A DNA stretch of 64,000 bases. It comes from Halosegnis longus. Lineage in GTDB: Archaea > Halobacteriota > Halobacteria > Halobacteriales > Haloarculaceae. The notes under the pieces were generated by a model. The model ran no database searches, was not told where the DNA came from, and was given only the letters and a program-made list of their open reading frames with translations. Numbering within the stretch: position 1 is the stretch's first letter; each line of letters opens with the position of its first letter. The stretch lies in contig NZ_QKNW01000001.1 in assembly GCF_009663395.1 (NCBI RefSeq), positions 1,550,001-1,614,000 of the forward strand, given 5' to 3'. Shown here piece by piece: positions 1 through 64,000 of the stretch. The translations under genes and the position numbers were made by a program.

Positions 1-724
1 GGACGCGCGTGTTCACCATCAGCCGGAAGTAGTGGTCGTACCAGTCCTCGTTGGCCCACTCGGGAAGCGTCGCCTCCCGTCGGGTCACGAACCGTTCGCG
101 AAAGCCCGGCGTCTGTGCGCCGGTGTCGGGGTCGCGCGTCGGCACGACACACCGCTGGCAGGGGTTGCGTCCCTCGAAGCGCGTCCCGCCGACGGTAAAC
201 GCGACCGCCGACTCGCGGTCGGCGTACAGTCGGTCCTCCCAGAACGGGTCGACGCCGCGGACGACGAGATTCGGCCGGAGCCGCCGCCGGAGGTCGGTCG
301 CGTCGATGTCGTCGTACCAGCCCGCGACGGTCTCCAGCGTCCCACGGGAGATGAGCGTCGGCCCGGCCGCGTGGGTGTCGTCCGGGAACCCCCCGGAGGG
401 GTCGCGGTCGATGGTCACCGCGTAGCCGAAGTAGTCGCTGAGGTAGTCGCTCGCGGCCGCGCGCTCCTCGGGCAGCTGGAACGTCGCAGCCTCTCCCTCG
501 CGGGGGCCGACGGTCCACGCGCCGGTGTCGGGGTCGAAGCTGCTCGCGAGCCGGTGGACGGCCCGTTCGCGCTTCCCGTTGACATACTCGCCGTCGGAAT
601 CGCGGAGCGCGTACTCGCGGTCGAACGCCAAGCCGCCGGCCTCACGGACGGTCGTCCGGTCGCGCGCGATGCCGTCGAGCGACTTGACCGGGTAGACGTA
701 GATCGAATCGAGCGTCGCGGTCAT
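1..724 (-). CDS. MOSC domain protein (partial, C-terminus off the window)
   Basis: Reading leftward from an ATG at 722-724, the frame stays open to base 1 and gives about 241 residues with no stop, so the C-terminus lies outside the window. The start MTATLDSIYVYPVKSLDG has the YPVKS motif of the MOSC N-terminal beta-barrel domain found in YcbX and in molybdenum cofactor sulfurase C-terminal proteins. Further on are RPNLVVRG and FEGRNPCQRC; the conserved Cys of the latter is expected to act in binding a sulfur or Mo ligand. Such proteins handle molybdopterin-bound sulfur or reduce N-hydroxylated compounds with Moco. The gene is divergent from secF. The family call is solid; the substrate is unknown. 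Confidence 0.85.
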   Translation of the reverse strand, partial: MTATLDSIYVYPVKSLDGIARDRTTVREAGGLAFDREYALRDSDGEYVNGKRERAVHRLASSFDPDTGAWTVGPREGEAATFQLPEERAAASDYLSDYFGYAVTIDRDPSGGFPDDTHAAGPTLISRGTLETVAGWYDDIDATDLRRRLRPNLVVRGVDPFWEDRLYADRESAVAFTVGGTRFEGRNPCQRCVVPTRDPDTGAQTPGFRERFVTRREATLPEWANEDWYDHYFRLMVNTRV

Positions 725-803
725 TGTCGGTCGTCGGGTAGCCACCGGCTTGTAGCCTCCGCTGTTTGAGAAGGCTTATCGGGCGTCTCACACGAGTGGC
801 CGT

Positions 804-1664
804 ATGGTAGAGTTCGAGATACCGGATGTTGATTACACCCGGTACTCAAACCGTCAGCTCGTCGCGGTCCCCCTCGCGATACTCGGGCTGGCGCTCGTCA
901 TCCTTCTCGGCACCTTCCTCATCACGGGAACGTCGCCGGTCTCGCTCGGCATGGCCTTCACCGGCGGGACAGAGCTTCGCATCCAGACAGCCGACACCCA
1001 GCCACAGATCGAGCGCACCTTCGACGCCGACGTCGAGTCGATTGCGCCGATTCGCTCGGAGGAAAACGAGTACATCGTCACCTTCCCGCCGAGCGACGCG
1101 GACCCCCAACAACAGGCGCAAGCCGCCGGCTACGAGGTGATATCCAGCCAAGAACGGGCCGCCTCCTTCGGCGCTGACACCCAACGGCAGGCGTTCATCG
1201 GGATCGGCGTCGCCTTCCTCGGGATGGCGCTGCTCGTCTTCGGGCTGTTCCGCACGTTCATCCCCTCGATCGCCGTCGTCGCGTCCGCCTTCTCCGATAT
1301 CGTCATCCCCGTCGCGCTGATGAGCCTCTTCGACATCCCGCTCACGCTCGGGACCGTCGCCGCCCTCCTGATGCTCATCGGCTACTCGGTGGACTCGGAC
1401 CTGCTGTTGAACAACCACGTCCTCCGGCGGCGCGGTGACTTCTACGAGTCGACCTACCGGGCGATGCGGACCGGCGTCACGATGACGCTCACCTCCATCG
1501 CGGCGATGACCGCGATGACGATCACGGCGAGTCTCCTCGCCATCGACCTGCTCCCCTCGGTCGGGATTATCCTCGTGTTCGGACTCGTCGCCGACCTGAT
1601 GAACACCTATCTGCTCAACGTGAGTCTCCTTCGCTACTACAAGTACGAGGCGGTGGCACAATGA
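804..1664 (+). CDS. secF: Protein-export membrane protein SecF
   Basis: This 286-residue protein is the SecF subunit that works with SecD to help SecYEG export proteins. One membrane segment lies near residues 18-41, followed by an extracytoplasmic P1-like domain, then five membrane segments from about residue 130. GYSVDSDLLLNN in the fourth segment is the SecF signature. A TATA-like aaggcttatc sits about 25 bases before the ATG, which fits a leaderless or near-leaderless transcript. The stop overlaps the secD start by four bases (ATGA), so the two are translationally coupled. The secF-before-secD order is usual in archaea. Bacterial SecDF fusions are about twice this length. Confidence 0.95.
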   Translation: MVEFEIPDVDYTRYSNRQLVAVPLAILGLALVILLGTFLITGTSPVSLGMAFTGGTELRIQTADTQPQIERTFDADVESIAPIRSEENEYIVTFPPSDADPQQQAQAAGYEVISSQERAASFGADTQRQAFIGIGVAFLGMALLVFGLFRTFIPSIAVVASAFSDIVIPVALMSLFDIPLTLGTVAALLMLIGYSVDSDLLLNNHVLRRRGDFYESTYRAMRTGVTMTLTSIAAMTAMTITASLLAIDLLPSVGIILVFGLVADLMNTYLLNVSLLRYYKYEAVAQ

Positions 1665-3196
1665 TTCGGGAAAACTGGCGGCTCGTCCTGTTGGTCGTGC
1701 TCGTGCTCGGTGGCTCGCTCGCCCTGTTCGGCCCCCTCGGGGCCGCCGGCGGCGAGGGGCCGACGAACCTCCAGTACGGGCTCGAACTCTCCGGCGGAGC
1801 CAGCGTCCGCGCCCCGCTCGTCGGCATGACCGCCGACCCCGTCGACCTGGAGGGAACCGCCGAACAGGACCTCGAACGCAACATCGCCGAGGAACTCGGG
1901 CTTTCACCGCCGACTATCGAGGTTCGCTATCCGGACCGCGAGGCCGCGACCACCGAGGGGACCGTCGAGGTGTACAACGAGTCGGTCACGCAAGCCGAGT
2001 TCGCGGCCGCCCTCCAGGCGGTCGGACTCGACGCCGACGAGTCGGTCATCGACGCCGGCCTCACCCGGGCGACCTACGACACGGCAGAGCGCGTCCTCGA
2101 CAGCAAGATCAACGCCGGCGGACTGACCGGCGGCGACGCCAGCGTCACCACCGGTGCGAACCAGACGTATCTCACCGTCGAGGTGCCGAACGCCAACCGC
2201 TCGCAGGTGCTCGAACTCGTCGGTGACCCCGGCCGCGTCCAGATCGTCGGGCTTCACCCGGCCGACGACGGCGGCTACGAGCGCGTCCCGCTGTTCGACC
2301 AGGAGACGCTCAACGTCAACGGCGTCAGCCAGAGTCAACAGACCGGCCAGTGGGGTGTCGACGTGTCTGTCGCGACCCGCGAGTCAGCACAGCGGTTCTC
2401 CACTATCATGCAGGAGGAAGGGTACACGGACAATCAGGGCCAGTGTAACTACGAAATCGGCTCCGGACCCGAGGGCGAAAACGCCTACTGTCTGTTGACC
2501 GTCCGCAACGGTCAGGTCGTGGACGCGGTCAGCATGGGCGACCTCGCGACCACCATCGAGAGCGGTGACTTCGTCGAGGACCCGCGCTACTTCATCAGCT
2601 CCAACTCACAGGAGGACGCCCGCGAACTCGAAATCAATCTCCGCGCCGGCGCGCTCCCGAGCGCCCTCGACGTGGAAAGCGGGACGACCTACTTCCTCCA
2701 GCCGTCGCTCGCACAGGACTTCAAATTCCTCTCGTTGGTGACCGGCGTCGTCGCCGTGCTCGCGGTGTCGCTCACCGTCTTCATCCGGTATCGTGAGCCG
2801 GGAGTTGCGTTGCCGATGATTCTGACCGCCGGCGCAGAGGTGTATCTCCTGCTTGGCTTCGCGGCGCTCATCGGACTCGCGCTCGACCTGTCCCACATCG
2901 CCGGCTTCATCGCCGTCATCGGAACGGGGGTGGACGACCTCATCATCATCGCCGACGAGATTCTCCAGGGTGAGCGCGTCTCCACCGGCCGGGTGTTCGA
3001 ATCCCGGTTCCGCAAGGCGTTTTGGGTCATCGGCGCGGCCGCCGCGACCACCATCATCGCGATGAGTCCCCTCGCCGTGCTCTCGCTCGGTGACCTCCAA
3101 GGGTTCGCCATCGTCACCATCGTCGGCGTCCTGCTCGGCGTGCTCGTCACCCGCCCGGCGTACGGGAACATTCTCCGGAACGTCGTCCTCGACTAG
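1661..3196 (+). CDS. secD: Protein-export membrane protein SecD
   Basis: This 511-residue SecD partner has one N-terminal membrane segment, a large extracytoplasmic domain of about 320 residues and five C-terminal membrane segments. GTGVDDLIIIADEI in the transmembrane block is the SecD counterpart of the SecF motif and contains the acidic residues thought to serve proton-driven pulling of the exported chain. The start overlaps secF by four bases. The end overlaps the convergent rnhB end by four bases (3193-3196), so the two genes share their stop region with no space for a terminator between them. Confidence 0.95.
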   Translation: MIRENWRLVLLVVLVLGGSLALFGPLGAAGGEGPTNLQYGLELSGGASVRAPLVGMTADPVDLEGTAEQDLERNIAEELGLSPPTIEVRYPDREAATTEGTVEVYNESVTQAEFAAALQAVGLDADESVIDAGLTRATYDTAERVLDSKINAGGLTGGDASVTTGANQTYLTVEVPNANRSQVLELVGDPGRVQIVGLHPADDGGYERVPLFDQETLNVNGVSQSQQTGQWGVDVSVATRESAQRFSTIMQEEGYTDNQGQCNYEIGSGPEGENAYCLLTVRNGQVVDAVSMGDLATTIESGDFVEDPRYFISSNSQEDARELEINLRAGALPSALDVESGTTYFLQPSLAQDFKFLSLVTGVVAVLAVSLTVFIRYREPGVALPMILTAGAEVYLLLGFAALIGLALDLSHIAGFIAVIGTGVDDLIIIADEILQGERVSTGRVFESRFRKAFWVIGAAAATTIIAMSPLAVLSLGDLQGFAIVTIVGVLLGVLVTRPAYGNILRNVVLD

Positions 3197-3822
3197 AACT
3201 GGTCGAGCGCCGACTGTTCGGCCGCCGCAAGCACATCTTCGCTCGTCTTCCACGACGCTCGCGCACACGCCGGGAGCGTGCCGTGTTCGGTGACGTACTC
3301 GCGGAGAAACTCGCGAGTCGTCGCATCCGACGGGTAGCCGCTCCCGACTTCGCCGTACTCCGCGGCCAACTGGGCGACGTGGTCGTCGCGCGCCACCTTC
3401 GCGACGATAGAGCCCGCCGCGACGAGCGGGTCGTCGTCGTCGGCGCGGTGACGGGCGGTAACGTCGACAGCCCGCTCACAGGCGTCGGCGACCCGGCGTG
3501 CAAACCGCGATTCGGACGTGTCGCCGGCGTCGCACAGTCCCGAATCGCCGTCTCTCGCGCCGGCGTCGATGGCGGCCGCGTGGGCGCGGACGGTCAGCGT
3601 GTTCATGTCCTCCTCGCCGTCGATGCGGGCGACCGGAATCTCGGCGACTCCTACGTCGCAGGCGTCGCGAATCGCTGCGTCGAGGGCGTCACGACGCGCG
3701 GGCGACAGCCGCTTCGAGTCGGCGACGCCGTCGGGCAGGTCCTCCGGGTCGCCGCGGACGCAGGCCGCGAACATCGACCCGAGTACCGGTCCCTTCCCCG
3801 CCTCGTCGACGCCGAAGTGCAT
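3193..3822 (-). CDS. rnhB: Ribonuclease HII
   Basis: The 209-residue protein begins MHFGVDEAGKGPVLG; DEAGKG carries the first two catalytic acidic residues (Asp and Glu) of type 2 RNase H. Later acidic positions such as ADSKRLSP and the region around AGSIVAKVARDDH match the usual archaeal RNase HII layout. It cleaves RNA in RNA-DNA hybrids and at single ribonucleotides, acting in Okazaki primer removal and ribonucleotide excision. Length is normal for archaeal enzymes (200-230 residues). It is transcribed toward secD and overlaps its stop codon. Confidence 0.95.
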   Translation of the reverse strand: MHFGVDEAGKGPVLGSMFAACVRGDPEDLPDGVADSKRLSPARRDALDAAIRDACDVGVAEIPVARIDGEEDMNTLTVRAHAAAIDAGARDGDSGLCDAGDTSESRFARRVADACERAVDVTARHRADDDDPLVAAGSIVAKVARDDHVAQLAAEYGEVGSGYPSDATTREFLREYVTEHGTLPACARASWKTSEDVLAAAEQSALDQF

Positions 3823-3919
3823 AGCTGGTCGTTGCGTGCAGCCGAAAAAAGGCTCGCGGTGGGCTACGACTCGCGGTGACTAGCTTGGCTCGCCGTGCGT
3901 TCGCGGTCGGCGAGAACTG

Positions 3920-4105
3920 TTAGTCCCCGCTTGGAGTCGGTGCGACCGGCTCCGGCTCGGCGTCGGGTTCCGGTTCGCGCTCGGCGTCATCTCCGACCGG
4001 CTCGGCCGCAGGGCGTTCCTCGGGTGGCTCCTCGCCCTCTTCTTCGTACTCGCCGGTCAGTTCACGCATCCGCTCCAGTTCGCCGATTGGTTGTCGGTGA
4101 CACAT
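3920..4105 (-). CDS. Small acidic hypothetical protein
   Basis: A 61-residue reading frame starting at an internal ATG (MCHRQPIGELERMREL) seems better than the five-residue longer form from 4120, because the text from MCHRQP on looks protein-like. The N-terminal third is a short helix (LERMRELTGEYE) and the rest is a Glu/Pro-rich tail (EPEPDAEPEP) that is probably disordered. I do not recognise a function. Small acidic proteins with this ERMRELTGEYE segment recur next to informational genes in haloarchaea, but that is memory and not checked here. Confidence 0.55.
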   Translation of the reverse strand: MCHRQPIGELERMRELTGEYEEEGEEPPEERPAAEPVGDDAEREPEPDAEPEPVAPTPSGD

Positions 4106-4163
4106 AGCTTGCGACACCAACGTCTAGTATGTGAGTCAGTACCATAAATTCCGTCCCGAACGG

Positions 4164-5450
4164 CTACTCGTCGCGGAAGTAGTCGGGGTGTTCGAACGGC
4201 TCCTCCTCGCCTTCCACGGAGAGTACGTCGAGCGCCGTCACGGTCGCCGCCGTATCGAGCAGGCCGGCGAGCGACGGCTCCGTCCGCCCCTCGTCACTGG
4301 AGATGAGCTCCTTGATGTAGAGCCCGCCAGCGCCGTGTACGTCGATGGTCGCGTGGGTGTCGTCCACGAGTTCGCCGTCGATGTCGTACACCTCGCGCTC
4401 GCGCACGAGGTCGGCCCGTCGGTGGTCGACGCGCTGGGGCGTTCGCTGCTCGACGGTCGCGCCCTCCAGCGCGTCGAGGGCGTCCGCCAGCGCGTCCGCT
4501 TCGACGGGCGCATCGAACTCGACCTCGGCACGGTAGGTCTTCGAGGCGTCATGCTCCTTCACGCGGGCGGTCATCTCGTGGGTCGCGAACCGGAGGTCGT
4601 CCACCTTCACCGCGTCGCTGGATTTGTTGATTTCGTCCTCGATGGTCGCGAGGTCCACGTCGCGACGGTGGGGGTGTTTCACCTCCAACACGAACGGGCG
4701 GCCGTCACCGAGCATCAGCGCGTCCACGTCCTCGCGGCCGGCACCGTGGAAGACGCCGTCGTCCCCGCGCAGCGCCGTGACGAGCGGCGGGGCGACCTCC
4801 TGTTCGACGCTCGTGCGATACCGGTAGCCGGTGCCGTCACACTCCGGGCAGGTGCGCCCGCCGTGGAGCTGGCCCGACTCCCCGCAGTTCGAGCAGGGCC
4901 ACTCCGTCTGTGGCACGTCGCGCTCGACCTTGCGGTAGCGCCCGTAGACGGCGACGGAGTTGATTGTCACCTCGATGTCGTCGGTGTCGAGGTCGATGAG
5001 CAGCTGCACGTCCGGCCGCTCGAAGCCGACCTCCTTGCCCGTCCGTTGGCCGACGCGCTTCCCCACCTCGCGATTGAACTCCGACTTCAGCAGTTCGCCC
5101 GCGTCGGGGTCGAGCCCGGCGTCCTCGCGCAGCAGTTCGCCGTTCTCTTCGACCAGCGGCGGGACCCGCGTCCCCACCTGATACGTGAAGAAGTCGATTC
5201 CCTCCAGCGCCTCGACGGCGCGGTCGGCGTACTCCTCGAACCGGCCACACAGGCCTTCACACACCCAACACTCGGCGGCGTCGGGCGACTCGTACGGTTC
5301 GTCGGCCTCCAGCGCGAGCGTCGTTCGCAGCGCCCGCCCGCGCTCGTCGTTGCCGAGCCCGAAGCTCCGGTCGGCGAAGGGGCGACCGAGACAGGCATCA
5401 CACACCGGGCCCGTGGCCGCCAGCTGTTCGGCGTCGTCGAGAATCGTCAT
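4164..5450 (-). CDS. pus10: tRNA pseudouridine(54/55) synthase Pus10
   Basis: The 428-residue protein makes pseudouridine at tRNA positions 54 and 55 in archaea. The start MTILDDAEQL at 5448-5450 is chosen over an upstream extension that runs into the neighbouring gene's control region. N-terminal cysteine pairs (CDACLGR, CWVCEGLC) fit the Pus10 accessory domain, and a second zinc-type pair set (CSNCG, CPECDGTGY) lies near the middle. The catalytic-domain motif GAGREDVDALMLG holds the likely catalytic Asp, followed by RPFVLEVKHP. The tail GLYIKELISSDEGRTEPSL is typical of the pseudouridine synthase fold end. It is divergent from uppP with an 88-base gap. Confidence 0.95.
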   Translation of the reverse strand: MTILDDAEQLAATGPVCDACLGRPFADRSFGLGNDERGRALRTTLALEADEPYESPDAAECWVCEGLCGRFEEYADRAVEALEGIDFFTYQVGTRVPPLVEENGELLREDAGLDPDAGELLKSEFNREVGKRVGQRTGKEVGFERPDVQLLIDLDTDDIEVTINSVAVYGRYRKVERDVPQTEWPCSNCGESGQLHGGRTCPECDGTGYRYRTSVEQEVAPPLVTALRGDDGVFHGAGREDVDALMLGDGRPFVLEVKHPHRRDVDLATIEDEINKSSDAVKVDDLRFATHEMTARVKEHDASKTYRAEVEFDAPVEADALADALDALEGATVEQRTPQRVDHRRADLVREREVYDIDGELVDDTHATIDVHGAGGLYIKELISSDEGRTEPSLAGLLDTAATVTALDVLSVEGEEEPFEHPDYFRDE

Positions 5451-5538
5451 TACCGTCGTTCGGATGGCTCGCGGGAAGTGTGTGTCGGCTCGCCCGCCCA
5501 ATCGCCGGGTTGAAGCCGCCCGCTTTCGGCGTTCGCGT

Positions 5539-6333
5539 ATGTCGGAGTTTCGTATCGCCGTCGTCGTGGGTATCCTCCAAGGTATCTTCGAGTGGCTCCC
5601 CATCTCGTCTGAAGGAAACATCGCGCTGTATCTCACCGCCGTCGAGGGGCTCACGCCGGCGGCGGCGACGGACTTCGCCCTCTTTCTCCACGCCGGGACC
5701 GCGGTCTCGGCGGCCGTCTACTACCGGGGTGAACTCGCCGCGCTCGCCCGCCGGCTCCCCGAGTGGCGAGCCACCGGCGACCGCGAACTTTCCTTTCTCG
5801 CACTGGCGACCGTCGCCTCGGGCGTCGTCGGACTCGCCGCCTACGCGACCATCGAGGAGCTGTTTTCGGCGCTCACCGGCGGGGCGTTCATCATCCTCGT
5901 CGGTCTCCTGCTCGTCGCGACGGGGCTGTTCCAGCGGGTGGCGAACGCCCGGCTCGGCTCGCGCACGGAGCCGACACTCATCGACGGGCTGCTCGTCGGC
6001 GTCCTCCAGGGACTCGCCATCCTGCCGGGCGTCTCGCGGTCGGGGTCGACGGTGTCGGCGCTGCTGCTCCGCGGCTACGACCCGGAGGCGTCGTTCCGGC
6101 TCTCGTTTCTGCTTTCGATTCCGGCCGCGCTCGGTGCCGGCGTGCTCACGCTCACCGACGGCGTGCCGGAACTGTCGCTCGTGGCCGGCGTGGTCGCGAC
6201 GGCCGTCGCGGCCGTCGTCGGCTATCTCACCATCGACGCGCTCCTGCGCGTGGTCTCGCGGGTCGCCTTCTGGGCGGTGTGTCTCGGCCTCGGCGGCCTG
6301 GCTATCGTCGGTGGAGTTGTGACGGTGCTGTAG
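5539..6333 (+). CDS. uppP: Undecaprenyl/polyprenyl-diphosphatase, UppP (BacA) family
   Basis: This 264-residue integral membrane protein starts at ATG 5539 (MSEFRIAVVVGILQG). It has both family motifs: EWLPISSEGN near the N-terminus (a variant of EWLPISSTGH) and PGVSRSGST in the second half, plus seven or more hydrophobic segments. In bacteria the enzyme dephosphorylates undecaprenyl pyrophosphate to recycle the glycan carrier. In haloarchaea a role on the dolichyl or polyprenyl carrier of S-layer glycosylation is an inference, supported by the many glycan genes in the window. The Glu in place of Thr in the first motif is a small departure worth noting. Confidence 0.9.
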   Translation: MSEFRIAVVVGILQGIFEWLPISSEGNIALYLTAVEGLTPAAATDFALFLHAGTAVSAAVYYRGELAALARRLPEWRATGDRELSFLALATVASGVVGLAAYATIEELFSALTGGAFIILVGLLLVATGLFQRVANARLGSRTEPTLIDGLLVGVLQGLAILPGVSRSGSTVSALLLRGYDPEASFRLSFLLSIPAALGAGVLTLTDGVPELSLVAGVVATAVAAVVGYLTIDALLRVVSRVAFWAVCLGLGGLAIVGGVVTVL

Positions 6334-6396
6334 CTGACCGGTTCCACCTGTTGTCGGACCGTCGGGTGTAAGGCACCCAGTCCCGAACCGCGTGGT

Positions 6397-6621
6397 ATGC
6401 AGGACCCGTTCAAGGAGCTGATGTTCCGCTCCTTCAAGGACGCGATGGACCTCGCCGACGACTACAATCGGTGGGCGGCGGAGTCGTTCGACGAACCGCT
6501 TGCGGTGCAGGCGAGTGCGATTCCACAGATGGCGATGATGCTCTACCGGTGCCGGCTCCAGGCCCGACTCGGCGAGGGGGCCATCGAGTTCCCCGAGGCC
6601 GACGAGCGGATGTTCGACTGA
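6397..6621 (+). CDS. Small conserved hypothetical protein
   Basis: A 74-residue protein (MQDPFKELMFRSFKDAMD) with no membrane segment or signal. It has an amphipathic helical look and an acidic C-terminus (EFPEADERMFD). It ends 39 bases before the nucleotidylyltransferase gene on the same strand and may share its transcript. Codon use matches the core genes. I do not recognise a family with a known function. Confidence 0.7.
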   Translation: MQDPFKELMFRSFKDAMDLADDYNRWAAESFDEPLAVQASAIPQMAMMLYRCRLQARLGEGAIEFPEADERMFD

Positions 6622-6660
6622 CGGACAAAGCGTTTACACCCCGTCCCGGTAACTGTCGGT

Positions 6661-7848
6661 ATGACAGTTTCGACGGGAGTCGTCCTGGCGGCCGGCGAGG
6701 GGACCCGGCTCCGCCCGCTCACCCGCACGCGCCCGAAGCCGATGTTGCCGGTCGCGAACCGCCCGATTCTCGAATACGTGCTCGACGCGCTCGTCGACGC
6801 CGGTATCACCGATCTCGTTCTCGTCGTCGGCTACAAGCGCGACCGCGTGCAGAACCACGTCGGCTCGACGTATCGCGACGTCCCCGTCACCTACGTCCAC
6901 CAGGCAAAGCAACTGGGCAGCGGTCACGCCCTCCTGCAGGCACAGGATGCCGTCGACGGCCCGTTCGTCACAGTCAACGGCGACCGCGTCATCGACCCGC
7001 AGGCGGTCGCCGACGTGCTGGAGAGCTTCGACGCCACGCCGACGATGGCCGTCCGGGAACACCCGAACGCGAACGAGTATCCGAACGGCGCGGTCAGACT
7101 CGACGGCGACCGGGTCGTCGAACTCGCCGAACAGCCCGACGGACCGTATCGGCTCATCAACGCCGGCGTCTACGCCTTCCCGGCCGGCTGGTTCGACCGG
7201 CTCGCGGAGACGGAGCGGCGCGACGGCGACCTGTATCTCCCCGACGCCATCGTCGAACTCGCCACGGAACGGGGGGTCGTCGGCGTCCGCACCGAGGGAC
7301 TGTGGGTCGACATCACCTACCCATGGGACCTGCTCGAAGCGACCCGCCGGCTGCTCGATGCGGGCCTCGTCGAGGAGCAGGCACACGGGGCCGGCGTCTA
7401 CGTCCACGAGACGGCCCGCGTCCACGAGGACGCGACACTCCAAAGTCCGGTCGTCGTCGGCCCGGACGCCGAAATCGCGGCCGGGGTCGTCGTCGGTCCC
7501 GACACCGCACTCGGGCGCAACGTCACCGTCGAGGCGAACGCGACAATCGAACGCTCGCTCGTCGGCGCAGACACCCGTGTCGGCTCCGGCGCGACGCTGT
7601 GTGACTGTGTTACCGGGATGGCCGGCGCGGTTGGTCCCGGAGCGGTCGTCCCCGGCGGCGAGACGGACGTGCGGATCGGCACCGACATCCACGAGGGAGA
7701 ACGGCTCGGCGCGGTCGTCGGTGACCGCGCGACGCTCGGCGGCGGGTCGACACTCGACCCCGGCACGCTCCTCGGCGTCGGCGCGACCGTCGGGGTCGGT
7801 GCCGTCGCCCGCGGGCACGTCGCCGCCGGCGCGGAGGTGGTCCGCTGA
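6661..7848 (+). CDS. Bifunctional sugar-1-phosphate nucleotidylyltransferase / left-handed beta-helix protein (GlmU-like)
   Basis: The 395-residue protein has an N-terminal nucleotidylyltransferase domain (about 1-235) with the signature LAAGEGTRLRPLT and the lysine-containing RPKPMLPVANRPI, which bind NTP and sugar-1-phosphate. Residues 240-395 are a hexapeptide-repeat beta-helix, seen as runs such as VVVGPDAEIAAGVVVGPDT. This is the architecture of archaeal GlmU-like enzymes that make UDP-GlcNAc or dTDP/UDP-glucose. Its stop overlaps the glmS start by one base (TGATG), so amino sugar synthesis is the likely context: GlmS makes GlcN-6-P and this enzyme could act two steps later. The exact sugar cannot be read from the sequence. 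Confidence 0.9.
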   Translation: MTVSTGVVLAAGEGTRLRPLTRTRPKPMLPVANRPILEYVLDALVDAGITDLVLVVGYKRDRVQNHVGSTYRDVPVTYVHQAKQLGSGHALLQAQDAVDGPFVTVNGDRVIDPQAVADVLESFDATPTMAVREHPNANEYPNGAVRLDGDRVVELAEQPDGPYRLINAGVYAFPAGWFDRLAETERRDGDLYLPDAIVELATERGVVGVRTEGLWVDITYPWDLLEATRRLLDAGLVEEQAHGAGVYVHETARVHEDATLQSPVVVGPDAEIAAGVVVGPDTALGRNVTVEANATIERSLVGADTRVGSGATLCDCVTGMAGAVGPGAVVPGGETDVRIGTDIHEGERLGAVVGDRATLGGGSTLDPGTLLGVGATVGVGAVARGHVAAGAEVVR

Positions 7849-9632
7849 TGTGTGGGATTATCGGCTGCGTCGGCCGCGGCGACGACACGCTCGATACCCT
7901 GCTCGACGGACTCGACACGCTCGAATACCGCGGCTACGACTCGGCCGGCGTCGCCCTCGCCAACGGCTCCGTCCAGACGGCAAAGCAGGCCGGCGAACTC
8001 GACGCCCTGCGCGAGCACCTCGGGGACCAGTCGCTGTCGGGGACGGTCGGTATCGGCCACACCCGGTGGTCGACCCACGGGCCACCGACGGACGCCAACG
8101 CCCACCCGCACTGCGACTGCACCGGCGACGTGGCGGTCGTCCACAACGGCATCATCGAGAACTACCAGGAACTCCGCGACGAACTCGCCGCCGACCACGA
8201 GTTCCTGTCGGATACTGACACCGAGGTGATTCCCCACCTCATCGAGGATGCGCTCGCCGACCACGAGCCCGAGGCCGCGGTCCGGGCGACTCTCGACCGC
8301 CTCGAAGGTAGCTTCGCCATCGCCGTCGTCATCGCTGGCACGGACGCCATCTTCGCCGCCCGGCAGGATTCGCCCCTCGTGCTCGGTATCGACGACGACG
8401 CGACGTATCTCGCCAGCGACGTGCCCGCCTTCCGCGTTCACACCGACCGCGTCGTCTATCTCGACGACGGCCAGTTCGTCCGGCTCGACGCCGACGGCTA
8501 CACCGTCACCGACTTCGACGGGACGCCGCGTTCCTCCTCGGTCGAGACCGTCGACTGGGACCCCGAGGCGACCGGCAAGGCCGGCTACGACCACTTCATG
8601 CTGAAGGAGATTCACGAACAGCCGCGTGCCCTCCGGCAGTGTCTACAGGGCCGCGTCGACGAACTCGCCGGCGAGGTGACGCTCGACATCGACCCCGATA
8701 TCGACCGCGTCCAGTTCGTCGCCTGCGGGACCTCCTACCACGCCGCGCTCTACGGAGCCGCGCTGTTCCGGGCGGCTGGCGTTCCAGCACAGGCGTTTCT
8801 CGCCCACGAGTACGCAATCCAGACCCCGCCGATTGAGGATGACCTCGTGGTCGCCGTCTCACAGTCGGGCGAGACGGCCGATACCCTCGCAGCCATCCGC
8901 GAGGCCGACCGCCGCGGAGCCGACACCCTCGCGCTCACCAACGTCGTCGGCTCCACGATGGCCCGCGAGTGTACGGACGCGCTGTTCATCCGCTCGGGAC
9001 CGGAGATCGGCGTCGCGGCCTCGAAGACCTTCTCGGCACAGCTGACGGCCGTGAATCTCCTCGCGCTCGCGACCGTCGGCGCTGGCGACGAGGACGTGCG
9101 GGAACTCATCGGCGCGCTCCGTGACCTCCCGGCGAACATCCAGACCGTCCTCGACGAGTCCGACGCCCGCGAGGTCGCCCGCGAGTACGTCGACAGCGAG
9201 AGCTTCTTCTTCATCGGCCGACGGTACCACCACCCCGTCGCCCTGGAGGGGGCGCTCAAGCTGAAAGAGATCTCCTACACCCACGCCGAGGGCTTTGCGG
9301 CCGGCGAACTCAAACACGGCACGCTCGCGCTCGTGACGCCCGACACGCCCGTGTTCGCGGTCGTTACCGGCGACGACGAGGCCGCCCGCAAAACCATCGG
9401 GAACGTGAAAGAGGTCGAAGCACGCGGTGCGCCCGTGATTGCTGTCACCGACGGCGAGAGCGACGTGGAGCGGTACGCCGACGCCGTCCTCGAGGTTCCG
9501 TCGACCCACGCCCGGACCGCGGCCGTGCTCGCGAACGTCCAGCTCCAACTCGTCGCCTACCACGTCGCGAACGAACTCGGCCGCTCCATCGACAAGCCGC
9601 GCAACCTCGCGAAATCCGTCACTGTCGAGTAG
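7848..9632 (+). CDS. glmS: Glucosamine-fructose-6-phosphate aminotransferase (isomerizing)
   Basis: A full-length 594-residue GlmS. It starts MCGIIGCVGR, so Cys2 is the glutaminase nucleophile after Met removal. The N-terminal class II glutamine amidotransferase domain (about 1-220) contains GHTRWSTHG and the conserved HNGIIENY. Two SIS sugar-isomerase domains follow, with ACGTSYHA, SQSGETADT and the C-terminal DKPRNLAKSVTVE. It turns fructose-6-phosphate and glutamine into glucosamine-6-phosphate, the first step to UDP-GlcNAc. It is translationally coupled to the nucleotidylyltransferase gene upstream. Confidence 0.97.
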   Translation: MCGIIGCVGRGDDTLDTLLDGLDTLEYRGYDSAGVALANGSVQTAKQAGELDALREHLGDQSLSGTVGIGHTRWSTHGPPTDANAHPHCDCTGDVAVVHNGIIENYQELRDELAADHEFLSDTDTEVIPHLIEDALADHEPEAAVRATLDRLEGSFAIAVVIAGTDAIFAARQDSPLVLGIDDDATYLASDVPAFRVHTDRVVYLDDGQFVRLDADGYTVTDFDGTPRSSSVETVDWDPEATGKAGYDHFMLKEIHEQPRALRQCLQGRVDELAGEVTLDIDPDIDRVQFVACGTSYHAALYGAALFRAAGVPAQAFLAHEYAIQTPPIEDDLVVAVSQSGETADTLAAIREADRRGADTLALTNVVGSTMARECTDALFIRSGPEIGVAASKTFSAQLTAVNLLALATVGAGDEDVRELIGALRDLPANIQTVLDESDAREVAREYVDSESFFFIGRRYHHPVALEGALKLKEISYTHAEGFAAGELKHGTLALVTPDTPVFAVVTGDDEAARKTIGNVKEVEARGAPVIAVTDGESDVERYADAVLEVPSTHARTAAVLANVQLQLVAYHVANELGRSIDKPRNLAKSVTVE

Positions 9633-9651
9633 CAGCCGCCACGCGAGCGGC

Positions 9652-9903
9652 TCAGTCGGCCGTGAGTTCGGTCGTCGATTCCGCGCTCTCGCTCGCCGAC
9701 GGCTCCACGACCGACTCGTCGAGCCCTCTCGCCAGCGCGAACACGGCGTCCTCGTGGTCCTCCTTCGACGCGTGGATGGAGTTCGGCTGTACCTGCAACG
9801 TCTCGTAGCTCTCGGTGTCGACTTCGGCGTCGAGCGTCTCCGCCCAGAACTGTTCGACCGCGGCCAACAGCGCGTGGACGTGGAGTAGCTCTTGTTTGCG
9901 CAT
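9652..9903 (-). CDS. UPF0058 family protein
   Basis: An 83-residue protein starting MRKQELLHVHALL at 9901-9903. The longer frame to 10086 has no protein-like text upstream, so the shorter start is preferred. The motif KQELLHVHALL and the segment QPNSIHASKEDHEDAVFALA are the UPF0058 pattern: a small helical archaeal family whose histidines suggest a metal site. Its role is not known. It converges on glmS with a 19-base gap. Confidence 0.85.
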   Translation of the reverse strand: MRKQELLHVHALLAAVEQFWAETLDAEVDTESYETLQVQPNSIHASKEDHEDAVFALARGLDESVVEPSASESAESTTELTAD

Positions 9904-10188
9904 CACATACGCCACTGTGTCCCACACGACAACGAATTCCCGACCGAACATCTTCGTCCGGCTATATCGCGATATATTGGCCCCAGCTCGGGTTTCCGTG
10001 ACCGCCATCCTCGTACTCGAATCGACGCCGTCTCGTGGCTCGATAAAACGTTTAATCGGTTCTAAACTGGTGGTAAAACGTTTCATGCACTCCCTACCGA
10101 CGTGGCTGTCCGGTAAATCGACGCGAAAACGAACTCAGCGTCGACCCGGTATATGTGGGTAGCCGTCCAAGGCGTGAGCAGAGAGACA

Positions 10189-10431
10189 ATGTCCACCGAG
10201 TCCTCCCCTATCGACGCCCTCCCCGACGCGACGCCGTCGCGACTCGCACAGGTCACGCGAGCAGCCGGCACCGTCACCCGCGGACTCGCCTTCTGGACCG
10301 GTATCACGCTCGCGTTCGCACAGGTCCCCCTCTTTGCCGTCGGGGTGACGAGCACCGACCCGGCCCTGTTGGTCGCGCTCCTCGTCGCCAACCTCGTCGC
10401 GTTCGCACTCGGCAGCGACTACCGCGCCTAA
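10189..10431 (+). CDS. Small membrane protein, two transmembrane segments
   Basis: The ATG at 10189 gives an 80-residue protein (MSTESSPIDALPDATPSRLAQ) with a hydrophilic N-terminus of about 30 residues and two hydrophobic helices (LAFWTGITLAFAQVPLFAVGV and LLVALLVANLVAFALG). No catalytic motif is visible. It overlaps the end of the convergent gene by four bases. The function is unknown. Confidence 0.65.
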   Translation: MSTESSPIDALPDATPSRLAQVTRAAGTVTRGLAFWTGITLAFAQVPLFAVGVTSTDPALLVALLVANLVAFALGSDYRA

Positions 10432-10874
10432 GCGTCGTCGCGAGCGTCCTCGCTCCGGTCCCTATCTTCGGGCGGCTCCGGCGGGACGAACAGTCGGGCG
10501 AGCAGTTCGACGGTTCGTGACGATTCGGCAAACCGCTGCCCTCGCTCGCTGAGTGCTGTCGTGACTTCCTTGAGCCGTGACTGCTCCCATCGTGCTGCTA
10601 TCGGTGTGACCACTCGCTCCAGGAGTCTGAGTATCGGTCCGATGGTGTACGTCTCCCGGAGGTCGATAGTCACGACCGTCGGGTCCGGTTCCGCGCTGAG
10701 CCACCGGTAGAGCCGTGAGTCGCGCACGATTGTCGCACCTCGGTGTTCGGCTCTCCGGAGCAGCCCAACAGTCGTCGAGTTCTCGCGTGCTGTTGTCAAT
10801 GCTTTCTGCACCCGGGCAAGCGGCTCACGAAGCGACTGATTGACCCACTCGGTAAGTTGCTCTCGACGGCTCAC
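10428..10874 (-). CDS. Hypothetical protein, coupled to the DUF4330-like gene
   Basis: A 148-residue protein (MSRREQLTEWVNQSLREPL) that is basic in the middle and acidic at the C-terminus (EPPEDRDRSEDARDDA). It has amphipathic helices and one moderately hydrophobic stretch around TIGPILRLLERVVTPIAARW, but no clear membrane segment. The start overlaps the stop of the upstream DUF4330-like gene by four bases, so the pair is co-expressed. I do not recognise the family. It may work with that membrane protein. Confidence 0.7.
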   Translation of the reverse strand: MSRREQLTEWVNQSLREPLARVQKALTTARENSTTVGLLRRAEHRGATIVRDSRLYRWLSAEPDPTVVTIDLRETYTIGPILRLLERVVTPIAARWEQSRLKEVTTALSERGQRFAESSRTVELLARLFVPPEPPEDRDRSEDARDDA

Positions 10875-11632
10875 TGCTCTACGTCAGTCACCTGTCCGGT
10901 GAACTGGTAGCGATTCGTCGCGATGGTGAGCTCTCGCCCGATTCGGATCGGTGCATCTCCGTACACTGGTCCGGACGCCGTCGTTCTCGCAACGAACTCG
11001 GCGCGGACGGTGAGTTGCACTCGGTCGTCTTCAGTCCGGTTGCGAGTCACGTCCCGTATCGTCGCGACGGGCTGGCCAGCCAGCCGGTACTCGTCTCCTG
11101 GTTCAACGGCATCGGCAATGGCCGGCGAGACCGTCGTCGTGAGCGTTGCCGTCACGGGTGTCGTCGAGATTGAGTCATTCCCGCCGACGCCGATGACATT
11201 CCCGTCGTGCTGGTACTCCGGTGTCGCCACCGAGAACACCGACCCGTAGCGGACTGGCGCTCCTCCCACCGTGAACACGTTCGAGTCCATCTGTCCCTGG
11301 ACCCGTAGGTTCGCAACGACACGCACGCCGTCGCCGTTTGGCGTCCGGTACACGTCCGTTATCGTCGCATTCGCCTCCCCGAACTCGGCGGTCCCGGGTT
11401 CGACGAGGGCTGCACCGTCCGGCGGATGGGTCCCCAATCCGACCGTCACCGTTTGCGTCACCTGCGGTTCGCTCGGCTCACTCGGCTCGCCCGGGCCGAC
11501 GACGAGCGCGACACCGGCGACGGCGACGGCGACGACGAACAGGACGACGAGCAGGTCGATGATGTTGACGACGCCGAATACGCGGCCGTGCTCGTCCAGT
11601 AGTTCCATACTCGGCGGTCGGCTGTCGGTCAC
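10871..11632 (-). CDS. DUF4330-like membrane-anchored protein
   Basis: The 253-residue protein has the start ELLDEHGRVFGVVNIIDLLVVLFVV, which matches the DUF4330 pattern: a short cytoplasmic segment, one N-terminal membrane helix (about 25-48) and an extracytoplasmic beta-rich domain. Two similar halves outside the membrane contain parallel motifs (GGAPVRYGSVFSVAT and GDAPIRIGRELTIAT), suggesting an internal repeat. The function is unknown. It is the first gene of a two-gene operon and is divergent from the SqdB-like gene. Confidence 0.8.
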   Translation of the reverse strand: MTDSRPPSMELLDEHGRVFGVVNIIDLLVVLFVVAVAVAGVALVVGPGEPSEPSEPQVTQTVTVGLGTHPPDGAALVEPGTAEFGEANATITDVYRTPNGDGVRVVANLRVQGQMDSNVFTVGGAPVRYGSVFSVATPEYQHDGNVIGVGGNDSISTTPVTATLTTTVSPAIADAVEPGDEYRLAGQPVATIRDVTRNRTEDDRVQLTVRAEFVARTTASGPVYGDAPIRIGRELTIATNRYQFTGQVTDVEQ

Positions 11633-11696
11633 ATAACGGCTTCCGTCTCCCGGCGGGATACGAAGCTACTTGTGGTCGGTGGCGCAACGTCGGATT

Positions 11697-12854
11697 ATGT
11701 CGATTCTCGTGACCGGCGGCGACGGCTACATCGGGTGGCCGACCGCCCTCCGTATCGCTACCCGCACCGACGAGCGCGTCGTCGTGGTGGACAATCTCGC
11801 CCGCCGTGAGTGGGTTGCCGAAGTCGGCGCGACCAGTGCAACGCCCGTTGCCGACCCAGAAACGCGCATCGAAGCGGCCCGTGAGGTGCACGGTGTGGCG
11901 AATCTCTCCTTCGTTGAGGGCGACCTCACGGACCGCGAGTTCGTACTCCGCCTGCTCGACACCCACGAGCCGTCGGTTGTGGTCCACACGGCAGCCCAGC
12001 CGTCTGCGCCGTACTCGCAGATCAACGGCGAGCGGGCGAACTTCACCCAGCACAACAACATGCAGGCGACGCGGAATCTGCTGTTCGGCCTGTCCGAACA
12101 GGGGCTGACGGAGACGCATTTCATCGAGACGACGACGACGGGCGTGTACGGTGCGCCCGAATTCCCGATACCCGAAGGCGGGGCGACGATGGAGCACGCC
12201 GGCGAACGCGACGAGGTGCCGTTCCCGGCGATGGCGGGGTCGTGGTATCACCTTTCCAAATCACACGACGCGGCGAATCTTCGGCTCGCGAACGACCAGT
12301 TCGACATTCCCATCTCAGATGTGCGGACGGCGATTACCTACGGAACCGAGACCGAGGAGACGCGGTCGGACGACCGGCTTGCGACGCGGTTCGACTTCGA
12401 CTACTACTTCGGCGTCGTCGCCCACCGGTTTGCGGCACAGGCCGTCGCTGGCTACCCGCTGACCGTCTATGGGAAAGGCGAGCAGCGCAAGCCGTTCGTC
12501 TCGCTTGAAGACGCGGTCGAAGGCCTCGCGCGGCTTGCGCTCGGGGAGACGCCCGACGGGCATACCGTGTACAATCAGGTGACCCGACCCATCGCGATTG
12601 TGGAGATGGCCGAAACGATTCAGGACGTGGCTGCCGACCACGACCTCAATGTCGAGGTCACGCACGTCGAGAACCCCCGCGACGAGGACGAGACCCACCA
12701 GATGGAGATTGACAACGACCGCTACATGGCGCTCATCGACGAGCAACGAGCCACCTTTGCGGACGGGATTGACGACGTGTTAGAGACGCTGCTTGCGCAC
12801 CGCGAGACCATCGTGAGCCACGAAGACCGGTTCCTCCCCGACGCCCTGCAGTAG
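11697..12854 (+). CDS. NAD-dependent epimerase, UDP-sulfoquinovose synthase (SqdB/Agl3)-like
   Basis: This 385-residue extended SDR starts at ATG 11697. The Rossmann motif is written GGDGYIGWPTALRIA, close to the GGDGYCGWATAL of SqdB/SQD1 and not the usual GGAGFIG. Other family marks are the DNLARREW segment, QPSAPYSQI, the ETTTTGVYG catalytic Thr area, SWYHLSKSHD (Tyr and Lys of YxxxK), YGTETEET and the DYYFGVV stretch before HRFAAQAVAGYPLTVYGKG. Known family members make UDP-sulfoquinovose from UDP-glucose and sulfite, feeding sulfolipid or, in Sulfolobus (Agl3), S-layer glycans. Here the product is inferred to be a sulfonated sugar nucleotide for lipids or glycans. Confidence 0.85.
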   Translation: MSILVTGGDGYIGWPTALRIATRTDERVVVVDNLARREWVAEVGATSATPVADPETRIEAAREVHGVANLSFVEGDLTDREFVLRLLDTHEPSVVVHTAAQPSAPYSQINGERANFTQHNNMQATRNLLFGLSEQGLTETHFIETTTTGVYGAPEFPIPEGGATMEHAGERDEVPFPAMAGSWYHLSKSHDAANLRLANDQFDIPISDVRTAITYGTETEETRSDDRLATRFDFDYYFGVVAHRFAAQAVAGYPLTVYGKGEQRKPFVSLEDAVEGLARLALGETPDGHTVYNQVTRPIAIVEMAETIQDVAADHDLNVEVTHVENPRDEDETHQMEIDNDRYMALIDEQRATFADGIDDVLETLLAHRETIVSHEDRFLPDALQ

Positions 12855-12899
12855 GCCGTTACTGCGGGCTTTTTATCCGAGCGTTGCGTCCCACGCGAT

Positions 12900-13253
12900 A
12901 TGTCCTCCACGAGCCAGGGACTCGTCGACGAGGCGTCCGCTCGCGAGTTCACGTGGCTGTGGATTATCGCGACGACGCTGTACGGCGTCGGGGACGTGCT
13001 CACGACGATGACGCTCGTCCACTCGATTCCCGCTATCACGGAGGCGAACGCGCTCATCAGGTTCGCGTTCGAGCAGTTCGGCACCGCAGGGCTGGTCGGC
13101 GTGAAACTCACCGTCTTCTTCACCTGTCTCGCAATCAGCCTCTGGGGTAGCAGCGAGGACGACCGACTCCTATTTTACCTGCCGCCGGTCGTGCTCTCCG
13201 TCGTCGGCGCATTCACCACCGTCTACAACCTCCGGCTCTTCTTCGGCATCTAA
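12900..13253 (+). CDS. DUF5658-like small membrane protein
   Basis: A 117-residue protein with three or four hydrophobic helices: WLWIIATTLYGVGDVLTTMTL, a second around AGLVGVKLTVFFTCLAISLW, and LPPVVLSVVGAFTTVYNLRL. GDVLTTMTL followed by EANALIRFAFEQFG resembles the D-LTT / EANP pattern of DUF5658-type proteins. That assignment is tentative. It lies between two epimerase genes on the same strand and is probably in their operon. The function is unknown. Confidence 0.7.
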   Translation: MSSTSQGLVDEASAREFTWLWIIATTLYGVGDVLTTMTLVHSIPAITEANALIRFAFEQFGTAGLVGVKLTVFFTCLAISLWGSSEDDRLLFYLPPVVLSVVGAFTTVYNLRLFFGI

Positions 13254-13289
13254 GCAAGAGCATAATTACCCGGCTGCTCTGGTGGCGAC

Positions 13290-14231
13290 ATGAACGTCCT
13301 CGTCACCGGCGGCTGTGGCTACATCGGGAGCGTACTCGTCCCCCACCTGCTGGAAGACAGTCGCGTCGATACTGTCGCGGTCCTCGATGATTTCTCGGGG
13401 AGTTCGCCGCGGTCGCTGTTCGGCACGCTGGGCGATAACTTGACCTTTCACAGCGGCGACGTGCGTGAGTACGGCGACGTGGAGACGGCCTGCCGTGGTG
13501 TCGATACCGTCATCCATCTCGCGGCAATCACCGGGGCCGGCAGTACCCACGAGCGACGCGAGGAGACGTTCGCGACGAACCTAGAGGGGACGCGCAACGT
13601 GCTCAACGCCGCAGGGAAGGTCGGCGTCGAGAACGTCGTGCTCGCCTCCTCGTGTAACATCTACGGGCGAGCACCGGCCCGCGATATCGACGAATCGGTC
13701 GAGCCGGAGCCGCTGAATCCGTACGCCGATACGAAGTACCAGTCCGAATCGCTACTCGAAGAGGCCACGGACGAATTTGGTTTTGACGCCACAGCACTTC
13801 GAATGGCGACGAACTACGGGAACGCGCCGGGCGTGCGATTCAATCTCGTCGTGAACCACTTCGTGTTCCGGGCGCTCACGGACCGCCCGCTCACCGTCTA
13901 CGGCGACGGGTCGAACTGGCGGCCGTTCATCCACGTGCGAGACGCTGCCCGCGCCTACAAGCACGCAGCGCTCGCACCGGACGACTGGTCGAAGGCGGTG
14001 TACAACGTCGGGAGTAACGCGGAGAACTACCGGATTGCGACGATTGCGGATATCGTGAGTGAGGAGGTCGCGCCCGTGGACATTTCGTATCTCGACGACG
14101 AGCATCCCGGCCCCTCGTATCACGTGAACTTCGACCGCCTCGGGGCGACGGGCTACGAGCCCGAATGGACGCTTCGTGAGGGCGTGCGTGACCTCCGCGA
14201 CGCGTTTCGCGGCGACGTAGAATCCACCTGA
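13290..14231 (+). CDS. NAD-dependent epimerase/dehydratase (UDP-glucose 4-epimerase-like)
   Basis: A 313-residue extended SDR. The NAD motif GGCGYIGS is at residues 7-14 and the catalytic Tyr/Lys pair is in PYADTKYQSE. The usual Ser/Thr segment reads ASSCNIYG. The C-terminal sugar-binding part has YGDGSNWRPFIHVRDAARA. It should interconvert or dehydrate a nucleotide sugar. It is the second of three SDR genes running 11697-15229 and ends 29 bases before the third, so shared expression is likely. The specific sugar is not deducible. Confidence 0.88.
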   Translation: MNVLVTGGCGYIGSVLVPHLLEDSRVDTVAVLDDFSGSSPRSLFGTLGDNLTFHSGDVREYGDVETACRGVDTVIHLAAITGAGSTHERREETFATNLEGTRNVLNAAGKVGVENVVLASSCNIYGRAPARDIDESVEPEPLNPYADTKYQSESLLEEATDEFGFDATALRMATNYGNAPGVRFNLVVNHFVFRALTDRPLTVYGDGSNWRPFIHVRDAARAYKHAALAPDDWSKAVYNVGSNAENYRIATIADIVSEEVAPVDISYLDDEHPGPSYHVNFDRLGATGYEPEWTLREGVRDLRDAFRGDVEST

Positions 14232-14260
14232 CTTTTGCTCGCGGCCCCTCGGGGTTGTGT

Positions 14261-15229
14261 ATGAGCGAGCCGCCACACGTCGCTGTCACCGGAGCCGCGG
14301 GATTCATCGGGAGCCGCGTGCTCGGGCAACTCCGGCGTGACCACCCCGACTGGGAGTTGACCGCGCTGGATAACTTCTACCGCGGTGAGATTCGCGAGGT
14401 TGCGGGCGTCTCCATCGAACACGTCGATATCCGGCACCGCGACCAACTCACGGCCGCGCTTGCGGGCGCGGACGTCGTCGTGCATCTGGCGGCGCTGTCG
14501 GGCGTCGAGAGCTGTGACGAGAACCCCGACCTCGCGTACGAGACGAACGTGGTCGGCACGACGAACGTGGCGTACGCGTGCAAGCGCGAGGAGATCGCGC
14601 TCGTGTTCCCGTTTTCTGCGGCCGTGCTCGGCGACCCGACGGAGTTCCCGATTACGACCGAGATGGACCGCGACCCGCTGAACTGGTACGGCGAGACGAA
14701 GGTGCTCGGTGAGCAGGCCATCGAAACGCTGGCCGACGGCTCCTTTCCAGCTCACCAGTTCCTCGTGGCGAATCTCTACGGACAACATACGGTCGGGGAC
14801 CGCACGGTCTCGAAGGGCGTGGTCATCGACTTCTTCGTCGAGCGAGCGCTCGCCGGTGAGCCGCTCACGGTGTACGAACCGGGAACGCAGGCGCGGAACT
14901 TCGTCCACGTGAAGGACGTGGCAAACGCCTTCTGTCTGAGTGCGGAACACCTGCTTGACGCTCATGCCCGCGGCGAGACCGGCAGCACGGCCTTCGAACT
15001 CGGGACCGACGAAGCGCCGAGCGTGATGGAGATGGCTAACTTGGTCGCGGAGATTGCCCGCGAGGAACGCGGACTGGACCCGACGGTCGAACTCGTGGAG
15101 AATCCGCGGGCGGCAGAGACGCTCGTCGACGAGTTCGGTGTCGAGACGACTGCGGTTCGGGAGACGCTCGGGTGGGAGCCACACCACACGGTCGAGGCGA
15201 CGATTCGCGAGCGGCTGAGCAGGTCGTAA
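14261..15229 (+). CDS. NAD-dependent epimerase/dehydratase
   Basis: A 322-residue extended SDR, starting at ATG 14261 and not at the TTG two codons earlier. It has GAAGFIGS for NAD binding, FPFSAAVLGDP around the catalytic Ser, NWYGETKVLGE with the Tyr-x3-Lys pair, and LTVYEPGTQARNFVHVKDVANAF in the sugar-binding half. It belongs with the two SDR genes upstream. Three different SDRs in a row suggest a multistep route to a rare sugar. The substrate is unknown. Confidence 0.88.
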   Translation: MSEPPHVAVTGAAGFIGSRVLGQLRRDHPDWELTALDNFYRGEIREVAGVSIEHVDIRHRDQLTAALAGADVVVHLAALSGVESCDENPDLAYETNVVGTTNVAYACKREEIALVFPFSAAVLGDPTEFPITTEMDRDPLNWYGETKVLGEQAIETLADGSFPAHQFLVANLYGQHTVGDRTVSKGVVIDFFVERALAGEPLTVYEPGTQARNFVHVKDVANAFCLSAEHLLDAHARGETGSTAFELGTDEAPSVMEMANLVAEIAREERGLDPTVELVENPRAAETLVDEFGVETTAVRETLGWEPHHTVEATIRERLSRS

Positions 15230-15250
15230 CCTCCCGTAGCGCTGTCCGTG

Positions 15251-15517
15251 TTAGACTGTCCGAGACTCGCTCCAGTGGAGCAGGTACAACAGATAGAGGC
15301 TCGCACCGACGACAACTACGCCACCCCCACCGTACGCGAGCGTCGCGATACCCTCACCGGCGAGGGCAATCTGGCCCAACTGCAGTCCAACGAGGACCGC
15401 GAACAGGGCTGTCACCGTCCAGAACACCGTCGAGAGGATGGACCAGCCTGCCCTCGGTAACTCCTCGCGGACGATTCGCCGAACGTCGGCGTCGGTGATG
15501 TCGTCGGCTCCGCTCAT
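15251..15517 (-). CDS. Small membrane protein
   Basis: An 88-residue protein (MSGADDITDADVRRIVREEL) with a charged N-terminal helix of about 22 residues and two membrane helices (ILSTVFWTVTALFAVLVGLQL and AYGGGGVVVVGASLYLLYLLHW). The pattern is common among haloarchaeal small membrane proteins; I know no function. It converges with the third epimerase gene. Confidence 0.7.
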   Translation of the reverse strand: MSGADDITDADVRRIVREELPRAGWSILSTVFWTVTALFAVLVGLQLGQIALAGEGIATLAYGGGGVVVVGASLYLLYLLHWSESRTV

Positions 15518-15557
15518 GACAATTAGTTGTCGTGGTTCACAATGAACGTTGTGCCGG

Positions 15558-16253
15558 TCAACAGACCGCGACCGTCACGTAGACGAATTCGTCGCTCGTG
15601 GCGACCCCGACGCCGATGTGGTCGGCGTTTTCCAACTCCAGCGTGCGCCGCGCCTGGTCGTCAGAGAGCAGGTGGTCAACGAGCCGCTGGCCGACCGTCG
15701 CGGGGTCGTCACCGACGCGCGGCACGCGGACAAAGCCCTCCATCGTCTCTTTCGCGACGACGTACTGCTCCTGATTGTTGACGACCCGGCAGTTCGCGAT
15801 GGTCCCATTCTGCGCGTAACGGTCGGCCGTCGTGGAGCCGTCGATGGTGTGGGCGAGTCGCCCGGCCGTCGCCATCTGTTCGCTGTGGCGTTCGGCCATC
15901 GCCGAGAGGGCAGCCGGAATCTGTCCCCCGGTGTTCATCGCCTCGTTGCCCACCGTCGTCGGGTCGTCCTGGAAGGCACGGATATCCTGCTCGACGGCTC
16001 GTTCGATGCGAGCCGTCTCGACTGTCGGTGCCGGCGTGGGCGTCGGTGTCGGCGTCACGGTCGGCGTCGGTGTCGCTGTTCCGTCGCCCGTCGGTGTCGG
16101 CGTCGCTGTCGGGGTTGCTGTCGGCGTCGGGGTCGGTGACTCCGGTGTCGGGGTCGACGGCGCTGTCGCCTGTCCGCCGAACTGCGTCGCGCCGACGCCG
16201 ATGACGACGACCGCGAGCACGACCACCGTGACCGGGAGGAGGTTCTTGTTCAC
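15558..16253 (-). CDS. Membrane-anchored CAP (SCP-like) domain protein with PT-rich linker
   Basis: The 231-residue protein starts MNKNLLPVTVVVLAVVVIGVG, a signal anchor. Residues 30-75 are a Pro/Thr linker ([12 protein letters not shown]) that is probably glycosylated and extended. The C-terminal domain has AERHSEQMATAGRLAHT, with the helix and His typical of the CAP/SCP fold, followed by NCRVVNNQEQYVV and a terminal strand GVATSDEFVYVTVAVC. CAP proteins are extracellular and have varied roles. The CAP call rests on the helix-His pattern and overall layout. Confidence 0.78.
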   Translation of the reverse strand: MNKNLLPVTVVVLAVVVIGVGATQFGGQATAPSTPTPESPTPTPTATPTATPTPTGDGTATPTPTVTPTPTPTPAPTVETARIERAVEQDIRAFQDDPTTVGNEAMNTGGQIPAALSAMAERHSEQMATAGRLAHTIDGSTTADRYAQNGTIANCRVVNNQEQYVVAKETMEGFVRVPRVGDDPATVGQRLVDHLLSDDQARRTLELENADHIGVGVATSDEFVYVTVAVC

Positions 16254-16395
16254 CGGCGGCCCTCACGGTGGTGGTCGGGCCGGTCGTGCGACGCTGCCAT
16301 ACAGTCGCAGGTCGCCCGCACACGACTTAAAAGGTCCGTCGCTCCCCGGCTCCCGTAGCCAGTACGTCTATTACCCATGGCGTAGACGTTCGGGT

Positions 16396-17013
16396 ATGCC
16401 ACTCAGTCGCCGCGCGTTTCTCGCGAGTGCCGGCGTTGCCGCGGGCGGGGGAACACTCGCCGACCGCGTCGCCCCGGCGACCGGGATTCTCGCGGAGGCC
16501 CTCCGTCACACGGCGTCACAGGAGGATCAAGAGGACGAGCCGGTCAGAGCGTTCGAGGACGAGTTTCGACTCCGCCGCGACGACCGCCAGACGTACGACT
16601 TCGAGTTCGACACGTCGGTAACGATTCGCTACGACGCCATCGTTCGGTGGGGAAACGCCCAGCCCGGTGTCGACTTCCTGTTCTTCCAGTCTGACGAGGA
16701 GTTCGAAGCCTATCTCGCGGGTCGGCGTGCCCGCTACACGAACCCCGGCTCGCTGTTCGGGGTCGCCAACGTCAACGACTACGTCTTTCAGGATGTCGAC
16801 CCCGGACGCTATCACCTCGCCGTCGACAACACCGACTGGACCGACGGCTTCGGCGAACCGCTCAACGGCGACCCCCGCGACATCAACGAGACGCCGAACG
16901 TCCCCGGCGGCTCTGCCTCCGACGGCTCCGACGTGCTCGGTATCGATTTCAATTTTCAGGCGACCGAGTTCAATCAGTCCACGTCCGACGACTCGAACGG
17001 GTCCGAGACGTAG
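16396..17013 (+). CDS. Tat-exported hypothetical protein
   Basis: The 205-residue protein begins MPLSRRAFLASAGVAAGGG, a twin-arginine signal peptide, so it is exported folded. The mature part is acidic with beta-rich text (YDFEFDTSVTIRYDAIVRWG, YVFQDVDPGRYHLAVDNTDW), which looks like a carbohydrate-binding or emp24/pre-peptidase-like beta-sandwich domain. The start is the ATG at 16396; the longer upstream frame is not protein-like. I do not assign a function. Confidence 0.75.
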   Translation: MPLSRRAFLASAGVAAGGGTLADRVAPATGILAEALRHTASQEDQEDEPVRAFEDEFRLRRDDRQTYDFEFDTSVTIRYDAIVRWGNAQPGVDFLFFQSDEEFEAYLAGRRARYTNPGSLFGVANVNDYVFQDVDPGRYHLAVDNTDWTDGFGEPLNGDPRDINETPNVPGGSASDGSDVLGIDFNFQATEFNQSTSDDSNGSET

Positions 17014-17018
17014 CCGCG

Positions 17019-17471
17019 CTACTCCGTTCGCTCCTCGGGAGAGATGCCGGTGTCGGCCGTTTCTGCGTCGAGTGAGTCCAACTGCGTCTCAGGCTGGAGC
17101 GTCAGTTCCGGGTCTTCCGCCTCCGTTTGTCCCTCGGCTCGGTGTTGCTCGATTGCCTCAACAAGCGCTTCGGCCGCGTCCGGGTCGTCGAATCCGTAGC
17201 TGTCGGTGTCGTACTTGAACTCGAGTTGGAGGACGCCGTCGGCTGCACGGTAGCTGTCGAGCGCTGTCAGCCGCACGCCCGAAATCGTCGATTCGAGGCC
17301 GATGACTTTCACGAGGAGGAGTCGCTGGTCGGTCACGACGACGTGTGTCGCCCAGCGGTCGAGCAGTCCGTCGGCGGCTGTCGCTGCCGTGACGAACTGC
17401 TCGTCGGCCATCAGCAGCGAGCGGACGCGCTTTCGTATCCGCCCCGGGAGGTCGTCGACAGACTGGTACAC
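17019..17471 (-). CDS. PH-domain-like hypothetical protein
   Basis: A 150-residue protein with MADEQFVTAATAADGLLDRWATHVVVTDQRLL near the N-terminus. This ATHVVVTDQRLLLVK pattern is that of bacterial PH-like (YokE/bPH type) domains, which form small beta barrels. The C-terminal 60 residues are acidic and low in complexity. There is no membrane helix. The role is unknown. It converges with the Tat-exported gene with a 5-base gap. Confidence 0.7.
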   Translation of the reverse strand: MYQSVDDLPGRIRKRVRSLLMADEQFVTAATAADGLLDRWATHVVVTDQRLLLVKVIGLESTISGVRLTALDSYRAADGVLQLEFKYDTDSYGFDDPDAAEALVEAIEQHRAEGQTEAEDPELTLQPETQLDSLDAETADTGISPEERTE

Positions 17472-17510
17472 ACTGTCATCTTCGCTGGCTGGCTGGTAAA
17501 CCTTCCTCCC

Positions 17511-18311
17511 TCACTTCTCCCACGGCGACCCCTCGGGATCGAAGCGTCGGTACCGCCGGTCGATGGTGTCCAACTGCTCGATATCATCGCCGGTGAGTTC
17601 GAGATCAGCGGCCCGGGCGTTCTCTGCGATGTGGGCACGCCCCGTCGCCTTCGGAATTGCGGCCACGTCGTGGCTCGCCAGCCACGCGAGACACACCTGC
17701 GCGGGGGAGGTGTCGTGGCGCTCGGCGACTGCCTGCACCGTCGGGTCATCGAGGGCGTCGCCCCGACAGAACGGTGCGTACCCGACGATATCGATGTCGT
17801 GCTCGCGGCAGGTGCTGAAGAGTGGCTCACGCGGGCCGAGCAGCGGGTGGACCTCGATCTGGTTCGCGACGATGGGCGCAGCGAGGATGTCGCGTGCCTC
17901 CTTGACGAGCGGGGCCGTGAAGTTGCTGACGCCGACGTGGTCGATAGTTCCTGCCTCGTAGAGTTCGTCGAACGCTCGCAACGTCGCCTCGGGGTCGTAC
18001 GCCTGCGTCGGCCAGTGGACGTACAGCAGGTCGATGGTGTCGAGTCCGAGGCGGTCGAGACTCGCCGCGACGCTCTCATGCACGTCCTCGTAGCCGAGAT
18101 TCGACGGATGGACTTTCGTGGCGAGGAAGACCTCCTCGCGTGGTACGTCGCTCTGTGCGATACCGTCGCCGACGGCCGCCTCGTTGTCGTACATCTGGGC
18201 GGTGTCGATGTGGCGGTAGCCGATCTTGAGTGCGGTCGCGACGGAGTCAGCACACTGGTCGGGGTCGTCGTTGCCGGAGGTGCCAAGCCCGAGTCCTGGG
18301 ACAGTCGTCAT
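17511..18311 (-). CDS. Aldo/keto reductase
   Basis: A 266-residue NADPH-dependent oxidoreductase of the AKR superfamily, with start ATG at 18309-18311 (MTTVPGLGLGTSG). Family marks are GYRHIDTAQMYDNEAAVG (catalytic Asp and Tyr), FLATKVHPSN (catalytic Lys), IDLLYVHWP (catalytic His), GVSNFT, and VANQIEVHPLL. The C-terminal IPKATGRAHIAENA binds the cofactor phosphate. It reduces aldehydes or ketones; the substrate is unknown. Length is near the lower end for the family but all key residues are present. Confidence 0.93.
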   Translation of the reverse strand: MTTVPGLGLGTSGNDDPDQCADSVATALKIGYRHIDTAQMYDNEAAVGDGIAQSDVPREEVFLATKVHPSNLGYEDVHESVAASLDRLGLDTIDLLYVHWPTQAYDPEATLRAFDELYEAGTIDHVGVSNFTAPLVKEARDILAAPIVANQIEVHPLLGPREPLFSTCREHDIDIVGYAPFCRGDALDDPTVQAVAERHDTSPAQVCLAWLASHDVAAIPKATGRAHIAENARAADLELTGDDIEQLDTIDRRYRRFDPEGSPWEK

Positions 18312-18458
18312 TGGTGGCGTCTCACGGCGCGGGCTGAAAAATGCGGGCTCACGGCGACGCACGACGACTCGCTGTCAGCGGTGACACCCTCCTATCTTTT
18401 TCCGTGATTCTGGCGTCTGTTGGTGTAGACTCCGGTAATTCCCGGTTCATTCCCTACT

Positions 18459-20051
18459 ATGCGCCACACACTCACCGTCGCATTCGCGATTCTCACCGTC
18501 ACCGCGGTCGCTGCTGGTGGGGTGGGCGTCGGTCCAGCACACGCGGCAACGGCAGCATCGGTCACGCCAGACGACGACACGGCCGGAGCGACGACATCCC
18601 ACACGACGACCGTCACGGCGGACGGAAACGCCGGCGGGAGTTCGCTGAGCGAGTACGAACTCGCGTATACCGACGCTGATACGTCGCAAATCGGGGCGAC
18701 CGATATCTCGACGATTGGAATCGACCGCGACGACGACGAGCCAGGAGACACGATTAACGCGGATGCCAGTTCCGACGTGACGTCCGTGGACACACCCGAC
18801 AGCAATACGCTCTCGATTCAGCTGGACGGGTCGACGAGTATCACCACCGGTGACGAGATTGTGGTTGCCTTCTCCGATATCACGAACCCCGCGTCCTCGG
18901 GAAGCGAGCAGGTAACGATTACACTCAACCCATCGAGTGCGAACACGCAGGCGACAACGAGCTACACCGTGGAGAGTGCGTCAACACCGACGCCAACCCC
19001 AACTGCTACGCCGACACCGACTCCAACTCCAACACCAACTCCGACGCCAACCCCAACTGCTACGCCGACACCGACTCCAACTCCAACACCAACTCCGACG
19101 CCAACCCCAACTGCTACGCCGACACCAACTCCAACTCCGACGCCCACTCCAACAGCTACTCCAACGCCTACGCCAACCCCGACACCAACTGCTACGCCGA
19201 CATCGACTCCGACGCCAGCACCGACAGCGACCCCTACTCCAACGGCAACACCCACGCCAACACCGACGGCGACTCCAACACCAACCCCGACGCCAACTGC
19301 TACGCCGACATCCACGCCGACACCGACAGCCACATCGACCCCAACGCCCACGCCGACACCGATATCCACTCCGACAGCAGCGCCGACACCGAATCCACCA
19401 GACGCCCCGACTGAGACGTTGACCGCGACTGCAACCCCGAGTGTGACGCCTACTACAACGCAAACAGCCACGGCGACGCCGCAGCGAAACACGACCGGTG
19501 ACGTGCGTATCTCACGAACTGGCTCTGCAAACGAGTATACCGTCTCCATCCACCCCGGCGAAGTGAACGCCGGCCCGCTCCAGACCGTCGTCATCAGCTA
19601 CCAGCAGGCGGCCCCTGTTTCGCTCAACAAAACCTCCGTTTCCGTCGGCGTTGACCGGGGCGCTGATGCTCCCGGGTCCACCGTTGATGAGACGCTGCAA
19701 GCACAGCTTACGACGGTCTCGACCGCCGAGGAGAGCTCACAGCTCCGCTTGACCTTTGCCGAGGGCTCATCGCTGGCACCTACCGACGAACTCATCATCC
19801 AGTACTCGGGGACCTACGCCGGTGACGCGACACAACAGGTACGGGCACAGCTCAATCCATCCGTCGCCGGGGGTGCAGTCACCGACTCGCTTGCGACGGT
19901 GACGGCGACTGAACAGGCACCCTTGACGCCTGATACCCCTGTACCAGAAGACAACCAGTTTGGACTGCCGTTCATTATTGTTATACTGGTCGATCTTAGT
20001 ATGGCCGCTGTCGTGCTACTGACTGTTGCCCGTCTCTGTCAGTCAAGCTAA
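18459..20051 (+). CDS. Secreted surface protein: two similar beta domains joined by a long PT linker, C-terminal anchor
   Basis: A 530-residue protein with a signal peptide ([21 protein letters not shown]). A first beta domain spans about 33-170. Then comes a linker of about 155 residues that is almost entirely Thr/Pro (TPTPTA repeats), a second domain at about 345-490, and a C-terminal membrane helix ([24 protein letters not shown]). The two domains look homologous: [19 protein letters not shown] / [19 protein letters not shown] and [11 protein letters not shown] / [11 protein letters not shown], each ending in a LNPS segment. The linker is probably O-glycosylated. It lacks a PGF-CTERM. It may be a cell-surface structural protein. 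Confidence 0.85.
18989..19130 (+). repeat. 54-bp tandem repeat in the PT linker
   Basis: Starting at 18989, 19043 and 19097 the same text gacgccaaccccaactgcta recurs with an exact 54-base period, giving about two and a half copies that are identical except for the end of the last. Each unit codes for 18 residues of TPTP-type sequence. After about 19135 the coding text stays Thr/Pro-rich but the DNA repeat becomes irregular. This shows recent expansion by slippage or recombination inside the linker. Confidence 0.9.
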
Positions 20052-20212
20052 CAAGGCCGGCGGCGGCGTCCACTCTGTCTCAACCGGCGTTGTCGCCACA
20101 CGTGGCACTGCTTCGTGCGCTCGCTGCTCGTGGATTCGTCGTCGCGCTCTGTGATTCGGCTTGCATGTGGGTAGTCATCTTCTTGTGTGCGTGAGAAAAC
20201 GGTGTACGCACG

Positions 20213-21001
20213 ATGGAACTGCATATGGCTCGCTGGGTACTCGGGGTTCTTGCGACCAGCCACACTGACCGTTCTGGGGCCGCAGCGACTCCGCGCCCGG
20301 TCACAGGTGAGTTTGCGACCCAGCCCGATGTGGACACAACCGGCGGGTCGACACACAGCGACACAGCACCGTCGGAGGTCGTTGTCTCGCCAGCAGAAGC
20401 CCTGGATTACTATGCGCTCAACTTTGGACAGGTCCCAACTCGTGTGTGGAGTCAGCTACGTGATCGGAGCAAGACTGCCGTCCGGAAGAATCGTCGACAG
20501 GCGGAAGCAATTCTCGCCGATGACAGTGGCCATGGCTTGGCTGCGTTCCAACATACGGTGTATCCTGCGCCGCCAACAGCACTCACCGCGCTCACGGCCA
20601 CGCACATGGCTCAGTGGGTTGTCCACGTGCTGAATACATTCCCACCGCGTGAGACACTGAATCCGTTGCGAGCAACCGAGTACACCCGCGACGAGTTTGA
20701 CGTGCTCTCAGCTGATGCCCAAGACGAGATCATGGACTGTTGGACGCCTCGCCAACGGCAGTTTTTCCATGAACCAGCGACGGACAAACCAACGCCCGTC
20801 GAACTGTTTGATTACTACTTCACCGAGTTCCACGACTTTAGCCACACCGAGTGGGGCCACCTTCGAAATCGCAGTCGTGAGGCTGTTCGAAAGAACACCT
20901 GGCAGGTCGGGAAGAAATTCCAGTCATTGCGTGACCAGTCGTATCTCGACGTGAGTGTTGAGACGTTTCCGCTGTCTCAGCGACCGCTCACGCTGGCGTA
21001 A
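20213..21001 (+). CDS. Protein with a duplicated HTH-like domain
   Basis: A 262-residue protein in which residues 59-101 and 193-236 are repeats of one another: SPAEALDYYALNF...VWSQLRDRSKTAVRKN and TPVELFDYYFTEF...EWGHLRNRSREAVRKN. DYY-x-x-x-x-F, then W-x-x-L-R-x-R-S, then A-V-R-K-N is similar to the helix-turn-helix of haloarchaeal plasmid and virus proteins that read as DYY...W...R..S...V..N. So it could bind DNA with two HTH units. The text between the repeats (LTATHMAQWVVHVLNTF) is helical. It sits between two surface-protein genes. The role is unknown. Confidence 0.7.
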   Translation: MELHMARWVLGVLATSHTDRSGAAATPRPVTGEFATQPDVDTTGGSTHSDTAPSEVVVSPAEALDYYALNFGQVPTRVWSQLRDRSKTAVRKNRRQAEAILADDSGHGLAAFQHTVYPAPPTALTALTATHMAQWVVHVLNTFPPRETLNPLRATEYTRDEFDVLSADAQDEIMDCWTPRQRQFFHEPATDKPTPVELFDYYFTEFHDFSHTEWGHLRNRSREAVRKNTWQVGKKFQSLRDQSYLDVSVETFPLSQRPLTLA

Positions 21002-21271
21002 TTGAGTGCAGAGCCTGTGGTTCTCGTCTGGTTCTGCCACTGGGCACCGCGTGGATGGGCTATTCGGCTACTGTCTGTCTTCAGGTTTCGCTTGCTAGCT
21101 CGCCGGAGGACGGTCTCGCTTTGGTGAGTATCGGTAGTTACCCATCACCCGCTCTGGACTCAGCACTGGCACTGCAGCCAGAGCACGGCGGAGCGCTGTC
21201 GCTGTCGGGTGTAGCGTGCGAAAGAAAAATCCAGTGTGGTAAACCGGGGAGGTCCGGTTAGTTAGCTCTCG

Positions 21272-23839
21272 TTAGTTGTTGCGGCGGAGCGCGATGAGCG
21301 CTGCGCCAGCGAGGGCAACAATCGCGACTGCGCCACCGAAGCCAGGCTGGCTTCCGGAGGTCTCAGTCTCGGTTGCACCGCCCTCGGTCGGCGTGTCCGT
21401 CGGCTCTTCCGTCGGCGTGTCCGTCGGCTCCGGCGTCGAGGTCGGCGTCTCGGTCGGCTCCGGCGTCGGAGTCGGCGTTGCCGTCGGCTCCGGCGTCGGG
21501 GTCGGCGTCGACGTGTCCGTTGCGCCGCCAACAACTCCCTCTACGCTCTCAGTGATGAGGTTCGGAACTGTCGTGGCGAACGTGGTGTTCTCCGAGACGC
21601 CCGAGAAGTCGAACGTACCGGAGAACGTGCTGTCGGACTGAACCGTTGCATCAGCCGTCTTGAGGAACGGCGAGTCGCCGGATGCACGTGCTCGGATCGT
21701 CAGTTCGGTACCCGGTGCGACGTTCGTCTCGCCCGAGATTGCCTGACCGGATGCAGCCTCAACCTGAACCTGCTCATCCGAGTTCACGTCGAAGGAAGCT
21801 TCGCGCTCCTCAACGGTGAACGTCGTCGTGACAGTTTCGGTTGCGTCTGCGTTAGCGATGTACGGGTTGTCCTCGTTGACCTCGAAGGTCACCTCGTAGT
21901 TATCGCCGGCTTCGATGTTGTTGCTAGCCGTGTTGAACACAGCGTAGAACGTGTCGTTGTCAGCGTCGAACACGACTGCAGCGGCGTCACCAGCGTTGAA
22001 TTCGTTCGCTGCGGTGTTAGCCGTCGTGTCCGTCTGCACCGCTGTCAGGGAGACACCGGTGTTGCCGAAGTCGCTCTGCTCAGTGATGTAGCTGTAGATA
22101 CCGGATGCTTCGACCTGAACGATAACGTGGTCTTCGAGAGCAACCGTCGAGCGGTCCGAAACCGCTGCGGTCACGTCTTCAAGACCATCGCTGTAGGTCG
22201 TGCCCTTCGGGGCAATCCAGGTAGCAGCAGCGTCCGTCGAGCGCTCGTTGAGCGAGAAGACTGCGACATCTTCCTCGTTTCTGTTCTCGGAGAGGGCAAC
22301 GGAGAGGTCGTAGTCAACTGCTGCGAGGGGCGTGTCGAGTCGGTCAGTCGGTTCGTCGACGTTCTCGACGGTCACCGAGTCGTCGTCACCGCTTTCGACC
22401 GGTGCAGCCGAGTATGCGCCCTGCTCGTTGCTGACGGTCACAGGTCCGCTTCCACCGTAGTATGCGGCTTCGGACGTGTCGAGCTGGACAGTAACCTCAC
22501 CGTCACCGTTTCCGTCGGTGACCGTCAGGTCAACCTGGTAGTTCACGTCGGATCCACCGACGGTAACGAATGCGGAGTTCGTGTTATCGAGGTTGACGGT
22601 GAACTCAAGAACGTCACCGCGGTCCTCGGACACAGCGGAGGATGCGAAGCTTGCCGTACCCTCACCAGCCTCAGTTACGTCGAAGCTGATGTCGTCCGTA
22701 GCGGTGGTGTCGCGCACATCGTGCGTGATGTTGTACGTACCAGCCTCTAGGTTCGAGACATCGAGGTTCGGTGAGAGATCATCGCTTGCACCGGTGATGA
22801 CGACCTCCATCTCGCTGTCATCATCAATGTCCATCTCCTTTGCCAGCCCATCGTAAAGCGTGATGAGCTCGCTGTTGTCGAGGTCGTCAGACGAAGCGAC
22901 GATATCGAAGTTGCCACCGCGGTTCGTGTCGATAGTCAGCTCAGACTGAGTCTCGTCAGTGTCGAATTCGGACGGGTCAACAGTGGTCGTGAGCGTCTGC
23001 TCGGCGACCTCCCATCCGGCTTGGTAGCCCGACTGCTGACCGACGACGAAGTAGTCATCAGTGCTGAGGCCGGAAGTGTCAACGACAACGCTTCCATCGG
23101 AAGCGGTGAGCTGAGAGACGAACTCACTGGAGTCAGTACCCGTAGAGCGTCGAAGGTTCACCTTTTCGCTTCCCTGCAGACCAGTCACAGCAACAGACTG
23201 ACCAGCGAACGCGATGGGCGTGAAGTCCTTCTTATCGTCGTCATTCGTGTTAATCGTAATGTCGGCATCGGGCGTCTGAGCAGTCGGAGCATCTCCGCTC
23301 GTACTGTCCGTGCTCGACGGACCGATACTCAGAACGTCCGAAACAGACGCTCCACTAGCGCTAGGGTTGAACTGGATCGTACCAGTGTAATCGCCCTGGC
23401 TGGTGGGATTATCGAAGTTCGCTCCTGCCACTTCCAGAGTTTCTCCGGAATTGACTTCAACGGAGCTGAACGTCAGCGTGACTGTTTTTCCACTGTTACT
23501 GGATCCAAGACTGACGGAATCAACCGTGGTCTTCTCGGTTCCGTCACGGTTGTAGACTTTAACAGTGTAGTCGGAACTCGAACCAGTGCTGAAGGAACCA
23601 TCGAAGCTTGTGGCTCCGTTAAAGCTGAGTTCCACGCCGCCCACACTCTTTCCATCTTCTTCACTCTGAATCTGTGCCGTTACCGTAGTGGTGGCACTCG
23701 TATCCGTATTAGCTACGGTATACGAGCCACCAGTGGCCGCAGCGGCAGCACCCGCGAACGCGATGGAGCCTCCGAAGACGGAGACGACCATCAGCGCCGT
23801 CAGGATCAGGCTGCGAACCTTTGTGTTTGTGTCTGTCAT
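21272..23839 (-). CDS. csg: S-layer glycoprotein with PGF-CTERM
   Basis: The 855-residue precursor starts MTDTNTKVRSLILTALMVVS, a signal peptide characteristic of haloarchaeal S-layer glycoproteins, cut near AGAAAAA. The mature protein is acidic and built from beta domains with several N-x-S/T sites. A PT/PE linker (TPTPEPTATPTP) precedes the C-terminal signal SQPGFGGAVAIVALAGAALIALRRNN, a PGF-CTERM tripartite tail that archaeosortase ArtA is expected to cleave and link to lipid. It is the major cell-wall building block and the probable target of the glycan genes in the window. The ATG at 23837-23839 is chosen because the upstream extension is not signal-like. Confidence 0.95.
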   Translation of the reverse strand: MTDTNTKVRSLILTALMVVSVFGGSIAFAGAAAAATGGSYTVANTDTSATTTVTAQIQSEEDGKSVGGVELSFNGATSFDGSFSTGSSSDYTVKVYNRDGTEKTTVDSVSLGSSNSGKTVTLTFSSVEVNSGETLEVAGANFDNPTSQGDYTGTIQFNPSASGASVSDVLSIGPSSTDSTSGDAPTAQTPDADITINTNDDDKKDFTPIAFAGQSVAVTGLQGSEKVNLRRSTGTDSSEFVSQLTASDGSVVVDTSGLSTDDYFVVGQQSGYQAGWEVAEQTLTTTVDPSEFDTDETQSELTIDTNRGGNFDIVASSDDLDNSELITLYDGLAKEMDIDDDSEMEVVITGASDDLSPNLDVSNLEAGTYNITHDVRDTTATDDISFDVTEAGEGTASFASSAVSEDRGDVLEFTVNLDNTNSAFVTVGGSDVNYQVDLTVTDGNGDGEVTVQLDTSEAAYYGGSGPVTVSNEQGAYSAAPVESGDDDSVTVENVDEPTDRLDTPLAAVDYDLSVALSENRNEEDVAVFSLNERSTDAAATWIAPKGTTYSDGLEDVTAAVSDRSTVALEDHVIVQVEASGIYSYITEQSDFGNTGVSLTAVQTDTTANTAANEFNAGDAAAVVFDADNDTFYAVFNTASNNIEAGDNYEVTFEVNEDNPYIANADATETVTTTFTVEEREASFDVNSDEQVQVEAASGQAISGETNVAPGTELTIRARASGDSPFLKTADATVQSDSTFSGTFDFSGVSENTTFATTVPNLITESVEGVVGGATDTSTPTPTPEPTATPTPTPEPTETPTSTPEPTDTPTEEPTDTPTEGGATETETSGSQPGFGGAVAIVALAGAALIALRRNN

Positions 23840-24333
23840 TGTTGTTGTATTCCAATCGGCGGAGACTGGATCGGCGAGCCGCGGTTCGTCGCTCGCCACA
23901 CAGCATCCACCATGGGTAGGGGTATCGAACAATGGGCACGTATTGGTTAAATGCCTTGTGTTGATACGGAAGCACACATCTCACGTCTCTCGGCCGCTAT
24001 CACGTGAATTATCCACATGCTCCGCTGACTCCAAGTGAGCTAACAGCGCCCTCCCGTTTGTAAACACTCCCCGATACGTACTCGCTTGTAGTGGCTCTCT
24101 ACTGTCACTTAGCGAAGATGCCGACCCTGTCTACCAAGTGCGCCCGCACGTGCACGCGTGACGGGTTCTTGACTGTCATATGACGACTGTGCTACGGGGC
24201 CCACAGTGGTCCCACGTCCCAGCCAGCCGCGTCACGAGCAGGCCGACAGGACTGGGAGTGCCACCGAGCGCGACACATACATCGTGGGCTCAGTGGTGGA
24301 CGTTCTTACCCCTTGACCCACAACCCGACAGTG
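23840..24333 (-). promoter_or_regulatory. Upstream region of the S-layer gene
   Basis: No gene is visible in these 494 bases. On the minus strand a TATA-like catttaacc lies at about 23950-23960, which would place transcription start near 23930 and leave an untranslated leader of about 90 bases before the S-layer ATG. A weaker gttcttacc near 24302-24310 on the plus strand could serve the membrane protein gene at 24334. These are pattern matches only. Confidence 0.4.
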
Positions 24334-25572
24334 ATGACAACCCTCCAGTCGCTGCTCGCACGCACCGACGCCAATGCTGCTGTCGCGTGGGTGCTCACCG
24401 GTGGCCTGCTTGGGGCAGTCGGCCAGTTCTGGCGAATCGGCGAACTCGACTGGGCGGTGGTGACGATGCTCCTCGTGGGAGTAACTATCACTATCCCTAT
24501 CGTCGCGCGGACGCCCACCGTGATGTTGCCGGCCGAACTTCTTGCAGCGGCTGCCGTGCCGGTCGCAGTCCGTGCAACCGGCATGCTCCCGCAGGTGACG
24601 CCGTTCGTCGCCGTGGCGGCGCTTGGCGTGCTCACGGTAGTTGTTCTTGATGCGACCACATCGCTGTCAATGACCCCGCGGTTTGCTGCTGTCTTTGTCG
24701 TCGTCGTGACGATGGCCGGGGCCGGCGTGTGGACCGTCGGGACGTGGGTTGCAGATACGATCGTCGGAACGATGTTCGTTGGTGGCAAGACCGAGTTGAT
24801 GTGGGATCTGATTATTGCGACCGTCGTGGGTGTCGGTGCCGGCTTGCTGTTCGACGGCTACGTGGTGGTCTCCGATCGGATTGAGCACCTCCGGACGGCT
24901 ACTGGCCACACTGGCACGGCATCGACTTCGACTGGGGGCTCGCTTCCGGGGTCGACCCAACAGCAGCGGCGGGTCGTCCGTCTGCTCCAACTCCTGCTGG
25001 TCGGGATTACGATCGTTGCGCTCGCGCGTCGGAACGTGACGCTCGTCGTCAACAGCGGTGTGCCCCTCGCGATCACGTTCCTGCCGGCGGTGCTTCGCCG
25101 CGAGTTCGACTACACGATGGATCCCGGGCTTGTGGTGTGGATTACGCTCGCGACGGTGTTGCACGCCGTGGGTGCTGTTGCGCTCTACGAGCTGTATGGA
25201 TGGTACGATAGCCTCACGCACACCTTCTCGGCGAGTCTCATCGCCGGCGGTGGCTACGCGATTGCCCGCAGTGTCGAGCACCACACGCAGGCGGTGTCGT
25301 TCACGCGCGGCTTCCGGGGCAGCTTCGTGGTGTTGTTCGTCCTTGCAGTCGGCGTGGCGTGGGAGATCTTAGAGTTCGCCAGTGGTGGCGTGGCGACGCT
25401 CGTCGGCGGTGAGGCAGTGCTGGCACAGTACGGGACGACCGATATCGTCAACGATCTCGTGTTCAATGCGGCTGGCGCGGTTGTGGTCGCTACGCTTGGC
25501 AGTGCCCACTTCGAGGGGATTGCCGCGTGGCTTGCTAGCCGGGTTGATGTTCTGGTTCGGGGTGGGTCGTAA
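24334..25572 (+). CDS. Polytopic membrane protein with YjdF-like (DUF2238) C-terminal domain
   Basis: A 412-residue protein with about ten hydrophobic helices. The ATG at 24334 is preferred over a TTG seven codons earlier. Residues 1-180 hold about six helices with no known motif. After a Ser/Thr/Gly-rich loop (TGTASTSTGGS) the C-terminal part has YDSLTHTFSASLIAGGGYA, VAWEILEF and GTTDIVNDLVFNAAGA. These match the spacing of the YjdF/DUF2238 family (YD-LTH, WE-x-x-E, TD--ND). That family has no firm function. The acidic and His residues in membrane segments hint at metal or ion binding, which is inference. Confidence 0.75.
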   Translation: MTTLQSLLARTDANAAVAWVLTGGLLGAVGQFWRIGELDWAVVTMLLVGVTITIPIVARTPTVMLPAELLAAAAVPVAVRATGMLPQVTPFVAVAALGVLTVVVLDATTSLSMTPRFAAVFVVVVTMAGAGVWTVGTWVADTIVGTMFVGGKTELMWDLIIATVVGVGAGLLFDGYVVVSDRIEHLRTATGHTGTASTSTGGSLPGSTQQQRRVVRLLQLLLVGITIVALARRNVTLVVNSGVPLAITFLPAVLRREFDYTMDPGLVVWITLATVLHAVGAVALYELYGWYDSLTHTFSASLIAGGGYAIARSVEHHTQAVSFTRGFRGSFVVLFVLAVGVAWEILEFASGGVATLVGGEAVLAQYGTTDIVNDLVFNAAGAVVVATLGSAHFEGIAAWLASRVDVLVRGGS

Positions 25573-25911
25573 TCGGGCGTCCCTGAGTGCGGGGCGTGAC
25601 ATTTCGGGCTGCAGTGCACACTGCGGCGGACTACGCACCATGCCCACACTGCTGCGACGAGCGTCACCGTCGACAACGGTCCAAGCCGAGAGGTCCTCGA
25701 TGTGAATCACGTCGAGTCGCGTGTCGTCGATCGGTACGGATACGTTTCGAGACTATCTTTGCACTTCTAATCAGCGTGGGTGGTGCGTTCGACTTCTCCG
25801 ACAGCGCAGTGGCAGTGCCAGCTGGCTCGCGTACGGGTTGCATCGACACGAGGCGGGAATGTACTCGTGTAACGGACGGCCAAACACGCTTGTTGGGCCC
25901 GGTTGGAGATA

Positions 25912-25928
25912 GCCCACGGCGTGGGCTC
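25912..25928. repeat. Perfect 17-base inverted repeat
   Basis: agcccacg and cgtgggct are exact reverse complements around one central g. It could be a short hairpin, a terminator stem without a clear T-run, or a protein site. It lies 215 bases before the orc1 start. Confidence 0.6.
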
Positions 25929-26119
25929 TCACCGAAACTATGTCGGTGCTGTCACGTAAGATGGTTGTGATTCCAGTGGCGTAGTCCCACAGCTGACACC
26001 CCTCTCTTGTGATACGATGTTCACGGCCAGTGACGCTGTGGTCGACCAACGGGTGTGCATCTCAGGTGTGGCCTGCAGTGACCCGCAACTTATGCGTTCA
26101 TATGACATACACACTCGTA

Positions 26120-26132
26120 GTTCCGCTGGAAC
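26120..26132. promoter_or_regulatory. ORB-like palindrome before orc1/cdc6
   Basis: gttcc-gct-ggaac is a perfect two-arm palindrome 11 bases before the ATG at 26144, followed by ggacaccc. The shape TTCC-N3-GGAA resembles the core of haloarchaeal origin recognition boxes. A single site this close to the start could be an autoregulatory or origin element. The match is loose and there is only one copy. Confidence 0.35.
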
Positions 26133-26143
26133 GGACACCCGAT

Positions 26144-27358
26144 ATGACCGACTACGATGACCTCTTTGCAGCAACGGCCCCGGACGAGAGTGTTTTCGCC
26201 GACAAACAGGCGTTGGACCCGTTGCAACCGCCAGCGACGATTCGTGGTAGAGACGAACACCAGCGCCAACTTGCTAGTATTCTCAACGGGGTGACCGAGG
26301 GGTATCTTCCACCGACAGTGACGATTCATGGGCCGCCGGGCACCGGCAAGACGGTGACAACACGCCGGGTGTGTCAGGAGTTTGCGGCTCGCCACGATTC
26401 TGTCGCCGTTGAGTATGTGAATCTCAAGGAGTGTCGGTCGATTTTCAGTGCTGCCCGCGAGATTCATCTTGAGTTGACCGGAGAGACTGTGGGGGCGTAT
26501 GAAGGCGTGGATGGCGCCTTCACCGGGATTTGGGAGGCGCTAGCTGAGTATCCGGAGTGGACCGTTCTGATTCTGGATGAGATCGACCAGATCAAACAGG
26601 ATGCGAACTACGACCCCTCCGATTTCCTCTATCGGTTGTTGCGTGGTGAAGGGAAGCTAAAACGCGACATTCAGCTGTCGGCATGGCTCATCAGTAATGA
26701 GTTGGTGGAGGTGGATTTGCGGCTGGACAGTCGTGTTGAGAGTGCGATGAGTGATGAAGCGGTGTTCTTCGGGCCGTATGGGACCAGCGAGTTGGACGCG
26801 ATTGTCGGGCCACAGCTGGACACGGCATTCCGGGCGGGCGCGTTGCCTGCAGACGCTCGTGAGTACGGGCTGCAAGAGGCGGCTTGGCGATGGGGTGATG
26901 CTCGCAAGACGCTGCGATTATTCCGGCGGGCCGGCGAGACGGCGATCGACCGCGGGCTTGAGACGATCAGCACCGACTGCGTCCGGGAGAGCCTCACCGA
27001 CACCGAACGGGAGTCGACGATTGCCAAGCTTCAGAGTATCCCGCTTCGACATCTGGCGGTGTTAGCAGCGAGTGTCGGGCAGCGAACTGACGCGGGAGAG
27101 ATCAGCCAGCCAGTCCGGACGAGCGATATCCACGAGCGGCTCAACCACCCGTCGACCGCCGACCGGTTTCAGCTGGGCCAGCGGACCGTTCGCCAACTGG
27201 TGGACGAGTTAGCAACGATGGGCCTCGTCGACACGTGGACGGAGTCGCACGGCCGAGACGGCCGCGCGAAGTACGTGGCGACGACATTCGATCCAGCGTG
27301 GGTGCGGGAGGCCCAAGCGGCCGTTGCTGCTGACCTGGCCGGGGACGCGGTGGAGTAG
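26144..27358 (+). CDS. Orc1/Cdc6 family replication initiator
   Basis: The 404-residue AAA+ protein has TIRGRDEHQRQL at the N-terminus, Walker A GPPGTGKT at about residues 64-71, Walker B TVLILDEIDQ, a sensor region around LSAWLISNELVEVDLR, and a C-terminal winged helix (about 300-404). The start is ATG 26144 (MTDYDDLFAAT). Such proteins bind origin repeats and load the helicase. Haloarchaea carry many copies, often on plasmids and integrated elements. The following genes are virus-like, so this is likely the initiator of a mobile unit and not the main chromosomal one. Confidence 0.92.
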   Translation: MTDYDDLFAATAPDESVFADKQALDPLQPPATIRGRDEHQRQLASILNGVTEGYLPPTVTIHGPPGTGKTVTTRRVCQEFAARHDSVAVEYVNLKECRSIFSAAREIHLELTGETVGAYEGVDGAFTGIWEALAEYPEWTVLILDEIDQIKQDANYDPSDFLYRLLRGEGKLKRDIQLSAWLISNELVEVDLRLDSRVESAMSDEAVFFGPYGTSELDAIVGPQLDTAFRAGALPADAREYGLQEAAWRWGDARKTLRLFRRAGETAIDRGLETISTDCVRESLTDTERESTIAKLQSIPLRHLAVLAASVGQRTDAGEISQPVRTSDIHERLNHPSTADRFQLGQRTVRQLVDELATMGLVDTWTESHGRDGRAKYVATTFDPAWVREAQAAVAADLAGDAVE

Positions 27359-27504
27359 CTGGGCGGCGGGTGTGACGGTGCGATTAGTCGGTCCGGCGGG
27401 CGTGTGGGCGTGTTGACCGGCGGCGCGTGCTCGTGACTAGTTTCACCGTGCTTTCCGTGGCTTCTTTTACCGGTATCACAATCATACAAATGTTGATCCC
27501 ATAG

Positions 27505-27762
27505 ATGCCGACGACAGACGCTGCACCGAGCGAGCAGTCGACGCGAGACGAAATTCTCGGGCTGCTCAAAGACGGCATGGATGCGGTGCAAACGGATATC
27601 GACGCCGCCGACCCAGCAACGACCGACGAACAGCGACTCCAGCTCCGGCGGTACCACGAACTCGGCTATCTCGCCAACCAGTACCGCAAGCTCCAGCGGG
27701 ACACCGATCTCGATGCGATGGACGACCGCCTCGAACTGCTTGAGGAGGGGCTCGACGCATGA
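27505..27762 (+). CDS. Small coiled-coil protein, first gene of the terminase operon
   Basis: An 85-residue acidic protein (MPTTDAAPSEQSTRDEILGLL), almost all helical, with heptad-like text (LGYLANQYRKLQRDTDLDAMDDRLELLEEGL). It overlaps the next gene by four bases (ATGA). The position just before a terminase large subunit, and the size, would fit a terminase small subunit or a regulator, but no HTH is evident. The function is unknown. Confidence 0.7.
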   Translation: MPTTDAAPSEQSTRDEILGLLKDGMDAVQTDIDAADPATTDEQRLQLRRYHELGYLANQYRKLQRDTDLDAMDDRLELLEEGLDA

Positions 27763-28028
27763 CGTCGAGACGCGAGATCGAGCGGCGGCTCGACCACCTC
27801 GAAGCACGCACGCGCACTCGCAGCTCCCCATCTCAAGCCGAACTGACCGCCGAGCAGCGAGCACAGATTGACGCGGTGTATGCGTCGCTCGATGCTGACC
27901 AACAGGCGTCGCTCGCGGCAGCGCAAGCTCGGCTCGCTGCTGAGCCCGACGACGCGCCCACCGGCGAGTTCGGGCTCACGGATGCTGAGGTCGCCATACT
28001 AGATATCCTGACTGGAGGTGCCCCATGA
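27759..28028 (+). CDS. Small coiled-coil protein, second gene of the terminase operon
   Basis: An 89-residue acidic, Ala-rich helical protein (MTSRREIERRLDHLEART). It starts inside the previous gene's stop (ATGA overlap) and overlaps the next small frame in the same way. The C-terminus (LTDAEVAILDILTGGAP) is hydrophobic. There is no known domain that I recognise. It may be part of a packaging complex, as a guess from context only. Confidence 0.7.
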   Translation: MTSRREIERRLDHLEARTRTRSSPSQAELTAEQRAQIDAVYASLDADQQASLAAAQARLAAEPDDAPTGEFGLTDAEVAILDILTGGAP

Positions 28029-28219
28029 CTGCACAACGGACCAGCGACGTCGCATCGCGGCGCGTGCGGCCAGGACTGCCCCCCGCTGCCCTGCCAGCCG
28101 CCTGGGTGGGAGCGCGGGAGAGTCCGAAAACGCGCTGGCATGAGACACTAGATACGACACGACAGTGTCGGGGGTCCCCAGGGGAGACCAGCCAAGCGAC
28201 CGTGGAGAGTGGCCAATGA
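28025..28219 (+). CDS. Short basic protein overlapping both neighbours
   Basis: A 64-residue frame (MTAQRTSDVASRRVRPGLPP) that begins in an ATGA overlap with the upstream gene (28025-28028) and ends in an ATGA overlap with the terminase start (28216-28219). Overlaps of this type at both ends are strong evidence for a translated gene. The product is Arg/Pro-rich and basic, unlike the acidic proteins around it, which might suit nucleic acid binding. No family is recognised. The protein text itself is unremarkable, so the call rests on the overlaps. Confidence 0.55.
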   Translation: MTAQRTSDVASRRVRPGLPPAALPAAWVGARESPKTRWHETLDTTRQCRGSPGETSQATVESGQ

Positions 28220-29676
28220 CAAAACGCCGAATCAAAAACCAGATCGACGAGTTCAGCGACGAACTCGCCGAGAGACCAGACGGCGCAGCGACCGACCTCA
28301 CGGTCACGTGGCGCGAGGCAGCGCCGGACGAACGCCCCGAAGGGCTCCTGTACGACTCCGATGCAGGAGAACTCATCTACGACCTGTGGACAGCCCAGCG
28401 GGACTGTCTCAACGCGCTCAAGCGCGAGGACACGGACCTTGTCGCGTTTCTGTCGGGTTACGGCAGCGGAAAGAGCATCTTCGGCGCCCGCTGGCTCATC
28501 GCGCAGGCGCTTGCCAACCCGGGGAGTCGGTTTCTCGCGATGGGTGTCGACTTCACAAAGGCGCGTGATGCAACCTTTCGGATTCTCTTCGAGCAGTTGC
28601 CCGGCACAGCCACCGCACCGCCGAACGATCCGGAGACATCGCCGATCGTCGCCGACTACAATCAGAGTGCGTTTCGGCTCACGTTGACGAACGACGCAGT
28701 CATCAGACTTGGCAGCGGCGCCGACTGGCAGCGGTGTGCGGGCGACGAATTCGGCGCGATCTGGCTCGACGAGCCCAGTCATTATGCGGCTGATCTACAC
28801 GACCTGCGGGAGATGCTCGGCGGCCGGTTGCGGGGCGTCGCCGGGCCGAAGGTGATGTGTTGGACGCTGACCGGGAACGGCTACAACGACGCCTGGGAAA
28901 TCATCGAACAGCGACAGGACAAGACAGGTGACCCTATTGGCGATGAATTGGCCGTGGTGCGGGCCTCAACGCTGGAGAATCCGTATCTCGACGCAGGGAC
29001 GATCGAGCAATTCAAACGCCAGTTCGAAGGAACAGCCCGAGAGGCACAAGCGCTGGAGGGTAGGTTCGACGCCCCGAAGGGGCGCGTGTATGCCGACTTC
29101 GAACGGGCGACTCACGTCATCGAGCCGTCGGCGGCCGCCGATGTCGTCGACGACGACTGGCGACTCTACGGGTACGATGCTGGCTGGCGGGATCCGCGGG
29201 TGCTACTTGAGATCGGCCGGACGGGAGCCGGGCAGTTGGTCGTGCTTGATGTGTTCCACGAAACCGAGTGCCATGTCGAGGACGTTATCGAGTGGTTGGA
29301 GACCGACGCCAAACCGCGTGGGAAGCTGTTTGCTGACCACAATCCCTCGGATATCCGTGAACTCAGACGGGCCGGGTATCGTACGCGGGCGGCGGAGAAG
29401 GCGATTGATCCGGGGATTGCGGACGTTCGCCGGCGGCTCCGGGCGGATGATGACGGGCGGGTTGGGCTCTTAGTGTCGGCACAGTGTGAACACCTGGTTC
29501 GGGAGTTCTTCGGGTATACAGAAGACGAGGTTGGAACGACGAGTGCGATTGACCACTGTTTGGACGCGCTTCGGTATGCTGTGCATGGCGTCGATGAGGG
29601 TCGCCCGATCGACTCGTGGGACGAGACGAGTGAGTCGTCATCAAGAATGCCTGACATTTCGGGGGAAGTTGGGTGA
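28216..29676 (+). CDS. terL: Terminase large subunit (phage-type DNA packaging ATPase/nuclease)
   Basis: The 486-residue protein starts at ATG 28216, coupled to the frame before it. The ATPase has Walker A LSGYGSGKS at about 79-87 and Walker B EFGAIWLDEP at about 178-187. The RNase H-like nuclease domain shows the expected acidic positions: YGYDAGW (Asp near 321), LFADHNPSD (Asp near 374) and AIDHCLDALRYAV (Asp near 446). Length is normal for TerL (450-600). It pumps DNA into tailed-virus heads and cuts concatemers. No portal, protease, capsid or tail genes follow, which is unusual. Confidence 0.88.
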   Translation: MTKRRIKNQIDEFSDELAERPDGAATDLTVTWREAAPDERPEGLLYDSDAGELIYDLWTAQRDCLNALKREDTDLVAFLSGYGSGKSIFGARWLIAQALANPGSRFLAMGVDFTKARDATFRILFEQLPGTATAPPNDPETSPIVADYNQSAFRLTLTNDAVIRLGSGADWQRCAGDEFGAIWLDEPSHYAADLHDLREMLGGRLRGVAGPKVMCWTLTGNGYNDAWEIIEQRQDKTGDPIGDELAVVRASTLENPYLDAGTIEQFKRQFEGTAREAQALEGRFDAPKGRVYADFERATHVIEPSAAADVVDDDWRLYGYDAGWRDPRVLLEIGRTGAGQLVVLDVFHETECHVEDVIEWLETDAKPRGKLFADHNPSDIRELRRAGYRTRAAEKAIDPGIADVRRRLRADDDGRVGLLVSAQCEHLVREFFGYTEDEVGTTSAIDHCLDALRYAVHGVDEGRPIDSWDETSESSSRMPDISGEVG

Positions 29677-29803
29677 GACTCCGTTTGAGATGCAATCTTT
29701 AGAGGTAACAATCAACGGGCGGACTCAGGATAATCCAGATCGTTCTGAGTTAACGATGATACACGCTGGGTAGGACTTTGACTGATTATGTGTAGACAAG
29801 TTG

Positions 29804-30016
29804 CTACTTGATATTTTCCCGCGGGTCCTCTATTAGTTCGTACAGCCCGCCGCCCAATTGGTTAACGTAGTTATGCTCTACCAGGCGAAGCAGTCGATTT
29901 TGAATATTTCCTCGAGTATAATCGGTTTGCTGCGCGATGTAAGACGGAGTGCACCTTCCTTCGTTGAGTAGATTTAAAATTGCGTGATCGGTTGGGTTGA
30001 GAGAGATTTCCGCCAT
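29804..30016 (-). CDS. Winged-helix regulator, phiH1 repressor-like
   Basis: A 70-residue protein with LNPTDHAILNLLNEGRCTPSYIAQQTDYTRGNIQNRLLRLVEHNYVNQLGGGLYELI: three helices then a beta wing. This is the layout and text of haloarchaeal phiH1-repressor-like proteins, which control lysogeny genes in viruses. It is transcribed away from the zinc-cluster operon that starts at 30197, and the 180-base space between them probably holds its operator. This supports a viral origin for the module. Confidence 0.85.
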   Translation of the reverse strand: MAEISLNPTDHAILNLLNEGRCTPSYIAQQTDYTRGNIQNRLLRLVEHNYVNQLGGGLYELIEDPRENIK

Positions 30017-30196
30017 CTATCGATTCTATATACGGGTCGCTTGGTAAACTACTTACCATCTGGGTTAAGTATTGTGTATGGAATATTCTAATCACAAGAA
30101 TTATTGTGAGCGGACATCACGTTCTGTACGAAGCGTGGTTATGAGAATAGCCGGGTGTTCCTGCACCCGACCACGCTTCTGTAGGTGACAGAAGCA

Positions 30197-30343
30197 ATGG
30201 CAACTACGAACGCACTGCCTGAAAAGGCTACTGAGAGAACAGACTGTGAGAACGAGTGGTGCGATGGGCCAACGAGCGACACACTGCCGTGTTTCGCATG
30301 CTTCGACCCGGACCAGACGTACAACGTGGGGGCGAGTGAATGA
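30197..30343 (+). CDS. 48-residue zinc-cluster mini-protein
   Basis: Below the usual size cut-off but well supported: the ATG at 30197 gives a 48-residue protein with Cys at CENEWC and CFAC, a C-x4-C ... C-x2-C set that could bind zinc. It ends in an ATGA overlap with the next gene (30340-30343). Mini zinc fingers of this size are common in haloarchaeal viruses and plasmids and are thought to bind nucleic acid or partner proteins. Confidence 0.65.
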   Translation: MATTNALPEKATERTDCENEWCDGPTSDTLPCFACFDPDQTYNVGASE

Positions 30344-30744
30344 CCGACGAGCTGGTACGGGATCGCGAGCGACCCGGCGACAATCAAGCTCAACCACCGA
30401 CGACGGTTCAGGCGGCACCACGCGAACTCTTGAGAGGAGCGTCAGTGGGCATCTCGCGTACCCGTGTCGTCTGTCTCGGCTGTGGTGCTACTCTGGGTGA
30501 GGGACGGGCTGTGACGGTGTACGGCTATCGTGGGGTCGACAGTGAGACGTGGAATCTACGTCGGTGCTACTGTACAGACTGTGCGCCGACGGCAATCGGT
30601 GAGCCGACGCTCGGTGTGTCGGAACTGTTGGTGCGGGCATGGCTCGGGAGCATTGCGCTGCCACGGACGCGGACGCACGAGTTGTGTCTCACGGAAGTCG
30701 AGGTCGTTGACGCCAGTCCACCGACGGCGGGGAGCGACCCATGA
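30340..30744 (+). CDS. Zinc-cluster protein
   Basis: A 134-residue protein with VVCLGCGATLGEG near residue 44 and RRCYCTDCAPTAIG near residue 75; the two Cys pairs form a likely zinc ribbon. The N-terminal 40 residues are disordered-looking. It overlaps both neighbours by four bases (ATGA at each end), so it is the middle of a three-gene coupled operon. No function is known. Such proteins occur in haloarchaeal mobile elements. Confidence 0.75.
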   Translation: MTDELVRDRERPGDNQAQPPTTVQAAPRELLRGASVGISRTRVVCLGCGATLGEGRAVTVYGYRGVDSETWNLRRCYCTDCAPTAIGEPTLGVSELLVRAWLGSIALPRTRTHELCLTEVEVVDASPPTAGSDP

Positions 30745-31349
30745 CTGATGAGGGCGCGCTTCGTGAGCGCGTCGATGCGTTGGAAGCCACTGTGGACGCG
30801 CTTGCACAGCGGCTTGACACGGCAATGAATCGCGATATCCCGCTGTTGAAAGGGACGGTTCGCGCCATTGTGGATGCTGATATCGATGAGATTGGGGAGT
30901 TGCCCGACGCGGGGCGTTCGTTCCACCGAACTGTTGTGACACAGACAGAGCGACTGGCGACGGTTGAAGAGCAAGTGGCGGCGTTCGGCGATGTGGATGC
31001 AGCGAAGACGACGAAGGCCCAGAAGTTGGCGGCCATTTGTGCCTTTGCACAGAACAAACACAACAGTCAATCCTCGACGGTCGCGGTGACAGCAGCGGAG
31101 ATTCGTGGCTGTGTCGGGGTCTCTCGACGGTACGCATACGAGCTCATCGATGATGCGGCAGCAGAGCTTGACGGTGCCCGTGTTCGGAACGCGACGAGTG
31201 GCGAGTCGAGTGGGGCGTCGAAAAAGAAGGCGCTGCTGGTCGATTGTGAGCAGGTTCACGTGGAGACGGGTGGTGTGAACCAGTTCACCACAGGGGAAGA
31301 CGGTGGGGAGGGGGAGCGAGCGGAGGTGACGACGACAGGGCGGGAGTAA
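30741..31349 (+). CDS. Coiled-coil/HTH protein
   Basis: The 202-residue protein starts with a coiled coil (LRERVDALEATVDALAQRLDTA, about 6-30). A helical middle follows, then VTAAEIRGCVGVSRRYAYELIDDAAAEL near residues 115-142, a helix-turn-helix, and a polar tail. This coiled-coil plus HTH layout is seen in haloarchaeal plasmid and virus proteins. It is the last gene of the operon 30197-31349. Its tail codes across one copy of the 14-base palindrome at 31275. Confidence 0.75.
   Translation: MTDEGALRERVDALEATVDALAQRLDTAMNRDIPLLKGTVRAIVDADIDEIGELPDAGRSFHRTVVTQTERLATVEEQVAAFGDVDAAKTTKAQKLAAICAFAQNKHNSQSSTVAVTAAEIRGCVGVSRRYAYELIDDAAAELDGARVRNATSGESSGASKKKALLVDCEQVHVETGGVNQFTTGEDGGEGERAEVTTTGRE
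31275..31288. repeat. 14-base palindrome, copy 1
   Basis: gtgaac-ca-gttcac is a perfect palindrome within the 3' end of the coiled-coil/HTH gene. The identical 14 bases recur at 31484-31497. Two exact copies in 223 bases suggest a binding site for a regulator or recombinase of the mobile module. Confidence 0.6.
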
Positions 31350-32141
31350 TCAGCGGTCCGGCATTCGAATTACAAGAATGGGTTGTGAATGCAAGGCTTG
31401 GTTACTAGCGGGTACGTTTGGAACGACGCTCGGCGACGCTCTAAATTATCGCGTAGCGTTGGGACACGCACAAATCACGTGTGGTGAACCAGTTCACAGT
31501 ACGACAGCACCTTCGGTCGTAGGCCAATTCTTGCAAATCGTCTCAGTAGGCAAGCGGTCGTGTCGTACCCGGTGTTGAGAGAAGCGGTGTCTATCTATCT
31601 TTTCCATATGGTGTCTTGGATTGACGCCGGAGCTACCTGCTCGCGGCTATGGGGGCTTGTCTCACAGAGAGGGTAGTAGAACCCCTTTTTGAAAACGCTC
31701 TGTTTCAGTCTGCTGCATCCAGATACCGCTGTATGTACGGATGGAGGTCGGGGTACGGTTTCGTGACGATGTGTAACCCGTCGTATTAGTCGTCGCTTAC
31801 CGTGGGCTCGGATGTTGGCCTGACGACGAACCCATTCGCCACGTAATGCTTGTTGTCGATGCCCGCCAACCCGGAGGTATCGTAGAAGTGCTCGAAAGCG
31901 CGCGGAGTGACTCGACAATTTCAACTGTATACCCCAACCCGTCGGCTGCAACAGGGTGAACCGCGCCGGTCAGTCGTTCGTTCTTGAGGATGGTTTCACT
32001 GGGCGTAAACTACTCGCCTAACTGATATAAACTCATTGTCTGTCGCCTCAAGCAAATGGTCGACAAAACTCGACCTAATAAACCCGGCCCTGCCCATCAC
32101 AAGTATTTGCATTATCGGAACGCACGCTACACCGATTACGC
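31350..32141. other. Gene-poor boundary with decayed coding remnant
   Basis: No intact gene is seen. On the minus strand between about 31990 and 31690 protein-like text appears in two frames broken by a shift and stop (SETILKNERLTGAVHPVAADG, then GLAGIDNKHYVANGFVVRP, then DGLHIVTKPYPDLHPY). This looks like a decayed gene, but I cannot name it. At 32056-32151 a 31-residue plus-strand frame (MVDKTRPNKPGPAHHKYLHY) may be a fragment. GC content drops from here on. Confidence 0.4.
31484..31497. repeat. 14-base palindrome, copy 2
   Basis: An identical copy of gtgaaccagttcac, here in noncoding DNA 135 bases after the operon ends. See copy 1 at 31275. Confidence 0.6.
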
Positions 32142-32880
32142 TTATCTGTAGAAGTCAGTACTTGGCATCTGCTCGAACCAGTCGTCGGTGTTGAGCAACC
32201 AGCGCAATAAGTTCAGGTAGCCCTGTAAGTGGCGTTTTGAGACGCATCGGAACCTTCGCAACCAGTTGCGCAGGAAGCTGTGTCGGTACTCACAGCTGTT
32301 TGTGTGAGTATCACCGACGACGTAGTGTTCATCATGACTGCTGGTCAAATATCAACCAATCTCATCGTCCTCGTCGATTCCGTCGTAGATGATGTACTGA
32401 CCAGTACAGAGGATTACGGTCTCATCGCTGTACTCGGCGATGTCTTCGAGATTATCGTCGAAAAGCAATCGAACCCGCGTCGGAGCGACGGACGAGTGTC
32501 ACGCTGGGTGGTTTATGTGATTCAAAGATTTCGCGTCTGTGTTATACTCTGTGCTCGCATGGATTCCAATCCTCATCTTTGGGCCTCTTCTCGCCAGCAA
32601 CAACGTAGACTTCATCAGCCTCACAGATACCAGAGAAGTCAAACTCGGGATCCTTGGCAAGCGCGCCTTGGACTCAATGAACGAAACTCAAGACTGTCCT
32701 GTAGATGCGGTCAAGTTAGTAAAAAATCTCATTGGTCGTGTGCTCTTCCATCCCCGGATGATGTGGAATATCTCTGGAATGGTGAGCTGATATCCCGCAA
32801 ACACAGGCTCTGTGAGAGCAGTTTCAATGATCTCGCAGTCCTGACAGTAATAGCATTGAGTGTTGTTTTATTCCATTCTT
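32142..32880 (-). pseudogene. Decayed IS1595-family transposase
   Basis: Reading leftward, the pieces of one transposase appear in order but in different frames. They are a zinc-ribbon remnant (NTQCYYCQDCEI), then FDFSGICEADEVYVVAGEK (DDE domain with the E-D-E-x-Y motif), a middle segment PPSVTLVRRSD, and the C-terminal DEHYVVGDTHTNSCEYRHSF with RRFRCVSKRHLQGYLN. These match the order of IS1595-type DDE transposases. Several frameshifts and stops make it inactive. I see no terminal inverted repeats. Confidence 0.75.
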
Positions 32881-33135
32881 AATCGTGTTCGCACTCGCGC
32901 AGTGCGGATACGTCAACCCATCCGACTATCGCTGCTCACGCAGATACTCTAAGCAGTCCTCTTTGTCCGATAGAAATACGTCGTCACCCTCTCTGCTGAC
33001 CATGTTAGGAAGGACTACAAACTCCAGCCATGAAAAATACTCACCACTACAGAAGAGCGTCCGATTATTTATCCCCGTCAGTATAGTAACGTGAATACGG
33101 TACACCTTTTACTGTAGCCCAGTTCGAAGCCGTTA

Positions 33136-34122
33136 ATGCGAATACTCGTCACCGGCGGTGCCGGGTTCATCGGCGGCCATCTCGCGGAACGTTTTGTTGT
33201 AGATGGACACGATGTTGTCGTGTTAGACAACTTCGATCCTTTCTACGATACACGAATCAAGGACCACACCGTCGAAATCTGCCGCGAACGCGCCGACGAG
33301 GGCAATGGTTCTTACCAACTTATTGAAGGTGATGTTCGAAACGCCGACCTGATTACCGATCTGGTCGAAGAAGCCGATTACGTCTATCACCAAGCTGCGC
33401 AGGCGGGCGTACGTCCGAGCGTCGAGAATCCTCGCAAGTATGACGAAATTAACGTTGATGGTACGCTGAACGTCCTCGATGCAGCTCGTGACACCGATAT
33501 CGAACGAGTTGTGCTCGCATCGTCATCGTCGGTGTATGGCAAGCCAGAATATCTCCCCTACGACGAGTCACATCCGACGACGCCTGTAAGTCCCTACGGG
33601 GCTTCGAAGCTGGCAGCCGAACGGTACACTTGTGCCTACAGCGAGGTCTATGACTTACCAGCAGTCGCATTACGGTATTTCACGGTGTACGGCCCGCGGA
33701 TGCGGCCGAACATGGCTATCTCGAATTTTATCTCTCGGTGTTTGAACGGTGAGCCGCCAGTCGTGTACGGTGACGGCACGCAGACGCGCGACTTCACATT
33801 CATCGAAGACGTGATCGAAGCGAACGTCGCGTTACTGTCTGAAAACGCTGCAGACGGTGAGGCAGTCAATATTGGAAGCACCGATAATATAAAGATTCAT
33901 ACACTAGCAGAGGAGATACGAGATCAATTAACTCCAGATTTGGAGATAGTATTCGCCGACCGCCACGACGCTGATGCTGAGCACACTCACGCTGACAGTT
34001 CGAAGGCGTCGAAATTGTTCGGCTACGAACCAAGTCGGACGATTCGGGAGGGTGTCCGAGAGTTTGTCGATTGGTATCATGCTAATCGGGAGTGGTATGA
34101 ACCGTTGGTTCGAGATTCGTAA
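33136..34122 (+). CDS. NAD-dependent epimerase (UDP-glucose/glucuronate 4-epimerase-like)
   Basis: A 328-residue extended SDR: GGAGFIGGHLAE for NAD, DNFDPFYDTRIK (an NF-DPFYD motif typical of UDP-glucuronate 4-epimerases), ASSSSVYGKPEYLP, SPYGASKLAAE with the catalytic Tyr and Lys, and YGDGTQTRDFTFIEDV. It most likely interconverts UDP-hexoses or UDP-hexuronates at C4. It opens the glycan island and its codon use is between core and island style. It precedes the flippase gene on the same strand. Confidence 0.9.
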   Translation: MRILVTGGAGFIGGHLAERFVVDGHDVVVLDNFDPFYDTRIKDHTVEICRERADEGNGSYQLIEGDVRNADLITDLVEEADYVYHQAAQAGVRPSVENPRKYDEINVDGTLNVLDAARDTDIERVVLASSSSVYGKPEYLPYDESHPTTPVSPYGASKLAAERYTCAYSEVYDLPAVALRYFTVYGPRMRPNMAISNFISRCLNGEPPVVYGDGTQTRDFTFIEDVIEANVALLSENAADGEAVNIGSTDNIKIHTLAEEIRDQLTPDLEIVFADRHDADAEHTHADSSKASKLFGYEPSRTIREGVREFVDWYHANREWYEPLVRDS

Positions 34123-34384
34123 TTAGATGGACGATTGCGTAAATATCCCTACTGCTTTTCTCACAGAAATTGTTGATATCAACCTGACGTTGCTTTGACG
34201 GCACCAAACTGTACAGAGAGAAACCCAGTGGTCTATTTTAGATAACTACTCGTCTCTCCGAATCGCCAGAAGGCGAATTACCAACAATCCCCGGTAAAAA
34301 AGCGTATATTTATTACGATCAGACACTTCATAGAATGCGCTCGTATCGTGGTGTTTTTTTATTTGGACGGGAATCAATCGGATA

Positions 34385-36190
34385 GTGACCGATACAGAAT
34401 CTAAACAAATCAACCGTTACGAGCAGATCCGTGCCCTCGTTCGAGTTGCGAAATTTCGGCCCGTTTTTACTGCTGTGATTATCACTGCTGGCGTCTTCGC
34501 AGCGGCTCTCGAAGCGGTTGGACTCAGCTTTATATTACCTATCGTCGAGATTGTGCAGGCACCGGGTGATCCCGCGGCCAATGCAGATGGTATGCTATTG
34601 GCCTTCGTAACGACATACCGGACGCTTGGTGTCCCATTTACGCTCGGAACTATAGTCGCTGGCGTGAGCCTTGTACTCACAGTTCGATGGAGCCTGACGT
34701 TTATTGTGAGATGGCTGCGCGGAGTACTCGTCGTTGATTATACCCGAGAATTACAGACACAAGCGTTCAGTAACGCACTCGACGCACGAACCGATTACTT
34801 CGACAGAGAAGGCTCGGACGACATTCTTAATGCGATTGTGACGCAGGCTGAATATGCTGCCCGCGTCATTCGGTACGTCGTTAATCTTATTGAACAAGGT
34901 CTTCTAAGCCTAATTTACCTTGTCATAGCGTTCCTTCTCTCTCCTTCTCTGACAATATTTGCTATCGCGTTTCTCGGTGGATTTTCAATTGTGTTTCGGT
35001 ACATTCTCGAGTCAGGATATGATATTGGGGATCGCGTAGCCGATGCTAACGAACGCGTCCAACAGGCAGCACAGGCAGGAACTCAAGGAATCAGGGATAC
35101 GAAATTGTTTGGGCTTAAGAATGAACTCTTCGGTGATTTCTTGAGTGCCGTAGAGGATTTTGCCGATTCAAGTATTAAACAAAAACGTAACCAACAGGCA
35201 ATCCAAAATTTCTACAACCTTCTAACTGCGATATCAGTGTTTATACTGATCTATATCTCCATTGTATTTGCTGAGATGTCGCTTGGATCGCTTGGCGTCT
35301 TCCTCTTTGCTATGTTTAGACTGGGGCCAAAGGTAAGCAACCTCAACACGAAACTATATCAAATAGAAAATAACCTCCCCCACCTTGTTCGAACTCAACA
35401 GTTCATTGATGAACTTACTCGGAATCAAGAACCAGACAAAGAAATAGAGTCAGCGATAGACAAGGTTCGAACGATCACATTTGAGGATATCCACTTCTCT
35501 TATCAAGGACAGGACGGTAAGGCACTTTCCGGGATTTCTCTAGATTTCGAAAAAGGTGAATTTATCGGGTTTGTCGGTCAGTCTGGTGCTGGAAAATCGA
35601 CGATTGTGTCGTTACTGGCACGCCTATATGAACCTGACTGTGGTGAGATTCGAGCAAATGGCCGCTCAATTCACGAAATGGATATTGATAAATGGCGAGA
35701 TCAGATCGCAGTTGTTCAGCAGGACCCGTATATCTTCAACGATACGCTACGATATAATCTCACTATTGGGAACCGTAATGTCTCTGTGGAAGAACTAGAC
35801 AAGGTCACTAGGATTGCTAAGGTAGACGAGTTTTTCGATGAATTGCCTAACGGGTACGAAACGCACCTGGGAGATCAGGGCGTTCGTCTTTCAGGTGGAC
35901 AACGTCAGCGCGTTGCACTGGCCCGGGCATTATTGAAAGAAGCTGACGTGCTGGTACTTGATGAGGCCACAAGTGATCTTGACTCAACACTAGAAAAAGA
36001 GGTTCAAAGGTCTATTGAGAACCTAGAACGTGACTACGCAATAGTTGGAATTGCCCATCGATTATCAACAGTACAGAATGCTGACCGAATTTATACGATC
36101 GATTCAGGAAAAATAATTGAGTTTGGTTGTCACGAAGAGCTAATTGAAAAGAATGGACAGTATGCTGAACTGTATGGTGTCCAATCTTAA
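34385..36190 (+). CDS. ABC transporter with fused membrane and ATPase domains (PglK/MsbA-like flippase)
   Basis: A 601-residue half-transporter starting at a GTG (MTDTESKQINRYEQ). An N-terminal membrane domain of about six helices (1-330) is followed by an ATPase domain: Walker A GQSGAGKS, LSGGQRQRVALARALL signature, Walker B VLVLDEATSDLD, and the H-loop IVGIAHRLST. Proteins of this type export lipid-linked glycans (PglK, WlaB) or lipids (MsbA). Placed in a glycan island, flipping of a lipid-linked oligosaccharide is the likely job. An AT-rich promoter-like tatatttatta lies at about 34303. Confidence 0.9.
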   Translation: MTDTESKQINRYEQIRALVRVAKFRPVFTAVIITAGVFAAALEAVGLSFILPIVEIVQAPGDPAANADGMLLAFVTTYRTLGVPFTLGTIVAGVSLVLTVRWSLTFIVRWLRGVLVVDYTRELQTQAFSNALDARTDYFDREGSDDILNAIVTQAEYAARVIRYVVNLIEQGLLSLIYLVIAFLLSPSLTIFAIAFLGGFSIVFRYILESGYDIGDRVADANERVQQAAQAGTQGIRDTKLFGLKNELFGDFLSAVEDFADSSIKQKRNQQAIQNFYNLLTAISVFILIYISIVFAEMSLGSLGVFLFAMFRLGPKVSNLNTKLYQIENNLPHLVRTQQFIDELTRNQEPDKEIESAIDKVRTITFEDIHFSYQGQDGKALSGISLDFEKGEFIGFVGQSGAGKSTIVSLLARLYEPDCGEIRANGRSIHEMDIDKWRDQIAVVQQDPYIFNDTLRYNLTIGNRNVSVEELDKVTRIAKVDEFFDELPNGYETHLGDQGVRLSGGQRQRVALARALLKEADVLVLDEATSDLDSTLEKEVQRSIENLERDYAIVGIAHRLSTVQNADRIYTIDSGKIIEFGCHEELIEKNGQYAELYGVQS

Positions 36191-37403
36191 GATGATTTTA
36201 ATACTTTTATAAAACTTTGACGGTAATAAGTTAACTCCTCCCCGGGCCTGTGAGTCGTCTCCCTCGTAGAGTTCAATTACTAAGGCAATCCGTAAGTGTT
36301 AGCACTCTGCCACAAGCTCTGATTGGAGAGGCGATGGGATTTCACCAATCATAACTGTAGGAGCGACCAGGAAATGTTCCAATAGTTGGTGCGAATATCG
36401 ACTTTAGACGCCTATTTTAGAGACGAAAACCTCGCTGTCTTGAAGTTGAGTCCCAACTATCTGCTGTGTTTAATCGATCAGTGTCGGTCAATGACTGCCT
36501 CGCTCATCTTTGCATCTTGAACTAATGGCATGACCTAGGCGGTGGCAATAAGCGATGATGTCATTATGAATCTCTTGTCGTGCACACGTGCATTGCGACG
36601 TAGTTCGAATTGTTCTAACCAGTGCAATGTCATCACGCTAAAACCTACGCTACAGGTTATGTTACAGCTAGCAACATCATGCCGGGCGTCACGCGCGAAG
36701 TCCCTCCAGCCAACAGCAAACCGCCCTCAACGGATTCCTCACCGCATACGATCAGGAAGAAGACCAATTCAATCATGAAAGAGTCAAAAACCTAGAAAAA
36801 CGCGAAATGTGTTGGCCGAAAGACGGCTACATTATCCTCAATGACACAATCACCGCGAAAGCCGGGGACGAGTCAACGGTGTCGGCGCTCTCGTGGTCAC
36901 ACTGAACATGACATTGTAAGGGGCCAAGATCTCATTTATGCCTCGTTCACTCAACCGCTGACACTAACGTGCAATGCTGAGTGTCTTGGAGATTACATAC
37001 AGGCACTCGGAAATCTCTGATAGAACACAACTTCAACTTTGTCAAGATCATTAATAATCGGTAGGATACATTAATGTGAGTGATGCTATTGGCGATGAGA
37101 AATCTCCTCGATGAACTCTGGATCACAAAGGGACACATTTCGCGTAAATGCGGTTCTCTAACCGTATCGGGCACACTAAACACAGTCAGACTGTGAGTCT
37201 CAGAATACCGTCTGAACTATCGGACCTATGGCGGAATTGGGCTTGAATCATGCATCTATCTTGGTCTCTGTCCCCACAGAGCTGTCACACTTGCAGTCAC
37301 CATCGAGAAAACGACGTTGCTAGTTCCACGACCGCACTATAAAAACGATTCTGTATTACCGCTAAGCCGCAATCTCTATATCTATGGCTTAGTACGATGG
37401 AGT
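36191..37403. other. AT-rich spacer with a decayed transposase
   Basis: No intact gene in 1.2 kb. Apart from the DDE transposase remnant listed separately (36660-37020), the sequence is AT-rich and frames are short. The FkbM gene's promoter should lie at the right end; an AT-rich cactataaaaacgat occurs at about 37334-37348. Confidence 0.5.
36660..37020 (+). pseudogene. Decayed DDE transposase fragment
   Basis: Plus-strand text QTALNGFLTAYDQEEDQFNH, REMCWPKDGYIILNDTITAKAGDE and, after a frameshift, GQDLIYASFTQPL follows the N-terminal order of a haloarchaeal DDE transposase (D-x-x-I-I-x-D-D-T-x-x-K, then GQDLIYA). The rest of the protein is missing. It is probably of the IS701/IS4-like group. 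The family name is less certain than the transposase call. Confidence 0.6.
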
Positions 37404-38246
37404 ATGGCTCAACTCCCTATTCAATTTGCTAGAGAGGTGCTCCCCAGACCAGTGAAGAAGAAACTGTCCCCCGTGTATAACCAATGCCGCAGGAGATATT
37501 TCCAGTCTCGTGTCCTAACTGGCTACAATAATGTTAGATATTCCTACAGTGGGGTGAGTTATGAGATGTCCTATACAACAGATAGTGCTGACAAGTTCCG
37601 AAATATTATCAAAAATAAAGAAATAAAAGCAGAGCAGGTGAATCTTAAATACATAGCATCAGACAACAACATAGATGCTTTTGTAGATGTTGGAGCCCAT
37701 TTTGGCACGTATTCTGTAATCGGTAGTCAATTAAATCCAGGAGCTCGGGTCTTTGCATTTGAGCCAGATGAATATAATCGCTCTGTGCTGAGCCATGTTC
37801 TCAGCATTAATGACATACAAGTAGACATACGACCTGAGGTTGTCACTGATCACACAGGCAAAACAATATTCTATACCGATGATTCTAAAGGATCAGAAAG
37901 TCATTCAACTAACCCTAGTAACAAGGGAAAAAGAACGCGAAAAAATACTATCTCATTATCTGACTTTTGTGCCACCAAAGATATTCAAAGTTTGTTTGTT
38001 AAGATTGATGCAGAAGGGAGTGAAGCAAAAATATTAAAAGATATATCCTCTGCGAACTTTTCACACATTGAGGGGATTGTAGAACTCCATCCTGATAAGC
38101 TCAAACCGGATACTGGGGACGTTGTGTCAATTATCCAAAAGAGATTTGAACAGTGTGAATTCCTTGGCGATTCGTGCGAAAACCACCCAAGAGAAGAATC
38201 AATTGAATATAAATATAACCGTCCAATATACTACTTCAAAAATTAA
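37404..38246 (+). CDS. FkbM family SAM-dependent methyltransferase
   Basis: A 280-residue protein beginning at ATG 37404 (MAQLPIQFAREVLPRPVKK); a TTG start 87 bases earlier is possible but less likely. The SAM site is FVDVGAHFGTYSVIG, then VFAFEPDEYN, and the FkbM C-terminal motif LFVKIDAEGSE. These enzymes put methyl groups on sugar hydroxyls. It directly abuts the GT8-like gene (stop TAA followed at once by ATG), so they are co-expressed. It is AT-rich, unlike the flanking core genes. Confidence 0.88.
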   Translation: MAQLPIQFAREVLPRPVKKKLSPVYNQCRRRYFQSRVLTGYNNVRYSYSGVSYEMSYTTDSADKFRNIIKNKEIKAEQVNLKYIASDNNIDAFVDVGAHFGTYSVIGSQLNPGARVFAFEPDEYNRSVLSHVLSINDIQVDIRPEVVTDHTGKTIFYTDDSKGSESHSTNPSNKGKRTRKNTISLSDFCATKDIQSLFVKIDAEGSEAKILKDISSANFSHIEGIVELHPDKLKPDTGDVVSIIQKRFEQCEFLGDSCENHPREESIEYKYNRPIYYFKN

Positions 38247-39128
38247 ATGAGTAAAAATCGTGGGATTCTCTACATGGTCAGTGGTGAGCAATTTGTTGAT
38301 GAAGCCATATATTCTGCACAATCTGCGAACACCCATATGCCGGAGGTTGATACGGCAATTGCAACTACCGAGGTAAATCAAGATCTGACCACTTTTGATT
38401 ATGTTATTGAATTAGATGAAGCCCAACGGAAGGTCGTAGAAGGAAGAAACTGGTTGATTGACTCAACTATCAAGCCAGATTTGAGTCCTTTCGAACAAAC
38501 ATTATATTTAGATAGTGATACATATATCGCCAATGATGTGAGCGAACTATTTGGATTACTAGATAAATTTGACCTTGCGATAACAAGAGTGCCACAACAA
38601 CCTCCCGTCCCAGAGCTACCGGAACCATGGCACTTGTACAATTGTGGTGTGATATTGTACCGAGACTCACAAGAGGTGCGACACTTCCTGAATCGATGGT
38701 CCGAGATATATAATCAAATCCTAGAAGATCAAGAACAACCAGAGGATCAACCCGCTTTTGCTAAGGCGTTATACGAGTGTGATGATCTTCAATGGTATAC
38801 GCTTCCTAGGCGCTATAACGTTCGCTTTCCACGCCGGGGAGTGTTGGCCGATGAAGCTAAAATAATACACGGACGTCACCCTGCTGGTCTCGACAAGGTA
38901 TCTTCCGAGTTGAATCAGTCGAAAGGCCTTCGCGTATTTCGTGAAAGGTCATTCCGTTTCACTCCTGCGACTGTCGTTTATGATAGACCAACTCTCCGCT
39001 ACTCTTTAGAGAATTACGTTACAGAATATGGACTGTGGTATACATTAAAAAGAGCAAGTGCATACGCAGTAGATGCGGTTTTGGGCACAGATATGCGTAA
39101 AGAGATAGGAAAAGAAAATAATGATTAA
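38247..39128 (+). CDS. GT8-like glycosyltransferase
   Basis: A 293-residue protein with the GT-A layout: ILYMVSGEQFVDEAIYSAQS at the start, TIKPDLSPFEQTLYLDSDTYI with the metal-binding D-S-D motif near residue 90, YNCGVILYRDS, and IIHGRH near residue 210, probably the second metal or donor contact. It transfers a sugar from a nucleotide donor. It begins immediately at the end of the FkbM gene and overlaps the polymerase gene by 8 bases. Confidence 0.8.
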   Translation: MSKNRGILYMVSGEQFVDEAIYSAQSANTHMPEVDTAIATTEVNQDLTTFDYVIELDEAQRKVVEGRNWLIDSTIKPDLSPFEQTLYLDSDTYIANDVSELFGLLDKFDLAITRVPQQPPVPELPEPWHLYNCGVILYRDSQEVRHFLNRWSEIYNQILEDQEQPEDQPAFAKALYECDDLQWYTLPRRYNVRFPRRGVLADEAKIIHGRHPAGLDKVSSELNQSKGLRVFRERSFRFTPATVVYDRPTLRYSLENYVTEYGLWYTLKRASAYAVDAVLGTDMRKEIGKENND

Positions 39129-40302
39129 CGCTACCGATAGACCACGAACGCTCGAAGTGTTATCATTACTGCTTCTGTGTAGTGGGGTCATTTTAACCCC
39201 ACTCAGATACCATTTACCCCCTGATATCTACGGCAATATATTTCTCCTCTCCCTACTGTTTGTTTGGACATTGAAAGAATTGTCCATTGAACGAGAGATA
39301 GAATTGACATATTTCCACATATTTGGGATATTATTTATTTGCCTTGCACTTGCCAGCACCTTTTGGAGTGAAAGCATAAGCAGATCTTTTCACTTCGTAC
39401 TACCATGGATTGCGTCAATATTGTTTATTGTATCAATCCAGAATAGCATCAATCATAAGCATCAGGTAGATCTCCTGTTAATACTATACTTGTCTTTAAC
39501 ACTAGTGTTCGCTGCTGGTATAATATACAATTATATTGTCCAATCGCCATGGCAGGCCTCTAGATATTCATTCCTTGGAGAAAACCCAAATAGAATGGGA
39601 TTCTTTCTTGCGGTTGGGGTGCCTATATCACTGAGATTCTTGCATAGCAATAACCGCACTTTTTATACTCACTTCATATTTGTTTTCTGTGCTGTTATTA
39701 TTCTAATTTCCGCAATTTTCTTGACTGGGTCACGCACAGCAATAGTCGCTCTACTCCCTTCTGTCCTTGTTGTAATTTATTTCAGCATATATATGTATAG
39801 CATAATCTCAAAGAAGATGGCTTTTTTAATCTCGATAGCGTCAATCCTACCTCTATTCTATTTTCTGCCTGTTGAGGAGATCTGGATTCGTATCAGCAGC
39901 ATTTATTCAGAGGTAGTGAACCTATCTTTTGGTTCCAGGTATGTGATCTGGACTGAGGGGTTTCAGGTATTTGCCAATTCGCCTACCATCGGTGTTGGAT
40001 ATGGTGGATTTCGCGCGGCTGCTGAACCAATTCTTGGATATGAGGTTCCACCAGAGAGCACATATCTAGGGGCTCTATACCAATTGGGAATTATTGGTGC
40101 TATCTTGTTTACACTAGTATTGACTTCATTATTCAAAATGGCGAAGTCTAATCTGTTATGGTTAAGTTTCCTTATCACGAATCTTATTCTAATGATAACA
40201 AATGATTGGCTACATTATCCCACAATGTGGATTCTATTTGCTATTATGGTAGTTGATCTCACCTTGGATAATCCTGTCGAACGCACGACAAAAACGCAGT
40301 AG
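39121..40302 (+). CDS. O-antigen ligase/Wzy-type polymerase
   Basis: A 393-residue integral membrane protein with ten or more helices. The large loop near residues 265-310 contains GSRYVIWTEGFQVFANSPTIGVGYGGF, the typical Wzy/WaaL loop with conserved Arg and the G-x-G-x-G-x-F type motif. Middle helices include SFLGENPNRMGFFLAVG and FLTGSRTAIVALL, as in O-antigen ligase family members. It would join or polymerise lipid-linked repeat units outside the membrane. It overlaps the GT gene upstream by 8 bases. Confidence 0.85.
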   Translation: MINATDRPRTLEVLSLLLLCSGVILTPLRYHLPPDIYGNIFLLSLLFVWTLKELSIEREIELTYFHIFGILFICLALASTFWSESISRSFHFVLPWIASILFIVSIQNSINHKHQVDLLLILYLSLTLVFAAGIIYNYIVQSPWQASRYSFLGENPNRMGFFLAVGVPISLRFLHSNNRTFYTHFIFVFCAVIILISAIFLTGSRTAIVALLPSVLVVIYFSIYMYSIISKKMAFLISIASILPLFYFLPVEEIWIRISSIYSEVVNLSFGSRYVIWTEGFQVFANSPTIGVGYGGFRAAAEPILGYEVPPESTYLGALYQLGIIGAILFTLVLTSLFKMAKSNLLWLSFLITNLILMITNDWLHYPTMWILFAIMVVDLTLDNPVERTTKTQ

Positions 40303-40359
40303 GCTGACCAGTTAGCGAATGGATCGCCAAGCCGTTGAGTTGGTGATTTGCTGTATGTA

Positions 40360-40790
40360 TTTAGAGTATCGCTTCGATAGCGTCTTTGACTACCTTTTTC
40401 GCTGCTTTCCAGTAGAGCTCTCGGCGTAATTGAAACGCTGTGAGATACTGTGTCAACTTGCCCTTTGATATGACTCGATATGGCGAGGATTAATGTTTGT
40501 TGGGTGACATATCGCTCTCGTAGGTATTGACGTGGACTTCGTCCTCAACATGTTTGCTATCACCGTTGACGACGTATTTGTGGTCATGTGTGTCGTCTCC
40601 TTTCCCTTCCAGCGGTACGTACGCGCAAAAATAATCAATATCGACGGGGACTGACTCCTTCTGGCGACCGTCCCGAAATAGTCGAATCATTCACTATTCG
40701 GCGTCTTTCGCCGGGATTATGTAGCGGTTATCGGTTCCGGCATTAACTAGAATGAACACGGGTGGTTTGTCCTCCTCGTATGAACTTCAC
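40360..40790 (-). pseudogene. Decayed IS1595-type transposase, C-terminal half
   Basis: Minus-strand text, in broken frames: EEDKPPVFILVNAGTDNRYI, IRLFRDGRQKESVP, HKYVVNGDSKHVEDEVHVNT, then SPYRVISKGKLTQYL and FQLRRELYWKAAKKVV. The V-H-x-N-T-x-E-S pattern and R-x-x-S-K-x-K-L-x-x-Y-L ending are typical of IS1595-type DDE transposases. It differs from the remnant at 32 kb, so two elements once inserted here. Stops after AKDAE and a frameshift near 40493 inactivate it. Confidence 0.65.
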
Positions 40791-41184
40791 CCATTACAGA
40801 AGTGTAACCTCCGAGTAAGCGGAGATCGTGGTTCCCCAGTGTCGCTGCAACCGTGAATCGCCAGATACAGCACATATAGGGATGAAGATGAGCTTGTACA
40901 GATCTTGCCAATCAGCTGACCATATAAGCCACCAAAGCCACAAGATAGCAATGTCACGGTGAAAATATGCTAAAATGCGGCAGTATCAATTGTCCTATGT
41001 TGTGAGGCACCGAATCTAGTAGCTCAGGTTTGAAGGGGAACTAGTCTTCTGTGACTTCCCCGCTACTGCCCTGTGATATCAACGCATGCATTTAGTAGGC
41101 AGAGTCAACAGCGGGTACAGTGCGAGTATTTGAAATTATGCTGTTGGCCCGAATAATTCTCCTGTGCTCCTGATAAGGATCGCG

Positions 41185-41385
41185 TCCTTGCTGGCTCCAC
41201 GTTGCCTGCAAGGAGAAGAGAGTCTCATGAGCGAACACCCTGTGGTCATTTCAGAGTACCACGATAATCTTTCGCAGGACGACCGGCTCACATAGCGAAC
41301 TATTTGTGGCGTTGTTCGTTGGCGAGACCACTGGTTTATCGACCAGCGTAAGCCAGTCGTTAAGCCCCATTTCGATCTTTCCGAG
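41185..41385 (+). repeat. Diverged 200-bp repeat, copy A, with hairpin
   Basis: The sequence resembles 52222-52424 over its whole length. A hairpin with 11-base arms (tccttgctggc / gcctgcaagga, one mismatch) lies at 41185-41214, and about 31 bases later comes a coding-like part (VISEYHDNLSQDDRLT, stop, RTICGVVRWRDHWF) matching the frame of copy B. Spacing from hairpin to coding part is the same in both to within one base. The copies are 11 kb apart. Confidence 0.7.
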
Positions 41386-41627
41386 TAGTGTTGCCACTGG
41401 TCCGTTGGTCACTAAGTGCTCAATCAGCGACTCTGGTTCTCACCGTGCTACACGCTGTATTTCTAATCGCTCATGTAGTGCCACGTCAGTCTCCAACCGA
41501 GAGCTTGGAGACCGACGTACAACTGCTTGAGTGCACGAAGATCGGTTCACCTTCTTCCCGCCTGTCGGCCGCATCTGCAGCCTCTCAAATGGTGTGTGAC
41601 AAACACCGTTAGATATTATTATTATTA

Positions 41628-42329
41628 TTAAAAAATCTGGACATGATTTTCACCGGTCACACATAATCGTTCGTATGAAGTCCTCGCCAAGGTCTTCACA
41701 GAAATCCCCCGACTACGACTCTCTCGAATCACAAATAGCGTGTGTTCATCCGTTCGAAACGTCTGGAGCCACGCTTGGGTTCCACTACGTTTCATCCTCG
41801 TCTCCTCAATATGTACCACGTCAGCTTGTTGTACCTGTATGCGTACTGTTGATACTAGCAACCAGCGCGCGTAGCACGCTTGGTCGCATAGCACGCGGAC
41901 GCGCCCGATAGTTCGACTTCATAGAATTGCTGGAATCAGTCGGCAATTTTTTGATAGGGGGTCGATGGTCATACCGGGAAAGAGATGCCTGCGCGATGAT
42001 ATTTACCCCAAACTGTTCCCTATCGTGGCAGTTGGGGTCTGAAGTACTGTCTCGGTACCACACAAGTTGCACTCATGATAATTGCGGTGGACGGAGACGA
42101 CGAAGGCCCTCGCACTGATGCTGGGATTCCAGCTCGGAAATCGGGTCACGAACCTGAGCGGCGGCCTGCACCTGAGCCGAATCAGGAAACCGAGGTCACA
42201 GGTGACTACTGTCCTGACTGGAGTGAGCAGTTCGACGAGTCGGAGAGCGTTAGCCTACGACTCATCAAGGGGATTCCTGACTCACAACCGATTGAGACCA
42301 CTCAGTGCATCCTTCGACGGGAAAGGTGA
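41628..42329 (-). pseudogene. Decayed IS66-family transposase with an inverted segment
   Basis: The minus strand from about 42113 to 41628 carries HRNYHECNLCGT (zinc motif), EQFGVNIIAQASLSRYDH and VHIEETRMKRSGTQAWLQTFRTDEHTLF with RESRSRG, the IS66 DDE domain, with frameshifts. The part expected just before the zinc motif is instead on the plus strand at 42075-42329 (DYCPDWSEQFDESESV, LIKGIPDSQPIETTQ). The N-terminal piece therefore seems inverted against the rest. It could also be a second copy inserted head to head. Confidence 0.7.
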
Positions 42330-42512
42330 CTCTCTAGAGTCAGACCGTTTCTGGCTAGACGGTGTGTAGTGGCCTCTCGTGATAACAAAGCTTCGCTCTG
42401 AGATGCTTGTTCTCTTTGCAGAGTTGCTGATTTTCCCGTCCAATCTTCCCAACCCACTTTTTATGATAAGAAAATTTCATATGAGGATTCAATTTGGTCG
42501 TCTGAGGAGTTC

Positions 42513-42671
42513 ATGTCTACACTCGCTAAACCAGGTGAAACAGGATGGTTTCCGTTAGAGAGACTACCGCTGCACTCGCCATTGTCATCTGCATTGATTT
42601 ACTACCTGCTCAGAGGCGAGATAACAAAGAGTGTCGAAATCTTTCTGGGCCAAACGGATGCGTGTCAATAA
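42513..42671 (+). CDS. Possible 52-residue protein or gene fragment
   Basis: An ATG frame of 52 residues (MSTLAKPGETGWFPLERLPL) with sensible amino acid content including a hydrophobic part (SSALIYYLLRG). It stands before the first AlkP-fold gene and shares its strand. It may be a remnant. No family is recognised and I give it low weight. Confidence 0.25.
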   Translation: MSTLAKPGETGWFPLERLPLHSPLSSALIYYLLRGEITKSVEIFLGQTDACQ

Positions 42672-42771
42672 TCCTATACTGATGAGCGACGAGACTTTTA
42701 TATTCCATGGAAGCCATTCGGGATCACATAGTCAGCGGAATATTGATGTATGTAGCTCGAAAAAATATTCT

Positions 42772-43761
42772 ATGCCGAGTTTAAGTCGTGCTAAGGAAGT
42801 TCTTGAAGAGGATGGAGTCTTAGGACTTTTGCAAAAATGTCAGATGTTTGTCACACGAGAAGGTATCAATACTTACATCATGACACACTCACGATTAAAA
42901 AAGGCCTATTATGAACGGTTTGATCATGGTGTCACGGATATGATGGCGGAAGATTGGGATCTTCTGCTAATTCTAGATGCATGCCGCCACGACCTTTTCG
43001 AAGAAGCAAATACGATTCCAGGGGATTTCTCTTATCGAATTTCCCCGGGTTCATCGACATCTGAATTTTTGGATACAACAATTGTCGGGGAAAATTTCCA
43101 TGATACAGTGTACATCACAGCGAATCCACAGCACGTAAAAAAAGATATTAGAGAAAGTTTCTACGATATCATCCCTGTTTGGAAAACTAACTGGGATAAA
43201 TCTCTTCGAACGGTTCATCCCCAGTCAGTTGTTGAGGCTGCACTAGATGCAAATAAGCGTTATCCAAATAAGAGGCTTCTCATTCATTTTATGCAGCCAC
43301 ATTATCCATTTATTGGTGGAAAAAATAAACAAATCGATGAACAACGTGGGTCCAGTATTGCTGGTGACTACCATGATCTAAAAACCGAGGGTCTCAAGAC
43401 AGTATGGGAGAAGTTGGAAGATGGTGATCTTAGCTACGAAGCCGTCTGGAAAGGGTATAAGAATAATCTTGAATTGGTGCTCCCACATGTGCAAGAAATT
43501 GCTGACAAATGTGAAGGAAAATCGGTTGTCACCTCTGATCACGGGAATCTTTTAGGAGAGTTTGTTTTCTCAAGAATGCAGAGAATTTACGCACATCCCA
43601 ACTCTCTCCACGTTCCCAATCTTGTCAAAGTCCCGTGGTTAGAAATTCCCTATGAGCGCCGACGAAAGGTAGTTTCCGAACCACCCAGAAACTCCCCGAA
43701 CCACGAAAAAGATAATACAGCTGTCCAGGAACGGCTTCAAGATTTGGGATATACAGGATAG
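42772..43761 (+). CDS. Alkaline phosphatase/sulfatase-fold hydrolase or transferase, paralogue 1
   Basis: A 329-residue protein starting at ATG 42772 (MPSLSRAKEVLEEDGVLG), the position that matches its two paralogues downstream. Motifs shared by all three are LLILDACRHDLF (metal-binding Asp), SPGSSTSEFL (the Thr or Ser is the probable nucleophile), HFMQPHYPFIG, and VVTSDHGNLLGE (metal-binding Asp-His). This is the core of the AlkP superfamily, whose members cleave or transfer sulfate, phosphate or phosphoglycol groups. No signal peptide is seen. In this context it probably decorates or trims the glycan or a polyprenyl-linked sugar. Confidence 0.8.
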   Translation: MPSLSRAKEVLEEDGVLGLLQKCQMFVTREGINTYIMTHSRLKKAYYERFDHGVTDMMAEDWDLLLILDACRHDLFEEANTIPGDFSYRISPGSSTSEFLDTTIVGENFHDTVYITANPQHVKKDIRESFYDIIPVWKTNWDKSLRTVHPQSVVEAALDANKRYPNKRLLIHFMQPHYPFIGGKNKQIDEQRGSSIAGDYHDLKTEGLKTVWEKLEDGDLSYEAVWKGYKNNLELVLPHVQEIADKCEGKSVVTSDHGNLLGEFVFSRMQRIYAHPNSLHVPNLVKVPWLEIPYERRRKVVSEPPRNSPNHEKDNTAVQERLQDLGYTG

Positions 43762-44458
43762 CATTCAATTGTTGATGTCTGATACTATTCTTGGAGTATC
43801 GTGGAAGGACTTATTACTGCAACAGATGGGGATTTCTATAACGTCCCTGCAGACAACCTGCCAGCCCGGCCTTCGTAGCGTGTTCTCAGTTTGCCGAGAG
43901 ATGTATATTAAAAATCAAAAAAGAATCTCTGTCAGGTATCGCTATATCCAGTATTTGGACGCTGCTTCTTGAACGCTGGCGGTAGTATGACACATGAAGT
44001 AGCTTGAAGATGTAATATAGCACCATACCATGTGCTTTATTTTGAAAGTCTAGGTACTACTGTAGCTGAATACTGCTGCTGTCTTGCGGTACTTGACTGG
44101 CAGCCTTCTATTCTGTTACTTGAATACAACCGTACAGCAACTTTACGTTAGCAACTTGAGTAGATCTTTCCAAGCCTCCAAGCGAATATACGACGACTAC
44201 GGTTTCTGAAAAAACGAGTGAGAGATCGACTCAACTCATGATCCAGCACGAACTGGAGACGATGTTTGGAGCAGTTGAGTACGCTATCGATAACCCCAGC
44301 AAATGACGGTCCAAGCGATGCTGATTTAGTTCGACCACTGTACCAACGGTTGTGTTCATTTGATACTCATACGAAATCCTAGGACGCAACAACGATGAAA
44401 TTACTATGAATATCTCGAAATATCCTGGCGAAAATAGAAGAGATAGGCACACACAACC
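43762..44458. other. Spacer between convergent blocks, nothing recognised
   Basis: No convincing gene is present in about 700 bases. Frames of up to 73 residues exist on both strands but their text is not protein-like and carries no motif. It separates the plus-strand AlkP-fold gene from the minus-strand operon that ends at 44459. Confidence 0.5.
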
Positions 44459-45676
44459 TCACGTCTTTCTCGAAAGCAGATCTTTATACATCTGCTCAAT
44501 GCGCGGGAGAATTCTCCTAGCTTTAAACTCTTTAGCTTGGGTTTGAGCACTATTTGAATATCGTTGTAAACCAGAATCGATGAGATTCTCAATCGTTAAC
44601 GCTATTTCCTCTGTATCACCACTTGCTGTTTCACCCCCGTCACCAATGATATCGCTTATAGACCCATATTCAGTTGAGATAATAGGTGTGCCCGTTGCAA
44701 GGGCTTCCAAGTACACTCGTGCAAGTGGTTCGTCCCACCGACCAGGGTACAGAAAGATATCATGACTAGAATATATCTCTGGCAATTCTTTGTTGGAAAC
44801 GAACCCGGCGAATGTAACGATATCATCAAGCTCTGCTTCACGAACACTCTGTATAAGTTCACCACGCATAGCGCCGTCTCCAACGATAGTTAATTCGAAG
44901 GAATAACGCTCAGAGTCCTGAAGGTACTCAAGTATTGGTATGAGACGGTCGACGCCTTTGTGACGTTCCAGTGAACCGACGTACAACAACTGATATGGTG
45001 GATTAAACCTACTCTGGTGTTCTATCAAGAAATCTTCGTCAAGAATATGTGGTATCACATTAATACGATTCTCTGGGAACCCAAACTGGACGTAATTTTG
45101 TTTAACATGACTAGAAGGAGCTCTAAATGCGTCAATCTGCTCAATATTTCGTTCCCCATTTCTAACGAGGTAATCGTTGACGAATAGACTAGCGGCGCGT
45201 TTGAATGAATTACCATTTCGACGGTTGCTACTTGTCGTGATACACTGTACGCACTTTACTGGCGATTTTTCAGTGCATTTTTTCTCGCCTAAATAGAGTA
45301 AATCGTTTTTTGGACAAACTCCGCCGTAAGCATTGAGAGTTACAACTGTCTTCGATTCTGTTTTTACAGATATTGACTCTAGAGCAGGAATTGTCGGCAT
45401 TATATAGCTATGTACTATATCAAATGCAGAAAATTCGTCCATACGCTTCTTAATTAAATGATTCAGTTCCAAATTTCCTTGGGGTAGATAGCTTGTTCCT
45501 AGATACCGGGTCTCTACTCCATTCGTAATAGCATCGCTGTCAGGAACCTCGGTAGGGCAAAAAACAACTACGTCGTGCCCGCGCTCTACTAATCCACGGA
45601 CGGTTTGGGTGGCGCTATGAGTTGCTCCTGTCCCTTCATCTCCTGGCCAGCTTGGATGAATAAATGCAATTTTCAT
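44459..45676 (-). CDS. Glycosyltransferase family 4
   Basis: A 405-residue GT-B enzyme. The N-terminal domain begins MKIAFIHPSWPGDEGTGATH with the Gly-rich loop, and has a cysteine set in the middle (CPKNDLLYLGEKKC ... VKCVQC) that may bind zinc. The C-terminal domain shows YVGSLERHKGVDRLI, IVGDGAMRGEL and EALATGTPIISTEYG, the usual GT4 nucleotide-binding sequence with Glu residues. It transfers a sugar to the growing lipid-linked glycan. It is the last gene of the minus-strand operon, 3 bases after the AlkP-fold gene. Confidence 0.88.
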   Translation of the reverse strand: MKIAFIHPSWPGDEGTGATHSATQTVRGLVERGHDVVVFCPTEVPDSDAITNGVETRYLGTSYLPQGNLELNHLIKKRMDEFSAFDIVHSYIMPTIPALESISVKTESKTVVTLNAYGGVCPKNDLLYLGEKKCTEKSPVKCVQCITTSSNRRNGNSFKRAASLFVNDYLVRNGERNIEQIDAFRAPSSHVKQNYVQFGFPENRINVIPHILDEDFLIEHQSRFNPPYQLLYVGSLERHKGVDRLIPILEYLQDSERYSFELTIVGDGAMRGELIQSVREAELDDIVTFAGFVSNKELPEIYSSHDIFLYPGRWDEPLARVYLEALATGTPIISTEYGSISDIIGDGGETASGDTEEIALTIENLIDSGLQRYSNSAQTQAKEFKARRILPRIEQMYKDLLSRKT

Positions 45677-45679
45677 CTG

Positions 45680-46603
45680 TTACTTATACCCTAGTTGTTT
45701 TAGACGCTCACCGATGGTACTATTATCAACACCAGAGCATACACTGTCTGGCGGTTCTGCTTTTATCTCAGGACGTGATCCATTTTTGATAGTAAGCCAA
45801 GGAATCTTAACCAGTTCGTCTGCATAGATACCGCGGGGATGTCCCCAGATCTTCACAGGTATTGGGAACCCTCTTTCACCAAGCATGTTTCCGTGGTCAG
45901 AGGTAATTACAATTTTCCCCGAAATATCATCTATAAGTTGCTCAATATATGGTAGCACTTCTCTCAGATTCTGGTTATAATAGTATTCTATTTTATATTC
46001 CTCAGGATCCACTCTTCCACTCATGATCCGCTTCCAAATATTATCTCCAGAGGCAGCAGGATTGGCTAAATGGCTTTCCGCACTCCTGGTTGTATTGCTG
46101 ATGAATGGGTAATGTGGCTGTATATAATGAATTATATGTCGCTTATTCGGATACTGCTCTACCGATTCTATCGCAAATTCGGTCATTGTCTCTGGTAAGA
46201 CAGTACCGGTCTCTTTATCCCATCCAGATTCTTTCCAAACATCAATTATAGCATGGAGGTCTGGATTGATTCGACTCCAATTTCGATGGAGTTGGGGATT
46301 TGCTGTGGTGTAAACCGTATCATGTAGACATTTACCGCCAATATTCGCCTCTAAATATTCTGGCGTATTTGAACCCTGAGAAATCCTGTATTCTAAATTT
46401 CCGGAGATTGTATTATTATTGCGAAACATATCATATCTACATGCATCAAGAATTATCAATACGTCCCAGTCTTCGTTGAATATATCTGACCCATTTTTAT
46501 TATGGTTAGATTTGTTAAAATCTCTAAAATACAGACTGTTTAATTCGATGGCGGCCATGCGGGGATTCGTTAAACCCTGTTTAATCATTTCAAAATTGTA
46601 CAT
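45680..46603 (-). CDS. AlkP/sulfatase-fold protein, paralogue 2
   Basis: A 307-residue protein (MYNFEMIKQGLTNPRMAAIE), clearly homologous to the other two: LIILDACRYDMF, SQGSNTPEYL, HYIQPHYPFIS and VITSDHGNMLGERGFPIPVKIWGH, with the shared C-terminal end ERLKQLGYK. The start at 46603 aligns with that of paralogue 3. It lies between two GT4 genes with gaps of 31 and 3 bases. The role should be phospho- or sulfo-group transfer or removal; the substrate is unknown. Confidence 0.8.
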   Translation of the reverse strand: MYNFEMIKQGLTNPRMAAIELNSLYFRDFNKSNHNKNGSDIFNEDWDVLIILDACRYDMFRNNNTISGNLEYRISQGSNTPEYLEANIGGKCLHDTVYTTANPQLHRNWSRINPDLHAIIDVWKESGWDKETGTVLPETMTEFAIESVEQYPNKRHIIHYIQPHYPFISNTTRSAESHLANPAASGDNIWKRIMSGRVDPEEYKIEYYYNQNLREVLPYIEQLIDDISGKIVITSDHGNMLGERGFPIPVKIWGHPRGIYADELVKIPWLTIKNGSRPEIKAEPPDSVCSGVDNSTIGERLKQLGYK

Positions 46604-46634
46604 ATTTTATTCTTGCTCAAGATCAGTATCGATA

Positions 46635-47807
46635 TTAACTAGCATCACAGTTCTCAAGATCATGGGTGTGTTCCCTGATATTATCATTGGAGTATGTATT
46701 ATTAATGACATCGCAAAATGCATCAACTAGTGCCTCGTTAGAGTACTTATTACGGACTCTCTCATGAGCTGATCGACCCATTTGTCCTCGTAAATCAGCA
46801 CTATCTATGAGCTGTTGAAGATGGTGTTCAAATCCATCGATATCATCTGGGGTGGTCACAAATCCTTGTTCCCCATGTTCGACATTGATAGTTATTTCAC
46901 CAACATTACTAGCAACAATAGGCTTGCCAGCCGCCATAGCTTCTATAACAGTAATGCATAATCCTTCATAATGTGATGGTTGAAAATATATGTCGACAGT
47001 AGAAAGAAAATCTGGAACTGAGTTAACATGGCCGAGGAGAGAAACGTTGGTCAGGCTGCGGTCACTTATGATCTCGGTTAATTCCTGTCGTCGAGGGCCA
47101 TCCCCAGCAATTGCCAAATGAACATTTTTATCAGAGAATCGTTCAGCAACCTCAATAATTGCGTCATGGTTCTTTGGACGTATAAGATTCCCGACCGTCC
47201 CTATAATAATGGCATTCTCAGAAACCTCGTTAAGTTTACTACCACCGACAACCGATTCATTGAGCCTTTTCAATGGCATCGAGGGGCACGTATATTTCTC
47301 AATCGAAAGACCAGCTATAGGGACTGTCCAAATCCTATCACGATCCAGTCCTTGTTTTTCGATCAACATTGAATAAACTGCTTTCGAGTCAGCGAGAATC
47401 CCATCACATTGACCGATAGTAACTTTGTCAACTAGGCGACGAAGCTCTGTCTTGAATTCGGTGTTATGAGACCAGTTCAAAACTGTGTCTACCCCAAAAA
47501 TAGCTCCGAATAACCGCGAAATGATTTCTGCATGATAGATAGATCCTACCAAGATATCGGTGTCTCGAAGAATCGATGTAATCGGTAATAGTTTATCAAT
47601 CCGGTGTTTATTTTCAATATCAAGATCTATTACCTTAACATGATTAGGGATACTGGGGAGTATAGTTTTATCACCCCCGTACAATGCGACGATGGTGATA
47701 TCAAATGCTTCTGGAGAAAGTCCACTTAGTAATCGAGCCATTCCGACTTCTGCCCCGCCTGTTTCGAGGCCGCTAATGAAATATGTTAGATTAGGTGTCT
47801 CTTCCAT
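46635..47807 (-). CDS. Glycosyltransferase family 4
   Basis: A 390-residue GT-B protein. The N-terminal YFISGLETGGAEVGMARLL is the acceptor-side G-G-A-E motif of this family, and the C-terminal GTVGNLIRPKNHDAIIEVA, IAGDGPRRQEL and EAMAAGKPIVASNVG form the donor site. It adds a sugar during glycan assembly on the cytoplasmic side. It starts 3 bases after paralogue 3 of the AlkP-fold set ends. Confidence 0.9.
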   Translation of the reverse strand: MEETPNLTYFISGLETGGAEVGMARLLSGLSPEAFDITIVALYGGDKTILPSIPNHVKVIDLDIENKHRIDKLLPITSILRDTDILVGSIYHAEIISRLFGAIFGVDTVLNWSHNTEFKTELRRLVDKVTIGQCDGILADSKAVYSMLIEKQGLDRDRIWTVPIAGLSIEKYTCPSMPLKRLNESVVGGSKLNEVSENAIIIGTVGNLIRPKNHDAIIEVAERFSDKNVHLAIAGDGPRRQELTEIISDRSLTNVSLLGHVNSVPDFLSTVDIYFQPSHYEGLCITVIEAMAAGKPIVASNVGEITINVEHGEQGFVTTPDDIDGFEHHLQQLIDSADLRGQMGRSAHERVRNKYSNEALVDAFCDVINNTYSNDNIREHTHDLENCDAS

Positions 47808-47810
47808 ATT

Positions 47811-48710
47811 CTATACTTTATATCCTAATTGACGCAGTCGGTCGTCAACTGATTCTCCTCCTTGTTTTACTTCCTCTATGTCTGGCTCTTCGCGCTTGAT
47901 ACTCTTTCTTTCCGTAAAATCGCATGTGAACCACGGCACATCAATCAGCTCATCTACATAAATACCATCGAAATGACCATATGTTTTTAGTGGTATTGGC
48001 AATATTCGTTCTCCAAGGAGCTCCCCATGATCAGAAGTGATGACTGTTTTACCATTTAACACGTCAACTAATTGTTCAACGTGTTCAAGAACCAATTCTA
48101 AGTTTTCACGATAAGCCCGCCAAAGTAATTCGTCTGTGGCCTCTTCACTCCTTCTTAATGTCTCAATTAATCCTGGACTGACCGCAAAATGTTCTTTACC
48201 AGTTGGGCCAATATAGGGTTGATGTGGTTGCATATAATGGACGATAAGCCGCTTGTTTGGGAAGTTCTCAGCGACCTGCAATGCTTGCTGGGTTACTGTT
48301 TCTGGGCGAACAGACATGTCAGCTAAATCAAGGTGGTCTGCTTGAAGGTTGATAAACCGGTGTACTTCCGAATTAATTTCATCACGAAGTTTAGCGAACC
48401 ACTCATTAGCTGAAATATATACTGTGTCGTATAAAACCTTATTTGAGAAGTTGGCACGAACAAACTCTGACGACATGCCTCCTCTTGACTGCCTTTTCTC
48501 CAGCGTACCCGACAGAGAGATTTGCTTCTCAAATACATCATACCGGCAGGCATCAAGAATAATCAAATTATCCCAGTCTTCATAAGAGAAAATATCTGTT
48601 CCCTCAGGGTAATACGAACGGTGTCGACCTCTCGTATAGTACAACTTATTTACTTCCCGGAGCAAAGCCGTAGGATCCGTCAGTCCTTTTTTAATATCTT
48701 TCAGGTTCAT
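47811..48710 (-). CDS. AlkP/sulfatase-fold protein, paralogue 3
   Basis: A 299-residue protein (MNLKDIKKGLTDPTALLREV). It keeps LIILDACRYDVF, SRGGMSSEFV, HYMQPHQPYIG and VITSDHGELLGERILPIPLKTYGH, and ends DRLRQLGYKV. It differs from the others in the nucleophile region (Ser-Ser in place of Ser-Thr). It is transcribed with the GT genes on both sides. Confidence 0.8.
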   Translation of the reverse strand: MNLKDIKKGLTDPTALLREVNKLYYTRGRHRSYYPEGTDIFSYEDWDNLIILDACRYDVFEKQISLSGTLEKRQSRGGMSSEFVRANFSNKVLYDTVYISANEWFAKLRDEINSEVHRFINLQADHLDLADMSVRPETVTQQALQVAENFPNKRLIVHYMQPHQPYIGPTGKEHFAVSPGLIETLRRSEEATDELLWRAYRENLELVLEHVEQLVDVLNGKTVITSDHGELLGERILPIPLKTYGHFDGIYVDELIDVPWFTCDFTERKSIKREEPDIEEVKQGGESVDDRLRQLGYKV

Positions 48711-48760
48711 ATTCTATGATTGCTTTATTCATTAGCGCTCTTCGCTTATACGGTTCCTGA

Positions 48761-49567
48761 TCATCGTGCAAATATATCGTAAATTCTTTTTCCTATATAT
48801 GATGGCAGAAGCCTCGGAGGCACGCGAAGACAGAGATGCTGCAACGTATCACGGGGCGAAGCAACACCAAGTTTTCGTAGTTTCCACGCCATTTGAATCT
48901 CGGCCATTGCATAATTTAGCCCCTCTCGGCGATCAACAAGGTTGTTTACATTTGCTCGGACGAGTGTTTGATTAAGATTGCGGAACTGAAGTCCAGCGGC
49001 AAGACCTCGCGCCCATAAATCCCAGTCCTCCATCAACGGGAAATCACGATACCCGCCCGCGTCGAGAACCGCTTCACGATCAAACATCACAGTCGGATGA
49101 TTCACAGGACATCGCCACGGCATCCACTCGGCGATTTCATTATGAGATGTAGGAACCTTGCGTGTTCGTTCTGGAGGTTCGGGATCATCGCGGAATTCAG
49201 CGAGATGCGAGCCAACGATATGTGCATTAGTTTCTTTCAGAACATTTAACTGGTGTGTAAATCGCTCCGGTTCGGAAATGTCATCAGCATCCATTCGTGC
49301 AACAAAAGGCATTAAACATCCCTTGAGACCAGCTTGAAGTACTCCTCCTAATCCTTTGGCGTCAGGAAAGTGTTCGTGCCGGCTAATAGAGTGTGTATTG
49401 ACCAAATCATTAATCGCCGTTTCAGTATCTTCTGTCAGCGACTGATTGGTTACCAAAACGATTTCCGCCGGTGGTGACGTTTGCTCAGTGATGCTTCGAT
49501 GTGCTCGATTCAAATCACTTGGATCGCTCGTAGCGGCTACAGGGAATAAAACAGAGATTTCGCCCAT
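48761..49567 (-). CDS. Glycosyltransferase family 2
   Basis: A 268-residue GT-A enzyme starting MGEISVLFPVAATSD at 49565-49567. The donor site has VLVTNQSLTEDT and FVARMDADDISEPERF with the D-A-D-D metal motif; then CPVNHPTVMFDREAVLDAGGYRDFPLMEDWDLWAR with the E-D-W-D acceptor motif. It is the first gene of the minus-strand operon GT2-AlkP-GT4-AlkP-GT4. Its codon use is more GC-rich than the genes after it. Confidence 0.9.
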   Translation of the reverse strand: MGEISVLFPVAATSDPSDLNRAHRSITEQTSPPAEIVLVTNQSLTEDTETAINDLVNTHSISRHEHFPDAKGLGGVLQAGLKGCLMPFVARMDADDISEPERFTHQLNVLKETNAHIVGSHLAEFRDDPEPPERTRKVPTSHNEIAEWMPWRCPVNHPTVMFDREAVLDAGGYRDFPLMEDWDLWARGLAAGLQFRNLNQTLVRANVNNLVDRREGLNYAMAEIQMAWKLRKLGVASPRDTLQHLCLRVPPRLLPSYIGKRIYDIFAR

Positions 49568-49794
49568 TAATCTCGTCCTCCGTTCTGACTCCAACGGCCC
49601 ATTATCGCAATTGACTCAGCACCGATTTATAAATGAATCGATGGTCGAGAGCTGATTTGACTGTTGTCTATCTGGATTCTGGTTATCATAACGTCAGATG
49701 TCCTAGATTTAAACGAAACCGTTCAGCCAACAACAGCGATTAGTTGCTCTGTTGAAATCCTTGTGAAATCATATATTCTGATTGTGGTTCGACG
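49568..49794. promoter_or_regulatory. Likely promoter region of the GT2-AlkP-GT4 operon
   Basis: The 227 bases upstream of the GT2 gene hold no gene. The minus strand has AT-rich stretches, such as the complement of atttataaatgaatc near 49625-49639, which could be a TATA element. No further motif is recognised. Confidence 0.3.
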
Positions 49795-50290
49795 AAATGA
49801 ATGCCTTCCCGAAGTCGCAGATTCTCCAGTTTACTGAGAAGGCAATCCATCTGGTGCGTCCACCGGTCACTCGATACCACTCAAAATTTTCCAAACACCG
49901 CTATACAGTTCCCCAGCACGTTGTTCTGTTATGTCTCAAACTTCAGAAGAACACGACTTACCGTGGCCGGGCTAATGAATTAACCGAAGTATCACGTTTC
50001 CGTCGTGTTCCCAAGTTAACCGAGATTCCTACGTCATCAACGTTTTGTAAGCCGTTCAACCGTCTTGATATGGCTGTGTATCGTATCATATTGACTCTCT
50101 TAGTGACGCTGCCTCCGGCGAGCGGCGTAGTTGGAGTTGCTACATTAGGTTTGACCGCTGTTATGCTTCGAAACGCTACATGAAACGAGCCGGAACAAGT
50201 ATACGCCCTATACCGCAACCACTCGGAACACAGCACTGCAAGGAGGAGTGAGTACGTCACTACTATCCTACGCATAAATATGAACGGCTA
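49795..50290 (+). pseudogene. Decayed IS5-family transposase, N-terminal part
   Basis: The text FPKSQILQFTEKAIHLVRPP, QHVVLLCLKLQKNTTYR, LTEIPTSSTFCKPFNRLDMA and, after a frameshift, DRCYASKRYMKRAGT follows a haloarchaeal IS5-type transposase in order: an N-terminal Q-F-T-x-K-A, the P-S-T-L-C-K-x-F-D-R motif and the first catalytic Asp region followed by A-S-K-x-Y. The C-terminal half is missing. Confidence 0.65.
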
Positions 50291-50293
50291 CAT

Positions 50294-51300
50294 TCAAAAG
50301 CGTAACGTAGGAAACTTGCGATGGAACGTCCGCGCTGTGAGGTCCGGGCAGTACAGGATGAAGTGAGAGGACCGATGGCTAAGAAGCGCTTCTACTGGTA
50401 CCGATGGCCGAGGCGTCGGACCCGCCGTCATCATCTGCCCCGAACGGACGGCGACATCCGGATCCCGAGGTTTGTCCCCGCCGTTCCCCCTCATCGACCG
50501 TTGGGAATCGTTAGTCTCGAGTTCCCGCTCTGTCGCTATTACTTGGAAGTCCTCAGTCGATGGGAAGTCGTCACGAATCAACGCGAGCATCGCGGTCAGC
50601 CCCGTTCTATCTGGCCTCGTCAACGAAGTCGGCGAGATCCGCTCCCGCATCCCAGCCGTATGCGTCGCGAGATTCGGGTACTCAGCATCCGAGAGTGACA
50701 ACAGCATATCGGTCAAATGCGCCCGGAAGGTGGCGGTACGAGCTTCCCTGTCCAGAAAGCCAATCTCAAAGTGTGCAGCCAACTGTCCCGGTCGAAGGAC
50801 CGCCCGGTCGATATCATCCGGTCGGTTCGTCGCCGCAACCACGATAGCCTCACAGTCCTCGTGAGTGAGCTGCGCGAGAAATTCGCTGGTAATCTTCCGG
50901 TCCTTAGCATGCGAACCCTTCCCTGACTATTCGCGCGCTCCGAACAGGTGTTCGGTTTCGTCAAAAAAGATGGCACACGGCCCAATCTGTTTTGCCTTGT
51001 CAAACAGCGTATTCACCCGGTCACTGCTCTCGTTGATCCACCTCGACGTCATGCATGCCGGGGAGAGATCGACGAACCGGACAGTGAGTCCGCCAGCAAG
51101 CGCTCTCGCGAACATCCTCTTTCCCGCTCCCAGTGGGCCATACAGCATGGTGCCGCTCTCAGACTTGACACTGAACCGCGAGAAGCGGTCGTCCCCATCG
51201 CAATGCGCTAGGTTCGAGGACACGGCTCTCGAGATCGGCCTTCACGTCATCGTGGCTGCCGGTGTCGGTGAACTGCTGCGGCGAGTGCTGCCAGTCATAC
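50294..51300 (-). pseudogene. Broken AAA+ ATPase (Cdc48-like) gene
   Basis: Minus-strand pieces read as one AAA protein: KADLESRVLEPSALRWG near 51230, then after a frameshift SVKSESGTMLYGPLGAGKRMFARALAG (Walker A changed from GPPGTGKT), CAIFFDETEHLFGARE (Walker B), a TAG stop at 50927-50929, and in the same frame VVAATNRPDDIDRAVLRPGQLAAHFEIGF (sensor 1 and Arg finger region) and a helical lid. So it holds one in-frame stop, one frameshift and a degraded P-loop. It is a recent pseudogene of a CDC48/FtsH-like unfoldase. Confidence 0.75.
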
Positions 51301-51499
51301 GTCTAGTTCTACAACTTGACTTTAGACGGGCTACTCCCGGTCAATGAATGATTTCCAGGGGGCCGTCAGTGGACACATCCTCGGTAGCGACAGCATCGTT
51401 GTGGCGTTGTGACTGTTCGCGCTCCGATCCCCGCTCGCGTTCGTGTTCCGGGCCGGGGAGTAGGTAGTTGGGCCGGAGGGATCCGTTCTCACTCACGCT

Positions 51500-52010
51500 G
51501 TTTCTATTGGTTGCTCCGCCCTTTGTCTGTTACCGTAATCACAATGTACGTCTTGGCGAAGATAGCGATTGTGTTCCCCACAGCAAACGGAATATTGAGT
51601 GCGTGTAAAAAGTCAGAAACCGGCATGTTCTGGAGAAAACGTTCACACCACGAGCAAGAATACCGTGATGATGAACTACAGTCCACTCACCGCGATCGAG
51701 GGGAGAAGCGGTCGCCCGAGGAACCAGAACGCTGCGAATATACGGATGGACAGCCGGTCGTACACCGCGAGCCCCCCGAGGCCCGTCTAGAGAGGGTTGA
51801 GGACGGCTAGTGTGACCAGCCACCCCCTGCCATCACGACGGCTGCGACGAGCGAGGTTTCGATGAGGCGGCCACGCCGATCGTACGTAGGCAACGGCTCG
51901 TCCATTTGGACAAGTCCGTACATAAGATCGGCAACGAGGTAGGCGATTGTCGCAGCGAGTAGAGACACGTGTCGATTCCGGTGTTGTATCGATTTGTTGG
52001 AGTGATGTAA
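51500..52010 (-). pseudogene. Decayed membrane protein gene
   Basis: Between the AAA pseudogene and the repeat at 52.2 kb, minus-strand text in several frames has hydrophobic, protein-like runs (VSLLAATIAYLVADLMYGLV, then LAVYDRLSIRIFAAFWFLG, stop, FIITVFLLVV) cut by stops and shifts. I take it as the remnant of a membrane protein. The family is not recognised. Confidence 0.4.
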
Positions 52011-52221
52011 TCGATTGTCAATTCAGTGTTTTTCGTGAGAGGATACCTGTGAACTGCGCGAAATTCGCAGTCGTTTAGAATGAGCTCGGTAGTACACTTG
52101 GTGTTGCTATCTAAGCCTGCGGTACGTGTTTACGCCAAGATCCCGACAGCCTGGACAGCGTGAGTCCGTGAAATCATCTCATTATTATTGACGACTCGAC
52201 GAAGCTCTTCGTATGGATTAC

Positions 52222-52424
52222 GTCCCTGCTGGCGCCACGTCGCCAGCAGGGACAAGACCGTCTCGTGAACAAACATTCCTCAGTCATTACGGAGCGTTCC
52301 GATGATTTTTCGGAGAACCACTGGCTCACAAGCCGCGTTCTCTGCGGCATTGTTCGTCGGAGAGACCGATGGCTTACCGACGAAGGTGACCCAGTGGTCG
52401 AGGATCTCCTTCGATCCTTCCAAG
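52222..52424 (+). repeat. 200-bp repeat, copy B, with perfect hairpin
   Basis: Arms gtccctgctggcg (52222-52234) and cgccagcagggac (52241-52253) form a perfect 13-bp stem with loop ccacgt. Downstream text codes SVITERSDDFSENHWLTSRV and LCGIVRRRDRWLTDEGDPVV, related to copy A at 41185. One stem pair differs as C-G here and T-A in copy A, a compensatory change. It ends about 100 bases before the polyprenyl transferase stop. Confidence 0.7.
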
Positions 52425-52525
52425 CAGTGTGCCCTAGTCTATCGGACCCTGACCGCTCAATCCGAGATCCAAGCTCTCTTCACACCACATGCTGGAGCTC
52501 TGCTCGTTCACGGACTGTCATGTTC

Positions 52526-53959
52526 CTACCCGTGGTCGTTCGTTTTCGGAGTCACATCGTTCGCAACAATCCACAACTGCCGAATGACGATCTTCAGATC
52601 GAACCAGAACGATTGAGAACGGATATACGCCACATCGTAGCGAAGCTTCTCTTCCGGGTCAAACCCCGTTGCATCGTTAATCTGGGCTAATCCCGTCAGC
52701 CCTGGCTTCACGAACCAGCGTCGCCGCCAGAGATCCGTCCCCGCCTCCATCTCGCTGTCGAGTTCTGGTCGCTCCGGACGCGGGCCAACAACACTCATCT
52801 GGCCACGTAAGATGGCGAGCAACTGTGGAATCTCGTCGAGATGCGTTCGCCGCAAGAACCCACCAACTCGCGTCACACGCGGGTCACGACCACCGTCATC
52901 CTCCTCACTGAGTGTCGCGCCACTCCCCGCTTCAGCATCGGTGACCATGCTCCGAAATTTCGCGACAGTGAACGTATCACCGAAGGTCGCGGTCCGTGTC
53001 TGCCGGTACAACACCGGGCCGGGACTGTCGAGCTTTATCGCGACAGCAATCACCAACAGAAGCGGACTCAACACGAGCAGTGCCGTCCCCGCAAACGCCA
53101 CATCGAACAGTCGCTTCGTCACCCGGTCGAACCAGTCCCATGGCTCAAGATCAATCTCTACCAGTAGGCCGTCGCCCGGCTCATTAGTCAACACTACGTC
53201 AGCGTGAGTGCGATGGACCTTGGCCATAACTCCGTACTCGTAGCAGGTGTCTAATGTGCCGAAGAACTCTGCGCGGTCTGGTTGTGTGAACGCGAGTATG
53301 GCTGTATCGATGTCATAGTCAACGAGAATATCGTCAAGCCGTGAGAGTCCCCCAAGATTCGATACGTCCATCAACGCGTCTGCCGTTCCGCCGTCAGTCA
53401 GTTCGGGTGCGCGTGGCGTGAACGCCGCTTCCGAATCGGGTACTGGGGGCGATACGTAGCCAAGCACTGCCCCGTCAATCGTCGGCAGTATCTCTGCCAT
53501 CACCTCGGGGTCGTCCCCGACGATGATTGTCCGCTCGCCATCTGCCCGTGGTCGCTGCCGAATCACGACAAACCACACCGGCACCGTACTCACAAGTACC
53601 ACGCCCGTCACGATGAGCGTCGCTCGTGGCAGCGCGTACGTCGCATCCGCGTAGCCAATCGTCGCCATCGCGAGCAGCGCAACCGTGACACGCTTGAGCG
53701 CGTAAAACCACGTATCGAGGATCCGGCGTGGCCGTGGCTTGTACAGCGGAAACAGTGCGCCAACAACAACGGCGGTCGCGATTGCAGCCTCATACACGAA
53801 CTCTGCTCCGGCTGCCCCATCAAACGGCAGCGACCCCACGACGGGTAACAGGGAAAAGAGCCGCTGGACCATGGCGCTGTTGGCGACTGCGACAGCCCCA
53901 ATTGTCAGGAGGGCCGCGCCACCAACGCTGACGATTCGGTAGCCCCACCGCCCACTCAT
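52526..53959 (-). CDS. Exopolysaccharide polyprenyl glycosylphosphotransferase (WbaP/WcaJ type)
   Basis: A 477-residue protein with four or five N-terminal helices, a Rossmann-like middle part (ERTIIVGDDPEVMAEI) and the catalytic C-terminal domain: KRLFDVAFAGTALLVLSPLLL, FTVAKFRSM, RRTHLDEIPQLLAILRGQMSVVGPRPERPEL, with the Asp-Glu pair and P-R-P motif. It puts the first sugar phosphate onto a polyprenyl phosphate, beginning assembly of the lipid-linked glycan. This form is the archaeal relative of WcaJ/WbaP. It returns to GC-rich codon use. Confidence 0.93.
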   Translation of the reverse strand: MSGRWGYRIVSVGGAALLTIGAVAVANSAMVQRLFSLLPVVGSLPFDGAAGAEFVYEAAIATAVVVGALFPLYKPRPRRILDTWFYALKRVTVALLAMATIGYADATYALPRATLIVTGVVLVSTVPVWFVVIRQRPRADGERTIIVGDDPEVMAEILPTIDGAVLGYVSPPVPDSEAAFTPRAPELTDGGTADALMDVSNLGGLSRLDDILVDYDIDTAILAFTQPDRAEFFGTLDTCYEYGVMAKVHRTHADVVLTNEPGDGLLVEIDLEPWDWFDRVTKRLFDVAFAGTALLVLSPLLLVIAVAIKLDSPGPVLYRQTRTATFGDTFTVAKFRSMVTDAEAGSGATLSEEDDGGRDPRVTRVGGFLRRTHLDEIPQLLAILRGQMSVVGPRPERPELDSEMEAGTDLWRRRWFVKPGLTGLAQINDATGFDPEEKLRYDVAYIRSQSFWFDLKIVIRQLWIVANDVTPKTNDHG

Positions 53960-54066
53960 TAGTTCGTCTCAGCCGGAGCAGCGGCTTAACTGTGGCGTCC
54001 CGGCGCTGGAATGAATATGCTCTCTCAATACAACGTTATACACAATTCACAGGTTCAACTGCTGAG

Positions 54067-54816
54067 TCAGTTCTCGCCGTCGGACGCACTGGCCACCTGC
54101 TGTTCGCCGTCCTGTAACCGCTCCTCGGCCCGATCGCGGTCCTCCGGATAGCCGATATCCATCCGCCAGCCGTCCATTCGAACCGCATCAATTGTCCGCC
54201 CGGAGTGAATTAGCAAATCAATCGCATCGGAAATCTCGTACTCGCCGCGATCCGACGGCTGCACCAAATGACACGCATGGAAAATCGCCGGTGAGAAGGT
54301 GTAGAACCCGGTCATCACGAGGTTCGACGGCGGGTCGTCAGGCTTCTCGACAACAGCGGTAATCTCACCGTAGTCGTTCGTGTCACACACGCCGTACCGC
54401 GAGGCCTCGTCCCACGGCACCTCCTCGACCAGAAACGCCGCGTCGGCGCGGTCCTCTCGCTGGCGGTCAACCACGTCCTCCAGATTCGCTCGGAAGATGT
54501 TGTCCCCGAGCATGAGCATGAAGTCGTCGTCGATGTGCTCTTCGACGGTCAGGAGTGCGTGGGCAATCCCGAGTGGCTCGCGCTGGTGACAGTACGTGAT
54601 CGGGACGCCCTCGTACGCGTCCCCGTAGCGCGTAATAATCTGTTCTTTTTTGTAACCAACAACGATATACAGCTCCGTCGCCCCCAACTCGACCAACTCG
54701 TCGAGACAGTACTCCAGGATTGGCTGGCCGTCAACCTCGACGAGTGGCTTCGGTTTGTCGTCGGTGAGAGGGCGCAGTCGCGTCCCCTTCCCGGCCGCAA
54801 TAACGACTGCTTGCAT
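54067..54816 (-). CDS. Glucose-1-phosphate nucleotidylyltransferase (AglF/RmlA-like)
   Basis: A 249-residue enzyme with start ATG at 54814-54816 (MQAVVIAAGKGTRLRPLT); the GTG four codons earlier is less typical. It has the G-x-G-T-R-L-R-P-L-T signature, DDKPKPLVEVDGQPIL with its lysines, MLMLGDNIFRANL with the metal-binding Asp, and VEKPDDPPSNLV. It couples a sugar-1-phosphate to UTP or dTTP, supplying the glycan pathway. In Haloferax, AglF does this for S-layer glycan; one-to-one identity with it is not shown here. Confidence 0.9.
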   Translation of the reverse strand: MQAVVIAAGKGTRLRPLTDDKPKPLVEVDGQPILEYCLDELVELGATELYIVVGYKKEQIITRYGDAYEGVPITYCHQREPLGIAHALLTVEEHIDDDFMLMLGDNIFRANLEDVVDRQREDRADAAFLVEEVPWDEASRYGVCDTNDYGEITAVVEKPDDPPSNLVMTGFYTFSPAIFHACHLVQPSDRGEYEISDAIDLLIHSGRTIDAVRMDGWRMDIGYPEDRDRAEERLQDGEQQVASASDGEN

Positions 54817-54868
54817 ACATTCACACACTGAGTCATGTGTAAAGGGTTTGCCGACTCACCGCCGGAGC

Positions 54869-57124
54869 CTATACCGACACCGCTTCGCCATCCTCAACCG
54901 CACTCTCCGACACTTGCACCGTCGTCTCACCGACCGTGTACGTTCCTGCGTACGGCACGGTCACGCTGTACTCCCCTACCCCATTCGTCTGGACCGTTCG
55001 CTCGTATGTCGTCTCGAAGCCTTCCCCGGTAACCGAAACGGACGCCGTCACGGTTTCGTTTGCCTCGGCCGTCCCAGTCAGCGTCGCCCCTGGAACCAGC
55101 GTGTAGACACGATACTGGTCCGTCGATGACTCGTACACGGCCTGATAGTGGGCGAGCCCGTCGCCGCCGTCAGTCTGGCTCCCATAGGCGGCGAGCCGTG
55201 CACCGATACTCTCCGGTGACGGCTCCTCGGTGTAGCTGGTCGGGAAGACAACGAAGCCCGCCCGCCCGGAGAGCCGGTCGTACCAGGCCTGGCTCTCGTT
55301 GCTCGTGAGGAACGGCTCGAAGTTCGACCGTGCGTAGCCGTACGAGCGTGAATCCCCATTCACGAAGTAGTTATAGGCCCGGTTGTAGCTCCACTGACTG
55401 AACACGTACTCCGGTTGTTCCTCCCACTCGGCTTGGGCCGTCTGGTCGGCCATCCAGTCAGCAGTTGCATAGCGTTCTGGCGGCGTCGTCAGCTGATTCG
55501 TCTTTATCGGGACCTGCAAGACGCCAAGCCCGCCGACGAGCAGGAAGACCGCAACAATCGCCCCGGCTTGCTGGCGGGTCGGCAGCGCGATGGAGTCACG
55601 CACGTCCGGGACAGGTGGCCGGACAGCGTCGACTCGCTCAACGAGCGCCACGAATGCCACCCCGGCGAAGATCGCCACGAAGGTCGCTAGTTCACCGACA
55701 AACCGTACCTGCACCATCGCGAGCAGCAGGAACGCCCAGCCGTAGCCCACTGGAACGAGCCAGCGGTCCTCGGTCGTCGCCTGCACCGTTGCCCACACCA
55801 GCGCCGGCAGCGCGAGAAACAGGGCGAAGCCAAGCAGGAGGAGCCAGCCCTGGGCGTCCGAGAACAGCCCCGCCGTCTCGGCAATCCGATCACTTCGGAA
55901 TAGCAGTCTACTCGCCCGGGTGCGAAGTGTCTCCCACCCGTCCGGAAACAGCATGATAGCCCCGACGAGACTCGCGACCCCACTCGCAACGACGGCCCCA
56001 CCAGCGAGCCGTGGGTCTGGGCGCACCCGCGCCACGACCTCGGTCACGACAAACACGACCGCCGTCCCCGCAAACAGGAGTGCCGGAGCCGTCGCCACGA
56101 CCGTCGTGTGCCAGTCGAATGTCGTGTGGCCGAGCCACACCAACCCCGCCCCACCGAGTAGGCCCGCAAGGATTGGGGCCCCACTGACAAGCGGCGATTT
56201 GCCTGCCCGGACCCAGACGACGGCCAACCCCGCGGCAATGATCCCGATAGGGACAATCAGGAGTGGACCGGCGCTCCATGCGAGCACCTGCCCGCCAACG
56301 CCGAGGGCCAATCCCACGACGCCCAGCGTGGTCGCCCGCGAGCGCACGTCGTTCACGACGAGCGTGACCAACGAGAGGGCCGTCACGCCGAGCCACGGGT
56401 AGTCGAAGGCGTGGTGGTCGGCGAAGCCGAGACTCGTCCGCATCGCGTGCCCCGGCAGGACGGCGAGGAACACGACGGCCGCGAGCGCAACTCGCGTGTC
56501 GTCGGTCACGCGCTTCGTGAGCAGATACACGAGCAGGCCCGACAGTACTGCCGACACGACAGGATACCACGCGAGGATCTGACCGGTCGCCCCCGCCCCG
56601 CCACCCACCAGCGAGGCGAGCAGCCACATCGTCGCGACGTAGAGTGGCTCACCCTGCGTCACGCCTCCGGGCAGTGTCGACAGCGTCAGATCCGGCGTCG
56701 CGAGCAACTGCTCGACCCAGTAGCGGTAGTAGTAGGGGTCGTTTGCAGACAAGACGACGGTACCATCCTGAAACACTGGGCCAAACGCGAAGGCAATCCG
56801 AAAGACCGCCACAAGCGCGAGCGCCCCGGCGAGTGCACCCGCAACACGGCGGTCAGGTCGCGGGAGCGACCATCCTTGACTATCTTCGGTCTCCTGCTCG
56901 ACGTTGCCGGCTAACCCCCTCTCCACCGCCTCACGGTCGGCGACGCGGTAGCCGTCGTTGACCTCCTCGACAATGCCCGCCCCGACGATTTCACCGAAGG
57001 CTCCCGAATCAATGGCGAGGTCGTCGAACGTGAACGGTTCCTCCGCGTCGAGCGTCGTCCGAATCGCCGATTCGAGCGCCGGGCGGTCGGCGACGAGGTC
57101 GGCGACGCGGCGAGCCGTTACCAT
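54869..57124 (-). CDS. STT3/AglB-like membrane glycosyltransferase with N-terminal winged-helix-like domain
   Basis: A 751-residue protein starting at ATG 57122-57124. The first ~70 residues (VADLVADRPALESAIRTTLD, then VEEVNDGYRVADREAVERGL) look like a winged helix, not a membrane part. About twelve membrane segments then follow. ANDPYYYRYW at 127-136 is the D-x-x-Y acidic loop motif of STT3/AglB oligosaccharyltransferases, and GFADHHAF is the second acidic motif. At residues 576-581 it has SQWSYN in place of the W-W-D-Y-G signature. The C-terminus is a beta-rich extracytoplasmic domain. It may be a divergent glycan or peptide transferase. Confidence 0.82.
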   Translation of the reverse strand: MVTARRVADLVADRPALESAIRTTLDAEEPFTFDDLAIDSGAFGEIVGAGIVEEVNDGYRVADREAVERGLAGNVEQETEDSQGWSLPRPDRRVAGALAGALALVAVFRIAFAFGPVFQDGTVVLSANDPYYYRYWVEQLLATPDLTLSTLPGGVTQGEPLYVATMWLLASLVGGGAGATGQILAWYPVVSAVLSGLLVYLLTKRVTDDTRVALAAVVFLAVLPGHAMRTSLGFADHHAFDYPWLGVTALSLVTLVVNDVRSRATTLGVVGLALGVGGQVLAWSAGPLLIVPIGIIAAGLAVVWVRAGKSPLVSGAPILAGLLGGAGLVWLGHTTFDWHTTVVATAPALLFAGTAVVFVVTEVVARVRPDPRLAGGAVVASGVASLVGAIMLFPDGWETLRTRASRLLFRSDRIAETAGLFSDAQGWLLLLGFALFLALPALVWATVQATTEDRWLVPVGYGWAFLLLAMVQVRFVGELATFVAIFAGVAFVALVERVDAVRPPVPDVRDSIALPTRQQAGAIVAVFLLVGGLGVLQVPIKTNQLTTPPERYATADWMADQTAQAEWEEQPEYVFSQWSYNRAYNYFVNGDSRSYGYARSNFEPFLTSNESQAWYDRLSGRAGFVVFPTSYTEEPSPESIGARLAAYGSQTDGGDGLAHYQAVYESSTDQYRVYTLVPGATLTGTAEANETVTASVSVTGEGFETTYERTVQTNGVGEYSVTVPYAGTYTVGETTVQVSESAVEDGEAVSV

Positions 57125-57211
57125 ACCGTCTCCAACACAGACGGGCGAATAAATCCAACCACTCTCTGCCGGCCCCAACGCTATTTTGTTTCTTCGACTG
57201 TCACGACCACT

Positions 57212-58108
57212 GTGTCCGCCACTACCCCGCGCCGTCTCGTCGCGACCCTCGCCGTCGCCGCCCTCCTCGTGCTCGCCGGCTGTAGCGGGCTCACAGGCTC
57301 GTCCGCGACGGCCACACCAAGCCCGTCACCGACCGCGACGACGACCCCGACAGCGACAGGCACACCAACAGTCACGTCGACACCGACGCCAACTGCAACA
57401 CCAACAGCCACGCCTGACCCGGCTGATGCCGAGCAACTCGCCCCGGGGATTACGACCGCCGGCGTGGTGAACGCCTCCGCGACCGCGGCCGCCCACGAGG
57501 CCCGCGTCGCCGCGACGCCCGGTGTGAGCGTCCTCACCACCAACATGTCGCTCGACGGCGAGCAGGTCACGGCTCGCGAGCGGGCTGTCGCCACCGCGAA
57601 CTTCTCCCGGGTTAATTTCGTGGCCAGCTACACCACCATCGAGGGGACCGATACGACGGAGTTCGTGAGCGCGAACGCGACCACCGTCCGCAACTACGTC
57701 GTCGCGAATGAGACGGTCCAACTCGACAGCTACCAGAACCGGACCGAGACCTTCGACAGGGTGATTCGGTCACTTGCCACGGACTCCCGTGTCCTCGAAC
57801 AACTGCTCGCCACCGGAGACTTCACCGCTGCGTCGGTCACCGTCGACGGCGAGTCGATGGTTCGCCTGACGACCGAGACGTACGCCGGGAGTCAGTACGA
57901 TCCCGACGCTGTCGAATCCTACGAGGCCCGCCTCCTGGTCGGGCCGGACGGACTCGTCCACTCGGCACGCGAAGACATCGTGTTGACCGACGCGGTCTCG
58001 CTGGAATCGCGCCAGCGTGCCTACCAGTTCACCGCCGAATCTGTCGACCTCCCGCCGACACTTCAGGTGCCTCCCGAAGTCAAGAGTGACGATGAGACGA
58101 CCAACTGA
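57212..58108 (+). CDS. Lipoprotein with PT linker, haloarchaeal family of unknown function
   Basis: A 298-residue protein from a GTG start (MSATTPRRLVATLAVAALLVLAGCSG). L-A-G-C is a lipobox with lipid-linked Cys near residue 24. Residues 30-70 are a Thr/Pro linker, followed by a domain of about 220 residues with beta strands (SVLTTNMSLDGEQVTARERA, MVRLTTETYAGSQYDPDAVESYEARLLVGPDGLV) similar to the haloarchaeal DUF7537-type lipoproteins. It sits outside the membrane. The function is unknown. It is divergent from the STT3-like gene. Confidence 0.8.
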   Translation: MSATTPRRLVATLAVAALLVLAGCSGLTGSSATATPSPSPTATTTPTATGTPTVTSTPTPTATPTATPDPADAEQLAPGITTAGVVNASATAAAHEARVAATPGVSVLTTNMSLDGEQVTARERAVATANFSRVNFVASYTTIEGTDTTEFVSANATTVRNYVVANETVQLDSYQNRTETFDRVIRSLATDSRVLEQLLATGDFTAASVTVDGESMVRLTTETYAGSQYDPDAVESYEARLLVGPDGLVHSAREDIVLTDAVSLESRQRAYQFTAESVDLPPTLQVPPEVKSDDETTN

Positions 58109-58194
58109 CGGTCTCAGCACCTAAGCGGGGTAAAAAGCACTCCACCGGGCTATGATAAACGGCTTTTAGCCACCTCATCGACGTTCGACGGTTC

Positions 58195-58203
58195 TTTTAT
58201 ATA
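58195..58203 (+). promoter_or_regulatory. TATA box of the TBP gene
   Basis: ttttatata lies 24-32 bases before the GTG at 58227. In haloarchaea transcription begins about 22-27 bases after the box centre, so the message would start at or within a few bases of the start codon and be leaderless. Confidence 0.7.
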
Positions 58204-58226
58204 CCCGGGCGGTCCTTTTACTTATA

Positions 58227-58787
58227 GTGACTAATCCAGCCGACACCATCGAGATACAGAACGTGGTCGCCTCGACAGGCATCGGACAGGAGCTCGATCT
58301 GGACACGCTCGCTGCCGACCTGACGGGGTCGAGCTACGACCCGGAGAACTTCCCCGGCGTCGTCTACCGACTCCAGGAGCCGAAGGCAGCGATGCTCATC
58401 TTCCGCTCGGGGAAGATGGTCTGTACCGGCGCAAACAGCATCGACGCCGTGCATGAAGCGCTGTCCATCGCCTTCGACCGCCTGCGCGAGCTGAACATCC
58501 CCGTGGATGACGACCCGGAGATTACGGTCCAGAACATCGTCTCCACGGCCGACCTTGGCGCAACCCTCAACCTCAACGCCATCGCCATCGGCTTCGGGCT
58601 CGAGAACATCGAGTACGAACCCGAGCAGTTCCCGGGGCTCGTCTACCGCATGGACGACCCGGACGTGGTCGTGCTGCTGTTCGGCTCCGGCAAGCTCGTC
58701 ATCACGGGCGGAAAAACGACGGACGACGCCTCCGAGGCCGCCGCGGCCGTCACCGAAGAGCTCGAATCGCTCGGGCTCCTCGGCTAA
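58227..58787 (+). CDS. tbp: TATA-box-binding protein
   Basis: A 186-residue TBP with the two internal repeats. Repeat 1: IEIQNVVASTGIGQELDLDTLA and FPGVVYRL, FRSGKMVCTGANS. Repeat 2: ITVQNIVSTADLGATLNLNAIA and FPGLVYRM, FGSGKLVITGGK. It has the acidic N- and C-termini usual in haloarchaea. It binds promoter DNA and recruits TFB and RNA polymerase. The start is a GTG, with a TATA box placed for a leaderless message. Haloarchaea often have several TBPs; which paralogue this is cannot be told. Confidence 0.97.
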   Translation: MTNPADTIEIQNVVASTGIGQELDLDTLAADLTGSSYDPENFPGVVYRLQEPKAAMLIFRSGKMVCTGANSIDAVHEALSIAFDRLRELNIPVDDDPEITVQNIVSTADLGATLNLNAIAIGFGLENIEYEPEQFPGLVYRMDDPDVVVLLFGSGKLVITGGKTTDDASEAAAAVTEELESLGLLG

Positions 58788-59173
58788 ACGGAGACGTACC
58801 GAATTCTCCGTTCGATGAGCAGCCACGTCAGCGACAGCGCCGCGCCCAACACGTTTGCGGTCATATCGCCGATGCTGAAGTACCGCGATGGAAGCACGCC
58901 CTGTGCCAGCTCAATGGCGACGCCGTACAGCCCCGCCGTTGCGAGCACGAGTATCACGCGCTCCACGAGCGGGCGGTCAAACGTCGCGTACGCGATGGTC
59001 GCTCCCAAGCCGGCGTAGGCGACGAAGTGGAGATACTTGTCCCACAGCGGGCCACCAGACCGCGCTCCCGGCGGCGTCCCGGTCAGCGAGTAGTAGGCGA
59101 TGAACACAGCCACGGCGAGGACGCCGGCATACCGGACGCGGCGTGACAGCGCCGGCACTGGGAGTCGATACAT
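58784..59173 (-). CDS. VanZ family membrane protein
   Basis: A 129-residue protein starting MYRLPVPALSRRVRYAG at 59171-59173. It has four helices and the VanZ pattern: WDKYLHFVAYAGLGATIAYA with the D-K-x-x-H motif, AIELAQGVLPSRYFSIGDMTANVLGAAL with E-x-x-Q and the D-x-x-x-N motif. VanZ-like proteins are linked to antibiotic resistance in bacteria but their archaeal job is unknown. It converges with the TBP gene, overlapping by four bases. Confidence 0.9.
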   Translation of the reverse strand: MYRLPVPALSRRVRYAGVLAVAVFIAYYSLTGTPPGARSGGPLWDKYLHFVAYAGLGATIAYATFDRPLVERVILVLATAGLYGVAIELAQGVLPSRYFSIGDMTANVLGAALSLTWLLIERRIRYVSV

Positions 59174-59271
59174 CTCAGTAGCCGGTAGCACGGTTCGTGT
59201 CTTTAGATTGGGGGAGATGAGTAACGATGACTGGGGCCGGTGGAGTGTTGTCTTGGCGGGTGTGTTCGGAT

Positions 59272-59406
59272 TCAGGCGGTCAGGACGCCCTCTGTGTCGC
59301 CGGTGAGCATCTTTTTTCTGAGCAACTCAGCAACGACCTCGTGGCCGGGGTCGTTGTACAGGAAGGCGATGATCGCTTCCGTGTCGAAGATGGAGCCGGC
59401 ACTCAT
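59272..59406 (-). pseudogene. Truncated PIN-domain (VapC-like) toxin
   Basis: A 44-residue frame starting MSAGSIFDTEAIIAFLYNDPG. The Asp in IFDTEAIIAF is the first PIN catalytic acidic residue, and HEVVAELLRKKM is the first helix. It stops at GVLTA at about one third of normal PIN length, so the catalytic centre is incomplete. It follows the AbrB-type gene by 38 bases on the same strand, as in VapBC pairs. This is a remnant of the toxin gene. Confidence 0.65.
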
Positions 59407-59444
59407 GCGTCTTCAGACGGGCGGAGTCGTTCTGCTCGCTCTGC

Positions 59445-59699
59445 TTACTTGCGCTTTTCGGCATCTTTCATCTCCCGAACCCGCTCTAGCACGTCTCCGG
59501 GTTTGTGTTCGCCAGCGTGGATTCCGTGTAGTTCATCCAGTGACGGAACCGGCTCGATGATGATACGACCGTGCTCTTCGTAGACGAACACTTCTCCCGG
59601 CGTCTCAATCCCGAACGTCTCTCGTAACTCTTGCGGGAGTGTGACCTGCCCCTTCTGTGACACCCGTACTATCGTTGTCTCAGGTGTATTACTCGCCAT
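59445..59699 (-). CDS. AbrB/VapB-type antitoxin
   Basis: An 84-residue protein from ATG 59697-59699 (MASNTPETTIVRVSQKGQVT). VRVSQKGQVTLPQELRETFGIETPGEVFVYEEHGRIIIEPV is the swapped-hairpin AbrB DNA-binding fold; the Lys/Arg-rich C-terminus (LERVREMKDAEKRK) would bind the toxin. The toxin gene after it is truncated, so this may now be an orphan regulator. Confidence 0.88.
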   Translation of the reverse strand: MASNTPETTIVRVSQKGQVTLPQELRETFGIETPGEVFVYEEHGRIIIEPVPSLDELHGIHAGEHKPGDVLERVREMKDAEKRK

Positions 59700-59824
59700 C
59701 GTTCGTCGTGCATATCTCACTCCGAATTACTGAACCTACCGTGGTCAACTGTACAGCCGCACGATCAAGAGCAGCTACGTGGGCGAACGTGATGAACCGG
59801 CATCAAACAGATACGGGTTCTCTG

Positions 59825-60109
59825 TTACCCGCTGTCGGACTCTTCGGTCCCTCGTCGAATCGCGTCCCGATGTTTCTGGGCAACGGGGGCTGGCCCTTCC
59901 GCAAGTGATGTTGTGTCTCCCTGTTCGGAGGCCGTTTCTGCAACGAGCCGCTCCATGCGTTCGATACGCTGCTCGGGGCTGTCCGCCGGCTCAATCACTA
60001 TCTTCCCGTTCTCTTCGTAGATCTCGACCTCAGTTCCAGGGGTGATACTGAGCCGATCCCGCACCTCGTTGGGAAGGACGATTCGTCCGTGTGAATCCAC
60101 GCTAACCAT
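59825..60109 (-). CDS. AbrB-type transcription regulator or antitoxin
   Basis: A 94-residue protein with VSVDSHGRIVLPNEVRDRLSITPGTEVEIYEENGKIVIEPA at the N-terminus, an AbrB fold, and a helical tail (EQRIERMERLVAETASEQGD). No toxin gene follows it; the next gene on the strand is another AbrB protein. It is thus an orphan or a paralogue pair member. Confidence 0.85.
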   Translation of the reverse strand: MVSVDSHGRIVLPNEVRDRLSITPGTEVEIYEENGKIVIEPADSPEQRIERMERLVAETASEQGDTTSLAEGPAPVAQKHRDAIRRGTEESDSG

Positions 60110-60383
60110 CGTCTTAGTTTGTGCCGAGAATTACTAATCGTTCCGTCTACGAGCCCCGGTATGAGGCTCCGTGATCATGTATCTGTCTTCTCAATTACTG
60201 TAGAGAGCCATCATGCTACCCAGCATGGAGCCACTCGGTCACAAACGGCCCGTCTGCTTCACAACAACACGTACCCGTTCCACACCGTCACGACAGTCCC
60301 GACCGTCGCCAGCGCGAAGTGAGCAGCCGGAGGTGCGCGGCCTCGCTACCCGCCGTGCACCAAATTCTTGTCACCAGCAATCC

Positions 60384-61151
60384 ATGAATCACGACGACGC
60401 CCTGAACATGGATTCAATCACCGCACAGCAGCTCACGAAACGCTACGACGAGACGCTCGCGCTTGATGCGCTCGACCTCTCGATTCCAGACGGGAGCGTC
60501 TACGGGTTCTTAGGTCCCAACGGCGCGGGCAAATCTACGACGATGCGACTGCTCACCGGGCTCACGATGCCGACCTCCGGCGAGGCGACTGTCGCCGGCG
60601 TCCCGACCACCGACCGGGCACAGCTCATCGACCACATCGGCCTGCTCCCCGAGGAGCCGCCGATTCACGACGAGCTCACCGCCCGCGAACAGCTCACCTA
60701 CGCCGCCGGCCTGCGTGACCTCACGGACCCACAGTCGCGGATCCAACACCTGCTCAACCGCGTTGCCCTCGCCGAGGACGCTGACACCCGCATCGACACC
60801 TACTCGACGGGGATGCGCCAGAAGACCGCCTTCCTCCAGGCCGTCCTCCACGAGCCGGACGTACTCTTCTTAGATGAACCGACCGCCGGGCTCGACCCCC
60901 GGGCGGCCCGCACCATCCGTGCGTTCATCGACGAACTCTCCGATGGCGGCACGACCATCTTCCTCTCGACACACATCCTCCCGGTTGTGGACGAACACGC
61001 CGACACGGTGGGCGTGCTCTCGGACGGGCAACTGGTCGCCGAGGGGAGTCCCACCGAATTAAAACGCCGCGTCGACGCCGAGGACGGCGACAAGACGCTC
61101 GAAGACGTATTCCTCGACGTGACCGAGACCGCCCCCGACGAGGAGCTCTGA
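60384..61151 (+). CDS. ABC transporter ATPase
   Basis: A 255-residue ATPase. ATG 60384 and ATG 60408 are both possible; the second begins MDSITAQQLTKRYDETLAL and is the more usual form. Walker A GPNGAGKST, signature YSTGMRQKTAFLQAVLHEPD (variant of LSGGQ), Walker B VLFLDEPTAGLD and STHILPVVDEHADTVGVL are all present. The C-terminal end (EDVFLDVTE) fits exporters of the CcmA/NatA/DRA type. It overlaps the membrane-subunit gene by one base. Confidence 0.93.
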   Translation: MNHDDALNMDSITAQQLTKRYDETLALDALDLSIPDGSVYGFLGPNGAGKSTTMRLLTGLTMPTSGEATVAGVPTTDRAQLIDHIGLLPEEPPIHDELTAREQLTYAAGLRDLTDPQSRIQHLLNRVALAEDADTRIDTYSTGMRQKTAFLQAVLHEPDVLFLDEPTAGLDPRAARTIRAFIDELSDGGTTIFLSTHILPVVDEHADTVGVLSDGQLVAEGSPTELKRRVDAEDGDKTLEDVFLDVTETAPDEEL

Positions 61152-62875
61152 TGGTCATCGGCCATCTCGCGGGCGGGCTCACGATCGCCCGCACGGAGTT
61201 TCGCCGGAGCCTCCGCCAGGTCACCGGCCGACTCTCACAGATTCTCGGGCTCGGATTCGGGCTGTTCGTGTTCAGCGCTGGTGCCGTCGCCGTCTCGTAT
61301 TTGCTCGTCACGCAGTCGCCCGACCTTTCCGGATTCACCATCGGTGCAGGCGTCCGGAGCGCCATCACCTTCCAGTGGCTGTTCGTCGTCGCCATCATCA
61401 CCCAGCGGGTCGTCACCGTGAACCCACGCCCCGACGCCGGCGACCACCTTCTCACGACGGTCCGACCGACGACGGCCGTTGCCGGGCTTATCCTCGCCGA
61501 GCTCGCCCGCATCGCCGCGTACATCGGGGTCCCGGTGCTCGTCGTGACGCTCGCGCTCGCGTACACGACCGGCTCCGTCGCGACCGTCCCGCTCGTCGCG
61601 GTCGCGGTCGCGCTCCTGTTCGCCAGCGGGGTCGTGCTCGCACACGTGCTCGGGCTGGCTATCAAACTCGCCGTCGCCAGAATACCCACTCTCGCCCGCC
61701 ACCGCACGGTGCTCGGCACGCTCGCGGCCGTTCTCCTCTTCGGCGGCTACACCGTTATCCAGTCGTCCGGCGGCGGGACGAGCGGGTTCGGGCTCGTCCC
61801 CGTCGGCTGGGCTGCCGACCTCGCGGCGCTCGCGCTCCCTGTCGGTACCTCGCCCGTACACGCGGCCGGCGGCGTGGCCGCGACCGGCCTCGTCGTCGTC
61901 GCCGGCGTCTCGCTCGCGAGTCGCGTCGCCACGGCCTTCTGGTTCGGCGACTCCGTTACGCCCGAAATCGAGACGGAGGAAGCGACCGTCGACGGCGTCG
62001 GCACCGACCCGCTCGCGAGCGGGCTCGGGCTGCTCGGTCGGCTCCCCCTCGGCTCGGGCCAGTCGGGTCATATCGCCCAGCGGACGGTCCTACTCGCCCG
62101 ACGTGCGCCCGCGAAGCTCTCGTATCTCATCCTCCCGTTCGTCATCGCCGGCTCCTTTCTGCTGCAGGCGGTGTTCGGTGAGCTCACGGTCCCGACGGCC
62201 GCGTTCGCCCCCGGGTTCGCGGTCGCGCTCCCGTGGGTCGCCGGCGCGGCCTTCACGCTCAATCCCCTCGGCGACGAGGGGCGGGTGTTGCCGCTGACGC
62301 TCACCTCCCCCGTCGACGGGCGGACGTATCTCCGTGGACTCGTCCGTCCCGGCGTCGTCATCGGTGGGCTTGTCCTGCCGGCTGTGCTGGTACTCGCGCT
62401 CGCGACCGACTACGCGCTCGGCGAGGCGGCGCTCATGCTCGCGGTCGCGGGGCTCGGGATTCCCGCCGTCACGGCCGTCGCCACCGGCATCGGGATGCTG
62501 TTCCCCCGAACCGATGCGGTGCGCGTCGCCCGCGGTCGGGAGGCGACGCCACCGACGCTCACCGCGATGGTGCTCTACTCGGTGTGTGTCGGGCTGACTG
62601 TCGGCGTCCCGGTCGCTGCCGGCCTTGCACCCGACGCCGTGCGTGCGGTCACGGCTGCGCTCGTCGGCGGTCTGCTCGCGTTCCCGTTCGCCTACGTCGG
62701 CGGCCCCCTGACGGGTGTCGCGGAGGGGTTCACCTCGCTCGGCCAGTCTATCGCCGGGCTCGATACTGCCGTCGTCCAGTGGGGTGGGCTCCTCGCGCCG
62801 GTCGTCCTCGGTGTCGTGCTCGCGCTCGCCTCCGCCCGGTTTGCGGCCCGCTACGTCGAGCGCTACACCCTGTAA
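61151..62875 (+). CDS. ABC-2-type transporter membrane subunit
   Basis: A 574-residue protein with about 14 hydrophobic segments. It begins MVIGHLAGGLTIARTEFRRSLRQV, typical of ABC-2 permeases, and its TGA-ATG overlap with the ATPase gene shows coupled translation. The substrate is unknown. Its length (two sets of membrane segments) fits a protein that by itself forms the channel. No family-specific substrate motif is visible. Confidence 0.88.
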   Translation: MVIGHLAGGLTIARTEFRRSLRQVTGRLSQILGLGFGLFVFSAGAVAVSYLLVTQSPDLSGFTIGAGVRSAITFQWLFVVAIITQRVVTVNPRPDAGDHLLTTVRPTTAVAGLILAELARIAAYIGVPVLVVTLALAYTTGSVATVPLVAVAVALLFASGVVLAHVLGLAIKLAVARIPTLARHRTVLGTLAAVLLFGGYTVIQSSGGGTSGFGLVPVGWAADLAALALPVGTSPVHAAGGVAATGLVVVAGVSLASRVATAFWFGDSVTPEIETEEATVDGVGTDPLASGLGLLGRLPLGSGQSGHIAQRTVLLARRAPAKLSYLILPFVIAGSFLLQAVFGELTVPTAAFAPGFAVALPWVAGAAFTLNPLGDEGRVLPLTLTSPVDGRTYLRGLVRPGVVIGGLVLPAVLVLALATDYALGEAALMLAVAGLGIPAVTAVATGIGMLFPRTDAVRVARGREATPPTLTAMVLYSVCVGLTVGVPVAAGLAPDAVRAVTAALVGGLLAFPFAYVGGPLTGVAEGFTSLGQSIAGLDTAVVQWGGLLAPVVLGVVLALASARFAARYVERYTL

Positions 62876-62924
62876 TCGTATCGAGTCGCAACCGTTAAGC
62901 GCGACTGTCCAAACCTATGGGTGC

Positions 62925-62997
62925 GGGCCGGTGGGGTAGCTTGGTATCCTTCGAGGATCGGGTCCTCGGTACCTCGGTTCAAATCCGGGCCGGCCCA
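62925..62997 (+). tRNA. tRNA-Pro (anticodon CGG)
   Basis: Acceptor GGGCCGG pairs with CCGGCCC, followed by discriminator A; CCA is not encoded. The anticodon stem is CGAGG/CCTCG, with loop ATCGGGT and anticodon CGG at 62959-62961 read by codon CCG. The T stem CTCGG/CCGGG has loop TTCAAAT. The D arm has GG in its loop. G37 after the anticodon is typical of tRNA-Pro. There is no intron in this gene. Confidence 0.93.
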
Positions 62998-63100
62998 TCT
63001 TCTCTCGTCGCTCTCGTATCGCCCAGCACTGCTGACTGCTTTCGTCCATTCTCGCCGCGAACAGGAGGATTCATGATAGATGCTCGCACAGTGTGGGCCA

Positions 63101-64000
63101 TGACGGACAACACACCGGTCGTGGTGAGTGCGAAACGAACCGCCCAAGGGAAAGAAGACGGCGCGCTCGCTGACATCCGGAGCGAGGACCTCTCGATTCC
63201 GCTCGTGAACACCATGCTCTCGGAGTCGGGCGTCAACCCCGACGACGTGGACGACGTGATGTGGGGCTGTGCCCAACAGCGCGACGAGCAGTCGAGCAAC
63301 ATCGCCCGCCAGATTGCCATCTTCTCGGAGCTCGGCGAGTCGGTCCCCGGCACGACCATCGACCGCCAGTGTGCCTCCTCGGCACAGGCCATCATCAGCG
63401 CCTCCGACGCCATCGCGGCTGGCCGCCGTGACGTAATGTTCGCCGGCGGCGTCGAGTCGATGTCGCGCGTCAAGATGGGCGGCGGCAGCGGCACGATGTA
63501 TCCCGAACTCGACGAGCGCTACGGGATGGAGAATCTCTCGATGGGGATGACCGCCGAGAAGGTCGCTGAGGAGTACGGCGTCTCCCGCCAAGAGCAGGAC
63601 GAGTACGGCCTCCGCAGTCAGGAACGCGCCCGCAAGGCCACCGAGGAGGGCCGCTTCGACGACGAAATCGTCCCGCTCGAAACCGAGGATGGGACCTTCG
63701 ACACGGACGAGAGCATCCGTAACACCGACATGGAGACGCTCGGCAAACTGCCGACCGTGTTCAAAGAGGACGGCACCGTCACGCCGGGCAACGCCTCCGG
63801 CATCGCCGACGGCGCGGCCGGCGTCCTGCTCACGAGTCGCGACTACGCCGACGAACACGACCTCGACGTGCTGGCCGAGGTCGGCACGAACTTCGTCGCC
63901 GGCGTCGACCCCACCGAGATGGGCGTCGGCCCGATTCCGGCGACTGAGGGGCTGCTCGAACGCTCCGGCCGCGACATCGACGAGTACGGCCTCGTCGAAA
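63101..64000 (+). CDS. Thiolase (acetyl-CoA C-acetyltransferase), partial
   Basis: The frame is open to the window end, giving 300 residues of an expected ~385. It has DRQCASSAQ with the nucleophilic Cys at about residue 91, MFAGGVESMSRV, MGMTAEKVAEEYGVSRQEQD, and TVTPGNASGIADGAAG. The C-terminal His and Cys motifs lie outside. The enzyme condenses or cleaves acyl-CoA (beta-oxidation, or acetoacetyl-CoA for isoprenoid synthesis). An in-frame ATG at 63074 preceded by aggagg gives nine more residues; the family start argues for 63101. Confidence 0.92.

Follow-up and report, generated by a model that had tools for sequence, protein, structure and literature searches.

Three AlkP-fold proteins encoded among glycosyltransferases in Halosegnis longus: putative glycan sulfotransferases of a variable N-glycan cassette

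A window of 64,000 nucleotides from the haloarchaeon Halosegnis longus (contig NZ_QKNW01000001.1, positions 1550001–1614000) contains three paralogous AlkP-fold genes, AlkP-A, AlkP-B and AlkP-C, which are found among glycosyltransferase (GT) genes. This raises the question of what acid group these proteins handle, and whether each sugar added to the glycan is matched by one such group-handling step, as was suggested in the first-pass annotation of this DNA.

The AlkP genes and their glycan cassette

The genes of the region are listed in Table 1. The GT2-AlkP-GT4-AlkP-GT4 run described earlier agrees with the open reading frame coordinates, and AlkP-B and AlkP-C alone take part in the alternation with GT4 genes that follows the GT2 gene; intergenic gaps in the run are 3, 31, 3 and 50 bases. 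The three GT genes are assigned securely by their Pfam matches (Table 1). AlkP-A is on the strand opposite to the run, and the nearest GT gene is 697 bases away. All three proteins contain the sequence motifs by which they were originally grouped, i.e. LLILDACR-D, S-x-G-x-x-S/T-x-E-F/Y, H-x-x-QPH and TSDHG-x-LGE.

Table 1. AlkP genes, glycosyltransferase neighbours and other glycan-related genes of the window
Feature	Positions	Strand	Evidence and remarks
S-layer-type surface glycoprotein, likely glycan acceptor	21272-23977	-	NF041335 227.7 bits (under cut-off); models for haloarchaeal signal peptide and PGF-CTERM exceed their cut-offs
SDR nucleotide-sugar epimerase/dehydratase	33136-34122	+	Pfam Epimerase E 2.3e-66, GDP_Man_Dehyd E 3.6e-66
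ABC exporter, MsbA/PglK-like, candidate lipid-linked glycan flippase	34385-36190	+	NCBIfam HepA 2.7e-107, MsbA 7.6e-103, under equivalog cut-offs
FkbM-family methyltransferase	37317-38246	+	TIGR01444 71 bits, cut-off 37.7
Possible GT8-like glycosyltransferase	38247-39128	+	Pfam Glyco_transf_8 E 0.0012, under cut-off
O-antigen ligase/polymerase-like (Wzy_C)	39121-40302	+	Pfam Wzy_C E 1.7e-15
AlkP-A	42772-43761	+	329-aa protein of the AlkP fold; frame open from a GTG at 42631
GT4 glycosyltransferase (GT4a)	44459-45676	-	Pfam Glycos_transf_1 E 1.1e-29
AlkP-B	45680-46603	-	AlkP-fold protein, 307 aa
GT4 glycosyltransferase (GT4b)	46635-47807	-	Pfam Glycos_transf_1 E 9.4e-34
AlkP-C	47811-48710	-	AlkP-fold protein, 299 aa; Ser at nucleophile position
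GT2 glycosyltransferase, first gene of five-gene run	48761-49594	-	Pfam Glycos_transf_2 E 1.3e-14
Polyprenyl-phosphate sugar-1-phosphate transferase (Bac_transf), candidate initiating enzyme	52526-53959	-	PF02397 E 8.4e-60
AglF, UTP-glucose-1-phosphate uridylyltransferase	54067-54828	-	NF041313 436.5 bits, cut-off 400
Short AglB-like oligosaccharyltransferase (STT3), 769 aa	54869-57178	-	PF02516 E 4.7e-9; PF18079 AglB_L1 E 1.1e-6; TIGR04154 E 2.9e-35 (under cut-off)

With AlkP-B as the query against its own genome, AlkP-C (E 2.4e-69, 43% identity) and AlkP-A (E 1.0e-66, 42% identity) are found, together with a fourth paralog (C1:1630066-1631079, E 8.6e-54 to AlkP-B). The latter is situated 16 kb past the window end (1614000), is high in GC and lies between a nucleotide-sugar dehydrogenase gene and a flippase-like open reading frame. 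A quick tree places AlkP-A, AlkP-B and AlkP-C in three different subclades, which rules out recent tandem duplication. The possibility of decayed copies, raised at the outset, is ruled out as well: the frames are open and full-length, the catalytic residues are intact, and AlkP-C has a pN of 0.15 versus a pS of 0.93.

The components that define an aglB-anchored N-glycosylation cluster are all present in the window, namely an STT3-like protein, AglF, three glycosyltransferases, a sugar-1-phosphate transferase and an SDR protein. The PF02516 and AglB_L1 matches of the STT3 protein are over the Pfam cut-offs. A canonical AglB of 1082 aa is encoded elsewhere in the genome, and thus the STT3 of the window is a second, shorter copy, which presumably functions in this cluster.

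To the left of the cassette is the S-layer-type glycoprotein gene, and to its right are the genes for the sugar-1-phosphate transferase, AglF and the short STT3. From 33 to 50 kb, the GC content of the glycan genes is mostly 0.39–0.48 (0.53 for the SDR gene), versus ~0.6–0.7 outside. In a genome of the same genus (G290), both flanks are retained at ~82–93% nucleotide identity, with one piece of 75–77% on each side, but the low-GC genes between the flanks are different, apart from an SDR retained at 68% and the sugar transferase at 71%. The one AlkP family member of that genome is the fourth paralog. Since the same flanks enclose different low-GC genes, the island looks like an exchangeable glycan cassette that varies between species.

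Fold and catalytic site

Structure prediction was carried out for AlkP-A and AlkP-B, and the AF2 models (pLDDT 83.6 and pTM 0.81 for AlkP-A; pLDDT 91.9 and pTM 0.92 for AlkP-B) predict an AlkP core with confidence, as had been proposed from the motifs, and the predicted metal ligands are present. Foldseek comparisons of both models with AlkP members give a probability of 1.00, E values down to 1e-6 and TM scores of 0.4–0.5, which for these predicted structures is a common core with AlkP members and no close similarity. The best solved folds for AlkP-B are MCR-2, MCR-1 and EptA (E 2.8e-6 to 1e-5, TM ~0.47), followed by sulfatases and LtaS; AlkP-A behaves much as AlkP-B, with phosphoethanolamine transferases as the top PDB folds. 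The Pfam Sulfatase model (PF00884) gives 21.3 bits for AlkP-B, 15.4 bits for AlkP-C and no match for AlkP-A, where the curated cut-off is 25. Thus, the AlkP assignment rests on profile search, motifs and structure models taken together.

In AlkP-B numbering, the catalytic set consists of Asp53, Thr/Ser80, His159, His164, Asp236-His237 and His255. It is intact in all three proteins, with Thr at the nucleophile position of AlkP-A and AlkP-B (Thr80) and Ser in AlkP-C. An alignment of 102 sequences has 12 invariant columns, D53, R56, H164, D236, H237 and H255 among them, and metal ligands and nucleophile follow the order D...S/T...DH...H (D53, S/T80, D236, H237, H255) in 102 of 102. Column 80 has Thr in 79 relatives and Ser in 23, and residue 80 of the AlkP-B model opens a helix (80–87). 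Its position and conservation point to residue 80 as the nucleophile.

Formylglycine arises from Cys or Ser in the motif [CS]xPxR, and a Thr residue would not be expected to yield it (PMC5066984). Neither [CS]xPxR nor CxAxR is found at the nucleophile in any of the 102 relatives, all of which have Thr or Ser at this position. The formylglycine sulfatases (SulfAtlas S1) share the AlkP core and a partial profile similarity in the C-terminal half, but differ from the window family at this site, and a classical sulfatase is therefore ruled out. It should also be pointed out that no signal peptide is seen in AlkP-A, AlkP-B or AlkP-C, and that no membrane segment is apparent, there being no 19-residue window above 0.84 on the Kyte-Doolittle scale.

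The transferred group

Two AlkP superfamily proteins of Halobacterium salinarum, VNG1056C (Agl30) and VNG1057C (Agl31), sulfate the N-linked tetrasaccharide of this organism, as found by deletion and by heterologous expression; with Agl30 expressed in Haloferax volcanii, the pentasaccharide of that host becomes sulfated. Deletion of VNG1063H leaves the tetrasaccharide unaffected (PMC11980604). By primer translation, VNG1063H carries the family motif. Agl30 itself sits in an aglB-anchored glycosylation cluster.

Agl30 was compared by way of its presumed ortholog (L143:6413-7393) in G053, the nearest to Hbt. salinarum among the Halobacterium genomes searched (S-layer peptide search, 83%). This gene belongs to the window family (HMM E 5e-41), has the same catalytic set as the window AlkP genes and encodes a protein 30% identical to AlkP-B and AlkP-C (E 3e-32 and 1e-31, respectively). 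Neighbourhood, a hydrophobic N-terminus and primer-derived peptides make it the probable Agl30 ortholog: it adjoins a VNG1057C-like AlkP gene of 459 aa, which matches the position of VNG1056C; its N-terminal hydrophobic stretch covers residues 24–42 (21–39 predicted for Agl30); and, in the comparison with peptides translated from published primers, the C-termini are HLEDLGYL against HLRDLGYR, with DFGHLDM at the GH motif. The VNG1057C-like neighbour does not match the family profile A2 at E 1.

Agl30-like sequences form a deep clade separate from all three window AlkPs (SH-aLRT 97; quick tree), so that the relation of the window genes to the presumed Agl30 is one of homology without orthology. 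Agl30 is membrane-bound, whereas the window proteins have no hydrophobic N-terminus. With a separate clade and only 30% identity, the transferred group could have changed. The first-pass annotation was right to leave this group open, but homology to the probable Agl30 ortholog allows it to be narrowed, and the group would most likely be sulfuryl. AlkP-A, AlkP-B and AlkP-C can thus be regarded, with moderate confidence, as cytosolic, metal-dependent glycan sulfotransferases of the AlkP fold that act in a variable N-glycan cassette, and they probably add to a kind of enzyme that was described only recently (Agl30, reported 2025). The gene context fits this reading, as AglF, the AglB-like STT3 and the S-layer glycoprotein are encoded in the same window and GT genes are enriched close to AlkP genes of the family (see below). 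Agl31, a soluble N-glycan sulfotransferase, offers a second parallel, as it is a cytosolic protein of the AlkP superfamily that sulfates a glycan, the role predicted for the window proteins; however, it is longer (~460 aa in relatives) and arylsulfatase-like.

A scheme for sulfuryl transfer can be proposed. The metal held by Asp53 and Asp236-His237 would activate Thr/Ser80, and the acid group would first be taken onto this residue, a covalent step modelled on the Thr of phosphoethanolamine transferases, and then be passed to a sugar hydroxyl of a dolichol-linked intermediate. The three paralogs may differ in the sugar, or the position, on which they act. The lipid-linked surface glycan would be decorated in this manner during its assembly, and flipping and transfer to the surface protein would follow.

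What speaks against sulfate is that the solved folds closest to the models are phosphoethanolamine transferases and not sulfotransferases, and that VNG1063H, in spite of its family motif, can be deleted with no effect on the tetrasaccharide. Perhaps the group that is passed to the glycan comes from a membrane lipid and contains phosphate (phosphoglycerol, phosphoethanolamine or phosphate itself), as with LtaS, OpgB and EptA. MCR, EptA and EptC as the best solved folds, LtaS among the matches, a Thr/Ser nucleophile as in enzymes of the LtaS/EptA type and the annotation of one relative as ‘LTA synthase family protein’ in a public record make this a possible reading, albeit a distinctly less probable one. 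LtaS and EptA are anchored in the membrane and work on the outside, whereas the window proteins have neither membrane segment nor signal peptide, and the sole family relative with a measured product, the presumed Agl30, gives sulfate. MCR-1, EptA and EptC resemble the window proteins in their AlkP catalytic core, Thr nucleophile and transferase chemistry on glycans, but they use a lipid donor and are only 11–17% identical to them. LtaS-type phosphoglycerol transferases also have the AlkP core and the Thr nucleophile, but their membrane domain and extracellular catalytic domain are missing from the window proteins.

It is unlikely that these proteins are hydrolases, i.e. sulfatases or phosphatases by which glycans or their precursors would be trimmed of such groups. 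The weak Pfam Sulfatase match and profile matches to choline sulfatase in the C-terminal half (E 9e-6) would fit such a role, but the formylglycine motif is missing at the nucleophile, a secretion signal was not found, the genes are in biosynthetic and not degradative clusters, and the presumed Agl30 adds sulfate and does not remove it.

With respect to the pairing with glycosyltransferases, the loci of the family, as delineated by composition-scored gene calling in which a few genes were missed, show a GT share of 24% among genes one to two places from an AlkP gene versus 8% at six or more places (p 8e-9; 46/176 at one place, 32/154 at two and 26/343 at six or more). A GT gene is directly beside only 37 of 101 AlkP genes. 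In genome G115, GT2, AlkP-C and GT4b are collinear with those of the window (77%, 74% and 59% identity), and part of the gene order is kept between genera. That GT and AlkP genes form fixed pairs, with one acid group added per sugar, a notion to which the five-gene run itself and the order conserved in G115 lend some appeal, is highly improbable and is rejected here, as strict AlkP-GT-AlkP alternation recurs in one of 77 other loci, gene counts are not one to one (a Haladaptatus caseinilyticus cluster has homologs of all three window GTs and a single AlkP) and the three window AlkPs belong to separate subclades.

Sulfuryl donor and spread of the family

The search for sulfate activation covered ATP sulfurylase, CysD and APS kinase. 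ATP sulfurylase was not found above cut-off in this genome or in five Halobacterium genomes, and for CysD there are only partial matches, all under cut-off. The best APS kinase match in this genome, of 31 bits, exceeds the Pfam cut-off, although it may represent a different P-loop kinase; strong APS kinase matches (E <1e-40) are present in 22 of 293 genomes. Halobacterium sulfates its glycans, and yet the genomes of this genus that were checked have the same gap, and therefore the missing sulfate-activation enzymes are no argument against sulfation. Canonical sulfate activation seems to be absent, however, and this raises the question of what donates the sulfate. A tentative and rather doubtful suggestion is that the family as a whole consists of widespread AlkP-fold glycan sulfotransferases that work through a Thr/Ser covalent intermediate and whose sulfuryl donor is not PAPS, their hosts having no standard sulfate activation.

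Profile A2 has matches in 270 of 293 Halobacteriales genomes and in 73 of 81 genera, and when 295 genomes of the phylum are searched with profile A3, 22 of the matching genomes are outside Halobacteriales. No NCBIfam model matches the family at cut-off, the Pfam Sulfatase model detects 18 of the 102 relatives at E 0.001, and in plasmid records the genes are mostly named as hypothetical proteins. The family is thus common in the haloarchaeal genomes sampled, many of which have multiple copies, and it is unnamed and without a curated model at cut-off. The tie to the probable Agl30 ortholog provides a testable function for hundreds of these genes.

Sulfate activation genes

Sulfated glycans are produced by Halobacterium (PMC11980604). 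Whole-genome searches of Halosegnis longus and of Halobacterium G021, G045, G053, G069 and G082 gave no ATP sulfurylase above the cut-off; in the same genomes a strong APS kinase was not found, and CysD gave partial matches only.

A second STT3 and other neighbouring genes

The window carries a second, short AglB-like STT3, and the canonical AglB (1082 aa) is encoded elsewhere in the same genome. Similar short copies are also present in the same-genus genome G290, in G115 from another genus and in Halobacterium G053. The fourth AlkP paralogue, which lies beyond the window end, is high in GC and adjoins a UDP-ManNAc dehydrogenase-like gene. The short ORF within the cassette is possibly a gene fragment.

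Features in and around the cassette (window positions unless a locus is named)
Feature	Position	Strand	Remarks
Orc1/Cdc6-type protein and weak terminase-like ORF	26009-29676		Close to left border of cassette
Short ORF	50294-50842		Matches proteasome-activating nucleotidase models in C-terminal part only
Short AglB-like STT3, 769 aa	54869-57178	-	Adjoins aglF
Fourth AlkP paralogue	L008:6066-7082		

Comparison with the same-genus genome

When window positions 32000-52500 are compared with G290 C6 (loci L178 and L179), the flanks are kept at about 82-93% nucleotide identity, with one piece per flank at 75-77%, while the interior between them is a different low-GC gene set. Because the flanks match and the low-GC genes differ, the interior looks like an exchangeable surface-glycan cassette.
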